A stretch of 64,000 nt of DNA from Micromonospora pallida (GTDB lineage Bacteria > Actinomycetota > Actinomycetes > Mycobacteriales > Micromonosporaceae): the NCBI RefSeq assembly GCF_900090325.1, contig NZ_FMHW01000002.1, forward strand, positions 5,395,001-5,459,000. Reading direction: 5' to 3'. The translations under genes and the position numbers were made by a program. The notes beneath the pieces are model-generated. The model ran no database searches, was not told the origin of the DNA, and saw nothing but the letters and a program-made list of their open reading frames with translations. Below are positions 1 through 64,000 of the stretch, piece after piece. Position 1 is the stretch's first letter; each line of letters begins with the position of its first letter.

Positions 1-31
1 GCCGCGCGGCACCCACGACCCGGTGCGCTGA
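1..31 (+). CDS. Possible C-terminal tail of an upstream gene (partial)
   Basis: One forward frame is open from the window edge to TGA at 29-31 and ends in residues PRGTHDPVR. The next gene begins 80 bases downstream on the same strand. Only nine or ten residues are visible, so no family can be named and the call rests on position alone. Confidence 0.25.
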   Translation, partial: PRGTHDPVR

Positions 32-110
32 CCGCGGGCGGGCTCGATCACCAGGGAAAACGATCATCCGGCCGGCCGGGCGGGTAGCGCGGCCCGGTCA
101 TGATGAGACG

Positions 111-491
111 GTGATTCGCTTTCTGTTGAATGCGCTCTGGTTCGTCTTCGGTAGTGGATTCGTGTTGGCCATCGGGTACGGACTCGCGGCGCTGGTCTGC
201 TTCGTACTCATCGTCACGATCCCGTTCGGCGTCGCCGCGCTGCGGCTGGCCCGGTACTCGCTCTGGCCCTTCGGCCGCACCCTGGTCGAGAAGCCGGACG
301 CCGGCCTGGCCTCCGGCGCGGCGAACATCGTCTGGCTGCTGGTGGCCGGCTGGTGGCTCGCCCTGTCGCACATTCTCGCCGGCATCGCCCAGTGCGTCAG
401 CATCGTCGGCATCCCGTTCGGCCTGGCGAACTTCAAGCTCGTCCCCGCCGCCCTCTGGCCGCTGGGCCGGGAGGTCGTCGAGACGCCCTGA
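111..491 (+). CDS. yccF: YccF-family inner-membrane protein
   Basis: A 126-residue integral membrane protein with a GTG start. It has the two-repeat architecture of the YccF (DUF307) family: residues about 1-55 and 65-120 each carry hydrophobic helices followed by a conserved 'IPFG..' turn and an 'LWPFG/LWPLG' motif (IPFGVAALRLARYSLWPFG; IPFGLANFKLVPAALWPLG). The length is about normal for the family. The function of YccF proteins is not established. The gene converges with the antiporter operon, separated by a hairpin, so it is probably a single-gene unit. Family assignment is strong; no role can be inferred from the neighbours. Confidence 0.88.
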   Translation: MIRFLLNALWFVFGSGFVLAIGYGLAALVCFVLIVTIPFGVAALRLARYSLWPFGRTLVEKPDAGLASGAANIVWLLVAGWWLALSHILAGIAQCVSIVGIPFGLANFKLVPAALWPLGREVVETP

Positions 492-538
492 CCGTCCACC
501 CGGTACGAACGCCCGGCCGGGTCCGCGCGGTGGCCGGC

Positions 539-587
539 GCGAGCGCTCCTGACCCCCGTCTCGTGCGGCGTGGTCAGGAGCGTTCGC
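539..587. terminator. Hairpin between convergent yccF and mnhG
   Basis: The arms at 539-553 and 573-587 are inverted repeats of 15 bases with one mismatch, around a 19-base loop. The right arm overlaps the last codons of mnhG. No T-run follows on either strand. The position between converging genes suggests a bidirectional terminator. Confidence 0.55.
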
Positions 588-933
588 TGATCCGGTCGAG
601 GTGCGCGGCCAGCTCGTCGGTGATCAGCAGGTCCGTCCGGATCTCGTCGTGCGGGTACGCGGCCCGGCCGACCATGTGCGCGGCCACCGGAGCGCTGGCC
701 AGTTGGAACACACCGACCAGGACGAGGGTGGTGATGTCCACTCCGGTGCGCAGCCGCAGCGCGCACCCGAGCAGGACCAGCAGCAGGCCGAGGACCTGGG
801 GTTTGGCGGCGGCGTGCATCCGGGAGAGCAGGTCGGGGAAGCGGACCAGAGCGATCCCGGCGGCGAGGCTGAGCAGCGCGCCGGAGATCAGGCAGACCGC
901 GGCGACGGCGTCGAGGACGGTGGCCAGGCTCAC
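574..933 (-). CDS. mnhG: Mrp/Mnh Na+/H+ antiporter subunit G
   Basis: A 119-residue small membrane subunit of the multisubunit Mrp (Mnh) cation/proton antiporter. Three hydrophobic helices are visible. The signature 'GIALVRFPDLLSRMHAAAKPQVLG' region, with its RFPD and RMHAA elements (around residues 27-46), is diagnostic of MnhG/PhaG. The GTG start shares a GTGA overlap with the stop of mnhF, so translation is probably coupled. It is the last gene of the leftward operon A-C-D-E-F-G. In characterised Mrp systems all subunits are needed for a working complex. Confidence 0.93.
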   Translation of the reverse strand: MSLATVLDAVAAVCLISGALLSLAAGIALVRFPDLLSRMHAAAKPQVLGLLLVLLGCALRLRTGVDITTLVLVGVFQLASAPVAAHMVGRAAYPHDEIRTDLLITDELAAHLDRISERS

Positions 934-1193
934 TTCGGGTCCTTCCGGGCCGCGAAGCGGGCGACGCTGACCGAGCCGACGAAACCGAGGATCGCGAGCA
1001 CCACCAGCACCGGCAACGCGGTGGCGTCCCGGCTGTACGCGGCCTCGGTGGCGATGGCGGCGACCACGATGGCCAGCAGCACGTCGGTGGCGACGGCCCG
1101 GTCCAGAATGGACGGCCCCCGGATGATCCGGAGCAGGGTGAGCCCGCCGGCCACGGCGAGCAGGACGGTGACGGTCACGGCTACGGCGGTCAA
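930..1193 (-). CDS. mnhF: Mrp/Mnh Na+/H+ antiporter subunit F
   Basis: An 87-residue, three-helix subunit. The region 'LRIIRGPSILDRAVATDVL' (about residues 20-38) matches the conserved R-x-GP-x-x-x-DR core of MnhF. Length is normal. The ATG start overlaps the mnhE stop by four bases and its own stop overlaps the mnhG start, so the three genes are tightly coupled. It is part of the membrane antiporter complex that exchanges cytoplasmic Na+ (or other cations) for protons. Confidence 0.93.
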   Translation of the reverse strand: MTAVAVTVTVLLAVAGGLTLLRIIRGPSILDRAVATDVLLAIVVAAIATEAAYSRDATALPVLVVLAILGFVGSVSVARFAARKDPK

Positions 1194-1825
1194 CTCGATG
1201 CCCCTGACAGGTCGGCCGGCGGTGACGTGCCGGTATGGGTGGCTTCGACAGCCCGGCGCTGCTCGTCCGGGGAGCCGATGGCGGCGATGATCCGCATCTC
1301 CAACTCCAGGACCTCCTGCCGGAACTGCTCGACCTCCTCGATGGTCCGGACGCCGAGCACGTGGATGTAGAGGGTGCCGGTGGTCCGGTCGACCTCGAGG
1401 ATGAGGCTGCCCGGCACCAGCGAGAGCGCCTCGGCGGTGAGGGTGAGGTTCAGGTCGGTGTTGATCCGCAGCGGCACGGCGATGATCGCGCCGCGCGGTG
1501 TGTGCCCGAACCGGACGGCCAGCCAGGCGATCTGGGCGCTGGCCACCACCAGGTCACGCAGGAAGCGCAGCCCGAAGCGGAGCAGCCCCAGCGGGTGCAG
1601 CCGACCGGCGAAGGTCACCGGTGGCAGCGGGAAGACGGCCAGCAGCACGGCCGCGACGAGCAGCCCACTGATCAGGTTGGCCCAGGTGAAGGTGCCCCAG
1701 AGCAGCACCCAGACGGTGACCAGGGCGGTCACCGCGACGGCCAGGTTGCGCCGTCGGGCGCGCCGGGTCAGCGGCGGGTTCGGCGGCTCGATCGGCTGGC
1801 CCGGCGTCAACGGATCGGCGCTCAC
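1190..1825 (-). CDS. mnhE: Mrp/Mnh Na+/H+ antiporter subunit E
   Basis: A 211-residue subunit with the GTG start at 1825 in a GTGA overlap with the mnhD stop. After a basic N-terminal tail (RRARRRN, about residues 19-25) come two hydrophobic helices. The conserved MnhE cytoplasmic domain follows: 'IAVPLRINTDLNLTLTAEAL' then 'SLVPGS' and the 'VHVL' type strand (here IHVLGV), near residues 110-165. The C-terminal 40 residues are variable and polar. The family is unmistakable from the order of motifs and the operon position between D and F. MnhE acts in assembly and activity of the antiporter complex in studied systems. Confidence 0.93.
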   Translation of the reverse strand: MSADPLTPGQPIEPPNPPLTRRARRRNLAVAVTALVTVWVLLWGTFTWANLISGLLVAAVLLAVFPLPPVTFAGRLHPLGLLRFGLRFLRDLVVASAQIAWLAVRFGHTPRGAIIAVPLRINTDLNLTLTAEALSLVPGSLILEVDRTTGTLYIHVLGVRTIEEVEQFRQEVLELEMRIIAAIGSPDEQRRAVEATHTGTSPPADLSGASS

Positions 1826-3564
1826 GGCGTCCCCTCCGGGTAGACGGCCTCCACGTACGGGGTCCGGCGCAGCAGGTCGTCGGCGGCGTCGGTGCTGATC
1901 TCGAAGAGCGGCCCGGCGACCACCGTCAGGGCCAGCCCGAACACCACCAGGGCGGCGGTCGAGGCGATCATCAGCCGGGGCAGCATGACAGCCGGCTGCC
2001 CTGCGTCCGGCTCCTCGCGGGTCTGCTCCGCGTCGCCGACCCGGGCCGCCGGAACCACCGCCTCCCCAACGCTGGAGGCAGCGGGAGCGGCGCCGGCGGC
2101 GCCCGGGGCGGCGGCGATCGGGGCAGGGACGGCGCCGGCAGCGACCGGGGCGGCGTCGGCGGAGACCGCAGCGCCGGCGGAAGCAGGTGCGCCGGCGGGG
2201 ACCGCGACGGTGTCGGCGGCCGGTGCGGCGGCGGTGGGCATGTCCGGGTGGGGTGCCCGCCAGAAGGCCAGGTTCCACACCCGGGCGATGGCGTAGAGGG
2301 TGAGCAGGCTGGTGACCAGGCCGGCGGCGACCAGCCCCCAGGCCAGCAGCCCGCCGTCGTCGACCCCGGCCTGGACCAGACCGAGCTTGCCGAGGAACCC
2401 GGAGAAGGGCGGGATGCCGGCGAGGTTGAGCGCGGGGACGAAGAACAGCACCGCGAGCAGCGGGGAGAGCCGGGCCAGCCCGCCGAGGCGGTCCAGGGCG
2501 GTGCTGCCACCCCGCCGCTCGACCAGACCGGCGGCGAGGAACAGGGTCGTCTGGATGGTGATGTGGTGCACCACGTAGAAGATCGCGGCGGCCAGGCCGA
2601 GCGAGGTGGTGAGCCCCACCCCGAAGAGCATGTACCCGATGTGGCTGATCAGCGTGAAGGAGAGCAGCCGCTTGATGTCTGACTGGGCGACCGCGCCGAG
2701 GATGCCGACCAGCATGGTCAGCCCCGCCACCCAGAGCAGCAGGTCGGCCGTCCGGCCACCGGGGAAGAGCAGCGTCTCGGTTCGGATGATCGCGTACACG
2801 CCGACCTTGGTGAGCAGGCCGGCGAAGACCGCGGTGACCGGGGCGGGCGCGGTCGGGTAGCTGTCCGGCAGCCAGGCCGACAGCGGGAAGACGGCGGCCT
2901 TGATGCCGAAGGCGAGCAGCAGCATGCCCTGGAGGACCAGGCGTAGGTCGTCCGGGAGGGCGTCCAGCCGGCCGACGAGCTGCGCGAGGTTGAGCGTGCC
3001 GGTGGCCGAGTAGACCAGCCCGATCGCCACCAGGAAGACCATCGACGACAGCAGGCTGACCACGACGTACGTGGTGCCGGCCCGGATCCGGGTCTCGGTG
3101 CTGCCCAGGGTGAGCAGCACGTAGCTGGCGACCAGCAGGATCTCGAAACCGACGTAGAGGTTGAACAGGTCGCCGGAGAGGAACGCGTTGCACACGCCGG
3201 CGGTGAGCACCAGGTACGTCGGGTGGTAGACCGACAGCGGCGTCTCCTCGTCGCCGTCGGCCATGCCCTGCCCGATCGAGTACACCAGCACGCAGAGGGT
3301 GACCGCGGCGGAGACGACCAGCATCAGCGCGGCGAGCTGGTCGGCCACGAGCACGATGCCCAGCGGCGCGACCCAGCCGCCCACCTCGACGACGAGCGGA
3401 CCGTCGACGGTGGACCAGAACAGCAGCAGCGCGGCGACCACGACGGTCGCGGTGAGCACGGTGAGGCTGACCCAGCGCTGCGCGCGGGGCCGGCCGGCCA
3501 GCATGAGGGTGAGCGCCGCGCCGAGCAGCGGCATCACCACCGGCATCGGGACGAGGTGGTTCAT
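1822..3564 (-). CDS. mnhD: Mrp/Mnh Na+/H+ antiporter subunit D
   Basis: A 580-residue polytopic subunit related to complex I NuoM/NuoN. The proton-antiporter domain runs from about residue 95 to 430 and shows 'GIKAAVFPLSAWLPDSYPTA' with the key lysine and the 'SHIGYMLFG' and 'GFLGKLGLVQAGV' segments. It is longer than usual because an Ala/Pro-rich, low-complexity insert (about residues 441-525, roughly bases 1985-2240) lies between the penultimate and last membrane helices. The insert has no hydrophobic helix pattern and is probably a disordered loop. The ATG start overlaps the mnhC stop. D, with A, is a candidate proton-translocating subunit. Confidence 0.94.
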   Translation of the reverse strand: MNHLVPMPVVMPLLGAALTLMLAGRPRAQRWVSLTVLTATVVVAALLLFWSTVDGPLVVEVGGWVAPLGIVLVADQLAALMLVVSAAVTLCVLVYSIGQGMADGDEETPLSVYHPTYLVLTAGVCNAFLSGDLFNLYVGFEILLVASYVLLTLGSTETRIRAGTTYVVVSLLSSMVFLVAIGLVYSATGTLNLAQLVGRLDALPDDLRLVLQGMLLLAFGIKAAVFPLSAWLPDSYPTAPAPVTAVFAGLLTKVGVYAIIRTETLLFPGGRTADLLLWVAGLTMLVGILGAVAQSDIKRLLSFTLISHIGYMLFGVGLTTSLGLAAAIFYVVHHITIQTTLFLAAGLVERRGGSTALDRLGGLARLSPLLAVLFFVPALNLAGIPPFSGFLGKLGLVQAGVDDGGLLAWGLVAAGLVTSLLTLYAIARVWNLAFWRAPHPDMPTAAAPAADTVAVPAGAPASAGAAVSADAAPVAAGAVPAPIAAAPGAAGAAPAASSVGEAVVPAARVGDAEQTREEPDAGQPAVMLPRLMIASTAALVVFGLALTVVAGPLFEISTDAADDLLRRTPYVEAVYPEGTP

Positions 3565-4022
3565 CCGGCCCTCCCCGCGTCCGCACCCGACGGGGTGGGC
3601 ACCGGGTCGTCGTCCTCGCCCGGCTCACCGGCGGTCTGCTCGTCGGCGGTGCCCGGCCCCTCGTCCCGCTCGGCGAGGTCCATGATCCGGCGGTCCTCCA
3701 CGTCGTCCTGCACCTCGTCGTGACCGTTGAGGTGCCAGCTCCGGTAGGAGAGGGCGAGCAGGAAGGCCGTCATGCCGAGGGTGATGACGATGGCGGTGAG
3801 CACCATCGCCTGGGGCAGCGGATCGCTCATCTCCTCCTCGGGAGTGGTACCGACGATCGGCGGGCCGCCGGCCCGGCCGCCGGTGAGCAGGAGCAGGTTG
3901 GCGCCGTTGCCGAGCAGGACGACGCCCATCAGGATCCGGGTGAGGCTGCGCTCCAGCAGCAGGGTCACCCCGGCGGCGAAGAGCACCCCGACCACGAGGA
4001 CGTAGGTAAGGTTCGGCGTCAC
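3561..4022 (-). CDS. mnhC: Mrp/Mnh Na+/H+ antiporter subunit C
   Basis: A 153-residue subunit homologous to complex I NuoK. The GTG at 4022 (VTPNLTYVLVVG) overlaps the mnhA stop by four bases. Three helices are visible, with the family segment 'RILMGVVLLGNGANLLLL' near residues 28-45 and 'DPLPQAMVLTAIVITLG' near 68-85. The last 45 or so residues are acidic (EDRR, DEGP, GEDDD) and absent from short homologues, a common actinobacterial extension. It sits between A and D in the operon, as expected. Confidence 0.93.
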   Translation of the reverse strand: MTPNLTYVLVVGVLFAAGVTLLLERSLTRILMGVVLLGNGANLLLLTGGRAGGPPIVGTTPEEEMSDPLPQAMVLTAIVITLGMTAFLLALSYRSWHLNGHDEVQDDVEDRRIMDLAERDEGPGTADEQTAGEPGEDDDPVPTPSGADAGRAG

Positions 4023-6850
4023 ACCAGTTCCCTTTCCCGCACCTCGGCCGGTACGTCGCTCCGTTCGGTCTCGTGCTGCCGGTCCATCTCCGCGCCGAGG
4101 CTGCGCAGGATGTCCAGCACCAGCCCGACCACGATCAGGTAGACGCCGACGTCGAAGAAGACCGACGTGACGAAGTGCAGGTGGCCCACGACCGGCAGGT
4201 GGAAGTCCAGCAGGGCGCTCTGGAGGAACTCCCCGCCGAACGGGATGGCGACCACCCCGGTGCCCACCGCCACGAACAGCCCCGCGCCGAGCAGCTTGCC
4301 CGCGTCGACCGGTGCGGCGCTGTTCAGCTCGGTGCGTCCGCCGGCCAGGTAGCGCACGGTCAGGGCCAGCCCGGCGACCAGACCGGCGGCGAACCCGCCA
4401 CCGGGCGCGTTGTGACCGGAGAAGAGGAGGTAGATGGAGAAGATCACGATGGCGTGGAAGAGCAGCCGCGTCACCACCTGGAGGATCACCGACTGGCGGC
4501 GGGTGGTCGCCCCGGTGGTCAGCCAGCGCGGCCGGGACGGCGTACTGGTCATCCCGGGAATCCCGCTGCGCCGGTCCAGGTCGCGGGACCGCCGGAAGAT
4601 CAGGCTGGCCACGCCGGTGGCGGCCACCAGCAGGACGGCGACCTCGCCCATGGTGTCCCAGGCCCGGATGTCCACCAGGGTCACGTTGACCACGTTCTTG
4701 CCGCCGCCGTAGGAGACGGCCTCGGCCGGGAAGTCGACCGAGATCGGTACGGCCTGCCGGCCGCCCGCCGCGACGTACGCCATCCCGGCGGTGACCGCGC
4801 CGACGGCAATGCCGAGCCCGATCCGGCCACGCCGGCTGGACCGGATGGGCCGCTCCGAGAACTTCTCCGGCAGCCGACGCAGGACCAGCACGAACATGAC
4901 GATCGTGACGGTCTCCACCAGGAACTGGGTCAGCGCCAGATCGGGCGCGCCGTGCAGGATGAAGAGCAACGCGGTGCCGTAGCCGGAGACCCCGACCAGG
5001 ATCATCGCGGTCAGCCGGCGCAGCGCCCGGGCGGCGGCGATCGCGGAGACGATCACCACGGCGGCGGCGACCGCCTGGAGCGGGGTGTCCCAGGCCCGAA
5101 ACGAACCGGACCACGGGCCCCCGGCCACCAGCGCACCGCCGGGCAGGACGACCACCACGAGCAGGATGACGCCGAGGTAGAACGGCAGCGAACCCCGCTG
5201 GGTCGCACCGGTCAGCTCCACCGCCAGCCGGTCCACCCCGGCGACCACCCGTTGGTAGCCGGCGGCGCCGTCGAAGGGCAGCCACTGGCCGGTGCGCAGG
5301 TGCCCCCGGTGGACGAGCAGGAACAGCCCGGCCCCGGCCGCGACGGCCAGCACCGACAACCCGAGGGCGAGCGTCGGCCCGTGCCAGAGCGCCAGGTGGT
5401 ACGGGGTCCCGGCGACGGGATACAGATCGGCGTACGGGGCGAGCAGCCGGTCGACGGCGGGGGCGGCCACCCCGGCGGCCAGGCCGACGACGGCGAGCAG
5501 GGCCGGTGCCGCCAGGAACGGCCAGCGCACCGGGTGCGGCTCGGTCGGCGGCACCCCGGGCTTGCCGGCGAAGGCGCCCCACAGGAACCGCAACGTGTAC
5601 GCCACGGTCAGCGCCGAGCCGAGCACCAGCCCGGCCAGCACCACCTTCTCGGCGGTGCCGCCGTGCCGGAACGCCTCGTACGCGGCCTCCTTGGCGACGA
5701 ACCCGGCCAGCGGCGGCAGGCCGGCCATGGACGCGGCGGCGAGTGTGGCGACCACCGCGAGGGCCGGGGCGCGGCGGCCGAGCCCGCTGAGTTCGCGCAG
5801 GTCACGGGTGCCGGTGGCGTGGTCGACGATGCCGACCACCAGGAACAGGGTGGCCTTGAACAGGGCGTGGGCCAGCACCATCGCCACGCCGGCCAGTGCG
5901 GTGTCCCGGGTGCCCGCGCCGAGCACCACCATCAGCAGGCCGAGTTGGCTGACCGTGCCGTACGCGAGGAGCAGCTTCAGGTCGACCTGGCGCAGCGCGG
6001 ACCAGGCGCCGAGGAAGAGCGTGACCAGACCGGTGGTGAGCAGCACCGCCCGCCACGGTGCGACGTCGGCGACCGCCGGTCCCATCAGGGCGACCAGGAA
6101 GACGCCGGCCTTGACCATGGCCGCCGCGTGCAGGTAGGCGCTGACCGGGGTGGGGGCCGCCATCGCGTTGGGCAGCCAGAAGGTGAACGGGAAGATCGCC
6201 GACTTGCTCATCGCGCCGAGCAGGACCAGCACCAGCGCCACGGCCAGGTAGCCGCCGTCGGGCAGGTTCTCGACGATCCGCGACCAGCGGTACGTGCCGA
6301 CGTGCTGGCCGAGCATGATGAACCCGGCGAGCATGGCGAGACCGCCCAGCGTGGTCACCAGCAGGGCCTGCATGGCCGCCCGGCGGCTGGCCCGTTTCGC
6401 CGGGTCGTACCCGATGAGCAGGTAGGAGAAGACGGTGGTCAGCTCCCAGAAGACGTAGAGCAGCAGCAGGTCGTCGGAGACCACCAGGCCGAGCATCGCC
6501 CCGGCGAAGGCGACGAAGACCGCCGTGAACCGGCCCAGCCCCGGGTCGTCGGAGCTGAAGTAGTGGGCGCTGTAGACCAGCACCAGCGCGCCGACCCCGC
6601 CGACCAGGACGACCAGCAACCAGGCCAGGGTGCCCATCCGCAGGGCGATCTCCAGCCCGAGCCCCGGCACCCAGGGGAACGTCTCCACCACCGGCGCGCC
6701 GGAGCGGACCTGCCCGGTGTGGGCCAGCGCCCACGCCAGGGTCGCCGCCGGTACGGCCGCCACGAGGTAGAGCGCCCGCCGCCCCCAGGTGCGTACCAGC
6801 GCCGGGGCGACCACGGCTGCGAGCGCATGGACCGCCACCAGTACCAGCAC
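4019..6850 (-). CDS. mnhA: Mrp/Mnh Na+/H+ antiporter subunit A fused to B domain
   Basis: A 943-residue giant membrane subunit. The GTG at 6850 is chosen because GGGAGG lies four bases upstream and the protein then begins with a hydrophobic helix; an ATG at 6928 would add a charged leader that family members lack. Order: NuoL-like proton-antiporter region (about 60-410) with 'FWELTTVFSYLLIGY' (key Glu), 'MSKSAIFPFTFWLP' and 'HALFKATLFL' (key lysines); the MrpA C-terminal region (about 585-720); then an MnhB domain (about 790-930: 'HNAPGGGFAAGL', 'FFDVGVYLIVVG'). No separate mnhB exists, so the fusion supplies it. It is the first gene of the operon. Confidence 0.94.
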   Translation of the reverse strand: MLVLVAVHALAAVVAPALVRTWGRRALYLVAAVPAATLAWALAHTGQVRSGAPVVETFPWVPGLGLEIALRMGTLAWLLVVLVGGVGALVLVYSAHYFSSDDPGLGRFTAVFVAFAGAMLGLVVSDDLLLLYVFWELTTVFSYLLIGYDPAKRASRRAAMQALLVTTLGGLAMLAGFIMLGQHVGTYRWSRIVENLPDGGYLAVALVLVLLGAMSKSAIFPFTFWLPNAMAAPTPVSAYLHAAAMVKAGVFLVALMGPAVADVAPWRAVLLTTGLVTLFLGAWSALRQVDLKLLLAYGTVSQLGLLMVVLGAGTRDTALAGVAMVLAHALFKATLFLVVGIVDHATGTRDLRELSGLGRRAPALAVVATLAAASMAGLPPLAGFVAKEAAYEAFRHGGTAEKVVLAGLVLGSALTVAYTLRFLWGAFAGKPGVPPTEPHPVRWPFLAAPALLAVVGLAAGVAAPAVDRLLAPYADLYPVAGTPYHLALWHGPTLALGLSVLAVAAGAGLFLLVHRGHLRTGQWLPFDGAAGYQRVVAGVDRLAVELTGATQRGSLPFYLGVILLVVVVLPGGALVAGGPWSGSFRAWDTPLQAVAAAVVIVSAIAAARALRRLTAMILVGVSGYGTALLFILHGAPDLALTQFLVETVTIVMFVLVLRRLPEKFSERPIRSSRRGRIGLGIAVGAVTAGMAYVAAGGRQAVPISVDFPAEAVSYGGGKNVVNVTLVDIRAWDTMGEVAVLLVAATGVASLIFRRSRDLDRRSGIPGMTSTPSRPRWLTTGATTRRQSVILQVVTRLLFHAIVIFSIYLLFSGHNAPGGGFAAGLVAGLALTVRYLAGGRTELNSAAPVDAGKLLGAGLFVAVGTGVVAIPFGGEFLQSALLDFHLPVVGHLHFVTSVFFDVGVYLIVVGLVLDILRSLGAEMDRQHETERSDVPAEVRERELV

Positions 6851-6995
6851 ACAACCTCCCCAAGATCCACTGACCGCCGACCCCAACCTTATCCAGGGAA
6901 AAGCCGAATCGACACGCGCCGCAGGCAAACGTCATCCAACAGTCACACCGAGCTATCACCGCTGGCCGGCGGGGGCGGCGGGGCGCGACCGCCGG

Positions 6996-7919
6996 TCAGT
7001 GCCCGCCTGGGCGGTCAGGGTGCCGGCGCGGCGGCCGGGAGTGCGGTTCGTCACGGTCGATGCGCAGTTCCCGTTCGAGTTCGACGATGACCGCCCGGAG
7101 GTCGTCCAGCCGCTGGGTGAGCGCGATCCGGTCCACCTCGTCCGGCACGCCGTCCCCGTCCTCGTCGTAGTCCGGGGCGAGCCGCTCGGTCATCTCCAGC
7201 CGGCGGGCCTCCTCCATCGAGTTCACGATGACCGCGATCAGGATGTTGAGCAGCAGGTTCACCGTGATCAGCACGTAGCTGACGTAGTAGAGCAGGGTCC
7301 ACCGGGAGACGGCCATGCCCTGCTCGATGAGGTCCGGCAGGGTCTCCAGGGAGAGCAGCACGAACAGGGTGAGCAGCGACCGGCCGATGTCCCCGTACTG
7401 CTCGGGGTAGGTGTCCTTGAAGATCAGCCAACCGGCCATGCCGTACACGTAGAGGGTGACCACGGCCAGCGCCAGGAAGCCGCCGACGCCCGGCAGGCTG
7501 CGCCACAGTGCGGCGACGATGGTGCGCAGGCCCGGCGAGAAACGCACCAACCGGAGCATCCGGGCGACCCGGACCACCCGCAGCAGCGCCGAGTCGCCGT
7601 GCAGGCCGGGCAGGAAGATCGCCGAGATCACCACGAAGTCGAAGACGTTCCAGCCGTGCCGGAAGAAGTCCTGCGGGCGGCGGCCGTAGGCGAGCAGCCG
7701 GATGACGATCTCCGCGACGAACGCGATGCGGAAGGTCCACTCCAGCCCGTGCAGGACCGGCCGGGCCGCCCCCAGGTGCGGGTACGTCTCGACGCCGAGT
7801 ACCACGCCGTTGGCGATGATCACGACGACGATGGCGATCTCGAACGGGCGGGACCGGGCGAGCCGGCCGCACCGCTCGGCCAGGGCGGACTGGTCGGCCT
7901 GCGGGGTGACGCGGCTCAC
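6996..7919 (-). CDS. One-domain voltage-gated cation channel (NaChBac-like)
   Basis: A 307-residue channel with one S1-S6 repeat, like bacterial Nav channels that assemble as tetramers. S1 begins about residue 26 (FEIAIVVVIIANGVVLGVE). S4 carries arginines every third residue ('RVVRVARMLRLVRF', about 116-129), the voltage sensor. The pore loop has a filter-like 'LSLETLPD' where NaChBac has TLESW, so the Glu is kept but the following Trp is not. S6 ('LLYYVSYVLITVNLLLNILIAVIVNSM') is followed by a charged C-terminal coil. The GTG start has no strong ribosome site. Being next to a Na+/H+ antiporter suggests a role in Na+ balance, but selectivity (Na+ or Ca2+) cannot be read from sequence. Confidence 0.88.
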   Translation of the reverse strand: MSRVTPQADQSALAERCGRLARSRPFEIAIVVVIIANGVVLGVETYPHLGAARPVLHGLEWTFRIAFVAEIVIRLLAYGRRPQDFFRHGWNVFDFVVISAIFLPGLHGDSALLRVVRVARMLRLVRFSPGLRTIVAALWRSLPGVGGFLALAVVTLYVYGMAGWLIFKDTYPEQYGDIGRSLLTLFVLLSLETLPDLIEQGMAVSRWTLLYYVSYVLITVNLLLNILIAVIVNSMEEARRLEMTERLAPDYDEDGDGVPDEVDRIALTQRLDDLRAVIVELERELRIDRDEPHSRPPRRHPDRPGGH

Positions 7920-7950
7920 CGGGCCGCAGCCGCCGGTACGGTGCCACCCC

Positions 7951-8115
7951 TCATCGTCCGGTGTCCCGCTCGACCTCCCGGCGCAGCCCGTCGGCCTCCA
8001 TGCCCAGGTAGCGGCGGATCAGCCGGCCGCCGAGGAGCACGGTGACCCGGGCCAGCGGCCCGTCCAGCGCGGCCAACTCCACCCGCTGGTGGTACGCGAT
8101 ACCCAACGTCCCCAC
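7951..8115 (-). CDS. Small hypothetical protein upstream of the channel gene
   Basis: A 54-residue frame starting at GTG 8115, eight or so bases after a GGGGGAGGAG ribosome site. Sequence features: 'LGIAYHQRVEL', 'GPLARVTVLLGGRLIRRYLG' and a charged tail. No membrane helix or known motif is recognised. It ends 31 bases before the channel gene on the same strand, so they may be co-transcribed. The good ribosome site and orientation support a real gene; there is no homology evidence available here. Confidence 0.45.
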   Translation of the reverse strand: MGTLGIAYHQRVELAALDGPLARVTVLLGGRLIRRYLGMEADGLRREVERDTGR

Positions 8116-8323
8116 GCCTCCTCCCCCACCCGGCGCGTCAAGGACACCACCCACCCCAGCCGGTACGCCCCGCACGCCGTTGTCCGGTCAATCATGAACG
8201 GTGCTCGCTCCGACGCAGGTCGCCGGGGCCGCGGTATCCCGGTTGGCGCGGCGCCCGCCCACGCCTAACCTGCCGGACGGGAGCCGACACCACGCTCGAC
8301 CCGTGACCTGAGGAGCGACCTCG

Positions 8324-9070
8324 TTGGACCTCGATCGCAGTCACGTCATCCGCGAGGGTGACCTGCGCATCCTCAACCCGTTCGACGCCGGCAAGCTGGC
8401 CACCCTCGGGCAGGCGATCCGGCTGCGCCCCGGGGCGTCCGTCCTGGACCTGTGCAGCGGCAAGGGCGAACTGCTCTGCACCTGGGCCCGGGAGTACGGG
8501 ATCCACGGCACCGGTGTGGACATCAGCACCGCCTTCACCGCCGCCGCCCGGGACCGCGCCGCCGAACTCGGGGTGGCCGACCGGGTACGGTTCGTGCACG
8601 GCGACGCCGCCGCCTACGTACCCGATGAACCGGTCGACGTGGCCGCCTGCGTCGGTGCCACCTGGATCGGCGGGGGTGTCCCCGGCACCCTGGAGATCCT
8701 GGAACGCGGCCTGAGGCCCGGCGGGATGCTGCTGGTCGGCGAGCCGTACTGGCGGCGGACGCCCCCGGACCAGGCGACCGTGCAGGGGTGCTACGCCGCC
8801 TCCCGGGACGACTTCCAGGACCTGCCGGGCCTCGTCGAGCTGTTCCAGCGGTGCGGCTGGGACCTGGTCGAGATGGTTCTCGCCGACCAGGACAGTTGGG
8901 ACCGATACGCGGCGGCGCACTGGCTCAACCTCCGCCGCTGGCTCGACGACAACCCGGACGACGACCTCGCCCCACGAATGCGCGCCGAACTGACCGAGGA
9001 CCCGGTCCGTCACGTGCGGTACGCCCGGGAGTATCTCGGCTGGGGAGTCTTCGCGCTGCTCCGCCGCTGA
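8324..9070 (+). CDS. SAM-dependent class I methyltransferase
   Basis: A 248-residue soluble protein with a TTG start; GAGGAG lies about nine bases upstream. The Rossmann methyltransferase core is clear: motif I 'VLDLCSGKGELLCTWA' (about residues 41-56), an acidic end of strand 2 ('GTGVDIS'), motif post-I 'VRFVHGDAAAY' and motif IV/V 'ACVGATWIGGG' and 'LRPGGMLLVGEPYW'. The C-terminal third is helical. This resembles small-molecule methyltransferases annotated only as methyltransferase domain 25/11; the substrate is unknown. Its neighbours are not related by pathway. Confidence 0.85.
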   Translation: MDLDRSHVIREGDLRILNPFDAGKLATLGQAIRLRPGASVLDLCSGKGELLCTWAREYGIHGTGVDISTAFTAAARDRAAELGVADRVRFVHGDAAAYVPDEPVDVAACVGATWIGGGVPGTLEILERGLRPGGMLLVGEPYWRRTPPDQATVQGCYAASRDDFQDLPGLVELFQRCGWDLVEMVLADQDSWDRYAAAHWLNLRRWLDDNPDDDLAPRMRAELTEDPVRHVRYAREYLGWGVFALLRR

Positions 9071-9145
9071 CCGCCCCGGGCACGCCGACGCACGTCCCGT
9101 CGAGTGCGCGGGCTTCGATCACCTGGCGCCGTCCCTTGTGGTCCC

Positions 9146-10228
9146 TCAGCGGCTCCGGACCGAGAGCCGGCGGGCCAGCCCGATCAGCTCGGCCCGCGCG
9201 TCGTCGACGAGCGGCGCGTCGGCGAGCGCGGTCACCGCCTCCTCGGTCCGCGCGGCGATCATTTCCTCCACCCGGCGCAGGCCGCCGGTGTCCACGATGA
9301 TTCCCCGGAGCACGTCCGCGCCGACCCGGTCCAGGTGCGGGTCACCGTGCCACCGGTCGATGGCGGCGGCCTGCGCGGTCGTGGCGACCTCTCGGGTGAG
9401 CGCCATCAGCACCGTCGCCTTGCCGGCGCGCAGGTCGCTCAGGTTGGACTTGCCGGTGTGCGTGTCGTCGCCGAAGACGCCCAGCACGTCGTCGCGGAGC
9501 TGGAACGCCTCGCCGAGCGGGACGCCGATCCGGGAGAAGAGGGCCAGCTCGGCGCTGCCGGCACCGGCCCACGCGGCCCCGATCTGGAGCGGGCGCTCCA
9601 CCGTGTAACGGGCGGACTTGTAGCGCAGGATCCGCAGGCAGTCGGCCAGTCCGGCCCCGGCGGCCTCACCCCGGACGTCGAGGTACTGCCCCATCACCGC
9701 CTCGGCGCGCATCCGCTGGAACAGCGTCCGCACCCGGGACACCCCGTCGGCACCGGCGCTGGCGAACAGTTGCTCGGACCAGACCAGGCAGAGGTCGCCC
9801 CAGAGGATCGCCATGTTCCGGCCGAACCGCTCCGCGTCCCCCCGCCAGCCCCGGCGTCGGTGCCGGTCGGCGATGCTGACGTGCAGGGTCGGCCGGCCGC
9901 GCCGGGTGTCGCTGTCGTCCATCACGTCGTCGTGGATCAGCGCGAAGGCGTGGAACAGCTCCAGCGCGGCGGCGGCGCGCACCACCTCGGGACCGGTCCC
10001 ACCGCAGGCCCGCCAGCCCAGATGACAGAAGGTCGGCCGGGTCCGCTTGCCAGCCGCGCCCAGAACGAAGGACCGGAGCAGTTCGACGTCCTCCCGCCAG
10101 TCCTCGTCGCCGGCTGTGTCGAGGTGGGCGCTGAGGAAGTCGTCGAGCACGGTGTCCACGTCCCGCCGGAGCGCCGCGACACCGGGACCGGGATACGCCG
10201 CCACGGCCGACCCGCCCACACCGTCCAT
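9146..10228 (-). CDS. Polyprenyl (GGPP/FPP-type) diphosphate synthase
   Basis: A 360-residue trans-isoprenyl diphosphate synthase that condenses IPP with allylic diphosphates. The ATG at 10228 is preferred because GGGAG lies about eight bases upstream. The first aspartate-rich motif is 'LIHDDVMDDSDTRRGRPTLH' (about residue 107). The second is 'QLRDDVLGVFGDDTHTGKSNLSDL' (about 241), where the last Asp of DDxxD is Gly followed by FGD, as in many actinobacterial IdsA enzymes. 'GAAGKRTRPTF' near residue 70 is the substrate Lys/Arg site. Chain length cannot be set from sequence alone. No carotenoid or terpene cyclase gene is adjacent, so the role may be housekeeping (menaquinone or carotenoid precursor). 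Confidence 0.9.
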   Translation of the reverse strand: MDGVGGSAVAAYPGPGVAALRRDVDTVLDDFLSAHLDTAGDEDWREDVELLRSFVLGAAGKRTRPTFCHLGWRACGGTGPEVVRAAAALELFHAFALIHDDVMDDSDTRRGRPTLHVSIADRHRRRGWRGDAERFGRNMAILWGDLCLVWSEQLFASAGADGVSRVRTLFQRMRAEAVMGQYLDVRGEAAGAGLADCLRILRYKSARYTVERPLQIGAAWAGAGSAELALFSRIGVPLGEAFQLRDDVLGVFGDDTHTGKSNLSDLRAGKATVLMALTREVATTAQAAAIDRWHGDPHLDRVGADVLRGIIVDTGGLRRVEEMIAARTEEAVTALADAPLVDDARAELIGLARRLSVRSR

Positions 10229-10569
10229 GCCTGCTCTCCCATCGTCACCGGGAACGGCTGCCGGCAGCGCCCCGACACCGGTCAGCAATAGTCGTCACAT
10301 TGACCACTACCGTTCCGCTTTTCGCTGGCCGCGGGGATTCACCGCGCGCCCCACACCACCGCGCGGTCGCCGGCGCAGCGCCGGACACCGCATTCACACA
10401 CCTTATTGCGTACGGAGCCGTCCGGGGGTACGCGATCGTGCCGCCCCCAGCCGGAAACCGGATCCTGCCGGGCGGTCACAGCCAGCGCCTTCACGCCGAA
10501 ACGCGAGGCCAGGAAATCATCGAACGCGGATCTGGATCGGAATGCTCACCACCGTCTACTGTGATCGAC
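10229..10569. other. Divergent intergenic region
   Basis: The 341 bases between the divergent polyprenyl synthase and SGNH hydrolase genes must hold both promoters. A frame running through it into the hydrolase lacks protein-like composition and would bury the signal peptide, so I treat it as non-coding. No palindrome or convincing -10/-35 pair was picked out. Confidence 0.5.
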
Positions 10570-11415
10570 GTGAATATTCTGCGTAGCCTGCTCGCCAGTC
10601 TCGCCGTCGGCGCCACCGCCGCTGCCGTCGCTCTCTCGCCGACGGCCGCCGGGGCCGCGGAGTTGCCCAGCCACGCCCGCATCGCCGCGCTCGGAGACTC
10701 GATCACCCGGGCCGCGGTCGCCGACGGCACCACCGCGAGCCAGCCGCAGAACTCGTGGTCGACCGGCACCAGCACCTCGGTCAACTCGCACCTGCGCCGG
10801 ATGCAGGCTGCCGGGGTCACGATGACCGCCGGCAACTACGCGAAGGGTGGCGCCCGCTCCGGCGACCTGCCCGGCCAGGCGACCACCGCCGCCGCCACCG
10901 GACCCGACTACGTCACCATCCTCATCGGCGGCAACGACGTCTGCGCCGCATCGACGCTGTCCGGGATGACGTCGGCCGACACGTTCGAGTCGAACGTGCG
11001 CCGCACGCTGGACATCATCAAGGCCCAGAACCCGGACGCCCGGGTCATGCTGGCGTCGGCGCCGAGCCTGATGGCGCTGTACCAGATCGGGCGGGACAAC
11101 GTGACCATCCGCACCCGGTGGAACCTGATCGGCATCTGCGAGATCATGCTGGCCGACCCGATGAACTTCTCGTCGGAGGCCAACGCGCGGCGCAGCGCGG
11201 TCGAGGCACGCGTCGACGAGTACAACCAGCGACTGGCCAAGCTCGCCGCCGAACGCGCCAACGTCTTCTACGACAACGGCGCGGTGCACAACACGCCGTT
11301 CACCAGGACGGATCTGTCCATCCTCGACGGCTTCCACCCGTCGATCGCCGGCCAGAACAAGATCGCGGCGGAGGTCTGGACGTCCGCGCTCGAGCAGGGC
11401 GTCTTCACCCCCTGA
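10570..11415 (+). CDS. Secreted SGNH/GDSL-family esterase
   Basis: A 281-residue secreted hydrolase. Starting at GTG 10570 (GTG 10561 is also in frame) puts a typical signal peptide first (NILRSLLASLAVGATAAAVALS, cut near AGAAE). The four SGNH blocks follow: block I 'IAALGDSITR' with the nucleophile Ser, block II Gly in 'AKGGARSGDL', block III 'ILIGGNDVC' and block V 'ILDGFHPSIAGQ' with the catalytic Asp and His. This subfamily (lipase/esterase acting on secreted or cell-wall esters) is common in actinomycetes. No ribosome site is evident before either start. A strong hairpin follows the gene. Confidence 0.9.
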   Translation: MNILRSLLASLAVGATAAAVALSPTAAGAAELPSHARIAALGDSITRAAVADGTTASQPQNSWSTGTSTSVNSHLRRMQAAGVTMTAGNYAKGGARSGDLPGQATTAAATGPDYVTILIGGNDVCAASTLSGMTSADTFESNVRRTLDIIKAQNPDARVMLASAPSLMALYQIGRDNVTIRTRWNLIGICEIMLADPMNFSSEANARRSAVEARVDEYNQRLAKLAAERANVFYDNGAVHNTPFTRTDLSILDGFHPSIAGQNKIAAEVWTSALEQGVFTP

Positions 11416-11441
11416 CCCGACCGACCTGATCCCGCAAGCCC

Positions 11442-11469
11442 AGCCGGCCGGTCTCCTGACCGGCCGGCT
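11442..11469 (+). terminator. Hairpin terminator after the SGNH esterase
   Basis: The arms 11442-11453 and 11458-11469 are perfect 12-base inverted repeats around a TCCT loop, 27 bases after the stop codon. A short T-poor tail follows, as is usual for intrinsic-type terminators in high-GC actinomycetes. It separates the esterase from the iron-regulated import operon. Confidence 0.7.
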
Positions 11470-11526
11470 CCAATCATTCACGCTACGGAGTTGAACGACT
11501 ACCCACTGCCGCCCTTGAGGGGTAAG

Positions 11527-11545
11527 TGAGGTTAGGATAACCTAA
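11527..11545 (+). promoter_or_regulatory. Iron box (DmdR/IdeR-type operator)
   Basis: The 19 bases match the DtxR-family consensus TTAGGTTAGGCTAACCTAA closely, with a near-perfect dyad (GGTTAG...TAACC). It ends five bases before the ATG of the siderophore ABC ATPase, so it should cover the promoter or start site. Repression by an iron-loaded DmdR/IdeR protein is expected. The short gap also suggests a leaderless or very short-leader mRNA. Confidence 0.85.
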
Positions 11546-11550
11546 CCGCC

Positions 11551-12375
11551 ATGAGTAGTCGGGACAGTCGCGCCGAGGGCCTCCAGGGCGTGGACCTGCG
11601 TCTGGGCTACCACGGCGCGACCGTGGTGCACGACGCCGCCATCACGTTGCGCCCCGGTGCCGTGACGGCCCTGGTCGGGCCGAACGGCAGCGGCAAGTCC
11701 ACGCTGCTACGCGGGCTGGCCCGACTCCACCCGCTGGAGCACGGCGAGGTGCGGCTCACCGACGGCACCTCGGCCCGGGCGCTCACCGCCCGTGAGTTCG
11801 CCCGCCGGGTAACCCTGCTGGCCCAGAGCCGCCCCACGCCCAGCGGCGTTACCGTGCGGGACGTGGTCGGCTACGGCCGGCACCCGTACCGGGGACGTTG
11901 GCGGGCCGGCGACCCCGACGGCCCGGCCATGATCGACCGGGCCATGGCGACCACCGGCGTGACCGCGATGGCGGACCGGCCGGTTGACGAACTCTCCGGC
12001 GGCGAGTTGCAGCGGGTCTGGCTGGCCACCTGCCTGGCCCAGGACACCGGGGTGCTGCTGCTCGACGAGCCGACCACCTTCCTCGACCTCCGCTACCAGG
12101 TCGAGATCCTCGACCTGATGCGGGACCTCGCCGACGACCACGACGTCGCGGTCGGGGTCGTCCTGCACGACCTGAACCAGGCCGCCGCCGTCGCCGACGA
12201 GGTGGTGCTCCTGCACGGCGGACGCGTCCGGGCCACCGGCGCCCCGAACGACGTCCTCACCGAGCAGGCCCTGACCGAGACGTACGGCATCCGCATCGAG
12301 GTGACCGTCGACCCGGTCAACGGGATCCTCACCACCCGACCCGTCGGCCGGCACTCGACCCGGGCCCTCGCCTGA
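11551..12375 (+). CDS. Ferric-siderophore ABC transporter ATP-binding protein
   Basis: A 274-residue ATPase of the FecE/FepC class. Walker A 'GPNGSGKST' (about 45-53), Q-loop 'LLAQ', signature 'LSGGELQR' (about 150), Walker B 'VLLLDEPT' and switch 'LHDLNQA' are all intact. The ATG at 11551 follows directly after the iron box, with no room for a normal leader. It is the first gene of a four-gene unit (ATPase, binding lipoprotein, fused permease, siderophore-interacting reductase). Transport of a hydroxamate siderophore is inferred from the des genes 8 kb away. Confidence 0.93.
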   Translation: MSSRDSRAEGLQGVDLRLGYHGATVVHDAAITLRPGAVTALVGPNGSGKSTLLRGLARLHPLEHGEVRLTDGTSARALTAREFARRVTLLAQSRPTPSGVTVRDVVGYGRHPYRGRWRAGDPDGPAMIDRAMATTGVTAMADRPVDELSGGELQRVWLATCLAQDTGVLLLDEPTTFLDLRYQVEILDLMRDLADDHDVAVGVVLHDLNQAAAVADEVVLLHGGRVRATGAPNDVLTEQALTETYGIRIEVTVDPVNGILTTRPVGRHSTRALA

Positions 12376-12404
12376 CCCGCCCATCACGAGCAGAAAAGAC
12401 CGTC

Positions 12405-13391
12405 ATGATGCGTACCCGCGCGACCCTCCTGGTCGCCGCCGTCGCCGCGCTGGCACTGAGCGCCTGCGGCACCACCGAAGACCCGGCCGCGAGCCCCGCC
12501 CCCGCCGACACCGCGGCCAGCGGTCCGGTCACCGTCACCGACAGCCGGGGCAAGGCCGTCACCCTCAAGGCGCCGGCCACCAAGGTCGTCGCGCTGGAGT
12601 GGGCCGAGGCCGAGACGCTGGTCTCCCTCGGTGTCATGCCGGTCGGCGTGGCCGACACCAAGGCGTACGCCACCTGGGTCGGCGCCGCCAAGCTCGACCC
12701 GAGCGTCACGGACGTCGGCACCCGGGCCGAGCCGAGCGTCGACGCGATCGTCGCGTTGCAGCCCGAGCTGGTGGTGATGGAGGCCGAGCGGGGCGCCACC
12801 CTGGTCGACCAGTTGGAGAAGTACGTGCCGGTGCTGGTCACCAAGGGCAGCGACGCCAAGGACAACCTCGGCCGGATGCGGTCGGACGTCACCATGATCG
12901 CTCAGGCGACCGGCCGGACCGCCGAGGGCGAGAAGCTGCTCGCCGACTTCGACGCCGCGCTCGCCGACGCCAAGAAGAAGATCGCCGACGCCGGGGCCGC
13001 CGGGAAGCAGTTCGCCGTCGCCGACGGCTGGAAGGACGGCAGCAACGTCACCATCCGGATGTTCGGTCAGGGCGCGTTCGTCTCCCAGATCGGCATCCAG
13101 CTCGGACTGAAGAACGCCTGGACCGGCGAGGTAGACGAGATGTGGGGGCTGGGCCAGACCGACGTCGAGGGGCTGACCGTCCTCAAGGGTCAGGACCTGA
13201 CCTTCCTCTACAACGCCTCGGACGGCGACGACGTCTTCAAGACGGGCCTGGCCGGCAACGCGATCTGGAAGTCGCTGTCCTTCGTACAGCAGAACAAGCT
13301 GCACCGGATGCCCGACGGCATCTGGACCTTCGGTGGTCCGCTCTCCGGCAAGCAGTACATCGACGAGTTCGTCAAGGTCTACGCGGCTTGA
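12405..13391 (+). CDS. Siderophore-binding lipoprotein of the ABC importer
   Basis: A 328-residue extracellular binding protein. A lipoprotein signal ends in lipobox 'LALSAC' with the lipidated Cys near residue 22, followed by a Ser/Pro/Ala spacer. The rest is a class III (FhuD/FecB-type, Peripla_BP_2) fold: 'RGKAVTLKAPATKVVALEWAEAE', 'VGTRAEPSVDAIVALQPELVVM', 'ATGRTAEGEKLLADFDAAL'. It delivers ferric siderophore to the permease encoded next. In Streptomyces the equivalent next to the des genes is DesE; orthology here is plausible but not proven. Confidence 0.93.
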   Translation: MMRTRATLLVAAVAALALSACGTTEDPAASPAPADTAASGPVTVTDSRGKAVTLKAPATKVVALEWAEAETLVSLGVMPVGVADTKAYATWVGAAKLDPSVTDVGTRAEPSVDAIVALQPELVVMEAERGATLVDQLEKYVPVLVTKGSDAKDNLGRMRSDVTMIAQATGRTAEGEKLLADFDAALADAKKKIADAGAAGKQFAVADGWKDGSNVTIRMFGQGAFVSQIGIQLGLKNAWTGEVDEMWGLGQTDVEGLTVLKGQDLTFLYNASDGDDVFKTGLAGNAIWKSLSFVQQNKLHRMPDGIWTFGGPLSGKQYIDEFVKVYAA

Positions 13392-15496
13392 GCCAGCTCA
13401 GCGCACCCGTCCGGTCGGGGGCGGCCACCGGCCCGGCTCCGACCGGACCGCTCGCCCCCGCCCGGGTCGTCACCGCCTTCGTCGTCGCCACCGCCCTGCT
13501 CCTGGTGGTCACGGCGGTGCACCTCACCCAGGGCACCTCCAGCGTCGGCGCGCTCGACCTGCTGCGCCTGCTCACCGGGTCGGACGACGAGGCGGCCCGG
13601 GTGCTGGTCGCCTCCCGGCTCCCCCGGATGCTCGCCGGACTGGCCGTCGGCGTCGCGCTCGGCTTCGCCGGAGCCGCCCTCCAGTCGCTGGCCCGCAACC
13701 CGCTGGCCTCCCCGGACACCCTCGCGGTCAACGCCGGCGCGCACCTGGCGATCGTCGGTGCGGCGGCGTTCGGCATCTCCCTGCCCGCCCTGTCCTCCGG
13801 CGTACTGGCCTTCCTGGGCGGACTTGCGGCAGCCGGGCTGGTGATGGCGCTGGCCACCGGCGGGCATGCCGGCACGACCCGGCTGATCCTCGCCGGCTCG
13901 GCCACCGCGCTCGCCCTGAACTCGTTCACCATGCTGCTGATGCTCCTGTTCGAGCAGGCCACCATCGGCCTGTTCGCCTGGGGCAACGGCTCGCTGGTGC
14001 AGGCCGACCTGACGGCGTTCACGCAGCTCGCCCCGGTGATCGGGATCGCTACCGCGCTGCTGGTGGCGCTCGGGCACCGGATGGACGTACTCGCCCTCGG
14101 CGACGACACCGCCACCGTGCTCGGGCTGGACGTCCGGCGTACCCGGCTCGTGATGGTCCTCCTGGCCGTCCTGCTCTCCGCCGCCGCAGTGACCCTCGCC
14201 GGGCCGATCGGCTTCGTCGGGCTCTGCGCGCCGGTGATCGTCCGGCTACTCGGCCGGATGGTGCCCGGGGTGCACCGGCACCGGGTCCTGCTGCCGCTCT
14301 CCGGCATCGTCGGCGTGCTCATCGTGCTCGGCTCCGACGTGCTGCTGCGGGCCGTGCTCGGCGCTCAGGCCGGCGTGGAGGTGCCGACCGGGGTGGTCAC
14401 CACCCTCTTCGGCGCGGTGCTGATGATCTGGCTGGCCCGCCGCTACCGGGACGCCGGCCCCACCCGCCGGCCGCCGGGTGGGCACGCGGCCGTCCGCTCC
14501 CGTGCCTTCCACCTCGGCGTGGTCACCACCGCCGCCGCGGTGACGGTCGGCGCGGTGGTGCTCGGCATCCTCGCCGGGGACACCTGGGTCCTCCTCGGCG
14601 ACGTGGTCAACTGGGTGCAGGGGCGCACCGGTCCGGCGTACACCTTCGTGCTGGACCAGCGTTGGCCCCGGGTCGTGGCGGCCCTGCTGGCCGGCGCGGC
14701 GCTCGCGGTCGCCGGCACCACCGTGCAGGCGGTCTGCCGCAACCCGCTCGCCGAGCCGGGCATCCTGGGCATCACCGGCGGGGCCGGCATCGGCGCGGTC
14801 GCGCTGCTGACCTTCGTCCCGCTGGCCGGCGTCGCGGCCATCTCCGGTGCGGCCGGGCTCGGCGCGATCCTGGCGTTCGCGCTGGTCTACGGCCTGGCCC
14901 GGTACGGCGGCCTGAGTTCAGACCGGCTGGTGCTGATCGGCTTCGGGGTCTGGCAGGGCGGCACCGCCGTCATCACCTTCATCATTGTCAGCTCCGACCC
15001 GTGGAACACCGGCAAGGCGCTGACCTGGCTCTCCGGCTCCACCTACGGCCGCACCGCCCCGCAGGTGCTGCCGGTGGCGATCGCCCTGCTGCTCAGCATC
15101 CCGGCCGTCGTCGCGGCCCGCCGCGAACTCGACCTGCTCACCCTGGACGATGACACCCCCCGGGTGCTCGGTGTCCCACTGGAACGTACCCGCCTGCTCG
15201 CCCTCGGCGCGGCGGCGCTGCTCACCTCGACCGCCGTCAGCGCGGTCGGCGTGATCGGTTTCGTCGGGCTGGTCGCCCCGCACGCCGCGCGGGCCCTGGT
15301 CGGCGGCCGGCACGCCCGGGTGCTGCCGGTCGCCATATTGCTCGGCGCGGCACTGGTCAGCCTCGCCGACACCCTCGGGCGCACGGTCATCGCCCCCGCC
15401 CAGGTCCCCGCTGGCCTGGTCACCGCCATGATCGGCACCCCGTACTTCGTCTGGCTGCTGTGGCGCTCGCGCGGCACGGCGACCGCCCCCCGATGA
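13388..15496 (+). CDS. Fused FecCD-type siderophore permease (two permease domains)
   Basis: A 702-residue integral membrane protein in which two FecCD (BtuC-like) permeases are joined, as in FhuB. The first half ends about residue 345 and the second starts about 375. Each has the conserved early motif ('VASRLPRMLAGLAVGVALGFAGAALQ'/'QRWPRVVAALLAGAALAVAGTTVQ') and the later 'GPIGFVGLCAPVIVRLL'/'GVIGFVGLVAPHAARAL' segment that contacts the ATPase. The start is TTG 13388, in a four-base TTGA overlap with the lipoprotein stop. One chain would give the whole transmembrane pore. Confidence 0.92.
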   Translation: MSQLSAPVRSGAATGPAPTGPLAPARVVTAFVVATALLLVVTAVHLTQGTSSVGALDLLRLLTGSDDEAARVLVASRLPRMLAGLAVGVALGFAGAALQSLARNPLASPDTLAVNAGAHLAIVGAAAFGISLPALSSGVLAFLGGLAAAGLVMALATGGHAGTTRLILAGSATALALNSFTMLLMLLFEQATIGLFAWGNGSLVQADLTAFTQLAPVIGIATALLVALGHRMDVLALGDDTATVLGLDVRRTRLVMVLLAVLLSAAAVTLAGPIGFVGLCAPVIVRLLGRMVPGVHRHRVLLPLSGIVGVLIVLGSDVLLRAVLGAQAGVEVPTGVVTTLFGAVLMIWLARRYRDAGPTRRPPGGHAAVRSRAFHLGVVTTAAAVTVGAVVLGILAGDTWVLLGDVVNWVQGRTGPAYTFVLDQRWPRVVAALLAGAALAVAGTTVQAVCRNPLAEPGILGITGGAGIGAVALLTFVPLAGVAAISGAAGLGAILAFALVYGLARYGGLSSDRLVLIGFGVWQGGTAVITFIIVSSDPWNTGKALTWLSGSTYGRTAPQVLPVAIALLLSIPAVVAARRELDLLTLDDDTPRVLGVPLERTRLLALGAAALLTSTAVSAVGVIGFVGLVAPHAARALVGGRHARVLPVAILLGAALVSLADTLGRTVIAPAQVPAGLVTAMIGTPYFVWLLWRSRGTATAPR

Positions 15497-15557
15497 GTTC
15501 CCGACCAGCGGCCCGGCAGGCGTGCCGGGCCACCAGACACCGATAAGGAAGGCCGCC

Positions 15558-16520
15558 ATGCCGAGCACCCTCTCCGTCGCGCCCTGGCGCGTCTTCGCCG
15601 TCGAGGTCCGGGCACTGCGCCGGCTCAGCCCGTCGTTCCTGCGCGTCACCTTCACCGGCCCGGACCTGGACCGGTTCGCCGACAACGGGTACGACCAGCG
15701 AATCAAGGTGGCACTACCGCGTACCGGCGAGCTGGCGGCCGAACTGCCGGACGGTCCCGACTGGTACCAGCAGTGGCGGGCGCAGCCAGAGGAGACGCGT
15801 TGCCCGATCCGTACGTACACGGTCCGGGCGGTCCGGCCGGACGCCCAGGAGGTGGACGTCGACCTGGTGCTGCACGGCGACGGCGGTCCGGCCACCCGGT
15901 GGGCGCGACGGGCCCGGCTCGGCGACCGGCTCGCCCTGGTCGGCCCGGACGTCGGCTACGACGGGGTGCACGGCGGCATCGAGTTCCGGCCCCCGACGGT
16001 CGGGACGCTGCTGCTCGCCGGGGACGAGACCGCCGCACCGGCAATCTGCGCCATCCTGGAGCGGCTGTCGGCCGACGCCCGGGGCCACGCGCTGATCGAG
16101 GTACCGGAGGCCGGCGACACCCTGCCGGTGACCGCACCGCCGGGGATGACTGTGACCTGGCTGCCCCGGATCGGCGCGGCCCACGGCAGCCGGCTCACCC
16201 CGACCGTGGCGACACTCGCCGGAGAACTGCTCCCCGCCGCCCTGCCCGCCCTGACCCTGGCCAGCGGAGGAACCCCGACGGTCGACTCCCTGGCCGACGC
16301 GATGGCTGCGACGGTCGGCTCCTTGGCCGACGTGGACGTGGACCGGGATGTCCTCTGGGAGGTGCCGGACGTGGCCCCCACCGCCCCGCTCTACGCCTGG
16401 CTGGCCGGGGAGGCGGCGGTGATCCGGGGGCTGCGCCGGCACCTGGTCGCCGAACGAGGGCTCGACCGGAGCGCGGTGGCCTTCATGGGCTACTGGCGAC
16501 TGGGCCGCACCGCCGACTGA
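15558..16520 (+). CDS. Siderophore-interacting FAD-binding reductase (SIP family)
   Basis: A 320-residue flavoprotein of the SIP/ViuB family, which reduces ferric siderophore in the cytoplasm to release Fe(II). The ATG at 15558 has GGAAGG eight bases upstream. The FAD-binding barrel (about 10-140) shows 'RIKVALP' and 'RTYTVRAVRPDAQEVDVDLVLHG', and the C-terminal SIP domain shows 'LLLAGDETAAPAICAILERL' and ends 'VAFMGYWRLGR'. It is the last gene of the import unit. It corresponds to DesF in Streptomyces by role and neighbourhood. Confidence 0.92.
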   Translation: MPSTLSVAPWRVFAVEVRALRRLSPSFLRVTFTGPDLDRFADNGYDQRIKVALPRTGELAAELPDGPDWYQQWRAQPEETRCPIRTYTVRAVRPDAQEVDVDLVLHGDGGPATRWARRARLGDRLALVGPDVGYDGVHGGIEFRPPTVGTLLLAGDETAAPAICAILERLSADARGHALIEVPEAGDTLPVTAPPGMTVTWLPRIGAAHGSRLTPTVATLAGELLPAALPALTLASGGTPTVDSLADAMAATVGSLADVDVDRDVLWEVPDVAPTAPLYAWLAGEAAVIRGLRRHLVAERGLDRSAVAFMGYWRLGRTAD

Positions 16521-16672
16521 CCAGCCCCCGCCAGCCCGCCACGTCGACCGCCCCGCCGGCCCCACCCCGCGTTGATCCACTCCGGTTCGGCGATACTGCG
16601 CCTTCCTCAGGCTGGGACACCGCACTATCGGCGAAACGGAGGCTCACCTGGCGAGCCCCCAGCCGGGGGCGG

Positions 16673-17230
16673 TCAGGGGGCGGGACGGTCGAGGAAGAGG
16701 AGTTGGGCGCGTTTCTCGGGCAGGTCGATCTGCGGCCCGAGGACGAAGCCCGCGCGAACCAACCGGGCGATGGCCCGGTCGTTGCGGGCGTCGGGTTCGG
16801 CCACGATCCGCCGCCGGGACCGGTCGGCCAGTACGAAGTCGAGGAACGCGCCGAGCACGGTGCCGGTGAAACCGGGCTCGACCCCGCCGTCCGGCGGGCC
16901 GACCATCAGGTGGATGCCGAAGTCGCCCGGCTGCACGTCGTAGCACTCGCCCACCGGGTCGGCCGCCGGCTCGTACGTCTGGAAGAGCCCGACCGGGCGG
17001 CCGTCCCGGTGGATCAGGTACGCGTGGTGGGTGGCGAGCGAGTCCAGGTAGGCGTAGATCTCCTGGACCCGCTCCCGGCTGGCGTCCCGCATGCCCCAGA
17101 AGCGGGACCGTTCCCGGGTGACCCAGTCGTGGATCAGGCCGGCGTCGGTGACCGGGTCGACGGGACGGATGGCCACCTCCCCGAAGCCGTCGACCTGCCG
17201 CTGCCAGACCGGGTCAGGGGGTTTGGTCAT
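16673..17230 (-). CDS. IucB/MbtK-like GNAT acyltransferase, extra siderophore gene
   Basis: A 185-residue GNAT-fold acyltransferase of the siderophore (RhbD/AlcB, IucB) type. ATG 17230 follows GAGGAGCGAA. Matching landmarks with DesC (22367) are clear: 'VAIRPVDPVTDAGLIHDWVT', 'FGIHLMVGPPDGGVEPGFTG', 'RRIVAEPDARNDRAIARLVRAGFVLG'. So the island holds two paralogous acyltransferases. The gene overlaps the Ntn-hydrolase gene by 17 bases and is probably co-transcribed from the iron box at 19298. I recall similar extra genes in published Micromonosporaceae des loci, but cannot check names. A role in attaching or exchanging an acyl group on the siderophore is inference. Confidence 0.85.
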   Translation of the reverse strand: MTKPPDPVWQRQVDGFGEVAIRPVDPVTDAGLIHDWVTRERSRFWGMRDASRERVQEIYAYLDSLATHHAYLIHRDGRPVGLFQTYEPAADPVGECYDVQPGDFGIHLMVGPPDGGVEPGFTGTVLGAFLDFVLADRSRRRIVAEPDARNDRAIARLVRAGFVLGPQIDLPEKRAQLLFLDRPAP

Positions 17231-19280
17231 TTCGCTCCTCGGTGAGCTGGTGCCAGTCGGTGACCACGGGGACGAGGTCACCACGCAGCCAGTACGACAG
17301 TTGGTCACGCTGGTGCGGGTCGCCGGGCACTCCGGACGCCCCGAACGGCACGATCCACCGGCTGTCGTCGCGTCGGCCCAGGTCCCAGACGTAGCGGGCG
17401 GCCGACGCCCGGAAGCAGAGGTGGGTGACTCCGGGGACGCTGGAGGTGGCGAGCACGCAGTCGTGGTCTCCGGAGAGGCCCGGCCACTGCTCCTCGGGGT
17501 CGGGCCGGGCCGCCCAGGGGGCGAGCCGGTGCACGTCCCCCCACCGGGTCAGGGCGGCGTCGGCCACCTCGTCGAGCGCCGCACGGGCGGAGGCGGACCG
17601 GTCGGCCGTGGTGAGGAGATCCGTGGTGAGGAGATCCGTGGTGAGCAGGGTCGGCAGTGCGAAGCCGACCTTCGGCACCAGGGCTAGCCAGGGGTGGAAG
17701 AGGGCCGGGTAGCTCGCCGGCAGATCGGCCAGTGGGGCCAGCGTGGGGTGGGCGGCGAGACGGCGTACCACGATGGCCCGGACGGCGGCGAAGGCGGCGG
17801 CGTCGACGCTGTCGGCGCGCATCTCGCGGTCCCAGCGCAGCAGCCGGTCGCGCAGCGCGGCGGCGGCCGGGGCGAGCCCGTCCAGGCCGGCGAGGAGGGC
17901 GAGCAGCGGCTCGGCGGAGGCCAGCCTGGTGTCGGTGTGGACGATCGCCTGCTGGTCGGCGGACCAGTCCGTCCGGGCGGTGAGGAGTTCCCGGATCCGG
18001 TCGGCCCGGTGGGGTGGGGCGAACTCGACGCCGAGCGGCGTGGCGACGCCCCGCTCGTTCGCCATCACCGCGACGTCGCGTACCTCGGTACGGGGCAGGT
18101 CGTGCCAGCCGCGCCACTCGTGGCCGGGCTCCCAGGCCGGGACGACCCGCAGCCCGTTGTCCCGGTCCCGCACCGGGACGGTCCCGGCGACGCGGTGCAG
18201 CAGGCCGCCCTCGGTGTCGGCGGCGAGCACCACGTTGACCGGTTCCACCCAGTGTTCGCAGGCGGCGTCCACGTCGGCCACCCGGGTGGCGGTGAGCAGG
18301 GCGGGCAGCGCGGCGAAGCCGAGGGCGCCGGAGACCCGGGGCGGGTAGCGGAGGCTGATCGCCGACTCGTCGTCGGGGCTGCCGATGATCACCGGGCCAC
18401 GGTCGGTCTCGACGACCTCGACCTCGACCGGATCCCCGCCGGCCACCTCGACCGACTCGACGTGCCGCTCGGCGGGGTGCCAGCCGTCCGGGCCGAGCGC
18501 CTCGACGGTGTCGCCCCGGCGGCGCAGCCGCTCGGCGTACAGGTCCTGGTAGTCGGCCATCGCGTTGGTGATCGCCCAGGCCACCGTTCCGGTGTGTCCG
18601 AAGTGGGCGATGCCGGGCACGCCGGGCACGGCCAGCCCGACCACGTCGTACGTCGGGCAGGCCAGCCGGATCTGCTGGTAGATGCCGGGGTCCTCGATGA
18701 ACCGGTGCGGGTCCCCGGCGACGATCGGCGACCCGCTGGCGGTCCGTGCCCCGGTGAGCAGCCAGCCGTTGCTGCCGGCGGTGTCGGGACGGTCGGTGGC
18801 GAAGAGGCGGACCGCGTCCGCGCCCAGGCGGCGGGCGACCTCGGTCCGCCAGAGCTTGGCCGGGAAGCCGGCGAAGAGCACGTGGTGGGAGAGCCAGATC
18901 GCCAGCGGAGTCCAGGGCTGCCAGTGTCCGGGGGTCAGCCCGGTGGCGGTGAACTGCGGTGCGCGGCGGGCACCAGCGGTGAGGCCGGCGTTGACGCCGT
19001 CGACGTACGCGCGCACCCAGGCGGCGGTGGCCGGGTCGAGGTTGTCGTGGCAGCGTCGGGCGGTGTCGGCGAGCCGGGCCCGCCGCGCGAACAGGTCCCA
19101 GTCGAGCGCCTCCGCGCCGAGAAAGGACGCGCTGGTCCCCTGTGACCGGTGCCGTTCCACCTCGAGCTGCCAGGCCCGGTCGGTCGCCGCGTTACGCCCC
19201 TGGGCGAAGGCGAGCGCGTGCGGGTCGTCGGCCCGAAGGTGCGGAATTCCCCACTTATCACGGAAGACCCGGTGTTCCAC
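17214..19280 (-). CDS. Penicillin acylase family Ntn-hydrolase, no signal peptide
   Basis: A 688-residue member of the penicillin amidase (Ntn-hydrolase) family, starting at GTG 19280 after GAGAGGGG. The N-terminal 'KWGIPHLRADDPHALAFAQGRNAATDRAWQLE' motif and the autocatalytic site 'AGSNGWLL' are present, so Ser170 would be the new N-terminus of the beta chain, leaving a 169-residue alpha chain. Later family motifs include 'AGDPH' and 'NAMADYQDLYAERL'. No signal peptide is seen, unlike most periplasmic family members, which points to the cytoplasm. Adjacent siderophore genes and an iron box upstream suggest amide cleavage or exchange on a siderophore; this is inference. Confidence 0.88.
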   Translation of the reverse strand: MEHRVFRDKWGIPHLRADDPHALAFAQGRNAATDRAWQLEVERHRSQGTSASFLGAEALDWDLFARRARLADTARRCHDNLDPATAAWVRAYVDGVNAGLTAGARRAPQFTATGLTPGHWQPWTPLAIWLSHHVLFAGFPAKLWRTEVARRLGADAVRLFATDRPDTAGSNGWLLTGARTASGSPIVAGDPHRFIEDPGIYQQIRLACPTYDVVGLAVPGVPGIAHFGHTGTVAWAITNAMADYQDLYAERLRRRGDTVEALGPDGWHPAERHVESVEVAGGDPVEVEVVETDRGPVIIGSPDDESAISLRYPPRVSGALGFAALPALLTATRVADVDAACEHWVEPVNVVLAADTEGGLLHRVAGTVPVRDRDNGLRVVPAWEPGHEWRGWHDLPRTEVRDVAVMANERGVATPLGVEFAPPHRADRIRELLTARTDWSADQQAIVHTDTRLASAEPLLALLAGLDGLAPAAAALRDRLLRWDREMRADSVDAAAFAAVRAIVVRRLAAHPTLAPLADLPASYPALFHPWLALVPKVGFALPTLLTTDLLTTDLLTTADRSASARAALDEVADAALTRWGDVHRLAPWAARPDPEEQWPGLSGDHDCVLATSSVPGVTHLCFRASAARYVWDLGRRDDSRWIVPFGASGVPGDPHQRDQLSYWLRGDLVPVVTDWHQLTEERNDQTP

Positions 19281-19297
19281 TCGACCCCTCTCATCGA

Positions 19298-19316
19298 TAA
19301 GGTTTGCCTAACCTAT
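19298..19316 (-). promoter_or_regulatory. Weaker iron box upstream of the Ntn-hydrolase gene
   Basis: This 19-base dyad reads, on the minus strand, ATAGGTTAGGCAAACCTTA and differs from the iron-box consensus at about four positions, mostly in one half-site. It lies 17 bases before the GTG of the Ntn-hydrolase gene. Iron repression of the leftward pair is therefore likely, probably with lower affinity than for desA. Confidence 0.65.
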
Positions 19317-19380
19317 GTAACGGAGAGCGTGCGCACAATTCCACCGATCCGATCACGGTGCGCGAGGCGACCACAACTCC

Positions 19381-19410
19381 TTGACAGGAAATTAGGTTAG
19401 GGTAACCTAA
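19381..19410 (+). promoter_or_regulatory. desA promoter with embedded iron box
   Basis: A housekeeping-type promoter is visible: TTGACA (19381-19386), 16-base spacer, TAACCT (19403-19408). The iron box TTAGGTTAGGGTAACCTAA occupies 19392-19410, differing from the ideal dyad only in the centre, and covers the whole -10. Binding of an iron-loaded DtxR-family repressor would block RNA polymerase. The leader to desA would be about 75 bases. Confidence 0.88.
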
Positions 19411-19490
19411 CCACGGCCCAGGCCGGCGCGTCCGTTCCCGGATGCCCGGTCGCCGTTGACCGTCTCCACGCGACCGTTGAGGAAACCGCC

Positions 19491-21053
19491 ATGAACCTCC
19501 AGGGGCACGAGGCTGCGCCGATCCCGGCGCGACGCCGGCCGACGGCCGCCCGCGCGTACCTGCTCAACCAGGCCACGGTCGACGACTACCGGCGGACGGT
19601 GACCGCCGGGGTCGACCGGGTGGCGGGCCGGGTGGCCGGCGTCGACCGCCCGTTCACCGGCGTCACCCCGGACCGTCTCGCTCCCGCGATCGGCCGGATC
19701 GACCTGGACCGGCCGCTGCACGACCCGGCCGCCGCCCTCGACGAGTTGGACTCCGTCTACCTCCGCGACGCGGTCTGGTTCCACCACCCCCGCTACCTGG
19801 CCCACCTCAACTGCCCGGTGGTGATCCCGGCGCTGCTCGGCGAGGCGGTGCTCAGCGCGGTCAACTCCTCCCTGGACACCTGGGACCAGAGCGCCGGCGG
19901 GACGCTGATCGAGCGCCGTCTGATCGACTGGACGGCCGACCGGATCGGCCTCGGCCCGACCGCCGACGGGGTCTTCACCAGTGGCGGCACCCAGTCCAAC
20001 CTCCAGGCCCTGCTGATGGCCCGGGAGGAGGCCTGCGCGACGCAGCCGCTGCCCCGCGCCGACCTGCTGCCGAAGCTGCGCATCCTCGCCTCCGAGGCCG
20101 GGCACTTCAGCGTGCAGAAGTCGGCGAAGCTGCTCGGCCTGGGCCGGGACTCGGTGGTCACCGTGGAGACCGACGCCGACCGGCGGATGCGTCCCGAGGC
20201 GCTGGCCCGCGAGATCGAACGCTGCCAGCGGGCCGGGCTGGTCGTGATGGCCGTGGTCGCGACCGCCGGCACCACCGACTTCGGCACCATCGACCCGCTG
20301 CCGGCCATCGCCGAGCAGTGCCGGGCCGCCGGGGTCTGGCTGCACGTCGATGCCGCGTACGGCTGTGGGCTGCTGGTCTCCCGCACCCGGCGGCACCTGC
20401 TCGACGGCATCGAGCAGGCCGACTCGGTGACCGTGGACTACCACAAGTCCTTCTTCCAGCCGGTCAGCTCCAGCGCGGTGCTCGTCCGGGACCGGCGGAT
20501 GCTGCGGCACGTCACCTACCACGCCGACTACCTGAACCCGGCCCGGATGGTCGAGCAGCGCATCCCCAACCAGGTGGACAAGAGCCTCCAGACCACCCGT
20601 CGCTTCGACGCGCTCAAGCTCTGGCTGACCCTGCGCATCATGGGCGCGGACGCCCTCGGCGAACTCTTCGACGAGGTGGTGGACCGGGCCGCCGACGCCT
20701 GGGCGCTGCTCAGCACCGACCCGCGCTTCGAGGTGGTCACCCGCTCGCAGCTCAGCACGGTGGTGTTCCGGTACCTGCCGGCGGAACGTCACCTCGCCGA
20801 CGACGCCAACCTGCACGCCAGGGAGGCGCTGGCCGCCTCCGGCGCCGCGGTGGTCGCCGGGACGAAGGTGGACGGCCGGCACTTCCTGAAGTTCACCCTG
20901 CTCAACCCGGAGACCACCATCGACGACATCGCGCACGTCCTCGACCTGGTCGCCGCGCACGCGGGCCGGTACGTCCGGGCGCGGACCGCCGCCGAGATGG
21001 CGTTGCCGGTCCCGGCCGAGGTGTCCGTCGCCGAGCCCTGCCACGTCGGCTGA
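19491..21053 (+). CDS. desA: Lysine decarboxylase, desferrioxamine pathway (DesA)
   Basis: A 520-residue PLP-dependent group II decarboxylase that makes cadaverine from lysine, the first step of desferrioxamine synthesis. The ATG follows GAGGAAACCGCC. Landmarks: 'NSSLDTWDQSAGGTLIE' and 'GVFTSGGTQSNLQAL' (about 142-180), 'EAGHFSVQKSAKLLG', 'HVDAAYGCG' and 'DYHKSFFQP' with the PLP lysine at residue 319. It is the first gene of desABCD behind the iron box. Close relatives include aromatic-amino-acid and glutamate decarboxylases, but the order with a lysine N-hydroxylase, a GNAT and an IucA/C synthetase settles the role. Confidence 0.94.
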   Translation: MNLQGHEAAPIPARRRPTAARAYLLNQATVDDYRRTVTAGVDRVAGRVAGVDRPFTGVTPDRLAPAIGRIDLDRPLHDPAAALDELDSVYLRDAVWFHHPRYLAHLNCPVVIPALLGEAVLSAVNSSLDTWDQSAGGTLIERRLIDWTADRIGLGPTADGVFTSGGTQSNLQALLMAREEACATQPLPRADLLPKLRILASEAGHFSVQKSAKLLGLGRDSVVTVETDADRRMRPEALAREIERCQRAGLVVMAVVATAGTTDFGTIDPLPAIAEQCRAAGVWLHVDAAYGCGLLVSRTRRHLLDGIEQADSVTVDYHKSFFQPVSSSAVLVRDRRMLRHVTYHADYLNPARMVEQRIPNQVDKSLQTTRRFDALKLWLTLRIMGADALGELFDEVVDRAADAWALLSTDPRFEVVTRSQLSTVVFRYLPAERHLADDANLHAREALAASGAAVVAGTKVDGRHFLKFTLLNPETTIDDIAHVLDLVAAHAGRYVRARTAAEMALPVPAEVSVAEPCHVG

Positions 21054-21077
21054 CCGCCCCGTCTGATGGAGAGCCGC

Positions 21078-22370
21078 ATGTCGACCCACGACTTCATCGC
21101 GATCGGGCTCGGTCCGTACAACCTGGGCCTGGCCTGCCTGACCGCACCAATCACCGAACTGGACGGCGTCTTCCTGGAGGCCCGCCCGGAGTTCGACTGG
21201 CATCCCGGCATGCTGCTGGCGTCCACCCGGCTCCAGACGCCGTTCATCGCCGACCTGGTCACCCTGGCCGACCCGACCTCGCCGTACTCGTTCCTGAACT
21301 ACCTGAAGGAGTCGGGGCGGCTCTACCCGTTCTACATCCGGGAGAGCTTCTTCCCGCTCCGCCGGGAGTACAACGACTACTGCCGGTGGGCAGCCGGCAA
21401 GCTGGACAGCATCCGCTTCGGCCAGCAGGTCACCTCGGTCGAGTACGCCGACGGCGGCTACACCGTCCGGGCCACGGTCGCGGCGAGCGGCGAGCCGGTC
21501 GAGTACCGCGCCCGACACCTGGTGCTGGGCACCGGCACCCCGCCGTACCTGCCGCCGGCCTGCGCGAAGCTCGGCGGTGACCTCATCCACAACACGCACT
21601 ACCTGGAGCACCGGGACGCCCTGCGCACCAAGCGGAGCATCACCGTCGTCGGCAGTGGACAGAGCGCGGCCGAGATCTACCACGACCTGCTCGGCGACCT
21701 CGACGCGCACGGCTACCAGCTCAACTGGGTGACCCGCTCGCCGCGTTTCTTCCCGCTGGAGTACACCAAGCTCACCCTGGAGATGACCTCCCCGGACTAC
21801 GTGGACTACTTCCACGGCCTGCCCGAGGCGACCCGCTACCGGCTGGAGTCCGAGCAGAAGAACCTGTTCAAGGGGATCAACTCCGACCTGATCAACGACA
21901 TCTTCGACCTGCTCTACGCCCGCAGCCTGGACGGACCGGTCCGCACCCGGCTGCTCACCAACACCGAGCTGACCAGCGCCGCGTACGACGCGTCGACCGG
22001 CAGCTACCGGCTCGGATTGCGCCACGTCGAGCAGGAACGGGACTTCACCCTGGACACCGAGGGGTTGGTGCTGGCCACCGGCTACCACTACCGGGTGCCG
22101 GACTTCCTCGAACCGGTGCGGGACCGGATCCGATGGGACGGCCACGGCCGCTTCGACGTGGCCCGCAACTACACCGTCGACCACGCCGGGCGGGAGATCT
22201 TCCTCCAGAACGCGGGCACCCACACGCACAGCATCACCTCGCCCGACCTGGGCATGGGTCCGTACCGCAACTCGTGGATCATCCGGGAGCTGACCGGCCG
22301 GGAGCACTACCCGATCGAGAAGAGCATCGCCTTCCAGGAGTTCGGCGCACCGGCGGGAGCGGGGGCGTGA
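21078..22370 (+). CDS. desB: Cadaverine/lysine N-monooxygenase (DesB)
   Basis: A 430-residue flavin-dependent N-hydroxylase (IucD/SidA family) that converts cadaverine to N-hydroxycadaverine with NADPH and O2. ATG 21078 is chosen over ATG 21066 because GGAGAG sits six bases ahead and the FAD-binding motif then begins near the N-terminus ('[16 protein letters not shown]'). The NADPH-binding motif is '[17 protein letters not shown]' (about 188), and '[15 protein letters not shown]' is the typical late ATGY motif. It lies 24 bases after desA, and its stop overlaps the desC GTG. Confidence 0.95.
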
Positions 22371-22969
22371 CCACCGTCGTGTACTGCCGGGTCGACGACC
22401 GGCTCGGCGACCTCGCCCTGCGTACCCTCGATCCGGACGCGGACGCCACGCTGCTGCACGGCTGGGTGACCCACCCGAAGGCGGCGTTCTGGCTGATGTC
22501 GGACATGGACCCGGTCCAGGTCGCCGCCGAGTACCGCCGCATCCACGCGCACCCGCACCACGACGCCTTCGTCGGCCTGTGGCGGGAGCGGCCCGCCTTC
22601 CTCGCCGAGCGGTACGACCCGGCGCACGTCGAACTCGTCGGCCTGTACGACGCGGTCGAGGGCGACGTGGGCATGCACTTCCTCTGCGCCCCCACCGACA
22701 CACCCGTGCACGGTTTCACTCTCGCCGTGATCACCACCGTGCTGGCCTGGCTCTTCGCCGAGCCGGCCACCCGCCGGGTGGTGGTGGAGCCGGACATCCG
22801 CAACACGGCGGTGCACGCGCTCAACGCGGCCGTCGGCTTCGAGGTGGTCGGCCCGCTCGCGAAGCCGGAGAAGAAGGCCCTGCTCAGCGTCTGCACCCGG
22901 GCCATGTTCGAGAAAGCCACCGGCCTGGACACCACGGTCCGGCCGTCCCCGGAGGAGTCCCGCGCGTGA
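22367..22969 (+). CDS. desC: N-hydroxycadaverine acyltransferase (DesC)
   Basis: A 200-residue GNAT-type acyltransferase that adds succinyl or acetyl (or longer acyl) groups to N-hydroxycadaverine. The GTG start overlaps the desB stop (GTGA). The siderophore-GNAT pattern is present: '[27 protein letters not shown]', '[18 protein letters not shown]' and '[27 protein letters not shown]'. DesC enzymes studied elsewhere are tolerant of acyl donors, which fits the extra acyl-related genes at 16.7-19.3 kb. It is paralogous to the GNAT at 16673. Confidence 0.94.
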
Positions 22970-24780
22970 ACCCCCTCGAGTCCGTCACCCATCTGACCCC
23001 GGAGCACTGGGCTCGGGCCAACCGGCTGCTGGTGCGCAAGGCGCTCGCCGAGTTCGCCCACGAGCGGCTGCTCACCCCCGAGCCGGTCGACGACGAGCCC
23101 ACCGGTTCGACCGGCCCGGCTGGGCGCAGGTATCTCATCCGCAGTAACGACGGTGGCGTCGAGTACCGGTTCACTGCCCGGCTGCTCTCCCTGGAGCACT
23201 GGCACATCGACCCGGAAAGCATCACCCGCCACCGGGACGGCGCGGAACTGCCGCTGGACGCCCTGGACCTCTGCACCGAGCTGCGCGGCGCGCTCGGCCT
23301 CTCCGACCGGGTGCTGCCGGTCTATCTGGAGGAGATCACCTCCACCCTGGCCGGGACCGCGTACAAGCTGAGCCGCCCGGCGGTGAGCGCCGCCGAGCTG
23401 GCCCGCGCCGACTTCCAGGCCGTCGAGACCGGCATGACCGAGGGCCACCCCTGCTTCGTCGCCAACAACGGGCGACTCGGCTTCGGCATCCACGAATACC
23501 ACCGGTACGCCCCGGAGGCGGCCCACCCGGTCCGCCTGCTCTGGCTCGCCGCGCACCGCGACCATGCCACCTTCACCTGCGCCGCCGACCTCGACTACGA
23601 CACCCTCATGGCGTACGAGCTGGGTACGGAAACCCTGGACCGGTTCGCCGCCACCCTCACCGACCTCGGCCTCGACCCGGCCGACTACCTGTTCATCCCG
23701 GTGCACCCCTGGCAGTGGTGGAACCGGCTCGCGGTCACCTTCGCCGGTGAGGTAGCCCAGCGGCGGCTGGTCTGCCTGGGCGAGGGGCCGGACGATTACC
23801 TGGCCCAGCAGTCCATCCGCACCTTCTTCAACGTCAGCGCGCCGGAGCGGCACTACGTCAAGACCGCGCTGTCCGTACTGAACATGGGCTTCCTGCGCGG
23901 GCTCTCCGCCGCGTACATGGCGGCCACCCCGGCGATCAACGACTGGCTCGCCGAGCTGTTCGACGCCGATGAGGTGATCAAGGAGACCGGCCTGACCGTC
24001 CTGCGCGAGCGGGCCGCGATCGGCTACCGGCACCAGCAGTTCGAGGCGGCCACCGACCGGTACTCCCCGTACCGGAAGATGCTCGCGGCGCTGTGGCGGG
24101 AGAGCCCGGTGCCGGCCCTGGCGCCGGGGCGGCGGCTGGCCACCATGGCGTCGCTGGTGCACGTCGACCGCGACGGGCGCTCGCTGGCCGCCGCGCTGGT
24201 CGCGGAGTCCGGGCTGGCCCCCGAGGTGTGGCTGCGCCGCTACCTGGACGCGTACCTGGTGCCGCTGCTGCACGCCTTCTACGCCTACGACCTGGCGTTC
24301 ATGCCGCACGGCGAGAACGTCATCCTGGTGCTGGACGGCGGCACGGTGGAACGGGTGATCTTCAAGGACATCGCCGAGGAGATCTGCGTGATGGATCCGG
24401 CGGTGGAGCTGCCCGAGACGGTCCGCCGGGTCCAGGCCGAGATCCCGGAGGACATGCGGTTGCTGTCGATCTTCACCGACGTCTTCGACTGCTTCTTCCG
24501 GCACCTGAACGCGGTGCTGTCCACCGAGGGCGTCCTCGACGAGGAGAGCTTCTGGCGGACGGTGGCGGCCTGCGCCGCCGACTACCGCGACCGGGTGCCG
24601 CACCTGGCCGACCGGTTCCGGCGGTACGACCTCTTCGCCGACGAGTTCGCCCTGTCCTGCCTGAACCGGCTCCAGTTGCGCAACAACGAGCAGATGGTCG
24701 ACCTGGCCGATCCCTCCGCCGCCCTGCAACTGGTCGGCACCCTCGCCAACCCCCTCGCCCGGTACGCCCCGGCCGGCTGA
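22966..24780 (+). CDS. desD: NRPS-independent siderophore synthetase (DesD)
   Basis: A 604-residue IucA/IucC-family synthetase that joins N-hydroxy-N-succinylcadaverine units by ATP-dependent amide formation, giving linear or macrocyclic desferrioxamines. The GTG start overlaps the desC stop; GGAGGAG lies nine bases upstream. Landmarks: 'FVANNGRLGFG' (ATP loop region), 'HPWQWWN', 'SIRTFFNVSAPERHYVKTALSVLNMGFLRG' (about 282-310) and, in the C-terminal FhuF-like part, 'HGENVILVLDGG'. It is the last des gene; an AT-rich hairpin follows immediately. Confidence 0.95.
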   Translation: MNPLESVTHLTPEHWARANRLLVRKALAEFAHERLLTPEPVDDEPTGSTGPAGRRYLIRSNDGGVEYRFTARLLSLEHWHIDPESITRHRDGAELPLDALDLCTELRGALGLSDRVLPVYLEEITSTLAGTAYKLSRPAVSAAELARADFQAVETGMTEGHPCFVANNGRLGFGIHEYHRYAPEAAHPVRLLWLAAHRDHATFTCAADLDYDTLMAYELGTETLDRFAATLTDLGLDPADYLFIPVHPWQWWNRLAVTFAGEVAQRRLVCLGEGPDDYLAQQSIRTFFNVSAPERHYVKTALSVLNMGFLRGLSAAYMAATPAINDWLAELFDADEVIKETGLTVLRERAAIGYRHQQFEAATDRYSPYRKMLAALWRESPVPALAPGRRLATMASLVHVDRDGRSLAAALVAESGLAPEVWLRRYLDAYLVPLLHAFYAYDLAFMPHGENVILVLDGGTVERVIFKDIAEEICVMDPAVELPETVRRVQAEIPEDMRLLSIFTDVFDCFFRHLNAVLSTEGVLDEESFWRTVAACAADYRDRVPHLADRFRRYDLFADEFALSCLNRLQLRNNEQMVDLADPSAALQLVGTLANPLARYAPAG

Positions 24781-24781
24781 G

Positions 24782-24797
24782 AAATCTCCAAAGATTT
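24782..24797 (+). terminator. AT-rich hairpin after desD
   Basis: AAATCT and AGATTT form a 6-base stem with a CCAA loop, followed by a short T-run (TTTTTC). Such an AT-rich patch is unusual in this DNA and begins two bases after the desD stop. It is probably a weak intrinsic terminator of the des operon. Confidence 0.5.
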
Positions 24798-24809
24798 TTC
24801 CGGCGGGCA

Positions 24810-24837
24810 TGTCGAGGACGCGGGTCGCGGCTTCGAC
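24810..24837 (+). promoter_or_regulatory. Candidate ECF42 promoter for the YCII-sigma pair
   Basis: TGTCGA at 24810-24815 and CGAC at 24834-24837 are separated by 18 bases, about 50 bases before the YCII gene. ECF42 sigma factors are reported to read TGTCGA/CGA-type promoters in front of their own DGPF/YCII partner genes. The match is by eye and the exact published spacing was not checked. Autoregulation of the downstream pair is inferred. Confidence 0.5.
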
Positions 24838-24885
24838 CTGGGGTGAACGCACCGAGAATGGTGCGGTGGCCCTGAGGAGCAGACC

Positions 24886-25287
24886 ATGAAGTACATGCTG
24901 TTGATGCAGTTCAGCGGAGCGTTCGACGAGTTCCCGCCGATCCACACCTGGCAGCCGGAGGAGATCCGGGCCCACATCGGGCACATGGGCGACCTGAACG
25001 CCAAGCTCACCGCCGCCGGCGAGCTGGTCGACGGGCAGGGCCTGGGCGGGCCGGAGCAGGCGAAGATCGTCCGGGCCGGCGAGGGCGGCCGGCCGGTGGT
25101 CACCGAGGGCCCGTTCGCCGAGACGAAGGAGTTCCTCGCCGGCTACTGGGTGGTGGACGTGGAGTCCGCCGAGCGGGCCGTCGAGATCGCCGCCCTCGCC
25201 TCGGCCGCCCCCGGCCCCGGCGGACGCCCGGTCAACATGCCGATCGAGGTGCACCCGGTGATGTCCGCGCCGCCACAGGACATGTGA
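24886..25287 (+). CDS. YCII/DGPF-domain protein, ECF42 partner
   Basis: A 133-residue single-domain YCII-related (DGPF) protein: 'MKYMLLMQFS' strand at the start, 'ELVDGQGLGGPEQAKIV' and the signature 'VTEGPFAETKEFLAGYWVVDV' (about 65-85; the DGPF position is EGPF here). Family members are small alpha-beta ferredoxin-like proteins of uncertain enzymatic activity. DGPF genes typically sit beside ECF42 sigma factors, as here, where its TGA overlaps the sigma GTG. It is probably both co-transcribed with and a target of the sigma factor. Confidence 0.92.
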   Translation: MKYMLLMQFSGAFDEFPPIHTWQPEEIRAHIGHMGDLNAKLTAAGELVDGQGLGGPEQAKIVRAGEGGRPVVTEGPFAETKEFLAGYWVVDVESAERAVEIAALASAAPGPGGRPVNMPIEVHPVMSAPPQDM

Positions 25288-26567
25288 CGAGCAGCCACGC
25301 CCCCGAGGACCTGCTGCGCGAACTGGCGCCGCAGGTCCTCGGCGTGCTCACCCGCCGGTTCGGCGACTTCGCCACCGCCGAGGACGCGGTGCAGGAGGCG
25401 CTGCTGGCCGCCGCGACGCAGTGGCCGGCGGACGGGGTGCCGGAGAACCCGCGCGGCTGGCTGGTCCAGGTCGCGTACCGCCGGATGGTCGAGCAGGTCC
25501 GGGGCGAGCAGGCCCGACGGCGCCGGGAGGACCTCGCCGCCCGCCGCGAGCCGACGGACCGGCAGTACGCACCGGCGGCCGACGACCTGGCAGCGGACCG
25601 GGACGACACCCTGACCCTGCTCTTCCTCTGCGCTCATCCCGCGCTCTCGCCGGCCTCGGCGATCGCGCTGACCCTGCGCGCGGTCGGCGGCCTGAGCACG
25701 GCCGAGATCGCCCGCGCCTTCCTGGTGCCCGAGGCCACCATGGCCCAGCGGATCAGTCGGGCCAAGCAGCGCATCCGCACCTCGGGAATCCCGTTCCGGC
25801 TGCCCGAGCAGTCGGAACGCGGTCGCCGGCTCGACGCCGTGCGGCACGTCCTCTATCTGATCTTCACCGAGGGGCACACCAGCAGCGGTGGCCCCGACCT
25901 GCGCCGGGTCGACCTGTCCGACGAGGCCGTCCGGCTGACCCGCCTGCTGCACGCCCTGCTGCTCGACGACAGCGAGGTCACCGGGCTGCTGGCCCTGATG
26001 CTGCTCACCGACGCCCGGAGCGCGGCCCGGACCGGTCCGCACGGAGAGCTGATCTCCCTGACCGACCAGGACCGCAGCCGCTGGGACCGGGCCGCGATCG
26101 CCGAGGGGATCGCCCTGGTCACCCACGCGCTGCCCCGGGGGCCGGTCGGCCCGTACCAGATCCAGGCCGCCATCGCGGCGCTGCACGACGAGGCACCCAC
26201 CGCCGCCGAGACCGACTGGCCGCAGATCCTCGCGCTGTACGAGGTCCTCGAGCGGCACGCCGACAACCCGGTGGTGTCGCTCAACCGCGCGGTGGCGTAC
26301 GCGATGGTGCACGGGCCGGTCGCCGGCCTGGACGCCCTCGCGGAGCTGGCCGCCGACCCCCGCCTCGCCGGACACCACCGGCTGCACGCGGCCCGCGCCC
26401 ACCTGCACGAACTGGCCGGCGACCGGGAGGCGGCGCTCGGCCACTACCGGGCGGCGGCCGAACGCACCAGCAGCCAGCCGGAGCAGCGTTACCTGCTGAT
26501 GCGCGCCGCCCGCCTCGCCGGAAACGCTAGCGGCGTCGGGCCGCCGGCGAGCCCCGGGTCAGCGTGA
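25284..26567 (+). CDS. ECF42-type RNA polymerase sigma factor with C-terminal extension
   Basis: A 427-residue sigma factor. The region 2 domain (about 10-75) shows 'LTRRFGDFATAEDAVQEALLAA', region 4 (about 105-160) shows 'LRAVGGLSTAEIARAFLVPEATMAQRISRAKQRIR'. A long C-terminal extension (about 175-415) with 'YLIFTEGHTSSGG', 'LLLDDSEVTGLLALMLLTDAR' and TPR-like 'LNRAVAYAMVHGP' marks group ECF42, in which it replaces an anti-sigma factor. The GTG overlaps the YCII stop. The last 41 bases overlap the convergent DUF4383 gene. The stimulus is unknown. Confidence 0.93.
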   Translation: MTSSHAPEDLLRELAPQVLGVLTRRFGDFATAEDAVQEALLAAATQWPADGVPENPRGWLVQVAYRRMVEQVRGEQARRRREDLAARREPTDRQYAPAADDLAADRDDTLTLLFLCAHPALSPASAIALTLRAVGGLSTAEIARAFLVPEATMAQRISRAKQRIRTSGIPFRLPEQSERGRRLDAVRHVLYLIFTEGHTSSGGPDLRRVDLSDEAVRLTRLLHALLLDDSEVTGLLALMLLTDARSAARTGPHGELISLTDQDRSRWDRAAIAEGIALVTHALPRGPVGPYQIQAAIAALHDEAPTAAETDWPQILALYEVLERHADNPVVSLNRAVAYAMVHGPVAGLDALAELAADPRLAGHHRLHAARAHLHELAGDREAALGHYRAAAERTSSQPEQRYLLMRAARLAGNASGVGPPASPGSA

Positions 26568-26982
26568 TGCCGAGGGCGATCATGCCGATGCCCAGGAGCA
26601 GGTGAAGCCAGTTGTCGGCCGTGTTGAGCGGGATGAAGTTCGCGCCGCTGTCGAAGTCGATCACCAGGCCGTAGAGCCAGAGCACCAGGTAGATCGCGCC
26701 CCCGCCGACCAGGTACGTCCGCGCGCCGGAGACGGTACGCGCCAGGGCGAGCCCGGCGACGCCGAACGCGAGGTGTACCAGGTTGTGCAGGACGGACACC
26801 TGGAACAGGCCGAGCAGTTTCGCGTCGGAGTGGTGGCCGGCGAAGGTCATCTCGCCGACGTCGTAGGTGATGCCGGGTACGAAGCCGAGCACCCCGACCA
26901 GCAGGAAGACCGCCCCGACCAACTGGGCGGCCCTGCGCACCGGGTGAGCGGCCCGGGCTCGGGCATCGGTTCTGGTGGCCAT
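26527..26982 (-). CDS. DUF4383 membrane protein
   Basis: A 151-residue, four-helix membrane protein of the actinobacterial DUF4383 family. ATG 26982 follows GGAGGT by five bases. After a basic tail (RTDARARAAHPVRR) the helices begin at residues about 20, 58, 88 and 120. Conserved pieces 'FQVSVLHNLVHLAFGVAGL' and 'NTADNWLHLLLGIGMIALG' are typical. The function is not known. The 3' end runs 41 bases into the convergent sigma-factor gene, so the two transcripts are antisense to each other there. Confidence 0.9.
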   Translation of the reverse strand: MATRTDARARAAHPVRRAAQLVGAVFLLVGVLGFVPGITYDVGEMTFAGHHSDAKLLGLFQVSVLHNLVHLAFGVAGLALARTVSGARTYLVGGGAIYLVLWLYGLVIDFDSGANFIPLNTADNWLHLLLGIGMIALGITLTRGSPAARRR

Positions 26983-27118
26983 GTCGCACCTCCGCAAGAA
27001 GGGAAATCCGACCGCATCTCCCCCTTCCTGCTTGTCTGAAACCTGACAGCGGCGACCACCGAGGCAGCGCATTCGGCACGTCGCTCGCTGTCCGGCCCCG
27101 GTATGGCCCGGACACACA

Positions 27119-27147
27119 TTGACGGACACCGAACTCTCTCCTAGGGT
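27119..27147 (+). promoter_or_regulatory. Promoter of the alginate-lyase gene
   Basis: TTGACG (27119-27124), a 17-base spacer and TAGGGT (27142-27147) make a good vegetative-type promoter, about 55-60 bases before the start codon of the secreted lyase. No operator dyad is obvious around it. Confidence 0.6.
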
Positions 27148-27200
27148 CGCTCGGCGTTGGCAAAGCGATCGAGCTTGCCCCGACCCACGTGAGGTGTCCG

Positions 27201-28349
27201 TTGCGACGATCAATGGCTGCCCTCCTACCGCTGGCGCTGCTCGGCACCGGCCTGGCCGCCGCGCCCGCCCAGGCCGCGACGGTTCTGCCGGTCTCCGCGG
27301 TGACCGCCAGCTCGCACGACGGCAACGTGCCGGCCAACGCCGTCGACGGCGACCTGAACACCCGCTGGTCGGCCGAGGGTGACGGCTCCTGGATCCGCTT
27401 CGACACCGGGGCGACCACCACGATCGGCTCGATCGCCATCGCCTGGCACCAGGGCGACACCCGGGTGCAGACATTCGCCGTGCAGGTCTCCGGTGACGGC
27501 TCCACCTGGAACACGGTGGTCAGCCAGCGGACGAGCAGCGGCAGCACCACGCAGCTCGAGACGTACGGCTTCGCCGACCGCACCGCCCGGTACATCCGGG
27601 TGGTCGGCTACGGCAACACGTACAACGACTGGAACAGCATCACCGAGGCCCAGGTGTACGGGGCGGACGGCAGCGGCGGCACCTGCTCCGTCCCCGCCGA
27701 CGTGCTCAACCTGACCAACTGGAAGATCACCCTGCCGACCGGGTCGTCGGAGAGCCCGACCGAGATCAAGCAGCCCACGCTGGACGGCTACCAGATCTCC
27801 CCGTGGTTCGTCACCGCCGACTCGTGCCGGGCGGTGCAGTTCCGCGCCCCGGTCAACGGGGTGACCACCAGCGGGTCCAGCTACCCCCGCTCCGAGCTGC
27901 GCGAGATGACCAACAACGGGACGTCCAACGCGGCCTGGTCCTCCACCTCCGGCACGCACACCCTGACCGTGGACCTCGCCTTCACCCGCCTGCCGTCCAC
28001 CAAGCCGCACGTCGTCGGCGCGCAGATCCACGACGGCAGCGACGACGTAACCGTGTTCCGGCTGGAGGGGTCCAGCCTGTACGTCACCAACGGCGACACC
28101 ACCCACCACAAGCTGGTCACCAGCAGCTACCAGCTCGGCACCCGCATCCAGGTGAAGTTCGTGGTCAGCGGCGGGCAGATCAAGGCGTACTACAACGGCA
28201 CCCTCCAGACCACGCTCAGCAAGAGCTTCTCCGGCGCGTACTTCAAGGCCGGCGCGTACACCCAGGCCAACTGCAGCAACTCGTCGCCGTGCAGCAGTGA
28301 CAACTACGGTCAGACGCTGATCTACGGCCTGAGCGTGACGCACTCCTGA
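27201..28349 (+). CDS. Secreted CBM32 - PL7 alginate lyase
   Basis: A 382-residue secreted two-domain lyase. TTG 27201 follows GAGGTG; GTG 27189 is an alternative four codons earlier. The signal peptide ends near AQA-A (about residue 26). A discoidin/F5-F8 type C (CBM32) domain follows (about 30-155: 'ASSHDGNVPANAVDGDLNTRWSAEG', 'RYIRVVGYGN'). The PL7 domain (about 165-380) shows all three active-site motifs: 'RSELREM', 'VGAQIHDG' and 'YFKAGAYTQ'. It should cleave alginate or related uronan by beta-elimination outside the cell. No alginate-uptake genes are near; the gene that follows overlaps its stop. Confidence 0.94.
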   Translation: MRRSMAALLPLALLGTGLAAAPAQAATVLPVSAVTASSHDGNVPANAVDGDLNTRWSAEGDGSWIRFDTGATTTIGSIAIAWHQGDTRVQTFAVQVSGDGSTWNTVVSQRTSSGSTTQLETYGFADRTARYIRVVGYGNTYNDWNSITEAQVYGADGSGGTCSVPADVLNLTNWKITLPTGSSESPTEIKQPTLDGYQISPWFVTADSCRAVQFRAPVNGVTTSGSSYPRSELREMTNNGTSNAAWSSTSGTHTLTVDLAFTRLPSTKPHVVGAQIHDGSDDVTVFRLEGSSLYVTNGDTTHHKLVTSSYQLGTRIQVKFVVSGGQIKAYYNGTLQTTLSKSFSGAYFKAGAYTQANCSNSSPCSSDNYGQTLIYGLSVTHS

Positions 28350-29581
28350 CCGCCTGGCGTGATTCGGACTTCCGCCGGCTCTGGGCCGGGCAGGGGGTGT
28401 CGTACCTCGGTTCCCAGGTGAGCGTGGTGGCGCTGCCGCTGACCGCGGCGGCAGCGCTCGACGCCGGCCCGCTGCACATGGGCGTGCTGGCCGCGCTGAG
28501 CCGGGCACCGTACCTCCTGCTCGGCCTGGTCGTCGGGGTCTGGGTCGACCGGCTGCCGCGCCGCCCCGCGCTGGTCGCGGTCAACCTCGCCCTGGCCGCG
28601 GTGCTCGCGGTGGTCCCGGCCGGCGCGCTCCTCGGCTGGCTGGGCCTCCCCCAGTTGTACGCGGTGACCTTCGTCGCCGGGTCGTTCGCCGTCTTCCTCG
28701 ACGTCGCCCATCTGGCGTACGTCCCGACGCTGGTGCCCGCACCGCAACGCACCGGCGCGCAGAGCATCATCGAGGTGACCCAGTCGACCGGGCAGCTCGG
28801 CGGGCCGGCCCTGGCCGGCTGGCTCGTACAGGTGCTCACCGCACCGGTCGCCGTCGCGGTCGACGCGTTCTCCCACCTGGTCGCCGCCGGTTCGGTGCTG
28901 GCGATCCGGCACCGCGCGCCCCGCCCCGCCGGGCCGGCCACCGGTCTGCTGACCGCCATCCGGGCCGGACTGCGGGTGGTCTTCGGTGAACGGGTACTGC
29001 GCGCGGTCACCCTGGCCACCGCCACCCTCGTCTTCTGGACCAGTGGGTCGTCCGCCCTGCTCGTGCTCCACCTGCTGCGGGAACGGAACCTCGCCCCCTG
29101 GCTGCTCGGGGTGACCCTCGGTGCGGCGGCGGTCGGCGGGCTGCTCGGCGCGACGGTAGCCGCACCGCTCGGCCGCCGCCTGGGCAGCGGCCCGACCATG
29201 GCGTACGCCCTGCTGGTCGGCGGGCTCGGCGCAAGCCTGACCCCACTGGCCGAGTGGACGCCCGGGTGGGCGGCGTTCGCCCTGGTGCTGACCTCCCAGG
29301 TGGTCGCCGGGTTCGGGCAGCAGGTCCATCATGTGCACCAGGTGCCGATCCGGTACGCGCTCACCCCGGACCACCTGCACGGCCGGGTCAACGCCACGAT
29401 CCGTACCGTCGTCTGGGGTTCCGCCCCGGTCGGCGCGCTGCTCGCCGGCTGGCTCGCCCAGCAGTGGGGCACCACGGCCGTGCTGGCGCTCTGCGCCGTC
29501 GGGGCGGCGACCGCCGCCGCCTGGATCGTCGGCTCTCCCGCCTGGCGGGTCCACCACACCACAGACCTCCGCCCGGCCTGA
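28346..29581 (+). CDS. MFS transporter (DHA3/EntS-like), possible CTG start
   Basis: A major facilitator with twelve predicted helices. If it starts at CTG 28346 it has 411 residues, begins 'TAWRDSDFRRLWAGQGVSYLGSQVSV' (the standard N-terminus of this family) and overlaps the lyase TGA as CTGA. If it starts at the first GTG (28397) it would lose the conserved amphipathic lead and part of helix 1. Other landmarks: 'GVWVDRLPRRPAL' (cytoplasmic loop 2-3) and 'GLLGATVAAPLGRRLG'. The DHA3 family exports drugs or siderophores; the substrate is unknown. A strong hairpin follows the gene. Confidence 0.85.
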   Translation: MTAWRDSDFRRLWAGQGVSYLGSQVSVVALPLTAAAALDAGPLHMGVLAALSRAPYLLLGLVVGVWVDRLPRRPALVAVNLALAAVLAVVPAGALLGWLGLPQLYAVTFVAGSFAVFLDVAHLAYVPTLVPAPQRTGAQSIIEVTQSTGQLGGPALAGWLVQVLTAPVAVAVDAFSHLVAAGSVLAIRHRAPRPAGPATGLLTAIRAGLRVVFGERVLRAVTLATATLVFWTSGSSALLVLHLLRERNLAPWLLGVTLGAAAVGGLLGATVAAPLGRRLGSGPTMAYALLVGGLGASLTPLAEWTPGWAAFALVLTSQVVAGFGQQVHHVHQVPIRYALTPDHLHGRVNATIRTVVWGSAPVGALLAGWLAQQWGTTAVLALCAVGAATAAAWIVGSPAWRVHHTTDLRPA

Positions 29582-29587
29582 AGACGA

Positions 29588-29621
29588 CGAGGGCTCCTTC
29601 CCGTCCGGGAAGGAGCCCTCG
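29588..29621 (+). terminator. Strong hairpin after the MFS gene
   Basis: Perfect 16-base inverted arms (29588-29603 and 29606-29621) around a two-base loop, seven bases after the MFS stop. It lies between converging genes and may work in both directions, although the tandem array separates it from the leftward gene. Confidence 0.8.
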
Positions 29622-29629
29622 TGCGTGTG

Positions 29630-29740
29630 TCACTTGGTCCTGTCGCGACTTGGCCCTGCCGTCACTCGGTCCTGTCGTGACTTGGTCTTATCGTGACTTG
29701 GTCCTGTCGTGACTCGGTGCTGTCGTCACTTGGTCCAGAG
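29630..29740. repeat. 16-bp tandem array copying a gene 3' end
   Basis: Six complete 16-base units (29630, 29646, 29662, 29678, 29694, 29710) follow each other without gaps; a seventh, partial unit at 29726 is the real 3' end of the leftward gene. Consensus plus-strand unit: TGACTTGGTCCTGTCG. Units differ from the consensus at zero to three bases. On the minus strand each copy with TCA at its start repeats the gene's final codons (GGACCAAG) and its stop, TGA. Origin by slippage or unequal exchange from the coding end is inferred. Confidence 0.85.
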
Positions 29741-30331
29741 TTCGGCGACCAGGTCAGCGGCCTGCTTCTCCCACTGCGCGTAGTGGTCGGGGTACGCCGA
29801 CACCTGCACCGTCTGCGCGGCCTCAGTGAGCGGCATGTCCTCCCAGCCGTCCACACCCTTCAACCCGTTCAAAAACGCGGTCGTCGCGTACTCCGGGTCG
29901 GTGATCTGCTCCACCGTGCCCCACCCACTCGACGGACGCTGCTGGAACAGACCCTGCGAGTCATGGTCGTTGCGGTCACCCAGATGACCCAGGTTCTCCA
30001 ACTTCGACTCCTGCAAGCTCGTCGCGATCGCCACCACAGCGGCCCGCTCGTCCATCCCGGCCTTCTTCGTCGCCTCGACGATCGCCTTCGCGTTGTCCTT
30101 CTGCTCACCGTTCAGCGGAATCGCCGACTGCCCACCAGGCACACCGTTGGGCAGCAACTTGTCCATCGACACCTGCTTGCCACTGTCCGCCGACACCTGC
30201 TGCGTCGCCGCCACCGGCTTCGTCGTCACTGCCGGAGTCACGTCCTGCGACAGACCCGAACCAGCCGCCATACCCACCACAGCGGTCAGACCGGCAATGG
30301 ACAGCACACCACGCTCGATAAGCTTGTTCAT
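29726..30331 (-). CDS. Secreted lysozyme-like (transglycosylase-type) protein
   Basis: A 201-residue secreted protein. ATG 30331 has ACGGAG nine bases upstream. A short signal region (ERGVLSIAGLTAVVGMAAGSG) precedes a Gln/Ser/Val-rich linker, then a compact lysozyme-like domain (about 80-195) with 'IATSLQESKLENLG', 'GDRNDHDSQGLFQQRPSSGWG' and 'YATTAFLNGL'. The Glu of QES is the likely catalytic acid by comparison with SLT/lysozyme folds. Similar domains are common in actinobacterial cell-wall hydrolases. GC content looks lower than in flanking genes. Its 3' end is duplicated in the adjacent tandem array. Confidence 0.82.
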   Translation of the reverse strand: MNKLIERGVLSIAGLTAVVGMAAGSGLSQDVTPAVTTKPVAATQQVSADSGKQVSMDKLLPNGVPGGQSAIPLNGEQKDNAKAIVEATKKAGMDERAAVVAIATSLQESKLENLGHLGDRNDHDSQGLFQQRPSSGWGTVEQITDPEYATTAFLNGLKGVDGWEDMPLTEAAQTVQVSAYPDHYAQWEKQAADLVAELWTK

Positions 30332-30762
30332 GATCAAAGCTCCGTTCGGGGTCGACGCACCACAGCCGGCCATCTCGGCAGATACCGGACAAGCGCGTAA
30401 GCACCACACGTAAGGGCGCTCTGAGAAAGATCCAGGGGGATACTCACCGCACCAGACGAGGGGGATCGGGGGATCCGCCAGGCCCGCCACACAGGGGGCC
30501 ACTGCATCGGCGCGGACAAGGTATAACGACCAACCGGCCGCCCCCATTCCCCGGGGGGCCCGGCCCACCCGCCCACTCACCAGGGGCGGGGTCACAGCCG
30601 CACGGGGGATACAACCACCCCACCCCCGCCGCCATTCCCACCGGCCGCCGGCCCCGTCCGCCGCCGACCGGCCCCGTCCGCCGCCGACCGGCCCGCCCGC
30701 CGACGCGCCCGCCGGACGCCGGACCGTCCGCCGCCGGCCCGTCCCTCGGCCCGGCCCTCAAT

Positions 30763-30812
30763 TTGCGGCATGTCGGGGTCTCCACGGCCCGGGTGACCCC
30801 AACTTGCCGCAA
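30763..30812. repeat. 18-base imperfect inverted repeat
   Basis: Arms at 30763-30780 and 30795-30812 match in 16 of 18 positions (TTGCGGCA core at the ends) around a 14-base spacer. It is too far from either gene to be an obvious terminator. It may be one copy of a dispersed genomic palindrome. Confidence 0.6.
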
Positions 30813-30814
30813 CC

Positions 30815-30852
30815 GGAGTCGATCAAGCAGCCGGCCTCGGGTGATCGACTCC
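30815..30852. repeat. 11-base perfect inverted repeat
   Basis: Arms GGAGTCGATCA (30815-30825) and TGATCGACTCC (30842-30852) flank a 16-base spacer. It directly follows the previous inverted repeat, giving back-to-back hairpins. Part of the spacer (AGCAGCCGGCC) recurs about 92 bases downstream. Confidence 0.6.
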
Positions 30853-30958
30853 GTTTCGGCGAGATGGGGCTGCCCAAAACGTCGGAGACCGCCGTTTCGA
30901 CGTAATGGAGTGGATCAAGCAGCCGGCCGACGGGTCACGCTGATCGAGATCGTGTCCG

Positions 30959-31381
30959 TCAAGCCTGGTAGCTGAGGTCAGCGGCGGTGATGGAGGTGGG
31001 TCGCAGCCGCAGCCAGACGGTGTCACGTTCGGCAAGGTCGTCGTGCAGTTGAAAGCGGGTGGCCCAGCGGGTCTCGTCAGGGCCGAGATAGCGGCTGAGC
31101 TTGCGCTTGCCACGCGGAATGTCGAACGGCAGCAGTTCGGCGCATCCGCGAGCGATGACCTGTCGGACCAGACCCGTGGTGAGGTCGCAGACGTCGACGG
31201 TGATGGCCAGGGCGGGGTCGACTCGAACATGGTCGCGCAGCTTGGACCAGGGGCCGGTGATGATCCAGAAGGCCTGGTCTTCCCACAGATACCAGACAGG
31301 CCGAACGGTAGGTCCGTTGGTGGCAAGGCGAGCGGTGAGCGGCTGGGCGAGGAAGGCGTCGATGTCGAAGTCAGCGGCCAT
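30959..31381 (-). CDS. Pyridoxamine 5'-phosphate oxidase-fold protein
   Basis: A 140-residue split-barrel flavin/F420-binding-type protein. ATG 31381 gives 'FDIDAFLAQPLTARLATNGPTVRPVWYLWEDQAFWIITGPWSKL', the standard first half of the PNPOx-like family, then 'LAITVDVCDLTTGLVRQVIARGCAELL' and 'YLGPDETRW'. No clear ribosome site is seen before the ATG, so the mRNA may be leaderless. Members of this group bind FMN, F420 or heme; which one applies cannot be told. The gene is divergent from the DinB gene. Confidence 0.85.
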   Translation of the reverse strand: MAADFDIDAFLAQPLTARLATNGPTVRPVWYLWEDQAFWIITGPWSKLRDHVRVDPALAITVDVCDLTTGLVRQVIARGCAELLPFDIPRGKRKLSRYLGPDETRWATRFQLHDDLAERDTVWLRLRPTSITAADLSYQA

Positions 31382-31566
31382 GTGTCGATTGTGGTCGCTT
31401 CCTGCCGGCCAGCGCGAGGACGGCCTTACCGCAGCGACCCAGCCTCCTGATCCGTCGATTCCGTCGTCACGCCAACGCCACGGAAGGTGCGACGCCATGC
31501 GTCAACGGGGGCACGGCGGGCCATATTCGGTCGACCGGCGGGGCGACGCGGTGGCATGGTGCCCGA

Positions 31567-32097
31567 ATGCCGGTGCCCTCCCTCGCGCTCACGCGGTGGC
31601 AGTTCGACCTGACCTGGTCCCTTTTCGAGTACCACCTCGAACGACTCGAACCGGAGGACTTCGGCTGGGAGCCCGCCACACTCTGTTGGACGATGCGGGT
31701 CGGCCCCGACGGCGGGTGGGTGCCCGACTGGGCCGACACCGAGCCGGAACCGGTACCGGTGCCCACGATTGGCTGGCTGACCTGGCATCTCGGCTGGTGG
31801 TGGAGCGTGACCCTGGATCACCTTGAGGGGCTGGCGCCGCGCGAGCGTACCGACGTCCACTGGCCCGGCCCGGGGGAACCGACCGTGACCTGGCTCCGCG
31901 ACCTGCGTACCCGATGGCTGGCCGTGCTCGACCGGCTCACCGACGCCGACCTCGCCCGCCCCGCGACCTTCCCGTGGCAGGACGATCCGGCGCACACCGT
32001 CGCGCACACCCTCGGTTGGGCGAACGCCGAGCTGATGAAGAACGTCGCCGAGATCGGGCAGCTCCGGCTACTGCGCGCGGCGCGAGCGGCCGGCTGA
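31567..32097 (+). CDS. DinB-family protein
   Basis: A 176-residue four-helix-bundle protein of the DinB/YfiT superfamily. The metal-site histidines are in the expected places: 'TIGWLTWHLGWWWSVTLDHL' (about residues 61-80) and 'TVAHTLGWANAEL' (about 144). In the superfamily three His bind a divalent metal, often in thiol-dependent transferases, but roles vary widely. The N-terminal 'TRWQFDLTWSLFEYHLERLEPEDFGW' helix is typical. Transcribed alone, divergent from the flavin-type gene. Confidence 0.85.
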   Translation: MPVPSLALTRWQFDLTWSLFEYHLERLEPEDFGWEPATLCWTMRVGPDGGWVPDWADTEPEPVPVPTIGWLTWHLGWWWSVTLDHLEGLAPRERTDVHWPGPGEPTVTWLRDLRTRWLAVLDRLTDADLARPATFPWQDDPAHTVAHTLGWANAELMKNVAEIGQLRLLRAARAAG

Positions 32098-32103
32098 CCG
32101 TTC

Positions 32104-32157
32104 GGCGACCGGCTCGGGCAGGGGCCGGCCGGCGACCGGCTCGGGCAGGGGCCCGCC
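32104..32157. repeat. Two-copy 27-bp tandem duplication
   Basis: Units 32104-32130 and 32131-32157 are identical except at one base (ggggccggcc versus ggggcccgcc). They begin seven bases after the DinB stop. Being a multiple of three, the duplication keeps a minus-strand frame open (PLPEPVAGR PLPEPVAER), which looks protein-like but has no start codon. Confidence 0.7.
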
Positions 32158-32259
32158 GGCGATCAGCAGCCGCTCGTGCCCAAAGCCGCGCCGGTCGAAG
32201 GTGACCCGTACGCGCGCGTCGGGCCGGCCGAGGGGCCGACCCGACGCGGAACGCGGACA

Positions 32260-32433
32260 TCAGCTGCGGAACATGTCCTTGATCTTCTCGCCGGCCTGCT
32301 TGAGATGGCCGCTGGCCTGCTCCTGGCGGCCCTCGGCCTCCAGGCGCTCGTCGTCGGTCGCCCGGCCGACGCCTTCCTTCACCTTGCCGGCCACCTGCTC
32401 AGACGCGTTGTCGATCTTGTTATCGAGACCCAT
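32260..32433 (-). CDS. CsbD-family stress protein
   Basis: A 57-residue CsbD-like protein: 'MGLDNKIDNASEQVAGKVKEGVGRATDDERLEAEGRQ' followed by 'ASGHLKQAGEKIKD', the whole of the family's small charged helical repeat. ATG 32433 has GGAGGT six bases upstream. CsbD proteins are general-stress (often SigB-type) hydrophilic proteins of unknown mechanism. It is transcribed leftward, 108 bases downstream of copA, and is probably a separate unit. Confidence 0.92.
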   Translation of the reverse strand: MGLDNKIDNASEQVAGKVKEGVGRATDDERLEAEGRQEQASGHLKQAGEKIKDMFRS

Positions 32434-32541
32434 GTCGCACCTCCAGAATCGCGGGTGGAACGTCTTCCTCCTACCCCGACGCTGCCGGCCCAACCCTGCC
32501 GCCCGGGTCGCCGTCGGGCAGGGCGGCCACCTCCCGCCGGG

Positions 32542-34797
32542 TCACGCCACGGGGCGGAAGCCGCGCAGGCGGAGGCTGTTGGCGACCACGAAGACCGAGG
32601 AGAGGGCCATCGCCGCTCCGGCGATCATCGGGTTGAGCAGCCCGGCGGCGGCCAGTGGCAGCGCCGCCACGTTGTAGGCGAAGGCCCAGAAGAGGTTGCT
32701 CTTGATGATCCGCAGCGTCCGGCGGGAGAGCCGGATAGCGTCCACCGCCGCCGTCAGGTCGCCCCGGACGAGGGTCAGGTCGGACGCCTCGATCGCGGCG
32801 TCCGTACCGGTGCCCATGGCCAGCCCCAGGTCGGCCTGGGCGAGCGCGGCGGCGTCGTTGACCCCGTCCCCGACCATCGCCACGACTTTTCCCTCGGCCT
32901 GGAGCCGCTTGACCACGTCGACCTTCTCCGCCGGCAGCACCTCGGCGATCACCTCGTCCACGCCGACCTCGGCGGCGACCGTGCGGGCGGCGGCGGTGTT
33001 GTCCCCGGTCAGCAGCACCGGCGTCAGGCCGATTTCGCGGAGTCGGGTGATCGCGTCCCGGCTGGTCGGCTTGATTACGTCGGCGACGACCAGGACCCCG
33101 CGCGCCCGGCCGTCCCAGCCGGCCAGCACCGCCGTCCGTCCGTTGGCCTCCGCGTCGGTCACGGTCCGCGCGACCTCCTCGGGTACGTCGAACCCACGCT
33201 CGCGCAGCAGCCGTACCCGGCCGACCACCAGTTGCCGGCCGTCAACGCCGCCGGTGACGCCGAGCCCCTCGACGTTGGCGAACCCGGTCACCGGGGGCAG
33301 GGTCCCGGCGCGGGCCGCTCCGGCGGCCACCGCCCGGGCGATCGGGTGCTCGCTGGCCGCCTCCAGCGCGCCGGCCAGCCGCAACAACTCGGCGGCGTCC
33401 TGCCCGTCCGCCGGCAGCGTGTCGACCAGGGTCATTTTGCCGGTGGTGACGGTGCCGGTCTTGTCCAGCACGACGGTGTCCACCCGCCGGGTCGACTCCA
33501 GCACCTCCGGTCCCTTGATCAGGATGCCGAGCTGCGCGCCCCGGCCGGTGCCGACCAGCAGGGCGGTCGGCGTGGCCAGGCCGAGCGCGCACGGGCAGGC
33601 GATGATCAGCACCGCCACGGCGGCGGTGAACGCGGCGGTCAGGCCCGCGTCCCGGCCGATCCAGAAGCCGAGGGTGGCGACCGCGAGCGCGATCACGATC
33701 GGGACGAACACCCCGGAGATCCGATCCGCCAGCCGCTGTACGGCCGCCTTGCCGGTCTGCGCCTCCTCCACCAGTTTCGCCATCTGGGCGAGCTGGGTGT
33801 CCGCGCCGACCCGGGTGGCGGTGACCACCAGCCGGCCGCCGGCGTTGACGGTCGCCCCGACCACCGCGTCACCCGGTCCCACCTCGACCGGCACCGACTC
33901 GCCGGTGAGCATGCTGGCGTCGACCGCCGAGGTGCCCTCGGCCACCAGCCCGTCGGTGGCGACCTTCTCGCCGGGCCGGACCACGAACCGGTCCCCCACC
34001 GCGAGCTGGTCCACCGGGATCCGGACCTCCGCGCCGTCGCGCAGCACGGCGACGTCCTTCGCGCCCAGTTCGAGCAGGGCCCGCAGGGCACTGCCGGCGG
34101 TGCGCTTCGCCCGGGCCTCGAAGTAGCGGCCGGCGAGGATGAACGTGGTCACCCCGGCTGCCGCCTCGAGGTAGATGTTCCCGGCCCCGTCGCCACGGGT
34201 GATGTCGAAACTGAACGGGTGGGTCATGCCGGGCACGCCGGCGTCGCCGAGGAAGAGCGCCCAGACCGACCAGCCGAACGCGGCGAGGGTGCCGAGCGAG
34301 ACCAGGGTGTCCATGGTCGCGGCACCGTGCCGCAGGTTGATCAGCGCGGCCCGGTGGAAGGGCAGCCCGCCGTAGGCCACCACCGGGGCGGCCAGGGTCA
34401 GCGAGAGCCACTGCCAGTAGGTGAACTGCCAGGCCGGCACCATCGCCAGCGCGACCACCGGCACCGTCAGGACGATCGACACCCAGAGCCGGGTACGCAG
34501 TCCGCGCAGCTCGTCCACCGGTTCGGCAGCCCCCTCCGGGGCGGCGGCCGGCGTGGGCGGGGGTGGCAGCGCGGCGGTGTAACCGGTCTTCTCGACCGTG
34601 GCGATCAGGTCCTCCGGCGTGACAGTGTCGTCGTACCGGACGGTCGCCTTCTCAGTGGCGTAGTTGACCGAGGCGGTCACCCCGTCCAGGCGGTTGAGCT
34701 TCTTCTCGATCCGTGCCGCACAGGAGGCGCAGGTCATGCCGCCGATGGCCAGCTCGATCCGGTGGGGTGCCACCCGTAGTGGCTCAGCGGTGGACAT
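32542..34797 (-). CDS. copA: Copper-translocating P1B-type ATPase (CopA)
   Basis: A 751-residue copper-exporting P-type ATPase. An N-terminal HMA domain carries 'GMTCASC' (C23, C26). The membrane-embedded metal site is '[18 protein letters not shown]' (CPC near residue 401), phosphorylation motif '[10 protein letters not shown]' (near 444) and hinge '[22 protein letters not shown]'. The TM7/8 signatures '[19 protein letters not shown]' and '[20 protein letters not shown]' (N, M, SS) are those of Cu+ pumps. ATG 34797 follows GGAGGT. It is the third gene after copZ and a His-rich secreted protein, downstream of CsoR-type operators. Confidence 0.96.
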
Positions 34798-34809
34798 CAG
34801 TACCTCCGA

Positions 34810-35715
34810 TCAGTCGTGTGCGTGGTCGGCTGCGCCGGCCACGACCGTGAACTCCGCGGTACGGACCGTGCCGCCATGCTGGAAGTCCAGGAAGAGGCGG
34901 TACGTCCCGGCGGACGGCACCTCGGCGCGGAAGCGGACCTCCGGACCGGGCCGGGTCCGCCCGTCGCCGGGCGCGCCGTCCGGATGCACGTGCAGGTACG
35001 CCAGGTCCCCCTGACGCAGCGCCACCAGGTGCCCGTACGCGCCGAGGTAGGGCTGAAGATCGGTGACCGGTACGCCGTCGCGGCGTACGGTCAGGGTCAG
35101 CTCGCTGGTGTCGCCGGGGCGCAGCTCGCCGGTGAGCGTGACCGCGTACCCGTCGACGGTGGCGGTGGCCGTCGGCGCGGGCAGCGTACGCGGTGTGAAC
35201 GCGCCGGGGACCGCGACGTCCAGACCGAGGGTGAGCGGTTCCGCCCCGGTCGGGGTGAAGTCGGCGAACGCCCGCCAGCTCCCCGGCTCGGCCAGCGGGG
35301 AGGCGATCCGCCAGGTGCCGTCCGGGTCCATCGTCGGGTGCACGTGCCGGAAGCCGGCGAGGTCCCGCCGGGCGACGATCAGGTGCATCCGTTTGTCGTG
35401 CGCCTCGTCGAAGGCGGTGATCGCGTGCCCGTCCGGGCCGGTGATGCGGAAGGCGAACTCGCCGGCCGGCGCGGAGACGGGGGTGAGCGTGTAGCCACGG
35501 TCGGAGACCAGTAGCCCGCCGGGGAGGTGGTCGGCCGCACCCGTGCCGCCCTCGTGCCCGTCGCCGTCCTCGGGGTCGGCGGGCGCGTGCCCGGCGGTGG
35601 GGTGGCCGCTCTCGGCGGGGGTGACGGGGCCGGTCAACTGCCCGACCCCGTACGCCGCACCGAGAACCGCCACGAGGCCGAGGGCGAGCCCGCTCAGCTT
35701 CGTCGCTGTGTTCAT
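34810..35715 (-). CDS. His-rich secreted/anchored protein of the copper locus
   Basis: A 301-residue protein with an N-terminal signal or anchor helix (KLSGLALGLVAVLGAAYGVGQL) and a His/Asp/Gly-rich segment (about 37-62: GHPTAG, DGDGHEGG). Two or three beta-sandwich-like domains follow with repeated His motifs: 'FRHVHPTMDP' and 'LAYLHVHPDG', plus a C-terminal 'DHAHD'. Homologues are widespread beside copA in actinomycetes with no settled function. The ATG overlaps the copZ stop and its end is 12 bases before copA, so the three form one operon. Copper binding outside the membrane is inferred. Confidence 0.88.
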   Translation of the reverse strand: MNTATKLSGLALGLVAVLGAAYGVGQLTGPVTPAESGHPTAGHAPADPEDGDGHEGGTGAADHLPGGLLVSDRGYTLTPVSAPAGEFAFRITGPDGHAITAFDEAHDKRMHLIVARRDLAGFRHVHPTMDPDGTWRIASPLAEPGSWRAFADFTPTGAEPLTLGLDVAVPGAFTPRTLPAPTATATVDGYAVTLTGELRPGDTSELTLTVRRDGVPVTDLQPYLGAYGHLVALRQGDLAYLHVHPDGAPGDGRTRPGPEVRFRAEVPSAGTYRLFLDFQHGGTVRTAEFTVVAGAADHAHD

Positions 35716-35921
35716 GAGCCGACGAGCTCGAATCCGGCCTCGTCGACCGCCGCGCGGACCGTCTCGGTCTCCAACGGGGCGTCGCTGGTGACGGTGACCT
35801 GCCCCGAGGCCAGGTCGACCTGGACGTCCGTGACGCCGTCGACCGCGCCCAGCTCGCTGCTGACCGCGCTGACGCAGTGTCCGCAGGTCATGCCCTGGAC
35901 CTGGTACGTCTCGGTGGCCAT
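35712..35921 (-). CDS. copZ: Copper chaperone, HMA domain (CopZ)
   Basis: A 69-residue single HMA domain with the metal motif 'GMTCGHC' (C13, C16) near the N-terminus and the usual beta-alpha-beta-beta-alpha-beta pattern ('VDGVTDVQVDLASGQVTVTS', 'VRAAVDEAGFEL'). It carries Cu(I) to CopA. It is the first gene of the leftward operon, 20 bases from the nearer operator; the stop overlaps the next gene's start (ATGA). Confidence 0.94.
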   Translation of the reverse strand: MATETYQVQGMTCGHCVSAVSSELGAVDGVTDVQVDLASGQVTVTSDAPLETETVRAAVDEAGFELVGS

Positions 35922-35942
35922 CGGAACTCCTCTCGACGATGG

Positions 35943-35995
35943 ATACCCTCCTGGGGTATCCCTTCGACTGGACCGTAGCATACCCCCAGGGGGTA
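35943..35995. promoter_or_regulatory. Two CsoR-type copper operators
   Basis: Two GC-cored palindromes lie between the divergent copZ and csoR genes: ATACCCTCCTGGGGTAT (35943-35959) and ATACCCCCAGGGGGTA (35980-35995). Both fit the CsoR/RcnR operator form TACCC-N-GGGTA. Each probably covers one of the divergent promoters, so csoR would autoregulate and Cu(I) would relieve repression. Confidence 0.85.
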
Positions 35996-36011
35996 AGCTA
36001 TCCTCGACATC

Positions 36012-36308
36012 ATGAGCGCACCCACACCGATCCGGGGATACACGGCCACCAAGGACCAGTTGCTCGCGCGACTGCGCCGGGTCGAGGGGCAGGTCCGGGG
36101 CATCGAGAAGATGGTCGACGAGGACCGCTACTGCATCGACGTGCTCACCCAGATCTCCGCCATCCAGGCCGCCCTGGACAAGGTCGCCCTCGGCCTGCTC
36201 GACGGCCATGCCCGGCACTGCATGCACGAGGGCGCCGCCGAGGGCCGCGCCGACGAGATGGCGACCGAGATGATGGCGGCAGTCGGCCGCCTCATGAAAC
36301 GCGGCTGA
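36012..36308 (+). CDS. csoR: Copper-sensing repressor (CsoR)
   Basis: A 98-residue all-helical CsoR-family repressor. The Cu(I) ligands are present with correct spacing: Cys41 ('RYCIDVLTQI'), His66 and Cys70 ('GHARHC'), matching the C-H-C set of mycobacterial CsoR. 'LLARLRRVEGQVRGIEKMVDEDRYC' is the DNA-binding and dimer helix. It is transcribed away from copZ-copA across the paired operators, the classic arrangement for copper-induced derepression. Confidence 0.96.
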   Translation: MSAPTPIRGYTATKDQLLARLRRVEGQVRGIEKMVDEDRYCIDVLTQISAIQAALDKVALGLLDGHARHCMHEGAAEGRADEMATEMMAAVGRLMKRG

Positions 36309-36339
36309 CCACCGGAAGCCTTACTCATATGGTGCTTGC

Positions 36340-36606
36340 ATGGCGGCGAAGAAGGTGACGGTCACCCTCCCCGAGGAGTTGGTGGCGGCACTCGGTGAGG
36401 CGGCTCGCGAAGATGGCGTCCCGCTGTCGAGGCTGGTCGCCCATGCGGCGAAGAGCGAACTCCGGCGGCGGGTCGGGCGGCGCTTGGTCGCAGACTGGCA
36501 GGCCGAACACGGCACGTTCTCCGTGGAGGAGATCGCCGCAGCGCGTGCAGAAATGGCCGCCGCCGACGCGCATGCAGTCAGCGGGCTCGGCCAGGCGACG
36601 GCGTAA
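36340..36606 (+). CDS. Ribbon-helix-helix antitoxin-type protein
   Basis: An 88-residue protein. The N-terminal 'KKVTVTLPEELVAALGEAAREDGVPLSRLVAHAAKSELRRR' is a typical RHH (CopG/VapB-like) DNA-binding domain; the C-terminal tail 'FSVEEIAAARAEMAAADAH' would bind a toxin. It is followed immediately by the remains of a PIN-domain gene, so it is the antitoxin half of a former VapBC-type pair. The frame itself is intact. No clear ribosome site (only CTTGC) precedes the ATG. Confidence 0.82.
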   Translation: MAAKKVTVTLPEELVAALGEAAREDGVPLSRLVAHAAKSELRRRVGRRLVADWQAEHGTFSVEEIAAARAEMAAADAHAVSGLGQATA

Positions 36607-36900
36607 GCGTTCTCTACGTCTACGACGCCGGGGTGCTCCTTGCGATCGACGGCAACGACCGGCGGATGTAGGCGATCCACCATCTGGCCCTGGAGGAGGG
36701 GCGACGCCTGCTTATCCCCTCCGTCGTCGTGGGTCAGCGTGCTGTGCGGCAAGGCCCGGACCCGCGATGTCGTCGACGCCAGCGTGGTCACCATCGCTCT
36801 GGCCTGCGGCGCGATCGTCTTCACCAGCGATCCGGAGGACATCGCACACCTCTCGGCCACCTCAGACGTCAAACCGGGGCTGGTCATCCGTCGCGTCTGA
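36603..36900 (+). pseudogene. Decayed PIN-domain toxin (VapC-like)
   Basis: Two parts of a PIN toxin are visible in different frames. The first, from 36603 (GTA where GTG would overlap the antitoxin stop), reads 'VLYVYDAGVLLAIDGNDRRM' then TAG (36669-36671, where TGG/Trp is usual), then 'AIHHLALEEGRRLLIPSVVV'. The second frame reads 'VLCGKARTRDVVDASVVTIALACGAIVFTSDPEDI' to TGA at 36898. The middle 35-40 residues expected in a PIN domain are missing at about 36735. Lost start, nonsense codon and frameshifting deletion together make an active toxin very unlikely. Confidence 0.85.
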
Positions 36901-37039
36901 GTCGACCGTCGAACCTCCATCACGGTCGCGCCCGGATGCGTCGGGGTCGAACGCGAGTTGGTGCGTTTCACCCGACAGATCGCGTCGATGGCCCGTGGTG
37001 GTCGCGCCACGTTTCCCATCTCGTCAGTAGCATCGCCCC

Positions 37040-37603
37040 ATGCCGACCGAAATCGTTTTCGAGACTCACTCCTGGAGCCAGGACAACGACCGAGGTTTTG
37101 CTACCGGCTGGCTGCCGGGTCAATTGTCTGCCAGGGGACGAGCGTTGGCAGCCGAGCTTGGCCAGCGCAGGCGAAGCGACGGCATCGAGGCGGTATTCGC
37201 CTCGGACCTGCGTCGGGCTGTGGAGACGGTCGACATAGCCCTCTCGGGAACCACGATCCCCGTGTTGCACGATTGGCGCCTGCGGGAGTGTGACTACGGG
37301 GAGCGTAACGGCATGCCGGCCGCCGAGCTGCACGAGCAGCGCAGCCGGTACCTCGAACACCCCTACCCCGGCGGTGAGAGCTGGCGACAGGCCGTGCACC
37401 GGGTCGGGCGCTTTCTCGATGACCTGTCGCTGCGGTGGGCGGGCCGACGAGTCCTGGTGATCGGACACGTTGCCACTCGGTGGGGCCTCGACCATTGGAT
37501 CAACGGGGTGCGGCTGGAGGATCTGATTGACGCTGACTTCGCCTGGCGTGAGGGCTGGGAGTACCGGATGGAGGACCCTCGAAATCCGCCGGACAGAACT
37601 TAG
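37040..37603 (+). CDS. Histidine phosphatase family protein, variant active site
   Basis: A 187-residue protein of the phosphoglycerate mutase-like histidine phosphatase superfamily. The usual R-H-G at the start is 'FETHSWSQDNDRG': the nucleophile His (residue 10) remains but the preceding Arg is Thr and Gly is Ser. Later features fit: 'LSARGRALAAELGQR', 'VFASDLRRAVETVDIAL' (Arg), 'ECDYGERNG' (Glu) and second His in 'VLVIGHVATRWGLDHW'. This looks like an actinobacterial subfamily rather than a damaged gene. Substrate unknown; transcribed alone. Confidence 0.86.
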   Translation: MPTEIVFETHSWSQDNDRGFATGWLPGQLSARGRALAAELGQRRRSDGIEAVFASDLRRAVETVDIALSGTTIPVLHDWRLRECDYGERNGMPAAELHEQRSRYLEHPYPGGESWRQAVHRVGRFLDDLSLRWAGRRVLVIGHVATRWGLDHWINGVRLEDLIDADFAWREGWEYRMEDPRNPPDRT

Positions 37604-37639
37604 CGGGCTTGGTAAGGCGGCCACGCCAAGCGCGGGAGT

Positions 37640-37681
37640 GAAAGGGTGCCCAACCCCCACCCGGGAGTCGGACGCCCTTTC
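37640..37681. terminator. Hairpin between convergent genes
   Basis: GAAAGGG (37640-37646) pairs with CCCTTTC (37675-37681) between the histidine phosphatase and DUF397 genes. The loop (28 bases) is GC-rich and may extend the stem. A bidirectional terminator is likely but the structure is weak. Confidence 0.4.
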
Positions 37682-37694
37682 GCCACGAGTGCTG

Positions 37695-37886
37695 TTACCG
37701 CCGGCTGGATACCTGGGCGACGAACGCGCGCCAGGACTCGGGGGCGAAGGCGAGCGTGCCGCCCGACCGGTTCTTCGTGTCCCGCACGAGAATCACCCCC
37801 GCCAGATTGTCCGCCACCTCGACACACGCTCCACCGTTCTGGCTACTGCGCGTGCTCTTGCGCCAAACAGCGCCGCTCAGATCCAT
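37695..37886 (-). CDS. DUF397 protein
   Basis: A 63-residue DUF397 protein: 'LSGAVWRKSTRSSQNGGACVEVAD' (the conserved WRKSSxS..GxCVEVA motif), 'ILVRDTKNRSGGTLAFAPESWRAFV'. This family is small, soluble and almost limited to actinomycetes, usually next to an XRE regulator with a DUF5753 domain, as here. It overlaps the regulator's 3' end by ten bases. The pair is linked to development and secondary metabolism in Streptomyces (BldB and WhiJ relatives); its function here is not known. Confidence 0.93.
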   Translation of the reverse strand: MDLSGAVWRKSTRSSQNGGACVEVADNLAGVILVRDTKNRSGGTLAFAPESWRAFVAQVSSRR

Positions 37887-38692
37887 TTCTCAGCCACTTC
37901 CCTGATCAGCTCAATCGACTGCTTGTGGGGCAACGCCTCGCCGCGGATGGACTCCCACGCCTGCCGCACCCAGATCAGGCTGGATGGCTCGTCCACCACT
38001 TGACCCTGGAGCTGATTGTCCAGGTAGGCGTACTCGTCCCCTCCTTCGAGTGTCGCCAACACGAAGGGACCACTCATGCCAGCGTACGCCCCGGCGGACG
38101 AGGGAACGACATGGATTCGTACGTGCGGAAGCTGGGCAGAAAGCTCCACCAGTCGGGACAACTGGTCGCGCATCAGCGCGGCATCACCGACTTCGCGATG
38201 CAACAGATACTCATCGACAACCGCCACGAACTGTGGTGGCGAGTCCCGCGTGAGCACCTCCTGACGGGCGATGCGGGCGGCCGTCCTCTGTTCGACTTCC
38301 TCAGGGGTCAGCAGTCCACCACACGAGAACACCGCCCGCGCATACGCCTCTGTCTGTAGCAGCCCAGGCAGAACCGTTATCTCGTACCACCGCAGGGACA
38401 GCGCTTGGCGTTCGATCTCGATCCAGTTCCGGAACCACACCGGAGCGCTCGCGTCCTTGACCAGGTCTTCCCAGAGACTGAGGAGGATTCCGCCGGTCTC
38501 CAGGGCTTCGTCCACGGCCTTCAGGTAATCCGGCTTGGGCGGCTTGACGCCGGTCTCGATCGCGCTGACGTGCGTGTTCGAGTAGTGCACCCGTTCACCC
38601 AGCGCCTCCTGGGTCAACCCGGCAGCCACCCGCCGTCGGCGCAGCTCGCGCAACAGGAACTCGGACGGCGAGATTCCCACACGTTCCTCCAC
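37877..38692 (-). CDS. XRE-family regulator with DUF5753 domain
   Basis: A 271-residue regulator. The HTH_XRE domain (about 8-65) reads 'SEFLLRELRRRRVAAGLTQEALGERVHYSNTHVSAIETG', followed by the DUF5753 domain (about 85-265: 'WFRNWIEIERQALSLRWYEITVLPGLLQTEAYARAV', 'HVRIHVVPSSAGAYAGMSGPFVLATLEG'). It pairs with the overlapping DUF397 gene. Such pairs (WhiJ-like) are present in many copies per actinomycete genome. Confidence 0.94.
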   Translation of the reverse strand: MEERVGISPSEFLLRELRRRRVAAGLTQEALGERVHYSNTHVSAIETGVKPPKPDYLKAVDEALETGGILLSLWEDLVKDASAPVWFRNWIEIERQALSLRWYEITVLPGLLQTEAYARAVFSCGGLLTPEEVEQRTAARIARQEVLTRDSPPQFVAVVDEYLLHREVGDAALMRDQLSRLVELSAQLPHVRIHVVPSSAGAYAGMSGPFVLATLEGGDEYAYLDNQLQGQVVDEPSSLIWVRQAWESIRGEALPHKQSIELIREVAEKWI

Positions 38693-38849
38693 TCTCCTCG
38701 GTCAACGTAGCCGAACCCCACCCAGCCCGAGACCATCACTCACAGTCGCTATGGCGAAGCGGAGTGTTCGGAATCCTAGGGCGACACGGGCAGGCTGTAC
38801 ACCCACGGTCACCGCGATATGGCCGATAAGCCGAAAGAGGGAGGTCCCC

Positions 38850-39533
38850 GTGCCCCGACACCATCCGGTCCCGCTCGCTCCGCGTCACCGCCGTGACTGG
38901 CGTACGGCTTGGCGGCGCTGCGGTTGCGGCTGCGCCTGGCCGTGCCCGGACCGGTACCTGCCGGTGCCGGTCGAGCCGGCCGCCGCGCCGACGTCGCCCG
39001 CGTACCCGCAGGTCGTGAGCGTGCCGACGGCCAGCGCCGCGTGGGCGGTGGCCGGGGTGGCCGACGAGTTGCGGGAGGCGTACGTCGCGGTCGGCGCGGC
39101 CGTCGTCCTGCTGGAACGGGTCGGCGGTGGTGCGGCGCATCCGGCGCTGCGCGCGGCGCAGCGGGGTGCCGATCAGGCGCTGGATCTGGCCGACGAGGCG
39201 GAACGGCTGCTCGGCCTGGGCGTCCAGCGCCTGCGGACGGCTCCGGGACGGCACGCGCCCGTCGACGATCTGGCCGCCACGGTGGGGGCGGTCGTCGTCC
39301 GGCTCCGCGCGGCGGCGGACCGGATCGACCGGTTCCCGCACCGGATCAGGGTGGCCGAGGAGCAGCTCCGGGCCGCCGGGGAGGACGGCCCGGCCGTGAA
39401 GGCGGCGACCTGGGAATGGGCACGGGCCGCCGGGCAGATCGAACTGACCGCCGCCGGCCTACGGGAGACGGTTGCCGCCCTCACGGCGCAGTTCCCCGCC
39501 GTCGCGGCGGACCCGGGACGTAGGCGGTGGTGA
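38850..39533 (+). CDS. Hypothetical protein with N-terminal Cys-rich motif
   Basis: A 227-residue protein starting at GTG 38850 (GGGAGG five to six bases upstream; an earlier ATG at 38751 has no ribosome site). Near the N-terminus is 'RRCGCGCAWPCPDRY', five or so residues apart from prolines, possibly a metal or redox site. The rest is Ala/Arg-rich helix, likely coiled coil: 'AWAVAGVADELREAYVAVGAAVVLLERVGGG' and 'VAEEQLRAAGEDGPAVKAATWEWARAAGQIELTAAGLRETVAAL'. No membrane segments. The next gene overlaps its stop. I do not recognise a family. Confidence 0.6.
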   Translation: MPRHHPVPLAPRHRRDWRTAWRRCGCGCAWPCPDRYLPVPVEPAAAPTSPAYPQVVSVPTASAAWAVAGVADELREAYVAVGAAVVLLERVGGGAAHPALRAAQRGADQALDLADEAERLLGLGVQRLRTAPGRHAPVDDLAATVGAVVVRLRAAADRIDRFPHRIRVAEEQLRAAGEDGPAVKAATWEWARAAGQIELTAAGLRETVAALTAQFPAVAADPGRRRW

Positions 39534-39769
39534 CGATGGGTCGTTGGGTGCTGCACCTGCCGGTGGCGCTGCCCCGCCGGGTGGACGCCGTCGTCCTCGT
39601 GGTCGCGCTGCGCGACTCCCTCGGGCACGTGCCGGCCCTCGACTTCGGGGAGGCCACGGTCAGCGCGGAGGACGACCAGTCGAGGCGTACCCGGGTCTGG
39701 TGTGACGCGCGACTGGGCGGCGGACAGCGGTGTGAGCTGCCGCTCGCGCACGACGGCGGGTGCCGGTGA
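39530..39769 (+). CDS. Small hypothetical protein, possible zinc-site tail
   Basis: A 79-residue frame whose GTG at 39530 overlaps the previous stop (GTGA); ATG 39536 is an alternative. It reads 'GRWVLHLPVALPRRVDAVVLVVALRDSLGHVPALDF' then a tail with Cys and His ('RVWCDARLGGGQRCELPLAHDGGC'). The CxnC..H..C spacing could bind zinc, but this is a guess. Coupled to the upstream hypothetical gene, which supports a real short operon. Confidence 0.5.
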   Translation: MTMGRWVLHLPVALPRRVDAVVLVVALRDSLGHVPALDFGEATVSAEDDQSRRTRVWCDARLGGGQRCELPLAHDGGCR

Positions 39770-39868
39770 GCCCGGGCCGGATCGGTGAGCAGGCCGCGAG
39801 CTGCGGCTTCGGACCCGGCAGAATGGTTCGGCCGGGGCAACCGCCACACCAGGACCGTTGGGAGAAGC

Positions 39869-41185
39869 ATGGGTCACGACCACAGCCGTCCCGCCGTCGC
39901 CGCGCCGCCGCGCGTACGGCGCGTCCTGATCGCGACCGTGGTCCCGCTCTTCCTGGTAACGCTGGTCGCGGCGCTGGTGCTCTGGCCCCGGGACGCCCCG
40001 GAGGTCGGCGGCGGCGAGGATGCTCCCCGCTACCACGGCACGGTCGAGCGGGTGGTGACCGAGGCCTGCCCGCCCGCCCCGGAAACCCCGGAGGGGACGA
40101 CGGCGGGGCCGTGCGGCATCGCCACGATCGCGGTCGAGACCGGGCCCGACGCCGGACAGCGGGTCGAGACGCCCCTGCCGACCGGTGCCGGATCCCCCTC
40201 GGTGGAAGTCGACGACAAGGTGGTCCTGGTCGTACTGACCGATCCGGCCGACCCGACGGTGAGCAGCTACAGCATCGCCGCCCACCAGCGGGGGAAGCCG
40301 CTGATCTGGCTGGCCCTGGTCTTCGCCGTCGCCATCGTGGCGTTCGGCCGGTGGCGCGGGCTGGCCGCGCTCGGTGGGCTGGCGGCCAGCTTCGCGATCC
40401 TGCTCACCTTCGTGCTGCCCGGAATCAGCGCCGGGCAGGCGCCGCTGCCAGTGGCGATCACCGGGGCCGCGTTGATCATGTTCGTGGTGTTGTACCTCAC
40501 CCACGGGGTCACCGCGCAGACCTCCGTCGCGGTCCTCGGCACCCTGGCCAGCCTGGTGCTCACCGGCCTTCTCGGCAGCCTGGCGACCGCGTTCACCCAT
40601 CTGACCGGGTACGGCTCCGAGGACGCCACCACGCTCTCGATGTTCCAGGCCGACGTCGACCTGCACGGACTGCTCCTGGCCGGCATCATCATCGGCTCGC
40701 TGGGCGTGCTGGACGACGTCACGGTCACCCAGGCCGCCACGGTCACCGAGTTGGCCCACGCCAATCCGGACCTGACCCGGCTCCAGCTCTACCGGGCGGC
40801 CACCCGGGTCGGCCGGGCGCACATCGCCTCGACGGTCAACACGATCGTGCTCGCGTACGCGGGGGCGTCGCTGCCCCTGCTGCTGTTGCTGACCGCCGAC
40901 ACCCGCGGCGTCACCGAGATCGTGACCAGCGAGTTCCTGGCCCAGGAGATCGTCCGCAGCATCGTCGCGACGCTCGGGCTGATCGCCGCCGTGCCGATCA
41001 CCACCGGCCTGGCCGCCCTGGTCACCACCGCCGGGCGGGGCGGTACGACGACCCCTCGCCCGCGCCGGCCCGCCGGGGAACGGGACGAGGCGCTGGCCGC
41101 CCTCAGCGGCCCCCGGGTCGCCACCGGACCGAACAATATCCCCGACGGACCCGGTCGACCGGGAAACACGGAATCGACATGGTGA
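39869..41185 (+). CDS. YibE/F-family membrane protein
   Basis: A 438-residue membrane protein. ATG 39869 follows GGGAGAAGC; an upstream frame to 39785 lacks a ribosome site. After an N-terminal helix (about 16-37) comes an extracytoplasmic segment (about 45-135) with an OB-like 'YHGTVERVV' and 'DKVVLVVL', then seven or so helices that make up the YibE/F domain ('LHGLLLAGIIIGSLGVLDDVTVTQAATVTEL' is the most conserved piece). Some lactococcal members are linked to stress; transport function is suspected but unproven. Confidence 0.9.
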   Translation: MGHDHSRPAVAAPPRVRRVLIATVVPLFLVTLVAALVLWPRDAPEVGGGEDAPRYHGTVERVVTEACPPAPETPEGTTAGPCGIATIAVETGPDAGQRVETPLPTGAGSPSVEVDDKVVLVVLTDPADPTVSSYSIAAHQRGKPLIWLALVFAVAIVAFGRWRGLAALGGLAASFAILLTFVLPGISAGQAPLPVAITGAALIMFVVLYLTHGVTAQTSVAVLGTLASLVLTGLLGSLATAFTHLTGYGSEDATTLSMFQADVDLHGLLLAGIIIGSLGVLDDVTVTQAATVTELAHANPDLTRLQLYRAATRVGRAHIASTVNTIVLAYAGASLPLLLLLTADTRGVTEIVTSEFLAQEIVRSIVATLGLIAAVPITTGLAALVTTAGRGGTTTPRPRRPAGERDEALAALSGPRVATGPNNIPDGPGRPGNTESTW

Positions 41186-41303
41186 AATCGCACAGCGTTA
41201 TCATCAATCGCCTGATCTTGACAAATGTGGCGGGAGTGACGGAACGCAATGGGGAAATGACGCTTTTGGTCGGTATCCGGGCGTAGAACCCGGTGCCCAC
41301 TGT

Positions 41304-41325
41304 CGGGTAACCTCGCTGCCGGTTA
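41304..41325 (+). promoter_or_regulatory. Small hairpin upstream of the riboswitch
   Basis: GGTAACC (41304-41310) pairs with GGTTACC (41319-41325) around an 8-base loop, about 30 bases before the aptamer core. It may be part of the extended aptamer (the family has long P1 extensions) or a separate structure. The promoter is expected further upstream, in the AT-richer stretch around 41200-41280. Confidence 0.35.
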
Positions 41326-41354
41326 CCGCCGAAGGCGCGCACCGGCGCCAGCGG

Positions 41355-41470
41355 GGCCACCGCCTAATCGCCTGCGGCGAACCGGGGAACCAGGTTCATG
41401 GGGTGCATCCGCGTCAGCGGTAGGGGCCACTTCCGCCCTGAACCCGTCAGCTAACCCGGTCGGCGGTCGA
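41355..41470 (+). ncRNA. c-di-AMP riboswitch (ydaO-yuaA class)
   Basis: The region before the secreted cell-wall gene carries the class landmarks in order: a CGCCTAATCGCC-like 5' P1 strand (about 41360), ACCGGGGAACCA (41381-41392), GGGGTGCATCCG (41400-41411), and the 3' element CAGCTAACCCGGTCGGCGG ending near 41465. The last block closely matches the conserved end of known aptamers (CAGCUAACxxCGUxGGCG). The gene start (GTG 41485) follows by 15-20 bases. In actinobacteria these switches turn off cell-wall hydrolase genes when c-di-AMP is high. Confidence 0.85.
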
Positions 41471-41484
41471 TGGAAGGGACAACT

Positions 41485-42495
41485 GTGACGGCACCTTCAC
41501 GCCGCTGGCTGAAACCTGTCGTGGCCGTACTCGCCGCCTTCGCCGTGGCCGCTGGCCCCGCGCCAGCGATGGCGGAGCCGTCGAGCCCGTCCGGGCACGA
41601 CGGAGAGCAGCCGAAGCTCCTCAACGAGGTGATCGAGGAGACGAACCGCAGCTACACGCAGGCCCAGGCGAAACTGGACGCGTCGAAGAAGCGGCAGCTC
41701 ACCCTCGCGCTGGAGGTCGAGCGGGCGCAGAACGAACTGAAGGCGCTCACCCCGCAGGTGGCCACGATCGCCGTACGGTCGTACATGACCGGTCGGGTCG
41801 GCGCGACCTCCATGCTGCTCAACAGCAACACCCCCGACTCGTTCGTCGAGCGCGCCAGCGCGCTGGACGAGATGAACATGGTCAACGGCAAGAAGGTCGC
41901 CGCGGTCGCCGCCGTCAAGAAGCAGGCGGAACTGGCCAAGAAGGCGCTCGACGCCGAGGTCATGGAGCAGCAGAAGCAGGCGGACATCCTCAAGAAGCGC
42001 AAGCGGGAGGCGGAGAAGTCCCTCTCGCTGGTCGGCGGCGTCGGCCTGACCGGCGGCCTGGTGGACGCCACCTCCCCGATCGCCCGGCCCGGCCCCGGCC
42101 GGGACAGCAACGGCAACTGGCGTCCGCTGGGCTGTACCGAGGACGACCCGACCACCGGCGGCTGCATCACCGCGCGCACGCTGCACATGTACAAAGAGGT
42201 CAAGCGAGCCGGCTTCAACATGTTCGTCGGGTGCCACCGGCTGGGCGGGCCGTACGAGCACCCGAAGGGGCGGGCCTGCGACTGGTCGCTCCAGAAGTCG
42301 GGCTTCAGCAGTTGGGACACCAAGGCGGAGCGGATGTACGGCAACAACCTCACCGCGTTCCTGGTCCGCAACGCCGACCGCCTCGGCATCTACTACGTGA
42401 TCTGGAACAGGCAGATCTGGTTCCCGGCGACCGGCTGGAAGTCGTACAGCGGCCCGTCCAACCACACGGACCACGTACACGTGTCCATGCTCTGA
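41485..42495 (+). CDS. Secreted coiled-coil protein with ARB_07466-like domain
   Basis: A 336-residue secreted protein. GTG 41485 has GAAGGGA seven bases ahead; ATG 41470 would lie inside the riboswitch. Signal peptide ends near AMA-E (about 31). A long coiled coil (about 45-185) is like those in RipA/CwlO-type wall-hydrolase regulators. The C-terminal domain (about 215-336) has 'GCHRLGGPYEHPKGRACDWSL' and ends 'SNHTDHVHVSML', a metal-binding His/Asp set as in M15-like peptidases (ARB_07466 family). A role in peptidoglycan cutting, switched by c-di-AMP, is inferred. Confidence 0.85.
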   Translation: MTAPSRRWLKPVVAVLAAFAVAAGPAPAMAEPSSPSGHDGEQPKLLNEVIEETNRSYTQAQAKLDASKKRQLTLALEVERAQNELKALTPQVATIAVRSYMTGRVGATSMLLNSNTPDSFVERASALDEMNMVNGKKVAAVAAVKKQAELAKKALDAEVMEQQKQADILKKRKREAEKSLSLVGGVGLTGGLVDATSPIARPGPGRDSNGNWRPLGCTEDDPTTGGCITARTLHMYKEVKRAGFNMFVGCHRLGGPYEHPKGRACDWSLQKSGFSSWDTKAERMYGNNLTAFLVRNADRLGIYYVIWNRQIWFPATGWKSYSGPSNHTDHVHVSML

Positions 42496-42508
42496 CCGAG
42501 CCGACGAC

Positions 42509-42547
42509 AACGGGCCCGCAAACCGGACGACCGGTTGCGGGCCCGTT
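42509..42547. terminator. Strong bidirectional hairpin
   Basis: Arms 42509-42526 and 42531-42547 pair along their length with one bulged base around an ACGA loop. It lies between the convergent wall-protein and carbonic-anhydrase genes, 14 bases after the first stop. Confidence 0.8.
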
Positions 42548-42582
42548 CGCAGTTCGGGGCCAGCCAGGCGCCAGCTCGCCGG

Positions 42583-43266
42583 TCAGGACCGACCAGGCGC
42601 CAGCGGGGCCGCGCCGGCGGCCAGGGCGAAGTCGTCGCCGGCCGGCACCGAGTGGACCACCCGCACCCCGCCGGCGGCCAGCCGGTACGACATGCCGACC
42701 ACGGCGCACCGCCCCTCCTGCACGGCCCGGTTCAGCGTCACCGACTGCTCCAGCAGCACCTCGACGGTGTGCTCGATGTGGATGTCGACGATCCGGTCGA
42801 CGTCGGTGGTGCCCTCCCGGGCGGCCCGACGGACGCTGGGCACCACCGCGCCCACCACCGCGCCGAGGTAACCGGGGGGCGTCGTCCCGGTGCCGTCGGC
42901 CTCCCGGGCGGCCTGCACCGCTCCGCACGAGTCGTGACCGAGGACGACCACCAGGGGCGTGTCCAGGACGGTCACCGCGTACTCGACACTGCCGAGCACC
43001 TCGGCGCCGACGACGTGCCCGGCGGTCCGGACGACGAAGAGGTCACCGAGGCCCCGGTCGAAGATGATCTCGGCGGCCAGGCGGGAGTCGGAGCAGCCGA
43101 GGACGACCGCGAAGGGATGCTGCCCGTCGGCGACCGCCGCCCGGTGACCGGCGTCCTGGTTGGGATGCAACGGGCTGCCGGTGACGAAGCGCCGGTTGCC
43201 CGCCTGTAGCTCGGCCAGCGCCTGCACGGGACTCGTCGGAGGCTGCTGTGCCCCGGGAACGGTCAT
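42583..43266 (-). CDS. Beta-class carbonic anhydrase
   Basis: A 227-residue beta-carbonic anhydrase (CO2 to bicarbonate). Zinc and catalytic residues are intact: 'VLGCSDSR' (C58, D60, R62) and 'LGHDSCGA' (H111, C114). The N-terminal 'ALAELQAGNRRFVTG' and the 'VRTAGHVV' strand are typical. No signal peptide, so cytoplasmic. The start ATG at 43266 is followed upstream by GGGGTGAGGAG. It is divergent from a small winged-helix regulator, which may control it. Confidence 0.95.
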   Translation of the reverse strand: MTVPGAQQPPTSPVQALAELQAGNRRFVTGSPLHPNQDAGHRAAVADGQHPFAVVLGCSDSRLAAEIIFDRGLGDLFVVRTAGHVVGAEVLGSVEYAVTVLDTPLVVVLGHDSCGAVQAAREADGTGTTPPGYLGAVVGAVVPSVRRAAREGTTDVDRIVDIHIEHTVEVLLEQSVTLNRAVQEGRCAVVGMSYRLAAGGVRVVHSVPAGDDFALAAGAAPLAPGRS

Positions 43267-43433
43267 GACTCCTCACCCCTTCTCCGGGCCGGGTCCGCTC
43301 GGCGTGACGAGGGTGACCACGGCTCGCCACCACGTTCACACGCAGCGCAAACCCCGTCAAGGGATACGTGATATGCGTTTCAGGTGTTGACGCCGGAGGG
43401 TGGCGAGGGTGAATGCGAAGGCAGGGTCATAAC

Positions 43434-43787
43434 ATGACGGTCATGGCGACACCACAGCGTGAGAACGGGAGCCAACGAAACTGGATGTTCCTCACAAACC
43501 ACGCACACGTACTGCTCGCCATCGCCCGTAATCCCACCGCCCGGCTGCGTGACGTCGCCGACGAGGTGGGCGTCACCGAACGGGCCGCGCAGGCGATCGT
43601 GACCGACCTGGAGGCAGGCGGCTACCTCCAGCGCACCCGGGTCGGTCGACGCAACGAGTACACGGTGAACCCAGCCGGACGCTTCCGGCACCCCGCCGAG
43701 GCGTACCAGCACGTGGGCGCCCTGCTCGCGCTCTTCACCGAGCAGCACGACACGCCGCCAGCCGCCGCTCCCCCGCTCACCACCTGA
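43434..43787 (+). CDS. Small winged-helix transcriptional regulator
   Basis: A 117-residue DNA-binding protein. The wHTH domain (about 15-75) reads 'NWMFLTNHAHVLLAIARNPTARLRDVADEVGVTERAAQAIVTDLEAGGYLQRTRVGRRNEYTVNP', a MarR/ArsR-like fold with one clean wing. The start may be ATG 43434 or ATG 43443 (AGGG eight bases before the first). The tail is short and Ala/Pro-rich. It is divergent from the carbonic-anhydrase gene (167 bases between the starts). Regulation of that gene is possible; no operator was seen. Confidence 0.85.
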   Translation: MTVMATPQRENGSQRNWMFLTNHAHVLLAIARNPTARLRDVADEVGVTERAAQAIVTDLEAGGYLQRTRVGRRNEYTVNPAGRFRHPAEAYQHVGALLALFTEQHDTPPAAAPPLTT

Positions 43788-44043
43788 CGCCCGTTCCGGC
43801 CACTCTCCACCGTCCACAGTGCCGTGCTGGCCGCCTGCGGACCCGAGGCTGAGGGCGCGACCTCCATTCGCACTCTGCACCGTCCAGCCGATCGCAGCCC
43901 TTGCCGGAGCGAAAAGGCGTCGGGGTACCGATCCCGCGAAACGCGGGGCGACCAGCGGCGATACCTCCGGGGACAGCCGGTGGACCGGGTCACACCACGC
44001 TTTTCGACGGGCGAGGGCACGGACCGGGCGTTAGGTTGGATAC

Positions 44044-44418
44044 GTGCAGCCGCCCGCCATCGTCCGCCCGCTCCGGCCGACGATGCTGCGCGCCCTGCGT
44101 AGCCTGACCCGTCTGGCGATGGCCGCCCTGGTCCTGACGCTGACCTTCAACGGGCCCACCGTCGCCTCGGCCGAGGCGACGCCCCCGAGCGCGTACCAAC
44201 TCAGGCCGGCTTCCGCCACCGTCCTCCCGCAGCCGGCCACCCGCCCGATCGTGACGCAGGTGGCGTCCCGGCCGGTCGACGAGCAGGACGGCCACGGACG
44301 AGCATCGGCCCTCCCGGCCAGCGACCCGCGCACCATCCCCACGGTCACCCCGCTCCGGCCCCCGGCCGCCGACCCCGGACAGGGCTTCCCGGGCCGGCGC
44401 GCCCCGCCCCGGGCCTGA
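44044..44418 (+). CDS. Small secreted hypothetical protein
   Basis: A 124-residue frame from GTG 44044 with a credible signal peptide (RALRSLTRLAMAALVLTLTF, cut near ASA-E) and a Pro/Thr/Arg-rich, probably disordered rest. No conserved motif is recognised. No ribosome site is obvious at GTG 44044; ATG 44083 inside the leader is an alternative start. The signal peptide argues for a real gene. Confidence 0.5.
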   Translation: MQPPAIVRPLRPTMLRALRSLTRLAMAALVLTLTFNGPTVASAEATPPSAYQLRPASATVLPQPATRPIVTQVASRPVDEQDGHGRASALPASDPRTIPTVTPLRPPAADPGQGFPGRRAPPRA

Positions 44419-44569
44419 CCGACCGCCCCCGGCGACCGGCCCGGACGCTCCGGACTTCCCGACCGGCCGACGCCCTAGGGGCTCCCACCGCGCTCGCGCG
44501 CCCCGTGCCCGTCCGGACCGGGCACCCCGTCGAACCCTGTCCCCTCCGTCCCGTCACGAGGTGCTGGTG

Positions 44570-45355
44570 ATGCAGACCGTCCTTTCCTCCGTCCTGCTCG
44601 ACGTCCCCCGGGCCGCTGTCATCTGGCTGGCCCTGCTCGGCGTCATCGTGGCCGCCGTGGCCACCCTGATCGTCCGCCCGGACCTGTTCCGCGTCGGTCG
44701 CCGCATCCGACAGGCGGCACTGCCGGCCGAGTCGGAGGTGACCCCGGAGCGACAGGAACTCCACCGGTACGCCGAGGAGGTGGCGGTCGCCGCCGAGCGT
44801 GCCGGGGTGACCGCCGAGCGTCGCCGGGCCGAGTGGCTCACCGCCCAGGAGGCGGTCGAGGCGGCCTGGCAGGCGTGCCAGGACATCGAGGTGGACCTGC
44901 GCCGACTCGCCGCCGCCACCGCCCTGCCCCTGCCGCGTACCCCGCAGACCCCGGCCGAGTACGCCGACCGGGAGCGTTACCTGCACCGGGCCGCCCGGGC
45001 CGCGTACGAGCGCCAGGAGCTGTCGGAGCAGCAGCTCGGTGACGCCCTCGCGCACCGCAACGGATGGGATCCCCGGCGGCACCCGGTCGAACAGGAGCTG
45101 GTGCTGCGGCGGGCCGTCCGCGATCACCTGCTCGCCCAGCACCGGGCCGCCGCCGAGCGGGAGCGCTCGGCGTGGCACGACGCGGAGTTGGCCGCCGCGT
45201 CCGCCCGCAGTCTCCGGGACGAGGCGTTCGCTGCCGCCGGCCGGGAGCCCGAGACCCCGAACCTGCTCCCCCTCCCCGGCACCGACCACCCCACGCCCGC
45301 CGCAAACCGCCCACCCCGCACCGACTTCGCCCAAAGCCGCACCGCCGTCGCCTAG
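44570..45355 (+). CDS. Hypothetical membrane-anchored coiled-coil protein
   Basis: A 261-residue protein. ATG 44570 follows GAGGTGCTGG; a GTG at 44561 is also in frame. One N-terminal membrane helix (about 14-36: 'AAVIWLALLGVIVAAVATLIV') is followed by a long, charged, Ala/Glu/Arg-rich helical domain (about 55-235) of coiled-coil type, then a Pro-rich tail. The topology suggests a membrane anchor with a cytoplasmic coil. I do not recognise a family; similar proteins occur in Micromonosporaceae. Confidence 0.65.
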   Translation: MQTVLSSVLLDVPRAAVIWLALLGVIVAAVATLIVRPDLFRVGRRIRQAALPAESEVTPERQELHRYAEEVAVAAERAGVTAERRRAEWLTAQEAVEAAWQACQDIEVDLRRLAAATALPLPRTPQTPAEYADRERYLHRAARAAYERQELSEQQLGDALAHRNGWDPRRHPVEQELVLRRAVRDHLLAQHRAAAERERSAWHDAELAAASARSLRDEAFAAAGREPETPNLLPLPGTDHPTPAANRPPRTDFAQSRTAVA

Positions 45356-45409
45356 CCCCCTCCCCCTTCCCCTCCCACCCCCACTCCAGCCCCGCCCCAC
45401 CCACCCCTC

Positions 45410-45485
45410 CGTCGATCATGGAGTTGTGGCGCCGCGCAAACTTCGCAATCGTCACCGGTCAGGCGCCACAACTCCATGATCGACG
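45410..45485. repeat. Dispersed palindromic element, copy 1
   Basis: Perfect 24-base inverted arms (45410-45433 and 45462-45485; outer end CGTCGATCATGG, inner end GGCGCC side) flank a 28-base centre. The same arm core and a related centre in opposite orientation occur at 50957-51028, so this is one family. It lies downstream of one gene and upstream of another on the same strand. Neither T-run nor operator logic is seen. Confidence 0.85.
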
Positions 45486-45577
45486 GGGCGGAGGGGCGGG
45501 ACGAGGCGGGCGGGGCGGGACGGGCGGGTGGTTTCGGGGCGGGGCGGGAGGGGCGTGTCATGATCGGGGAGGCGGGG

Positions 45578-45622
45578 GGACGGGAACAGGGACGGGGACA
45601 GGAACAGGGACGGGGGGGGCGG
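45578..45622 (+). repeat. G-rich short tandem repeat
   Basis: Near-tandem GGGACGGGAACAGGGACGGGGACAGG-type units (GGGACGG / GGAACA alternating), ending in a run of eight G. Purine-only on the top strand for about 40 bases, it could form G-quadruplexes (several runs of three or more G). It sits right before the start chosen for the next gene. Confidence 0.6.
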
Positions 45623-45625
45623 ACG

Positions 45626-46045
45626 GTGGGGCAGCGGACGGGGGGTGGACACCGGCTTGACCCGTACGACGAACGGGTCGCCGCGTTCTGCCGGGAACGG
45701 CACCTCGCGACCCTCACCACGCTGCGCCCGGACGGCACTCCGCACGTCGTACCGGTGGGGGTGACCTTCGACGCGGAGGCCGGCCTGGCCCGGGTGATCA
45801 CCTCGGGAACCTCGCACAAGGCCCACCATGTCGCCGCCGCCGGGCCGGAGGGGGCTCCGGTGGCGGTGAGCCAGGTCGACGGCCGGCGCTGGCTCACCAT
45901 CGAGGGCCGGGCCGTGATCCGGGCCGACGCCCCGGCGGTGGCCGAGGCGGAACGTCGCTACGCCGAGCGGTACCGCGCACCCCGACCCAACCCCGCCCGC
46001 GTGGTCATCGAGATCACCGTCACCCGCCTCCTCGGCACCCTCTGA
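45626..46045 (+). CDS. Pyridoxamine 5'-phosphate oxidase-fold (F420/FMN) protein
   Basis: A 139-residue split-barrel protein in the Rv1155/F420-binding or FMN PNPOx-like group: 'FCRERHLATLTTLRPDGTPHVVPVGVTFD', 'ITSGTSHKAHHVAAAG', 'WLTIEGRAVI' and C-terminal 'VVIEITVTRLLG'. GTG 45626 is preferred because upstream in-frame starts (ATG 45560 or 45476) would add G-rich repeat-coded residues not seen in the family. Cofactor and substrate cannot be fixed here. Confidence 0.85.
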   Translation: MGQRTGGGHRLDPYDERVAAFCRERHLATLTTLRPDGTPHVVPVGVTFDAEAGLARVITSGTSHKAHHVAAAGPEGAPVAVSQVDGRRWLTIEGRAVIRADAPAVAEAERRYAERYRAPRPNPARVVIEITVTRLLGTL

Positions 46046-46264
46046 CCGCCGCCCCGCCGACAGGCGTGGGGGAGGACGTTCCCGACTCATGAGCGTCGCC
46101 GCCGGTCGGGGCAGGGCGGAATGACCGGCGGGGGTGGGTGGTTGACATCCCGGTACGCCCCGGCAGGGGCAACTTCCTGGACAGCCGAGCACCTGACTCG
46201 GTGCTGACGTCGGCCCTCCCCGAACCCCCGGCGCGGACGTCACGACCCCCGAAGGAGCTTCGAC

Positions 46265-47053
46265 ATGAACTGGATGCTGCGCAAGAGCATGCTGTCGGTC
46301 ACCGGGCTGGTGCTGGCCGGCGGTGCCGTCGCTGGGCCTGCCGTGGCCGCCCAGGCCGCGCCCCCGTCGACCGAGCGGTTCCCGGTCACCGCACCTCGCG
46401 CCGACCAGGGCGACCACGGCCAGGGCGACCAGGGCAACGGAAGCCGGGACGATCACAACCAGGACAACCAGGGCAAGGGCGACCAGCGCCGAGAAAACCG
46501 GGATAAGGGCGACCAGAACAAGAGCGATCGGGACAAGGGTGATCGGGGTCGTCGGGAGCGTTCGGTCGGCATTGAGTACCAGGCCCAGCCGAACTACTAC
46601 TACTGCGGGCCCGCCGCGACCCGGATCGCCCTCAGCGCCGCCGGCAAGTACCTCAGTCAGGACGACCTGGCCGCGAAGCTGGGCACCGATGAGGGTGGCA
46701 CCGACTCGGCCGTGGATGTCACCCGAGTGCTCAACGAGCTGACCGGCGGCGGTCGCTACCGGACCACCGAGATCCGGGAGTCGGCGGCCAGCCCCGAGCA
46801 GATCGAGCGACTGCGCGCCGACGTGGTCGACGCTCTGGACGCCGGGGACCCGGTGGTGGCGAACGTCAATGGCAGCGCGGTCGACACCGATGGCCGGCTG
46901 CACGCGTTCCCGGGGCACTACGTGACCGTGGTGGGCTACCGCGACGGCGGCGACGTGGTCCGGATCGCGGACCCGGCCGACGCGATGGGCGAGTACTGGA
47001 TGACCACCGGGGCGCTTGCCAACTGGATCGCCGAGCGCGGCTACAGCTCCTGA
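46265..47053 (+). CDS. Secreted C39-like cysteine peptidase with charged linker
   Basis: A 262-residue secreted protein. The signal peptide (MLRKSMLSVTGLVLAGGAVAGPAVA) ends near residue 30. A linker (about 46-98) is made almost only of D, N, Q, K, R and G. The Peptidase_C39_2 domain (about 103-262) has Cys114 in 'YYYCGPAATR', His in 'GHYVTVVGYR' (about 218) and Asp in 'RIADPAD', the papain-like triad. Start ATG 46265 follows AAGGAGC. Substrate unknown; C39-like proteins often process secreted or wall peptides. Confidence 0.88.
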   Translation: MNWMLRKSMLSVTGLVLAGGAVAGPAVAAQAAPPSTERFPVTAPRADQGDHGQGDQGNGSRDDHNQDNQGKGDQRRENRDKGDQNKSDRDKGDRGRRERSVGIEYQAQPNYYYCGPAATRIALSAAGKYLSQDDLAAKLGTDEGGTDSAVDVTRVLNELTGGGRYRTTEIRESAASPEQIERLRADVVDALDAGDPVVANVNGSAVDTDGRLHAFPGHYVTVVGYRDGGDVVRIADPADAMGEYWMTTGALANWIAERGYSS

Positions 47054-47075
47054 CCCGACGGTGGTGTGACATGAC

Positions 47076-47109
47076 CGGGGCCGGTCTCCCTGCGGGGAGG
47101 CCGGCCCCG
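47076..47109 (+). terminator. Hairpin after the C39-like gene
   Basis: Arms 47076-47090 and 47095-47109 pair with one mismatch around a 4-base loop, 22 bases after the stop. It is a good terminator for the single-gene unit. Confidence 0.7.
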
Positions 47110-47335
47110 TGTCGTTCCACGGCCGCCCCCGTCATCCCCCGGCCGGCCCGCGTCGTTCCACGGCCGGGCTTGCGCCGTCCGCCGGCCAGCGGCAGCACCG
47201 CGTCCTCAGGCAGCGGCAGCACCGCGCCCCCGGCCGGCGCCGCGCCAGATTCACCCGGCGTCACCGATTGATCGACGGAACGCGGGGTACCGGAGGGAAC
47301 ATCCGCAACGATCCACCCCGGTAGGGAGCAGCGAC

Positions 47336-47944
47336 ATGACCACCCCACAAGCCGACAGGGGCCGGGACGTCATCGACATCCTGACCACTGACCACCGCGA
47401 GGTCGAGGCGCTCTTCGTCGAACTGGAGAGCCGGCAGGGCACCCCGGAGCACCGCCGGCGGCTGGCCGACGTGGTGATCGCCGAGTTGGTGCGGCACAGC
47501 GTCGCCGAGGAGGCGTACGTCTACCCGGCCGCCCGGAAGGCACTCCCGGACGGCGACCAGATCGCCGATCACGAGATCGCCGAGCATGCCGAGGCCGAAC
47601 GGACCATGAAGGAGCTGGAGTCGGTGGACTCGGCCGACCCGCGCTTCGACCAACTGCTCGCCCACCTGACCAGTGCGATCCGGCACCACGTGCAGGAGGA
47701 GGAGGCCGACCTCTTCCCCCGGCTGCGGGCCGCGGTCGCGCAGGAGGAACTGGTGGATCTCGCGGAGAAGGTGGAGGCGGTCAAGCGGATCGCGCCGACC
47801 CGCCCGCACCCGGCCACACCGGACCACCCGCCCGCGAACAAGCTGCTCGCTCCCGGCGCGGGCCTGGTCGACCGGATACGCGACGCGCTCAGCGGCCGTC
47901 CGACGAGCCTGGCGGAGCTACGCCAGAAGCAGCCTCACCGCTGA
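47336..47944 (+). CDS. Hemerythrin-like (HHE) domain protein
   Basis: A 202-residue protein with a four-helix HHE domain (about 10-145). Di-iron ligands are in the expected order: 'LTTDHREVEALFVEL', 'LVRHSVAEEAYVYPA', 'DHEIAEHAEAERTM' and 'RHHVQEEEADLFPRL'. The last 50 residues are a polar tail. These proteins bind O2 or act in NO/oxidative stress. The gene is single and converges with a ferredoxin gene. ATG follows GGGAGC. Confidence 0.93.
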   Translation: MTTPQADRGRDVIDILTTDHREVEALFVELESRQGTPEHRRRLADVVIAELVRHSVAEEAYVYPAARKALPDGDQIADHEIAEHAEAERTMKELESVDSADPRFDQLLAHLTSAIRHHVQEEEADLFPRLRAAVAQEELVDLAEKVEAVKRIAPTRPHPATPDHPPANKLLAPGAGLVDRIRDALSGRPTSLAELRQKQPHR

Positions 47945-47966
47945 CCGGACGGTGCCGGCGCCCGGC

Positions 47967-48194
47967 TCACAGCTCCGGGGCGATCTTCCGGTTGCTGGTC
48001 GCGTCGGAAACCCGGATGGCCTCCATCGGACAGGACTCGGCCGCATCGATCACCGGGTCCGCCGGCTCGATCAGCTCCTTGCGAGGGCAGGACAGGCCGT
48101 CGACGAGAACGAAGTGTTCCGGTGCGGCACCCGTGCAGATGCCGGAACCGATACACCGGGTGGGGTCGACGCTAACCCGCCACGACGGGGTCAC
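47967..48194 (-). CDS. [3Fe-4S] ferredoxin, P450-partner type
   Basis: A 75-residue ferredoxin starting at GTG 48194 after GAGGAGACCCCG. 'VDPTRCIGSGICTGAAPEHF' puts Cys14 and Cys20 with a five-residue gap, and Cys55 is in 'ESCPMEAI', giving three ligands for a [3Fe-4S] cluster. The site that would be the fourth Cys holds Ser/Gly, typical of actinomycete ferredoxins serving cytochrome P450s. A further Cys36 may be structural. No P450 or reductase gene is adjacent. Confidence 0.92.
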   Translation of the reverse strand: MTPSWRVSVDPTRCIGSGICTGAAPEHFVLVDGLSCPRKELIEPADPVIDAAESCPMEAIRVSDATSNRKIAPEL

Positions 48195-48315
48195 CGGGGT
48201 CTCCTCTCGTCGGCGTCCGCGCGGCACACGACCCGACGTCGAGTCATGCCCCGAATGCGGATAGTAGCGAGAGTGGTCGATCCTGACCAGAGCCCCCGGT
48301 GTGACCCCGGCGTGG

Positions 48316-48516
48316 TCAGCGCGCCTGGTCGCCCTCGCCCGTCCGCGTCTGGGCCTGGTCCACCGCCCGGTCGATCTGCTCGTCGTACCGGCCGCCGGTG
48401 CGCCGGTCGACCATGTCGCCGGCCTTCTCCATCCCCTGGTCGACCTGCTTGTCGTGCTTGTCGGCGAAGTCCTTGACCTTGTCCATGAATTCACTCACCG
48501 GGTCTCTCCCTCCCAT
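48316..48516 (-). CDS. MT0933-type antitoxin-like small protein
   Basis: A 66-residue hydrophilic helical protein of the Rv0909/MT0933_antitox family: 'FMDKVKDFADKHDKQVDQGMEKAGDMVDRRTGGRYDEQIDRAVDQAQ'. ATG 48516 is chosen because AGGAGG lies seven bases upstream; GTG 48498 is a second possible start. In M. tuberculosis the relative Rv0909 pairs with a toxin (Rv0910); here no partner is adjacent, and family members often occur alone in actinomycetes as presumed stress proteins. Confidence 0.8.
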   Translation of the reverse strand: MGGRDPVSEFMDKVKDFADKHDKQVDQGMEKAGDMVDRRTGGRYDEQIDRAVDQAQTRTGEGDQAR

Positions 48517-48629
48517 GTCGGTCCCTCCTGCCTTCCCTCGCCCCAGCGGGGCAAACGGACCCGCGCCGGGGTCGGGTGTCGGAGACACGGTGGACGGGTA
48601 CCTCCGGGCTGGGATCGAGGAGGGTTGAC

Positions 48630-49766
48630 GTGATCGAGGATGACGAGCGGCGTCCGCCGGACCGGACCGCGCCGGGCGGACTGCGGGGAACCTGGGACCG
48701 GCTGCCCTGGCTGGTGCGCTCGGTGGTCATGTGGAGCGCCTGCCTGGTGGTGCTGGTCACCGCCCTCTATCTGCTCGGACGGATCGCGGTGCTGCTCGCC
48801 CCGCTGGCGATCGCGCTTGCCGTGACCCTCTTCCTCACCGCGCTGCTCGACCCGGTGACCCGCCTGCTGCGCCGGCTCCGGCTGCCCGGGTCGCTCGCCG
48901 CGCTGCTCACCGTACTGCTCCTGCTCGGCGTGCTGTTCGGTACGGCCGTACTGGTCTGGAGCCTGACCGCCGGTCAGTTCCGTGACCTGGCCGGTGAACT
49001 CGACCAGGGCGTGGAGCGGACCCGGGACTTCGTCACCTCGACGCTGCCGGTCAGCGAGGCCCAACTCGACCGGCTGACCGAGCAGGCGCAGGCCGGCCTG
49101 GAGCGTGGCTCGCCGGATCCGTTGGCCGGGGCGCGGACCGCCGCCGAGGTGGCCGGTTCGGTGCTGCTCTCCCTCGTCCTGCTCTTCTTCCTACTCAAGG
49201 ACGGCCGGTCGATGTGGCACTGGGTGGTGCGGCGGATCGCCGAGCGGAACCGGACGACGGCTGCCGCCGCCGGACGGGCCGGCTGGCGCACTCTCGGCGC
49301 GTACAGCCGGGGGACGATGATGATCGCCCTGATCGACGCGGTCGGCATCGGGCTGGCCCTGGTGCTGCTCGGCGTGCCGATGGCTTTCCCGCTGGCGCTG
49401 ATCACCTTCATCGGCGCGTTCGTGCCGATCATCGGGGCGACCGTGGCCGGCGTGGTCGCGGTCCTGGTGGCGCTCGCCGCGAACGGCCCCGGCACAGCGC
49501 TGCTGGTGCTCGCCGCCGTGATCGCCGTCCAGCAGGCCGAGGGCAACCTGCTGGAACCCCTGATCATGAAGCGCCAGGTACGGCTGCACCCGGCGGTGAT
49601 CCTGGTGGCGGTGACCGCCGGCACGCTGGTCGCCGGCATCGCCGGCGCGTTCGTGTCGGTGCCGATCACCGCCGTCGCCTACCGGGTGGTCGACACCGTC
49701 CAGCGGCACCGTCAGCAGGCCGCCCACCAATCGGCCAGCCCCGAGCCCGAGCCCGGCCCGGCCTGA
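48630..49766 (+). CDS. AI-2E family (TqsA/YdiK-like) permease
   Basis: A 378-residue membrane protein of the AI-2E exporter-like family. GTG 48630 follows GAGGAGGG. Eight predicted helices: the N-terminal three (about 30-115), a soluble loop with 'QLDRLTEQAQAGLE', then the conserved 'FFLLKDGRSMWHWVV', 'ALIDAVGIGLALVLLGVPMAFPLALITFIGAFVPIIGA' and 'NLLEPLIMKRQVRLHPAVIL'. Family members export autoinducer-2-like molecules or move Na+/Li+; the substrate here is unknown. Confidence 0.92.
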   Translation: MIEDDERRPPDRTAPGGLRGTWDRLPWLVRSVVMWSACLVVLVTALYLLGRIAVLLAPLAIALAVTLFLTALLDPVTRLLRRLRLPGSLAALLTVLLLLGVLFGTAVLVWSLTAGQFRDLAGELDQGVERTRDFVTSTLPVSEAQLDRLTEQAQAGLERGSPDPLAGARTAAEVAGSVLLSLVLLFFLLKDGRSMWHWVVRRIAERNRTTAAAAGRAGWRTLGAYSRGTMMIALIDAVGIGLALVLLGVPMAFPLALITFIGAFVPIIGATVAGVVAVLVALAANGPGTALLVLAAVIAVQQAEGNLLEPLIMKRQVRLHPAVILVAVTAGTLVAGIAGAFVSVPITAVAYRVVDTVQRHRQQAAHQSASPEPEPGPA

Positions 49767-49788
49767 CCCGCCGTCCGCCCGCAGGAGT

Positions 49789-50450
49789 TCAGGGCAGGTG
49801 GGTGGTGAACCAGCCGGCGGCCTCGTCGGCGACCCGTTCCAGGGTGCCCGGCTCCTCGAAGAGGTGCGTCGCGCCGGGCACCACCCGCAGTTCGCCGACC
49901 CCGTCGAGGGAGGACATGGCGGACTCGTTCAGCGCGATCACCTCCTCGTCCCGGCCGCCGACCAGGAGCAGGCTCGGTGCGCGTACCCGGGACAGGGCGG
50001 CACCGGCCAGGTCGGGGCGACCGCCCCGGGAGACCACCGCCCGGACCTGGTCCGGCCGTTGCGCCGCCGCGACCAGCGCCCCGGCCGCGCCGGTGCTCGC
50101 CCCGAACAGGCCGATCGGCAGCCGCCCCAGCGTGGCATCGGCGGCCAGCCAGTCCACGATGCCGACCAGTCGGCCGGCGAGCATGTCGATGTCGAAGCGG
50201 AGTTCGGCGGTCAGCTCGTCCACCTGCTCCTCGTCCGGGGTCAGCAGGTCCACCAGGACGGTGCCGAGCGCCCGGTCGTTGAGCGTGTGCGCCACCGCCA
50301 CGTTGCGTGGGCTGTGCCGGGACGAGCCGCTGCCGTGCGCGAACAGCACCACGCCGACCGGGTCGGCGGGCACCAGCAGGTCTGCGGTGAGGGCGACTCC
50401 CGGGGTGCGCCCGCGACCGGGATCGCCGTCTCGGTGGCGCGTACGTCCAT
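49789..50450 (-). CDS. Dienelactone-hydrolase-like alpha/beta hydrolase, frameshifted
   Basis: A strong ribosome site (GGAGGT, seven bases) precedes ATG 50450, which reads 'MDVRATETAIPVAG' but then runs out of frame. The body, in another frame and ending at 49789, reads 'GVALTADLLVPADPVGVVLFAHGSGSSRHSPRN', 'LFGASTGAAGALVAAA' (nucleophile GASTG), 'LLLVGGRDEEVIAL' and 'GATHLFEEPG', all intact. One extra base near 50405-50415 would join both parts at a natural homologue-like sequence. So either a true frameshift or a sequencing error has split a roughly 220-residue hydrolase. Confidence 0.8.
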
Positions 50451-50757
50451 GGCCCGACCTCCGCAACCGCCGGCCACCCGGCCGGCTCCGATGCCGTCGG
50501 TTACCCGGGCCGGACGGCGGCACTCCCACCGCAACCCGGACGAGCCGCCCGCGACTCGGCGACTATCACTCCGGCCCTCCCACCGCACCCGGACGAGCCG
50601 CTCGCGCTCACCGGGTCGCCGGCCGTCAGCGACCGCCGGGAGCCCGCGCCGGGGAGCTGCCCGGCCGGCGGCGGTCGGGTTTGCCGGTGTCGGGCCCGGG
50701 TAGCCGCGGGTGACCGGCGGGCGGGACCGCGTCCGCCACCAGACGGGGAGGACCGGC

Positions 50758-50934
50758 ATGGGCCAGCAGCAGAAGTCCGGCAAGCAGGGCACTGACGAGC
50801 AGCGACGTCGGGAGGACGAGGAACGCGGCCGGGACTGGGCGGACGAGGCGGCCCAGGCGCGTACCGCCGACGACCCGAGGGCGATGGCCCCGCACGACGC
50901 GGCGGGCAAGCCGACCACCGGCGGACACCTCTGA
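50758..50934 (+). CDS. Small hydrophilic hypothetical protein
   Basis: A 58-residue, highly charged protein (QQQKSGKQGTDEQRRREDEERGRDW then DEAAQARTADDPRAM) with no hydrophobic segment, probably disordered. ATG 50758 has GGGGAGG six bases upstream. It sits between converging/divergent units and next to the second palindromic repeat. No family is recognised. Confidence 0.6.
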   Translation: MGQQQKSGKQGTDEQRRREDEERGRDWADEAAQARTADDPRAMAPHDAAGKPTTGGHL

Positions 50935-50956
50935 CCCGACGCTCCGGCTCCACTCC

Positions 50957-51028
50957 TCGATCATGGAGTTGTGGTGCCCAGATAATGGCGTTTGTGAGGT
51001 TTGCATGGTGCCCCAACTCCATGATCGA
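50957..51028. repeat. Dispersed palindromic element, copy 2
   Basis: Arms TCGATCATGGAGTTG (50957-50971) and CAACTCCATGATCGA (51014-51028) are perfect; the pairing continues imperfectly inward. Arm sequence is that of copy 1 at 45410, and the centre (ATGGCGTTTGTGAGGTTTGC) resembles the reverse complement of the centre of copy 1. It lies just downstream of both the small hypothetical gene and the GH65 gene. Confidence 0.85.
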
Positions 51029-51053
51029 CGGAGCGGTGGTGGCACCCGGGGTG

Positions 51054-53425
51054 CTACTCGCGGATTTTTTCGGCCTGGCGGAGCGGCGTGCGGCCGGGCG
51101 GCTGCGTGGGGGGCGGACCGGGCGGATGGGGTGGGGGCACCGGCATGGTGACTGGCTGGTCGCAGGTGACCCGGATCCGCTCACCGTAGTGCTGTAGGTC
51201 CAGCACCGAGTCCGGTCCGCCGTGCCGCAACGAGTACGTCGTCTGGTGCGCCCGGATGTCCACCCGCAGCCGGAGTTGCTGCCACTGGAGGGAGAACTCC
51301 AGGCGGCTGAGCCGGCTGGAGAGCCGGGGGAGAACGTCATCTCCCCGTCGTGGTCGCGGAGTCCACCGAAGCCGGCGACCAGCGCGATCCACGCCCCGGC
51401 CAGGGAGGCCATGTGCACGCCGTCGCGGGTGTTCTCGTTGAGGTCGTGCAGGTCCATCAGCGCGGCCTCGCGCAGGTAGCTGTGTGCCAACTCGGGATGG
51501 CCCACCTCGGCCGAGAGCACCGCCTGGGTGCAGGCCGACAGGGACGAGTCGCGCACGGTACGCCGCTCGTAGTAGAGGAAGTTGCGCAGCTTCTCCGCGG
51601 GGGTGAACGCGTCCCCCCGCCAGTGCATCGCCAGTACCAGGTCCGCCTGCTTGACCACCTGCTTGCGGTACAGGTCGAAGTACGGGTAATGCAGCAGCAG
51701 CGGGTACTTGTCCGACGGCGTGTGCTCGAAGTCCCACTCCTCCTGCCGGGTGAACCCCTCGACCTGCTCGTGCACCTCGACCTCGTCGTCGTACGGGATG
51801 TGCATCGCGTTGGCGGCATCCCGCCAGGCCGCGGCCTCCTCCTCGGTGACCCCGAGCTGGATCGCCTGGTCGCGGTAGCGCATCGCCACGTCGGCGGCGG
51901 TGAGCAGGTTCCGCTGGGCCATCAGGTTGGTGTAGACGTTGTCGTCCTTGACCGCGGTGTACTCGTCCGGACCGGTCACGCCGTCGATGTGGAACTGGCC
52001 GTGCCGGTCGTGGTGCCCGAGCGACCGCCACAGCCGGGCCGTCTCGATCAGCAGTTCCAGCCCGATCGACTGTTCCACCTCGGTGTCCCCGGTGACCACG
52101 ACGTAACGGCGCAGCGCGTCGGCGACGCCGGCGGCGATGTGGAAGGCGGCCGTTCCCGCCGGCCAGTACGCCGACGACTCCGGCCCCTCGATGGTGCGCC
52201 AGGGGAAGGCCGCCCCCTCCAGGTACAACGTCCGTGCCCGGTCCCGGGCCTGTGGGAGGGTGGCGTGCCGCCAGTGCAGGGCGTCCCGGACGGCGCTCGG
52301 CTGCGTGTAGGTGAGCACCGGCAGCACGAACATCTCGGTGTCCCAGAACGCGTGTCCGTCGTACCCGGGGCCGGTCAGTCCCTTCGCGGCGATCGGCCGC
52401 CGTTCGGCGCGGGCACCGGCCTGCAACACGTGGAACAGGCCGAACCGGACCGCCTGCTGCACCTCCGGGTCGCCCTCGACCCGCACGTCGGCGGCGTCCC
52501 AGAACTCGTCGAGGTATTCCCGCTGCTCGCGGCGCAGGCCGTCCCAGCCGTCCAGCTTGGCGGCCGCGAGGGCCGCGCCGACCTGGTCGCGCAGCGCCGG
52601 CAGCGACCGCTGGCTGGACCAGCTGTACGTCAGCAGCTTCTCCACCTCCAGCTTCTCCCCCGGCTCAAGCACACAGCCGATGGTGGTCCGGACCCAGTCC
52701 TCGTACCCCTCGGTGTTGACCGTCACGTCGGCCGGGGCCCGCACCTCGTGGTCCATCGCGGCGGCCACCCGCAGGCCGCTCACCTTCGTCCGGTGGATCA
52801 GCAGTCCGCCGTCACGGCTGGTGAGCTGCTCCTCGGCGAGCAACGGCGACTCCAGCACGGCCGCCACCCGGGGATCCCTGCTCTGCGCGGGCAGCGCCTC
52901 GTTGGCCACCAGCTGGGACTGGACGATCAGCCGCAGCGGCCCGTTGACCGCCTCGACCTCGTACTTGATCGCCGCGACCGAGCGCTGGCGGAAGGAGACC
53001 AGCCGGGTGCTGCGGACCTTCACCTCCCGCCCGGCCGGGGAGCGCCAGTACACGTACCGGTGCAGCGTCCCGGCGCGCAGGTCGAGGATCCGCTCGTGCT
53101 CGAGGAGTTCGCCGTACCGGACGTCGAGCGGTTCGTCGTCGACGAGAAGCCGGATCAGCTTGCCGTTGGTGACGTTGACGATGGTCTGCCCGGACTCGGG
53201 GAAGCCGAACCCGGCCTCGGCGTACGGCAGCGGGCGCAGCTCGTAGAAGGAGTTCAGGTAGGTGCCCGGCAGGCCGTGCGGCTCGCCCTCGTCGAGGTTG
53301 CCGCGCAGCCCGATGTGCCCGTTGGAGAGCGCGAAGATCGACTCCGACTGGGCCAGCACGTCCAGGTCGAGCAGCACCTCCCGGACGTGCCACGGCTCGA
53401 CCGGATACGCCCGTTCCCGGATCAC
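51054..53425 (-). CDS. GH65 disaccharide phosphorylase, apparent 3' frameshift
   Basis: A glycoside hydrolase family 65 enzyme (trehalose/maltose/kojibiose phosphorylase class), about 790 residues if intact. ATG 53425 begins 'YPVEPWHVREVLLDLDVLAQSESIFALSNGHIGLRGNLDEG'. Catalytic acid is Glu488 in 'GVTGPDEYTAVKDDN'; the phosphate site is 'RDSSLSACTQAV'. At a run of five G (51326-51330) the frame slips: reading on in frame gives nonsense, whereas the shifted frame gives the expected 'LSSRLSRLEFSLQWQQLRLRVDI' and 'TTYSLRHGGPDSVL', ending at 51054. It shares an ATGA overlap with the phosphoglucomutase gene, which would use its beta-glucose 1-phosphate. Confidence 0.88.
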
Positions 53426-54177
53426 CCGCCGGCCTCCTCGTCGAGCAGTTCACCGAGGTCACGGACCACGACGTCGGCGCCCTGGGCGCGCAGTTCGTCG
53501 GCCTGCCCGGCCCGGTCGACGCCGATGACGTAGCCGAAGCCGCCCGCCCGGCCGGCGGCCACCCCGGCCAGCGCGTCCTCGAAGACCACCGCCTGGGCCG
53601 GTACGACGCCGAGCTGCCGCGCCCCGGCCAGGAAGGTGTCCGGGTGCGGCTTGCCGCGCAGTCCCTCGGCGCGGGCGACCAGCCCGTCCACCCGGACTTC
53701 GAGCAGGTGTTCCAGGCCGGCGGCGGCGACCACCTCGCGGCAGTTGGCGCTGGCCGAGACGACCGCCCGGCGCAACCCGGCGGCGGCCACCGCCTCCAGA
53801 TACGCCACCGAGCCGGGGTAGACGTCGACGCCGTTGGTGCGCAGCCGCTCCAGCAGGACGACATTCTTGCGGTTGCCGATCCCGTACACGGTCTCCGCCC
53901 CGGGCGGGTCGTCCGGCGTCCCCTCGGGCAGGACGATCCCCCGGGAGGCGAGGAAGGTGCGGACCCCGTCGGCCCGGGGGCGGCCGTCCACGTAGCGGTT
54001 GTAGTCGTCCCCCGGGTCGAACGGGCGGTACGGCTCGCCGGTGGCCGTGGCCCGGGCCCGCAGGAACGCGTCGAAGGTCTCGGTCCACGCGGCGTTGTGC
54101 ACCCGGGCGGTCTGCGTCAGCACGCCGTCCAGATCGAAGAGACAGGCGGTCACATGATCGGGTAGCCCCAGTAGCAC
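53422..54177 (-). CDS. Beta-phosphoglucomutase-family HAD protein
   Basis: A 251-residue HAD hydrolase-fold protein. Catalytic 'LFDLDGVLTQ' (D15, D17), Ser motif 'RRAVVSASANC', Lys 'LRGKPHPDTFL' and acidic 'VVFEDALAGVAAG'. The general acid/base and cap 'VHNAAW' fit beta-phosphoglucomutase. It interconverts beta-glucose 1-phosphate and glucose 6-phosphate, the expected partner of the GH65 phosphorylase that follows with a 4-base overlap. Upstream gene of the two-gene unit. Confidence 0.92.
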   Translation of the reverse strand: MLLGLPDHVTACLFDLDGVLTQTARVHNAAWTETFDAFLRARATATGEPYRPFDPGDDYNRYVDGRPRADGVRTFLASRGIVLPEGTPDDPPGAETVYGIGNRKNVVLLERLRTNGVDVYPGSVAYLEAVAAAGLRRAVVSASANCREVVAAAGLEHLLEVRVDGLVARAEGLRGKPHPDTFLAGARQLGVVPAQAVVFEDALAGVAAGRAGGFGYVIGVDRAGQADELRAQGADVVVRDLGELLDEEAGG

Positions 54178-54234
54178 CCCATGAATCTAACCAGCGGAAA
54201 CAGCCGGCAAACCCGATTCGGCGCCCAACGGCGG

Positions 54235-54699
54235 TCAGTTGGGACGCAGGGTCCAGATCACCGTCATCGTGCCGGTGGTGGTGCCGTCGGCGGTGGCGAT
54301 CTCGATCGGCACCGGGAACTCCGGCCGGCGGCCGGCGTCCAACTCGGCGATCACCTCGTCGAGCGGGCGACCGAGCCGGGCGGTCGCGGTGACCGGCCCC
54401 ATCGCCAGCCGGCGGTAGCCGATCTCGGCCTTGACGGCCAGCGGCGTCGCCCGGTCGAGCAGGTGACCGAAGGCGGCGAGCACCACCGCGCCGGAGGCGC
54501 TCTCGCCGAGGGTGAACATCGCCCCGGCGTGCGGGCCGCCCACGTGGTTGTGGGTCGCCGGGGTGTCGGGCAGCCGCAGCACGGCCCGGATCCCGCCGTC
54601 GGCCTCGGGCGCGACCTCGACGACCTCCAGATCGAGGGTACGGACGAACGGCACCGCCGCCAGCAGACCGGCAGCCACCTGACGCGAGTCAATCGACAT
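54235..54699 (-). CDS. Hotdog-fold thioesterase-like protein (DUF4442/PaaI type)
   Basis: A 154-residue hotdog-fold protein. 'THNHVGGPHAGAMFTLGESASGAVVLAAF' is the helix-leading motif of the YiiD_C/DUF4442 group (His/Asn-containing HNHVGG..HAGA), with later 'RLAMGPVTATARL'. ATG 54699 or a GTG at 54705 can serve; no strong ribosome site is seen. Acyl-CoA or ACP thioester hydrolysis is likely but untested. Monocistronic. Confidence 0.85.
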   Translation of the reverse strand: MSIDSRQVAAGLLAAVPFVRTLDLEVVEVAPEADGGIRAVLRLPDTPATHNHVGGPHAGAMFTLGESASGAVVLAAFGHLLDRATPLAVKAEIGYRRLAMGPVTATARLGRPLDEVIAELDAGRRPEFPVPIEIATADGTTTGTMTVIWTLRPN

Positions 54700-54852
54700 G
54701 CCCACAGAGGCTACTGTTCGGTAACTTTCTGGGCAAGACCGTAGGGCTCGGGCTCGGTTCGAGCGGCGATCGCCGAGGGCACGTCCGGGATCATGCGGCG
54801 GCCGGCGGACCGCCGGGGCCGGTCCCGAGGGCGGCCCGGCGACCGGACCGGT

Positions 54853-56160
54853 TCAGCGCCAGCCCACGTCGATCCGGTCGCCGCGTTCGTCGAAGAAGTG
54901 CACGGCGTCCATCCGTACCGAGACCGCCAGCGGCTGACCGGCGGTGACCCCCGGGTACGGGGCCAGCCGGACGGACAGCTCCGCCGGACGCCGGTGGTGC
55001 CGGCCCGGTTCGCCGAGCACGCTCGTCCGGTTGTCGCGGCGGACCGGCTCCTCCGGCAGCGCCTCGCCCGACCGGCCGGTGAGCCGCTGCACCACGTGCC
55101 CCAACCCCCGGCGCAGACCGCGCGACCCGGTACCCGTGTCACCGACCGGGCCGCCCATTTCGTCCACCACCACCGCCGTCGCGCCGACGTCGAGGAAGGC
55201 CAGCGACTCGTGCCCGTGGTGCTCGAGGAACCGGATCCGGCCCTGGAGGACGTCGCCCGGCGCGTCCGGCGCGACCGGGGTCAGCGCCTCGGCGCGCATC
55301 CCGACCACGATCCGCTCACCGTGGTAGTGCGCCACCGTCCGGCTGCGGATGTCGTCCCAGGGCAGGTAGAGCGACTGCTCGCCGAGGTTCAGCGCGACGT
55401 ACCGGTCGAGGTGGACGTAGACCGACGCCTCCAGCAGGTTCATCTTGGGGCTGCCGAGGAAGGCGGCGACGTAGAGCGTGGCCGGACGGCCGTACACCTG
55501 GGTCGGGGTGCCGACGTCCTGGAGCACCCCCTTGCGCATGATGGCGACCCGGTCGGCCATGGTCAGCGCCTCGGCCTGGTCGTGGGTGACGTAGAGGGTG
55601 GTCACGCCCAGTTCCCGGGTCAGCCCGGAGATCTCCGCCCGCAGCTCGGCGCGCAGGCCGCTGTCGAGGTTGGAGAGCGGCTCGTCCATCAGGAACAGCC
55701 GGGGGCGACGGACGATCGCCCGGCCCATCGCCACCCGCTGCCGCTGCCCGCCGGAGAGCTGGCTCGGCCGACGGCCCAGCACGTCCCCGATGCCCAACGC
55801 GCCGGCCACGTTCGCCACCCGCTCCTCGCGGGGAGTGGACTCCATGCCGGCCAGCTTGAGCGGGAAGCCGATGTTGTTCTCGACGGTCATGTGCGGATAG
55901 AGCGCGAAGTCCTGGAAGACCATCGCGATCCCCCGGTCACGCGGTGTCAGGTCGTTGGCGTACTCACCGTCGATCATCACCGCGCCGCTGGTCGGGTCCT
56001 CCAGACCGGCGACCATGCGCAGGACCGTCGACTTTCCGCAGCCCGACGGCCCGAGCAGCACCATGAACTCGCCGTCGTTCACATCGAGGTTGACATTGTC
56101 CACCGCGAGCGTTCCGTTCGGGAACACTTTGGAGACATCCTTCAACGCGACGGTGGCCAC
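54853..56160 (-). CDS. Sugar ABC transporter ATP-binding protein (MsmK/UgpC/MsiK type)
   Basis: A 435-residue ATPase. 'LLGPSGCGKST' (Walker A), 'MVFQDFALYPHMTV' (Q-loop), 'LSGGQRQRVAMGRAI' (signature), 'LFLMDEPLSNLD' (Walker B) and 'YVTHDQAEALTMADR' are standard. The C-terminal MOP/TOBE regulatory part (about 245-435) contains a basic insert (about 335-385, 'RGLRRGLGHVVQRLTGRSG') between conserved segments. In Streptomyces one such ATPase (MsiK) energises several sugar importers; no permease gene is adjacent here, consistent with that type. Possible functional link with the GH65 pair. Confidence 0.92.
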   Translation of the reverse strand: MATVALKDVSKVFPNGTLAVDNVNLDVNDGEFMVLLGPSGCGKSTVLRMVAGLEDPTSGAVMIDGEYANDLTPRDRGIAMVFQDFALYPHMTVENNIGFPLKLAGMESTPREERVANVAGALGIGDVLGRRPSQLSGGQRQRVAMGRAIVRRPRLFLMDEPLSNLDSGLRAELRAEISGLTRELGVTTLYVTHDQAEALTMADRVAIMRKGVLQDVGTPTQVYGRPATLYVAAFLGSPKMNLLEASVYVHLDRYVALNLGEQSLYLPWDDIRSRTVAHYHGERIVVGMRAEALTPVAPDAPGDVLQGRIRFLEHHGHESLAFLDVGATAVVVDEMGGPVGDTGTGSRGLRRGLGHVVQRLTGRSGEALPEEPVRRDNRTSVLGEPGRHHRRPAELSVRLAPYPGVTAGQPLAVSVRMDAVHFFDERGDRIDVGWR

Positions 56161-56314
56161 CCGTCACCTCCCGCTGTTCGTCGCGGACAACTCAATGACT
56201 CTGACCAGCGCCAAGGGATCCGGACATCGGGTAAACGTGCCATGTTCGGCTCGTGACAGGTCTATTACGTCGACCGTCCCTCCCGCCGGCCGGCGCCCGG
56301 ATCAGCCGCCGGGA

Positions 56315-58546
56315 TCAGCCGACGTCCCCGGGCCCGTCGCCGACCGGCTCGTCGAGGAAGACCCGGCGGACCACCCGTTCGGCCGCGTGCCCGTCGTCCC
56401 AGACACAGAACCGGGCCCGGAACCGCTGCCGGCGCGCGGTGGCGGCGGCCGAGTCGACCGCCCCGGAGCGGAACGCGTCGACCAGTCCGGCGAAGGTGGT
56501 CGCCACCGCCCCCGGCGACTCCTCCGTCACGTCGAGGTAGACCCCCCGCGCCAACCGGTACGCCGCCAGGTCCGGTGCGTACACCACGATCGGCCGGTCC
56601 AGGACGGCGTAGTCGAACATCGCCGACGAGTAGTCGGTGACCAGCACGTCGGCGGCGAGGTAGAGGTCCTCCACCGGGTGGTACCCGCTGACGTCGGTCA
56701 CCCGGGGGTCGGCGGACGGCCAGCCGGGCGTGACCTCGCCCGACTCCCGGTCGTGGAAGTAGTGGCTGCGCACCAGTAGTCGCCCGGCCGGTCCGAGCGC
56801 GTCCAGCAGCCGGTGCGGGTCGAACGGGGGACGGTACCCGGGCAGGTGCTCACGGTGGGTCGGCGCGTACAGGACCACCCGCTCCCCGGGCCGGACACCC
56901 AGCCCCGCCCGGAGCTCGGCGATCTCGTCGGCGGTGGCGGTGACCAGTCGGTCGTTGCGCGGGTAGCCCACCTCCAGCGTGGTGTACGCGGCCGGGTACG
57001 CCCGCTCCCACATCTGGGTGGAGAAGCTGTTAGAGGAGATGCTGTAGTCCCACCGGTCGATTCGGCGCAGCAGCGCGTCGAAGTCCAGCCCGGACGCGCC
57101 GAGCGGGTACCGCCGCTGGTCCAGCCCCATCACCTTGACCGGGGTGCCGTGGTGCGTCTGCACGTGCACCGTGCCGGGGCGTTTGCGTACGTAGTCGGGG
57201 AAGTTGACGTTGTTGACCAGCCAGCGGGCCCGGGCCAGGGTACGGAAGTAGGCGCGGGTGCCGGCCACCACGTACTCGACGCCGGGCGGCAGCGCGTCCA
57301 CCCGGTCCCGCCGGACGACCCACACCCCCCGCACGTGCGGCGCCAACCGGCGGGCGGCGGCGTGGATCGCGGCCGGGTTGCAGGCGTACCCCCGATACCA
57401 GTACGCGGCGTAGACGGCGAGCGTCGGATCGACCGGTCGGCGCAGCTCGGCGTGGTACTCGGCCCGCAGCACGGCGTCCCAGGTCAGTCGCGCCGCGCCC
57501 CACAGCGCCGGGGTGCCCCGCCGCCGGGCCGCCCGGACGGTCCGGCGGGCCGCCACCCCGGCCTGGTGGACGCCGCGCAGCGCGCTGAAGGTGCGCCATC
57601 GGCCGGCCGCCACCAGGCGGTGCTTCAGCCCCTCGACGCCGTCCGGCACCCGGTGACCGTCCGGTGGCCGCCACCGGGCGTGGTCGGCGACGATCCGGTC
57701 GAAGAACGCCGCCCGCAGGTGCGGGGCGATCCGCTCCCCGTTGCCGAGCACCGTCAGATAGTGCCAGACCATCCGCTCGAACAGCACCGGGTGCAGTTCG
57801 TCCGCCCCGATCGCGGCCGGGTGGTCGGCCAGGAACCGGAACACCCGCTCCCACTGGGCGAAGACGTCGAGGTGCCGGTCCCCCGGGGTACGGGTGATCG
57901 CGCCGGCCCGCCGCTGCCGGTAGTTGACGCACACCCGGTCGAGCAGGCCGATCCGCTCGGCGGCCAGCAGCACCGGGTAGCTGAACGAGACGTCCTCGTA
58001 CCAGCCGGGTTCGAAGCGCAGTCCGAGCCCGACCAGGAACTCCCGCCGGACCAGCTTGTTCCAGGCGGTGTGCAGCAGTCCGACCGTCTCGGGCCGGTCC
58101 CGCAGGCGGAACGTCTCCGCCCCGACCGGTTCCGGGTGGACGTCGCGCAGCGCGCTGCGGGTGGTGGTGTCGTCCCAGTGCACCCGGACGTGGTCGACCA
58201 GGAGCACGTCCGGCCGGGTGGTGCGGAGCCGCTCGGCGATCACCGGCAGGCAGTCGGGGGCGAGCCAGTCGTCACCGTCGACGAACCAGACGTACTCGCC
58301 GGTGGCCCGGTCCAGTCCCACGTTGCGGGCCGGACCGAGCCCCACGTTCCCGGTCAGCCGGACCAGCCGGACCCGGCGGTCCCGACCGGCGTAGCCGGTG
58401 AGGATCTCCGGGCTGGCGTCCGGCGAACAGTCGTCGACGGCGATCACCTCGACGTCGTCGAACGCCTGCCCGAGCAGGGAGTCCAGACACTCCCGCAGGT
58501 AGCCCTGGACCCGGTGGACCGGGACGACGAAGCTGATCAGCGCCAT
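56315..58546 (-). CDS. GT2 - CDP-glycerol glycerophosphotransferase fusion (TagF-like)
   Basis: A 743-residue two-domain enzyme. Residues 1-230 form a family 2 glycosyltransferase ('SFVVPVHRVQGYLRECLDSLLGQ', 'VDDCSPD', 'FVDGDDW' DXD site). Residues about 370-735 are a CDP-glycerol:poly(glycerophosphate) transferase domain ('HHGTPVKVMGLDQ', 'VLYAPTHR', 'VTDYSSAMFDYAVLDRPIV', 'RRVFLDEP'). Such proteins build teichoic-acid-like glycerol-phosphate or sugar-alcohol-phosphate polymers at the inner membrane face. It is the last gene of the leftward export operon. Confidence 0.92.
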   Translation of the reverse strand: MALISFVVPVHRVQGYLRECLDSLLGQAFDDVEVIAVDDCSPDASPEILTGYAGRDRRVRLVRLTGNVGLGPARNVGLDRATGEYVWFVDGDDWLAPDCLPVIAERLRTTRPDVLLVDHVRVHWDDTTTRSALRDVHPEPVGAETFRLRDRPETVGLLHTAWNKLVRREFLVGLGLRFEPGWYEDVSFSYPVLLAAERIGLLDRVCVNYRQRRAGAITRTPGDRHLDVFAQWERVFRFLADHPAAIGADELHPVLFERMVWHYLTVLGNGERIAPHLRAAFFDRIVADHARWRPPDGHRVPDGVEGLKHRLVAAGRWRTFSALRGVHQAGVAARRTVRAARRRGTPALWGAARLTWDAVLRAEYHAELRRPVDPTLAVYAAYWYRGYACNPAAIHAAARRLAPHVRGVWVVRRDRVDALPPGVEYVVAGTRAYFRTLARARWLVNNVNFPDYVRKRPGTVHVQTHHGTPVKVMGLDQRRYPLGASGLDFDALLRRIDRWDYSISSNSFSTQMWERAYPAAYTTLEVGYPRNDRLVTATADEIAELRAGLGVRPGERVVLYAPTHREHLPGYRPPFDPHRLLDALGPAGRLLVRSHYFHDRESGEVTPGWPSADPRVTDVSGYHPVEDLYLAADVLVTDYSSAMFDYAVLDRPIVVYAPDLAAYRLARGVYLDVTEESPGAVATTFAGLVDAFRSGAVDSAAATARRQRFRARFCVWDDGHAAERVVRRVFLDEPVGDGPGDVG

Positions 58547-58583
58547 CCCGGGCCACCCCCCGGTCAGCCCGCCGCGCGCCCCC

Positions 58584-60590
58584 TCACCGCGCCGGGGCGG
58601 TACGCGCCACGCGGGCCGGGACGGTCACCCAGGCGGCGACCACACTCATCACGAAAACCACGAAAAGGTACGCACTGAGTGTAGCCATGCCGACCCACGC
58701 GAATCCGGCGATCAGCGCCACGGTCAGCAGCACCGAACGCCCCTCCCAGCCCAGCGTCGCGTCGTGCAGCGGCGGGGCCGGCTGTCGCTTCTCCAACCGC
58801 GCCACCAGGTCGTAGTGCAGCAGGGTGAGCACGAAGACGTACCCGAAGACCAGCGGCAGCGGCACGTCACCGGCCACCCCGACGGCGATCGCGAAGACGT
58901 ACTCGGCGGCCCGCAACGCGGCCGGCACCAGCCAGTCCAACGCGCCCTCGGCCCGGCCCCGCGCACCGAGACCGGCGGCAAGCAGCACCAGCAGCGCCAC
59001 CGGGGCGGCCCAGCGGGCGGTCTCCCCGCCGACCAGCGCCACCCCGAGCAGGCCCGTCGCGGCCAACGCGGCGAGCATCGCGAGCGGGAGTTGCGCCGGG
59101 ATCCGGCCGCCGAGGCGGCGCAGCAGCGGGCCGTCGTCCCGGTGCAGGCCGGCGTCGACCGTGCCGAGCACCGGCACCCGCATGAACCGGGCCCGCAGGG
59201 TGCGCAGCGCCCCCGTGTACGCGAACGCCAGCACGCCCCAGACCAGGACGGCGATCAGGGCGACCCGGGTGTCGAACAGCGCGGCGGTGAGCGCGATCAG
59301 CGCCCAGCGCTCCCCGATCGGGAAGACCACGGTCCGCTTCAGCCAGTACGACAGGGAGCCGGTGTCGGCCTGCACCCGGTTCGACGCGGCGTTCAGCTTG
59401 TCGCCGAGACCCCCGCCGGAGCTGGCGGCCTTCGGGCGGCGGGCCGCCTCGTCGTGCAGCACCCCGTACCAGGCGTCGGTGTGGTGCCGGACGGTCTGGA
59501 GGGTCATCGCGGCGAGCGCCAGAGCCCAGCCGTTGCCCAGTCCGGCGTGCGTCATCCCGAAGCCGAGACCGGCGTAGGCGACGTACTCCTTGGCCCGGTC
59601 GGCCATGGTGTCAAGCCAGCCGCCCCACGGGCTGAAGTTGCGGGTGTACCGGGCGAGCTGCCCGTCCACGCAGTCCAGCACGAACCCCAGGTAGAGCAGG
59701 ACTCCGCCGGCCACCAGCGCCGGCCGTCCGCCGACGCCGAACAGCACCGCTGCCACCACGGCGAAGAGCACCGAGATCATGGTGACCCCGGTCGGTGTCA
59801 GCCGGAGCCGGGCGCAGACCTTCGTCACGTACGGCGACCAGGTGCTGACGAAGTACGTGGTGAAGAAGTCGTCCCGTTCCTTCACCGCCAGCCGCAGTTC
59901 GGCCGCGTCCTCGTTCACCCCGGCCAGTTCGGCGCGGGCGGCGGCCAGCCCGGCCGGGTCGACGGCCCGGTGCGCGACGAGCAGCCGTACCCGGTGGGCG
60001 AAGGTCAACGCCCCGGTGGCCGTGAACGCGGCGAAGAGCCGGTCCAGGTCGGTTCCGACCAGCGCGGCCGCGCCCACGGAACCGGTCGGCTCGGTTACCG
60101 GAGTGCCCGGCCCACCGGTCGTACCGGCGGGCGTGGCGGCGGCATCGGCCGGGGTGGGCGTGGCGGCGGCCGTCCGGGCGGCGGCGGCCAGCGCGGGCAG
60201 GTCGGCCGGGACGACGCGCAGCGCCCCGCCGAAGCTACCGGTCGCGTCGGGCAGCTCCCCGGCGGAGCCGGCGCTCACCACCTGGCCGCGTTCCTCGTGG
60301 ACCACCGCGTGCCGAGCGGCCGGCGGGTCGGCCAGCACCAGCGCGACCGTACCCGGGACCGGGCTGGTGGCGAGGTGCTTGAGCACGGCGGTGTGGGCCA
60401 CCAGGTCCGTTCCGGAGACCAGCACCGACCCGGTCGCGCGCTCGGCCAGCGCGGCCAGTTCGGGCAGGTCGGCGGCGACCCGGACCTCGGTCGCCCCGGC
60501 GGCCCGCCACTGGTCGACCAGGTGGCGGACGGTGTCGTCGGAGAGGTTCGTCGCCGGGTCCCCGGCGGCGAGCACGATCGCCAGCGTCAC
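58584..60590 (-). CDS. CDP-alcohol phosphatidyltransferase with N-terminal nucleotidyltransferase-like domain
   Basis: A 668-residue membrane protein. GTG 60590 overlaps the ABC ATPase stop (GTGA). The N-terminal part (about 1-220: '[11 protein letters not shown]', '[13 protein letters not shown]') resembles a nucleotidyltransferase Rossmann fold but is weakly conserved and Ala/Pro-rich in its centre. The CDP-alcohol transferase core reads '[31 protein letters not shown]', which fits D-G-x2-A-R-x8-G-x3-D-x3-D exactly. At least ten helices follow. Actinobacterial homologues carry a C-terminal DUF5941-like region. It may make a CDP-alcohol-derived lipid primer or headgroup for the polymer. Confidence 0.88.
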
Positions 60591-61339
60591 CGCGCGACCG
60601 ACCGGTGGTACTCGGCGAGCGCCTCGTCCAGCGACCCGTCGACGGTCAACCGGCCACCGTCGAGGTAGAGACCCCGACGGCAGAACCGGGTCAGGTCCTT
60701 CTCGTTGTGTGACACCAGCACCAAGGTGCGCCCCTCCGCGAGCAGTCGGTCGATCGTGGCGTAGCACTTCGCGCGGAACTCCGCGTCCCCGACCGCCGTC
60801 ACCTCGTCCATCAGCAGCACGGGGTGCGGTAGCCGGCTGATGATCGCGAAGCCGAGCCGGATCTTCATCCCGGAGGAGTAGTGCCGTACCGGGGTGTCGA
60901 CCGCCCGCTCGACCTGCTCGCCAGCGAAGGAAATAATGTCATCGAAGTGTCGCCGGAGGTAAACCGGTGAGAGTCCGTGCAGTCCACCGACGAGGTGTAG
61001 GTTCTCCCGCCCGGTCAGATCGCCCACGAACCCGGCGCTCAGTTCCAGCAGCGGAGCGACCGCGCCACGGACCCGGACCCGTCCCTCGTCGGGGATCAGC
61101 ACCCCGGCGATCAGCCGCAGCAGGGTGCTCTTGCCGCAGCCGTTGCGCCCCAGCACCCCGACCCGGTCCCCGGGCGCGACGGTGAACGACACGTCCCGCA
61201 GCGGCCAGAACCGGCCGGCGGCCGGGTTCCGGTCACGCCGGTGGAAGACCAGTTCACGGAGGCGGAGCTGCCGCCGCCGGTTGCGGACGAACCGGATACC
61301 CAGCCCGTCCGCCTCGATCATCGCGGTCCCGGCCCGCAC
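60587..61339 (-). CDS. ABC exporter ATP-binding protein (TagH/RfbE type)
   Basis: A 250-residue ATPase of polysaccharide or teichoic acid exporters. Walker A 'LGRNGCGKST', signature 'HYSSGMKIRLGFAI' (SSGM as in Wzt/TagH), Walker B 'VLLMDEVTAVGD' and H-loop 'LVSHNEKDL'. The N-terminal 'RRRQLRLRELVFHRRDRNPAAGRFWPLRDVSFTV' extension is usual for TagH-like proteins. GTG 61339 is four bases from the permease stop, ATG 61321 is a second option. Works with the next permease gene. Confidence 0.93.
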   Translation of the reverse strand: MRAGTAMIEADGLGIRFVRNRRRQLRLRELVFHRRDRNPAAGRFWPLRDVSFTVAPGDRVGVLGRNGCGKSTLLRLIAGVLIPDEGRVRVRGAVAPLLELSAGFVGDLTGRENLHLVGGLHGLSPVYLRRHFDDIISFAGEQVERAVDTPVRHYSSGMKIRLGFAIISRLPHPVLLMDEVTAVGDAEFRAKCYATIDRLLAEGRTLVLVSHNEKDLTRFCRRGLYLDGGRLTVDGSLDEALAEYHRSVAR

Positions 61340-61342
61340 GTC

Positions 61343-62170
61343 TCACAGCTCCTTGAGTACGGCCGGTTCGAGCCGGTGGAACGCCAGCCAGCCGGCGACG
61401 AGCACGAGCAGGCTGCCGACGATCGAGGTGACCAGCAGCCGGGCGTCCGGGAACTCGTCCGGGTACCAGGCCGCGTGGTGCAGTTGCATGATGCCGACCA
61501 GCGGATTCAGCTCGTAGAGCGCCTTCAACCAGCCAGGGGCCGAGGAGTCCCGGACCAGGCTCAGCGGGTAGATGATCGGCGTGGCGTAGAAGAGCAGCCG
61601 GATCACCAGGCGCATCACCCGTTCCACGTCGCGCATCAGCACGTTCACCGCGGAGAGCAGCAACGCCACGCCGACCAGCAGGGTCGCCTGCACCAGCAGG
61701 GCGAGCGGGAGGGCGAGCAGGGAGACGCCCGGGTCGATCCGGCCGCGCAGGGCGTAGACCGCTGCGACGCCGACCAGGATCGGCAGGCCGGCGACGTACT
61801 CGGCGAACCGGCCGGCGACCCGGCCGACCGGGAAGATCTCCCGGGGCACGTTCAGCACGGTGATCAACCGGGCCTGCCCGGTCAGCGCGCCGGTCGCCTC
61901 GCTGAACGCCGAGCTGGCCCACTGCCAGGCAAAAATGCCGGCGATCAGGTACAGCGGGTACGAGCCGGCCGCCTCGCCCAGGTGACGGCCGGTGTCCTGG
62001 GCGTACAGGACACCGAAGACGAAGTAGTAGACCGCGCCCAGCCCGAGCGGTTCGATCAGCGACCAGAGGTAGCCGAGCACCGATCGCTGGTACTTCACCG
62101 CCAGGTCGCGGTGGACCAGGATGCGCAGGGCGTTGCGGTGCGACCACAGGGCCGCGACACCGGTCGCCAC
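61343..62170 (-). CDS. ABC-2 type exporter permease (TagG/RfbD type)
   Basis: A 275-residue permease with six helices. 'LRILVHRDLAVKYQRSVLGYLWSLIEPLG' is the standard N-terminal amphipathic part; 'VNVLMRDVERVMRLVIRLLFYATPIIYPLSLV' and 'YELNPLVGIMQLHHAAWYPDEFP' are diagnostic of polysaccharide/teichoic acid ABC-2 permeases. It is the first gene of the leftward operon (permease, ATPase, CDP-alcohol transferase, GT-TagF). It would flip the lipid-linked polymer out. Confidence 0.93.
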   Translation of the reverse strand: MATGVAALWSHRNALRILVHRDLAVKYQRSVLGYLWSLIEPLGLGAVYYFVFGVLYAQDTGRHLGEAAGSYPLYLIAGIFAWQWASSAFSEATGALTGQARLITVLNVPREIFPVGRVAGRFAEYVAGLPILVGVAAVYALRGRIDPGVSLLALPLALLVQATLLVGVALLLSAVNVLMRDVERVMRLVIRLLFYATPIIYPLSLVRDSSAPGWLKALYELNPLVGIMQLHHAAWYPDEFPDARLLVTSIVGSLLVLVAGWLAFHRLEPAVLKEL

Positions 62171-62248
62171 CGTCGCCTCCCGCCCCGGCGGGCATCCCGG
62201 CGACCGGCTCGCCGTGATGTCGCTACGCGGGTGGCCGGTCGCTCCGGC

Positions 62249-63619
62249 TCAGCACTCGATCACGTTGACCGCGAGACCCCCGCGTGCCGTCTCCTTGTAC
62301 TTGACCTTCATGTCGGCGCCGGTCTCCCGCATCGTCTTGATCACCTTGTCCAGGGAGACCACGTGCACCCCGTCGCCCCGCAACGCCAGCCGGACCGCCG
62401 TGATCGCCTTGATGCTAGCCACCGCGTTCCGCTCGATGCAGGGGATCTGCACCAGACCCCCGACCGGGTCACAGGTCAGACCGAGGTTGTGTTCCATGCC
62501 GATCTCGGCGGCGTTCTCCACCTGCGCCGGGGTGCCACCCAGCGCCTCGGCCAGCCCGGCCGCCGCCATCGAGCACGCCGACCCGACCTCGCCCTGGCAG
62601 CCGACCTCGGCCCCGGAGATCGAGGCGTTCTCCTTGAACAGCACCCCGATCGCGCCGGCCGCCAGAAGGAACCGGACCACACCCTCGTCGTTCGCGCCGG
62701 GCACGAAGCGGGCGTAGTAGTGCAGCACCGCCGGGATGATCCCGGCCGCCCCGTTGGTGGGCGCGGTCACCACCCGCCCACCGGCCGCGTTCTCCTCGTT
62801 CACCGCCAGGGCGAACAGGGTCACCCAGTCCATCACCCGCAGCGGGTCGGCGCTGCCGGCGTCCGCCTCCAGGCCCCGGCGCAGCTCGGCCGCGCGCCGC
62901 CGGACCTTCAACCCACCCGGGAGTACGCCGTCGCGGGCGCAGCCCTGCGCGACGCACTCCCGCATCACCCGCCAGATCTCCAGCAGGCCGGTACGGACCT
63001 CCGCCTCGCTGCGCCAGGACAGCTCGTTGGCGAGCATCACCTCGCTGATCGACAGCCCGGTGGCCGTGGTGACGTCCAGCAGCTCCGCGCCGGTGGAGAA
63101 CGGGTACCGGACCCGGGTGGTGTCCGTCCGGATCCGGTCCGCGCCAGCCGCCGCCTCGTCGACCACGAACCCGCCGCCGACCGAATAGTACGTACGGGTA
63201 CGCAGCTCACGGCCGTCCGCGTCGTACGCGCTGAAAGTCATCCCGTTCGGGTGGTACGGCAGCGACCGCCGCCGGTGCAGCACCAGGTCCCGGTCGGGGT
63301 CGAAGTCGATCTCGTGTACGTCGAACAGGCTCAGCCGCCGGTCGGCACGGACCTGGTCGACCCGGGGACCGACGCCGTCGGTGTCGACCGTCTCCGGCAA
63401 CTCGCCGGCCAGGCCGAGCAGCACCGCGCGGTCGCTGCCGTGGCCGTGTCCGGTCGCGCCGAGCGACCCGAACAGTTCGGCCCGCACCCGCGCGGTGTCG
63501 GCGAGCAGCCCGTCAGCCTTGAGCCCACCCACGAAAGTCCGCGCGGCGCGCATCGGACCCACCGTGTGTGAGCTGGACGGCCCGATGCCGACACTGAAGA
63601 GATCGAAGACGCTGATCAT
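62249..63619 (-). CDS. sdaA: L-serine ammonia-lyase, iron-sulfur, single chain
   Basis: A 456-residue L-serine dehydratase (serine to pyruvate and ammonia). ATG 63619 gives the family start '[25 protein letters not shown]'. Beta and alpha domains are fused. Fe-S cysteines occur in '[16 protein letters not shown]', '[19 protein letters not shown]'; '[18 protein letters not shown]' is the substrate loop. A GTG at 63628 is an alternative start but lies too near GGGAG. Single-gene unit; intergenic to the permease gene is short (78 bases) but no functional link is apparent. Confidence 0.95.
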
Positions 63620-63885
63620 GATCCGCACTTCTCCCATCGGCCCCCAATGACGTCGGCGGGGCCGCCGGCGAGCGTACCCGCCCTGGTCGCGGTTACCCAG
63701 GTCGGTCATCGCCACACCCATTGCGATCGATGCCGTACGGGGCGCGTCACCCCATTCCGGGACGGGTAAGTACCTACGGGTACGCCGGTGGCAATCCACC
63801 TCGGGACTGAGGGCGCGGTGGCACGCCCCACCTACCGTGGATTACAGAGGCGGCCAAAGCGCCGCAGAAGTGGGAGTAGACGACG

Positions 63886-64000
63886 ATGAGTCGCAAACTG
63901 GTCCGGCCCCGACAGGGGCGCATGCTCGCCGGTGTCTGCGCTGGCCTGGGTCAGCGGTTCGGCATGTCCGCCGGAATGGTCCGACTGCTGTTCGTGCTGT
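63886..64000 (+). CDS. PspC-domain protein (partial, runs off the window)
   Basis: The visible 38 residues 'SRKLVRPRQGRMLAGVCAGLGQRFGMSAGMVRLLFVL' match the start of the PspC domain (R-x-x-x-GRMLAGVCAGLA). ATG 63886 follows GGGAGTAGACG. PspC proteins are small membrane proteins of the phage-shock response or have a ToxR-like role. The C-terminal part is outside the window, so its length is unknown. Confidence 0.88.
   Translation, partial: MSRKLVRPRQGRMLAGVCAGLGQRFGMSAGMVRLLFVL

Follow-up and report, generated by a model that had tools for sequence, protein, structure and literature searches.

A desG-desH gene pair beside desABCD in Micromonospora pallida, with a probable role in succinyl-to-acetyl exchange on the desferrioxamine monomer

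The gene pair at 16673-19280 of the window, a stretch of 64,000 nucleotides of Micromonospora pallida DNA (C2:5395001-5459000 of the 7.76-Mb genome G000), is the desG-desH pair of a Micromonospora-type desferrioxamine cluster. This pair probably (probability of about 0.8) swaps succinyl for acetyl on the siderophore monomer, which would allow an open-chain product besides the ring, and would determine, under iron control, how much capped (B) relative to cyclic (E) desferrioxamine is made. Desferrioxamine B is a drug that chelates iron, and whether bacteria produce it or the cyclic form appears to depend on desGH. The locus is an ordinary member of an already described system: the core of the acyl swap was published in 2025, and the arginine signature of DesG (Arg193) and the solo desH loci presented here are modest additions, for which we found no earlier description in the openly licensed literature. 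The features of the locus are as follows.

11527-11545, plus strand: iron box preceding the uptake genes, 2 mismatches
11551-13391, plus strand: siderophore uptake genes (ABC ATPase, 11551-12375; binding protein, 12405-13391)
After the binding protein, ending at 15496, plus strand: FecCD-like permease frame, recognised by eye
15522-16520, plus strand: desF-like ferric reductase, siderophore-interacting (SIP-type)
16673-17230, minus strand: desH, PF13523 GNAT, 185 aa, ATG start
17214-19280, minus strand: desG, penicillin-amidase-family (S45) Ntn-hydrolase, 688 aa, GTG start, PF01804, Ser170
18702-18773, minus strand: desG codons for residues 170-193, from SNGW to DPHR (Ser170, beta-1, to Arg193, beta-24)
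19298-19316, minus strand: predicted desGH iron box, 3/19 mismatches, 17 bases 5' of the desG start
19392-19410, plus strand: strong iron box facing desA, 1 mismatch
19491-21053, plus strand: desA, PLP-dependent decarboxylase, PF00282
21066-22370, plus strand: desB, N-hydroxylase, PF13434
22367-22969, plus strand: desC, acyltransferase, paralogue of DesH, PF13523
22966-24780, plus strand: desD, NIS synthetase, PF04183 and PF06276

The frames of desG and desH share 17 bases (17214-17230), and the two genes stand back-to-back with desABCD, all four of which are present (19491-24780). The original prediction had described a leaderless penicillin-acylase-family gene with an intact Ser170, an overlapping DesC-like GNAT gene and a weak iron box, divergent from desABCD, and this description is confirmed. 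The uptake binding protein scores 145 bits against the NCBIfam FhuD model, below its cut-off of 252.

An equivalent system is known from Streptomyces coelicolor, where desJGH, under the control of DmdR1, encodes a penicillin-amidase-family protein (DesG) and a DesC-like acyltransferase (DesH) (Augustijn et al., PLoS Biology 2025, PMC12161575, cited here and below for the parts that deal with desGH). According to this account, inactivation lowers desferrioxamine B about 1000-fold (desG) or 16-fold (desH) and raises E, as the original prediction of an altered siderophore profile in knock-outs would have it. The same authors propose that DesG takes succinate off N-hydroxy-N-succinylcadaverine (HSC) and that DesH acetylates the freed amine. 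Of 46 sequenced producers, they report, 36 carry homologues of desG and desH, and the nine strains without desGH made uncapped products only. As DesC itself can make HAC in vitro (work cited in PMC12161575), desGH is not strictly required. An iron-boxed desG candidate has also been named in S. venezuelae (PMC6401478), whereas the relevant parts of PMC13011467, which cites desJGH, and of PMC9600172 add nothing on function. A Micromonospora strain makes desferrioxamine B according to PMC8146288, with no mention of desGH in the sections concerned.

The window follows the published gene rule, which asks for PF01804 and PF13523 genes no more than 1 kb apart (PMC12161575, parts on desGH). It resembles S. 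coelicolor desJGH (SCO4048-SCO4050) in the adjacency of these two domains, the iron box and, for S. coelicolor, a desferrioxamine-producing host. In S. coelicolor, however, the operon is located away from desABCD and includes desJ, a desF paralogue, whereas desGH of M. pallida is back-to-back with desABCD, and an SIP reductase accompanies a second desH at another locus (L034).

By this reading, DesA and DesB would yield N-hydroxycadaverine, which DesC would succinylate to HSC. DesG would cut itself before Ser170 and then return some of the HSC to N-hydroxycadaverine by hydrolysis, DesH would acetylate the freed N-hydroxycadaverine, and DesD would join the units; the pair could thus determine, under iron control, how much B is made relative to E. 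We infer the desuccinylation of HSC, the acetyl preference of DesH, the self-cleavage of DesG and the same behaviour in the M. pallida strain; HSC as the substrate of DesG is a proposal in the published account as well. The removal or swap of an acyl chain, as originally predicted, fits the published succinyl-to-acetyl model, but on the monomer and not on the finished siderophore, and its extension to release or salvage after import finds no support in the present analysis. The remark that the roles of such genes are thinly documented no longer holds for Streptomyces (PMC12161575, parts on desGH).

DesG matches PF01804 across residues 4-680 with 532 bits (Pfam scan), and its SNGW motif begins at residue 170. 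Ser170, His192, Asn408 and Arg425 are unchanged in 38/38 rows of the DesG alignment, the catalytic roles of Asn408 and Arg425 being putatively assigned by alignment to 4HSR. DesG thus shows the catalytic residues of an S45 Ntn-hydrolase, with serine as the first residue of the beta chain. No signal peptide was seen in a crude hydrophobicity test (Kyte-Doolittle), in which the best 12-mer of the first 45 residues reached 0.25, compared with 2.66 for the binding protein of the same window; none of the best 120 of 3371 matched DesG relatives exceeded 2.0. The closest relatives among the matches listed are named Micromonospora, and NCBIfam gave no name above cut-off for either DesG or DesH. DesH and DesC score alike against PF13523 (162.9 and 164.9 bits). 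DesC exhibits Glu81-Arg82 in 17/17 rows and DesH Gln84-Thr85 in 53/53 rows; this difference was set aside as proof of the choice between succinyl and acetyl, as the DfoC domain has Glu-Phe there. Within desG, a 15-base tandem repeat (17608-17652; two perfect copies plus part of a third) encodes LLTTDLLTTDLLTT, which is missing from the consensus of DesG relatives.

At acyl-pocket position beta-24, DesG carries Arg193, which is invariant among the DesG proteins examined. Of ten published structures, a glutaryl acylase and the D-succinylase are the only ones with an arginine at this position (residues of the other enzymes taken from Table 1 of PMC11241749, the part of that paper used here). DesG has His192-Arg193, whereas the penicillin G acylases (1FXH, 3K3W, 6NVW, 7REO) have Gln at beta-23 and, at beta-24, Phe in three and Val in one; PvdQ also has Phe at beta-24. 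DesG was rejected as a penicillin G acylase proper, as it has neither the beta-23 and beta-24 residues nor, by the hydrophobicity test, the signal peptide of these enzymes. These residues bear on the idea, first proposed in 2017 and quoted in the relevant parts of PMC12161575 and PMC6401478, that DesG acts like a penicillin acylase and produces aryl-capped (phenylacetyl) desferrioxamines. Although DesG belongs to the penicillin-amidase family, S. coelicolor has desG yet no known arylated desferrioxamines, as far as the desGH parts of PMC12161575 go, and the beta-24 arginine favours desuccinylation over this older idea, which we regard as quite improbable. The Arg193 signature makes the published desuccinylation proposal testable on one enzyme.

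With regard to solved structures, the nearest sequence is PDB 35sz, "Penicillin acylase family protein" (526 bits, beta chain, profile), which retains the DPHR motif of DesG. The class III glutaryl-7-ACA acylase (4HSR, 4HST) is 33-34% identical over the beta chain, has Arg at beta-24 and, by its name, handles a dicarboxylic acyl group as proposed for DesG; unlike DesG, it is an engineered industrial enzyme and the amine half of its substrate is different. D-succinylase of Cupriavidus sp. P4-10-C (PDB 7EA4, 7EBY) is 26% identical to DesG, and its substrates, N-succinyl-D-amino acids, are amides and not hydroxamates such as the proposed DesG substrate. DesG exhibits the fold of D-succinylase together with the pocket arginine at beta-24, in a fold ranking that set whole precursors against lone beta chains and used a library reaching to April 2026 without 35sz; by sequence score, 4HSR (331 bits) stands above D-succinylase (184 bits). 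In the predicted structure of DesG, the loop that bears Arg193 (193-198) is at pLDDT below 50, and the five models range from 79 to 42. PvdQ of Pseudomonas aeruginosa shares the superfamily with DesG and differs by its Phe at beta-24 and its fatty-acyl substrate; the assignment of DesG as PvdQ was rejected, the NCBIfam PvdQ model giving 28.2 bits against a cut-off of 950. PvdQ likewise serves siderophore synthesis, and the title of PDB 5ubk mentions a pyoverdine precursor. In a glutaryl acylase, another pocket arginine, Arg255, has been modelled holding the glutaryl group, and the enzyme no longer has that activity once this residue is lost (PMC8197700, part on this residue); this supports the principle of a pocket arginine and not the beta-24 position itself.

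Across 150 genomes of Micromonosporaceae, orthologues of DesG were found in 60, of DesD in 63 and of DesH in 59, at cut-offs chosen after seeing the gaps (at least 50% identity for DesG and DesD, at least 46% for DesH). The count leaves out DesG rows at about 29-36% identity (another S45 subgroup, including second matches in G080 and G136), the second pieces of DesG matches that were split, four DesD rows at 39-41% and DesH rows below 46%, mostly DesC. DesG is present in 59 of the 63 DesD genomes, so that an absence of the pair from most related des clusters, which would have spoken against the original prediction, is not borne out, and in 59/59 DesH genomes; conversely, 59 of the 60 DesG genomes have DesD. 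Exceptions are four genomes with DesD and neither DesG nor DesH (G022, G094, G139, G147) and one, G130, with DesG and neither of the others. DesD lies near DesG in 43/59, near meaning less than 20 kb away on the same contig, so that drafts with the two on separate contigs are scored as far. The genomes are an even draw and mutually related, and a Fisher p of the co-occurrence is uncalibrated and was not relied on. DesG and DesH lie in one stop-free frame in 32 genomes; in another 19 they are neighbours in frames of their own, and in the remaining 9 they are apart or unpaired (solo DesH in 8, the ninth being G130). A shared frame was judged by equal stop-to-stop frame lengths as a proxy for fusion; G029, with equal lengths of 789, falls under the length limit and is scored as adjacent. 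Fusion proteins of DesG and DesH therefore look common in Micromonosporaceae from these predicted frames, and two DesG relatives, P0094 and P0111, are annotated with both domains.

It could also be supposed that DesG cuts the hydroxamates of finished or imported ferrioxamines for recycling or release, since uptake genes and the SIP reductase adjoin desGH and DesG looks cytoplasmic. This is very unlikely: the fall of B and rise of E on desG inactivation in S. coelicolor are those of a biosynthetic step (PMC12161575, parts on desGH), the partner of DesG is an acyltransferase, often fused to it, and DesG keeps almost always to genomes with DesD (59/60), whereas a salvage enzyme might turn up in non-producers as well.

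The iron box of desGH is weak but well above chance, because a 19-base consensus gave no matches when the window was shuffled 100 times by dinucleotides (mean 0.00, largest 0) and, at up to 3 mismatches, only 7 distinct sites in the whole genome, 3 of them in the des cluster, with 0 for the backwards control. The predicted box at 19298-19316 would qualify as a DmdR1-type iron box. A pattern loosened after the site had been seen was fitted to the answer and was set aside as evidence, and a scan of 19200-19520 for a sigma-70-like promoter and a terminator found nothing. Among 31 DesG loci (the best 30 and L042, of 61 DesG matches), the 600 bases upstream contain a box of at most 4 mismatches in 21, a count that may include the box of a divergent desA in clusters arranged like that of G000; 30 single-base shuffles per locus never reached that. 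The other 10 have no box within these 600 bases, and 7 of them lie directly behind desD; L007, L008 and L009 have neither the box nor this position.

The desH gene is also found alone. In eight genomes, its sole copy lies away from desG, and in four, including G000, there is an extra solo copy. Eight of these 12 loci were inspected (L034 in G000, and L035-L041 in seven other genomes). In seven of the eight, the 700 bases upstream of desH contain an iron box with 1-3 mismatches. The exception is L035, where the box follows desH and precedes the reductase gene. An SIP reductase stands beside the solo desH in L034, L035, L037 and L038, and FecCD/ABC genes lie upstream of it in L036. The second DesH-like GNAT of G000, 53% identical to the first, is found at L034:5711-7180 (G000:C2 about 3994710-3996180); an iron box with 1 mismatch precedes this desH by 77 bases, the gene is divergent from an SIP-type reductase, and no DesG was found near it. 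FastTree trees place this DesH in a second DesH lineage and show that G131 combines partners of different lineages, its DesG (L042) belonging to one and its solo DesH (L036) to the other. A stop in the solo desH match of L040 is the end of a 176-aa frame and not a break. A different GNAT gene (PF00583, L039:6441-6971) lies between the iron box and the solo desH of L039, and an extra GNAT gene was seen by eye at the corresponding place in L040 (about 6330-6870).

A tentative and on balance unlikely reading of these loci is that DesG and DesH together form a two-step acyl exchanger, split into halves that need not adjoin, and that solo copies could load other acyl groups. A sole-copy desH would then have to pair in trans with DesG, the two partners in G131 coming from different lineages, and a solo DesH could put other acyl groups on the N-hydroxycadaverine freed by DesG. 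If this were so, one strain could choose among differently capped ferrioxamines, and the solo desH genes suggest a possible source of further capped variants. It is very improbable that in the M. pallida strain itself DesH or the solo DesH loads non-acetyl groups to give fatty-acyl or other caps: acetyl, fatty-acyl and aryl caps are reported among desGH producers (PMC12161575, parts on desGH), and the diverged second DesH sits behind its own iron box, but the residues that separate DesC from DesH were not linked to acyl length. That an unrelated acylase and GNAT came to lie beside the siderophore genes by chance, as two further PF01804 genes elsewhere in the genome might suggest, is practically negligible in view of the co-occurrence in the 150 genomes (59/63 and 59/60), the shared frames and the iron boxes.

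A plasmid search with positions 1-12000 of the window returned 24 records, none reaching 80% query coverage. Away from the cluster, three more iron-box-like sites, each with 3 mismatches, were observed at G000:C2:4796367, 6153291 and 7575015.
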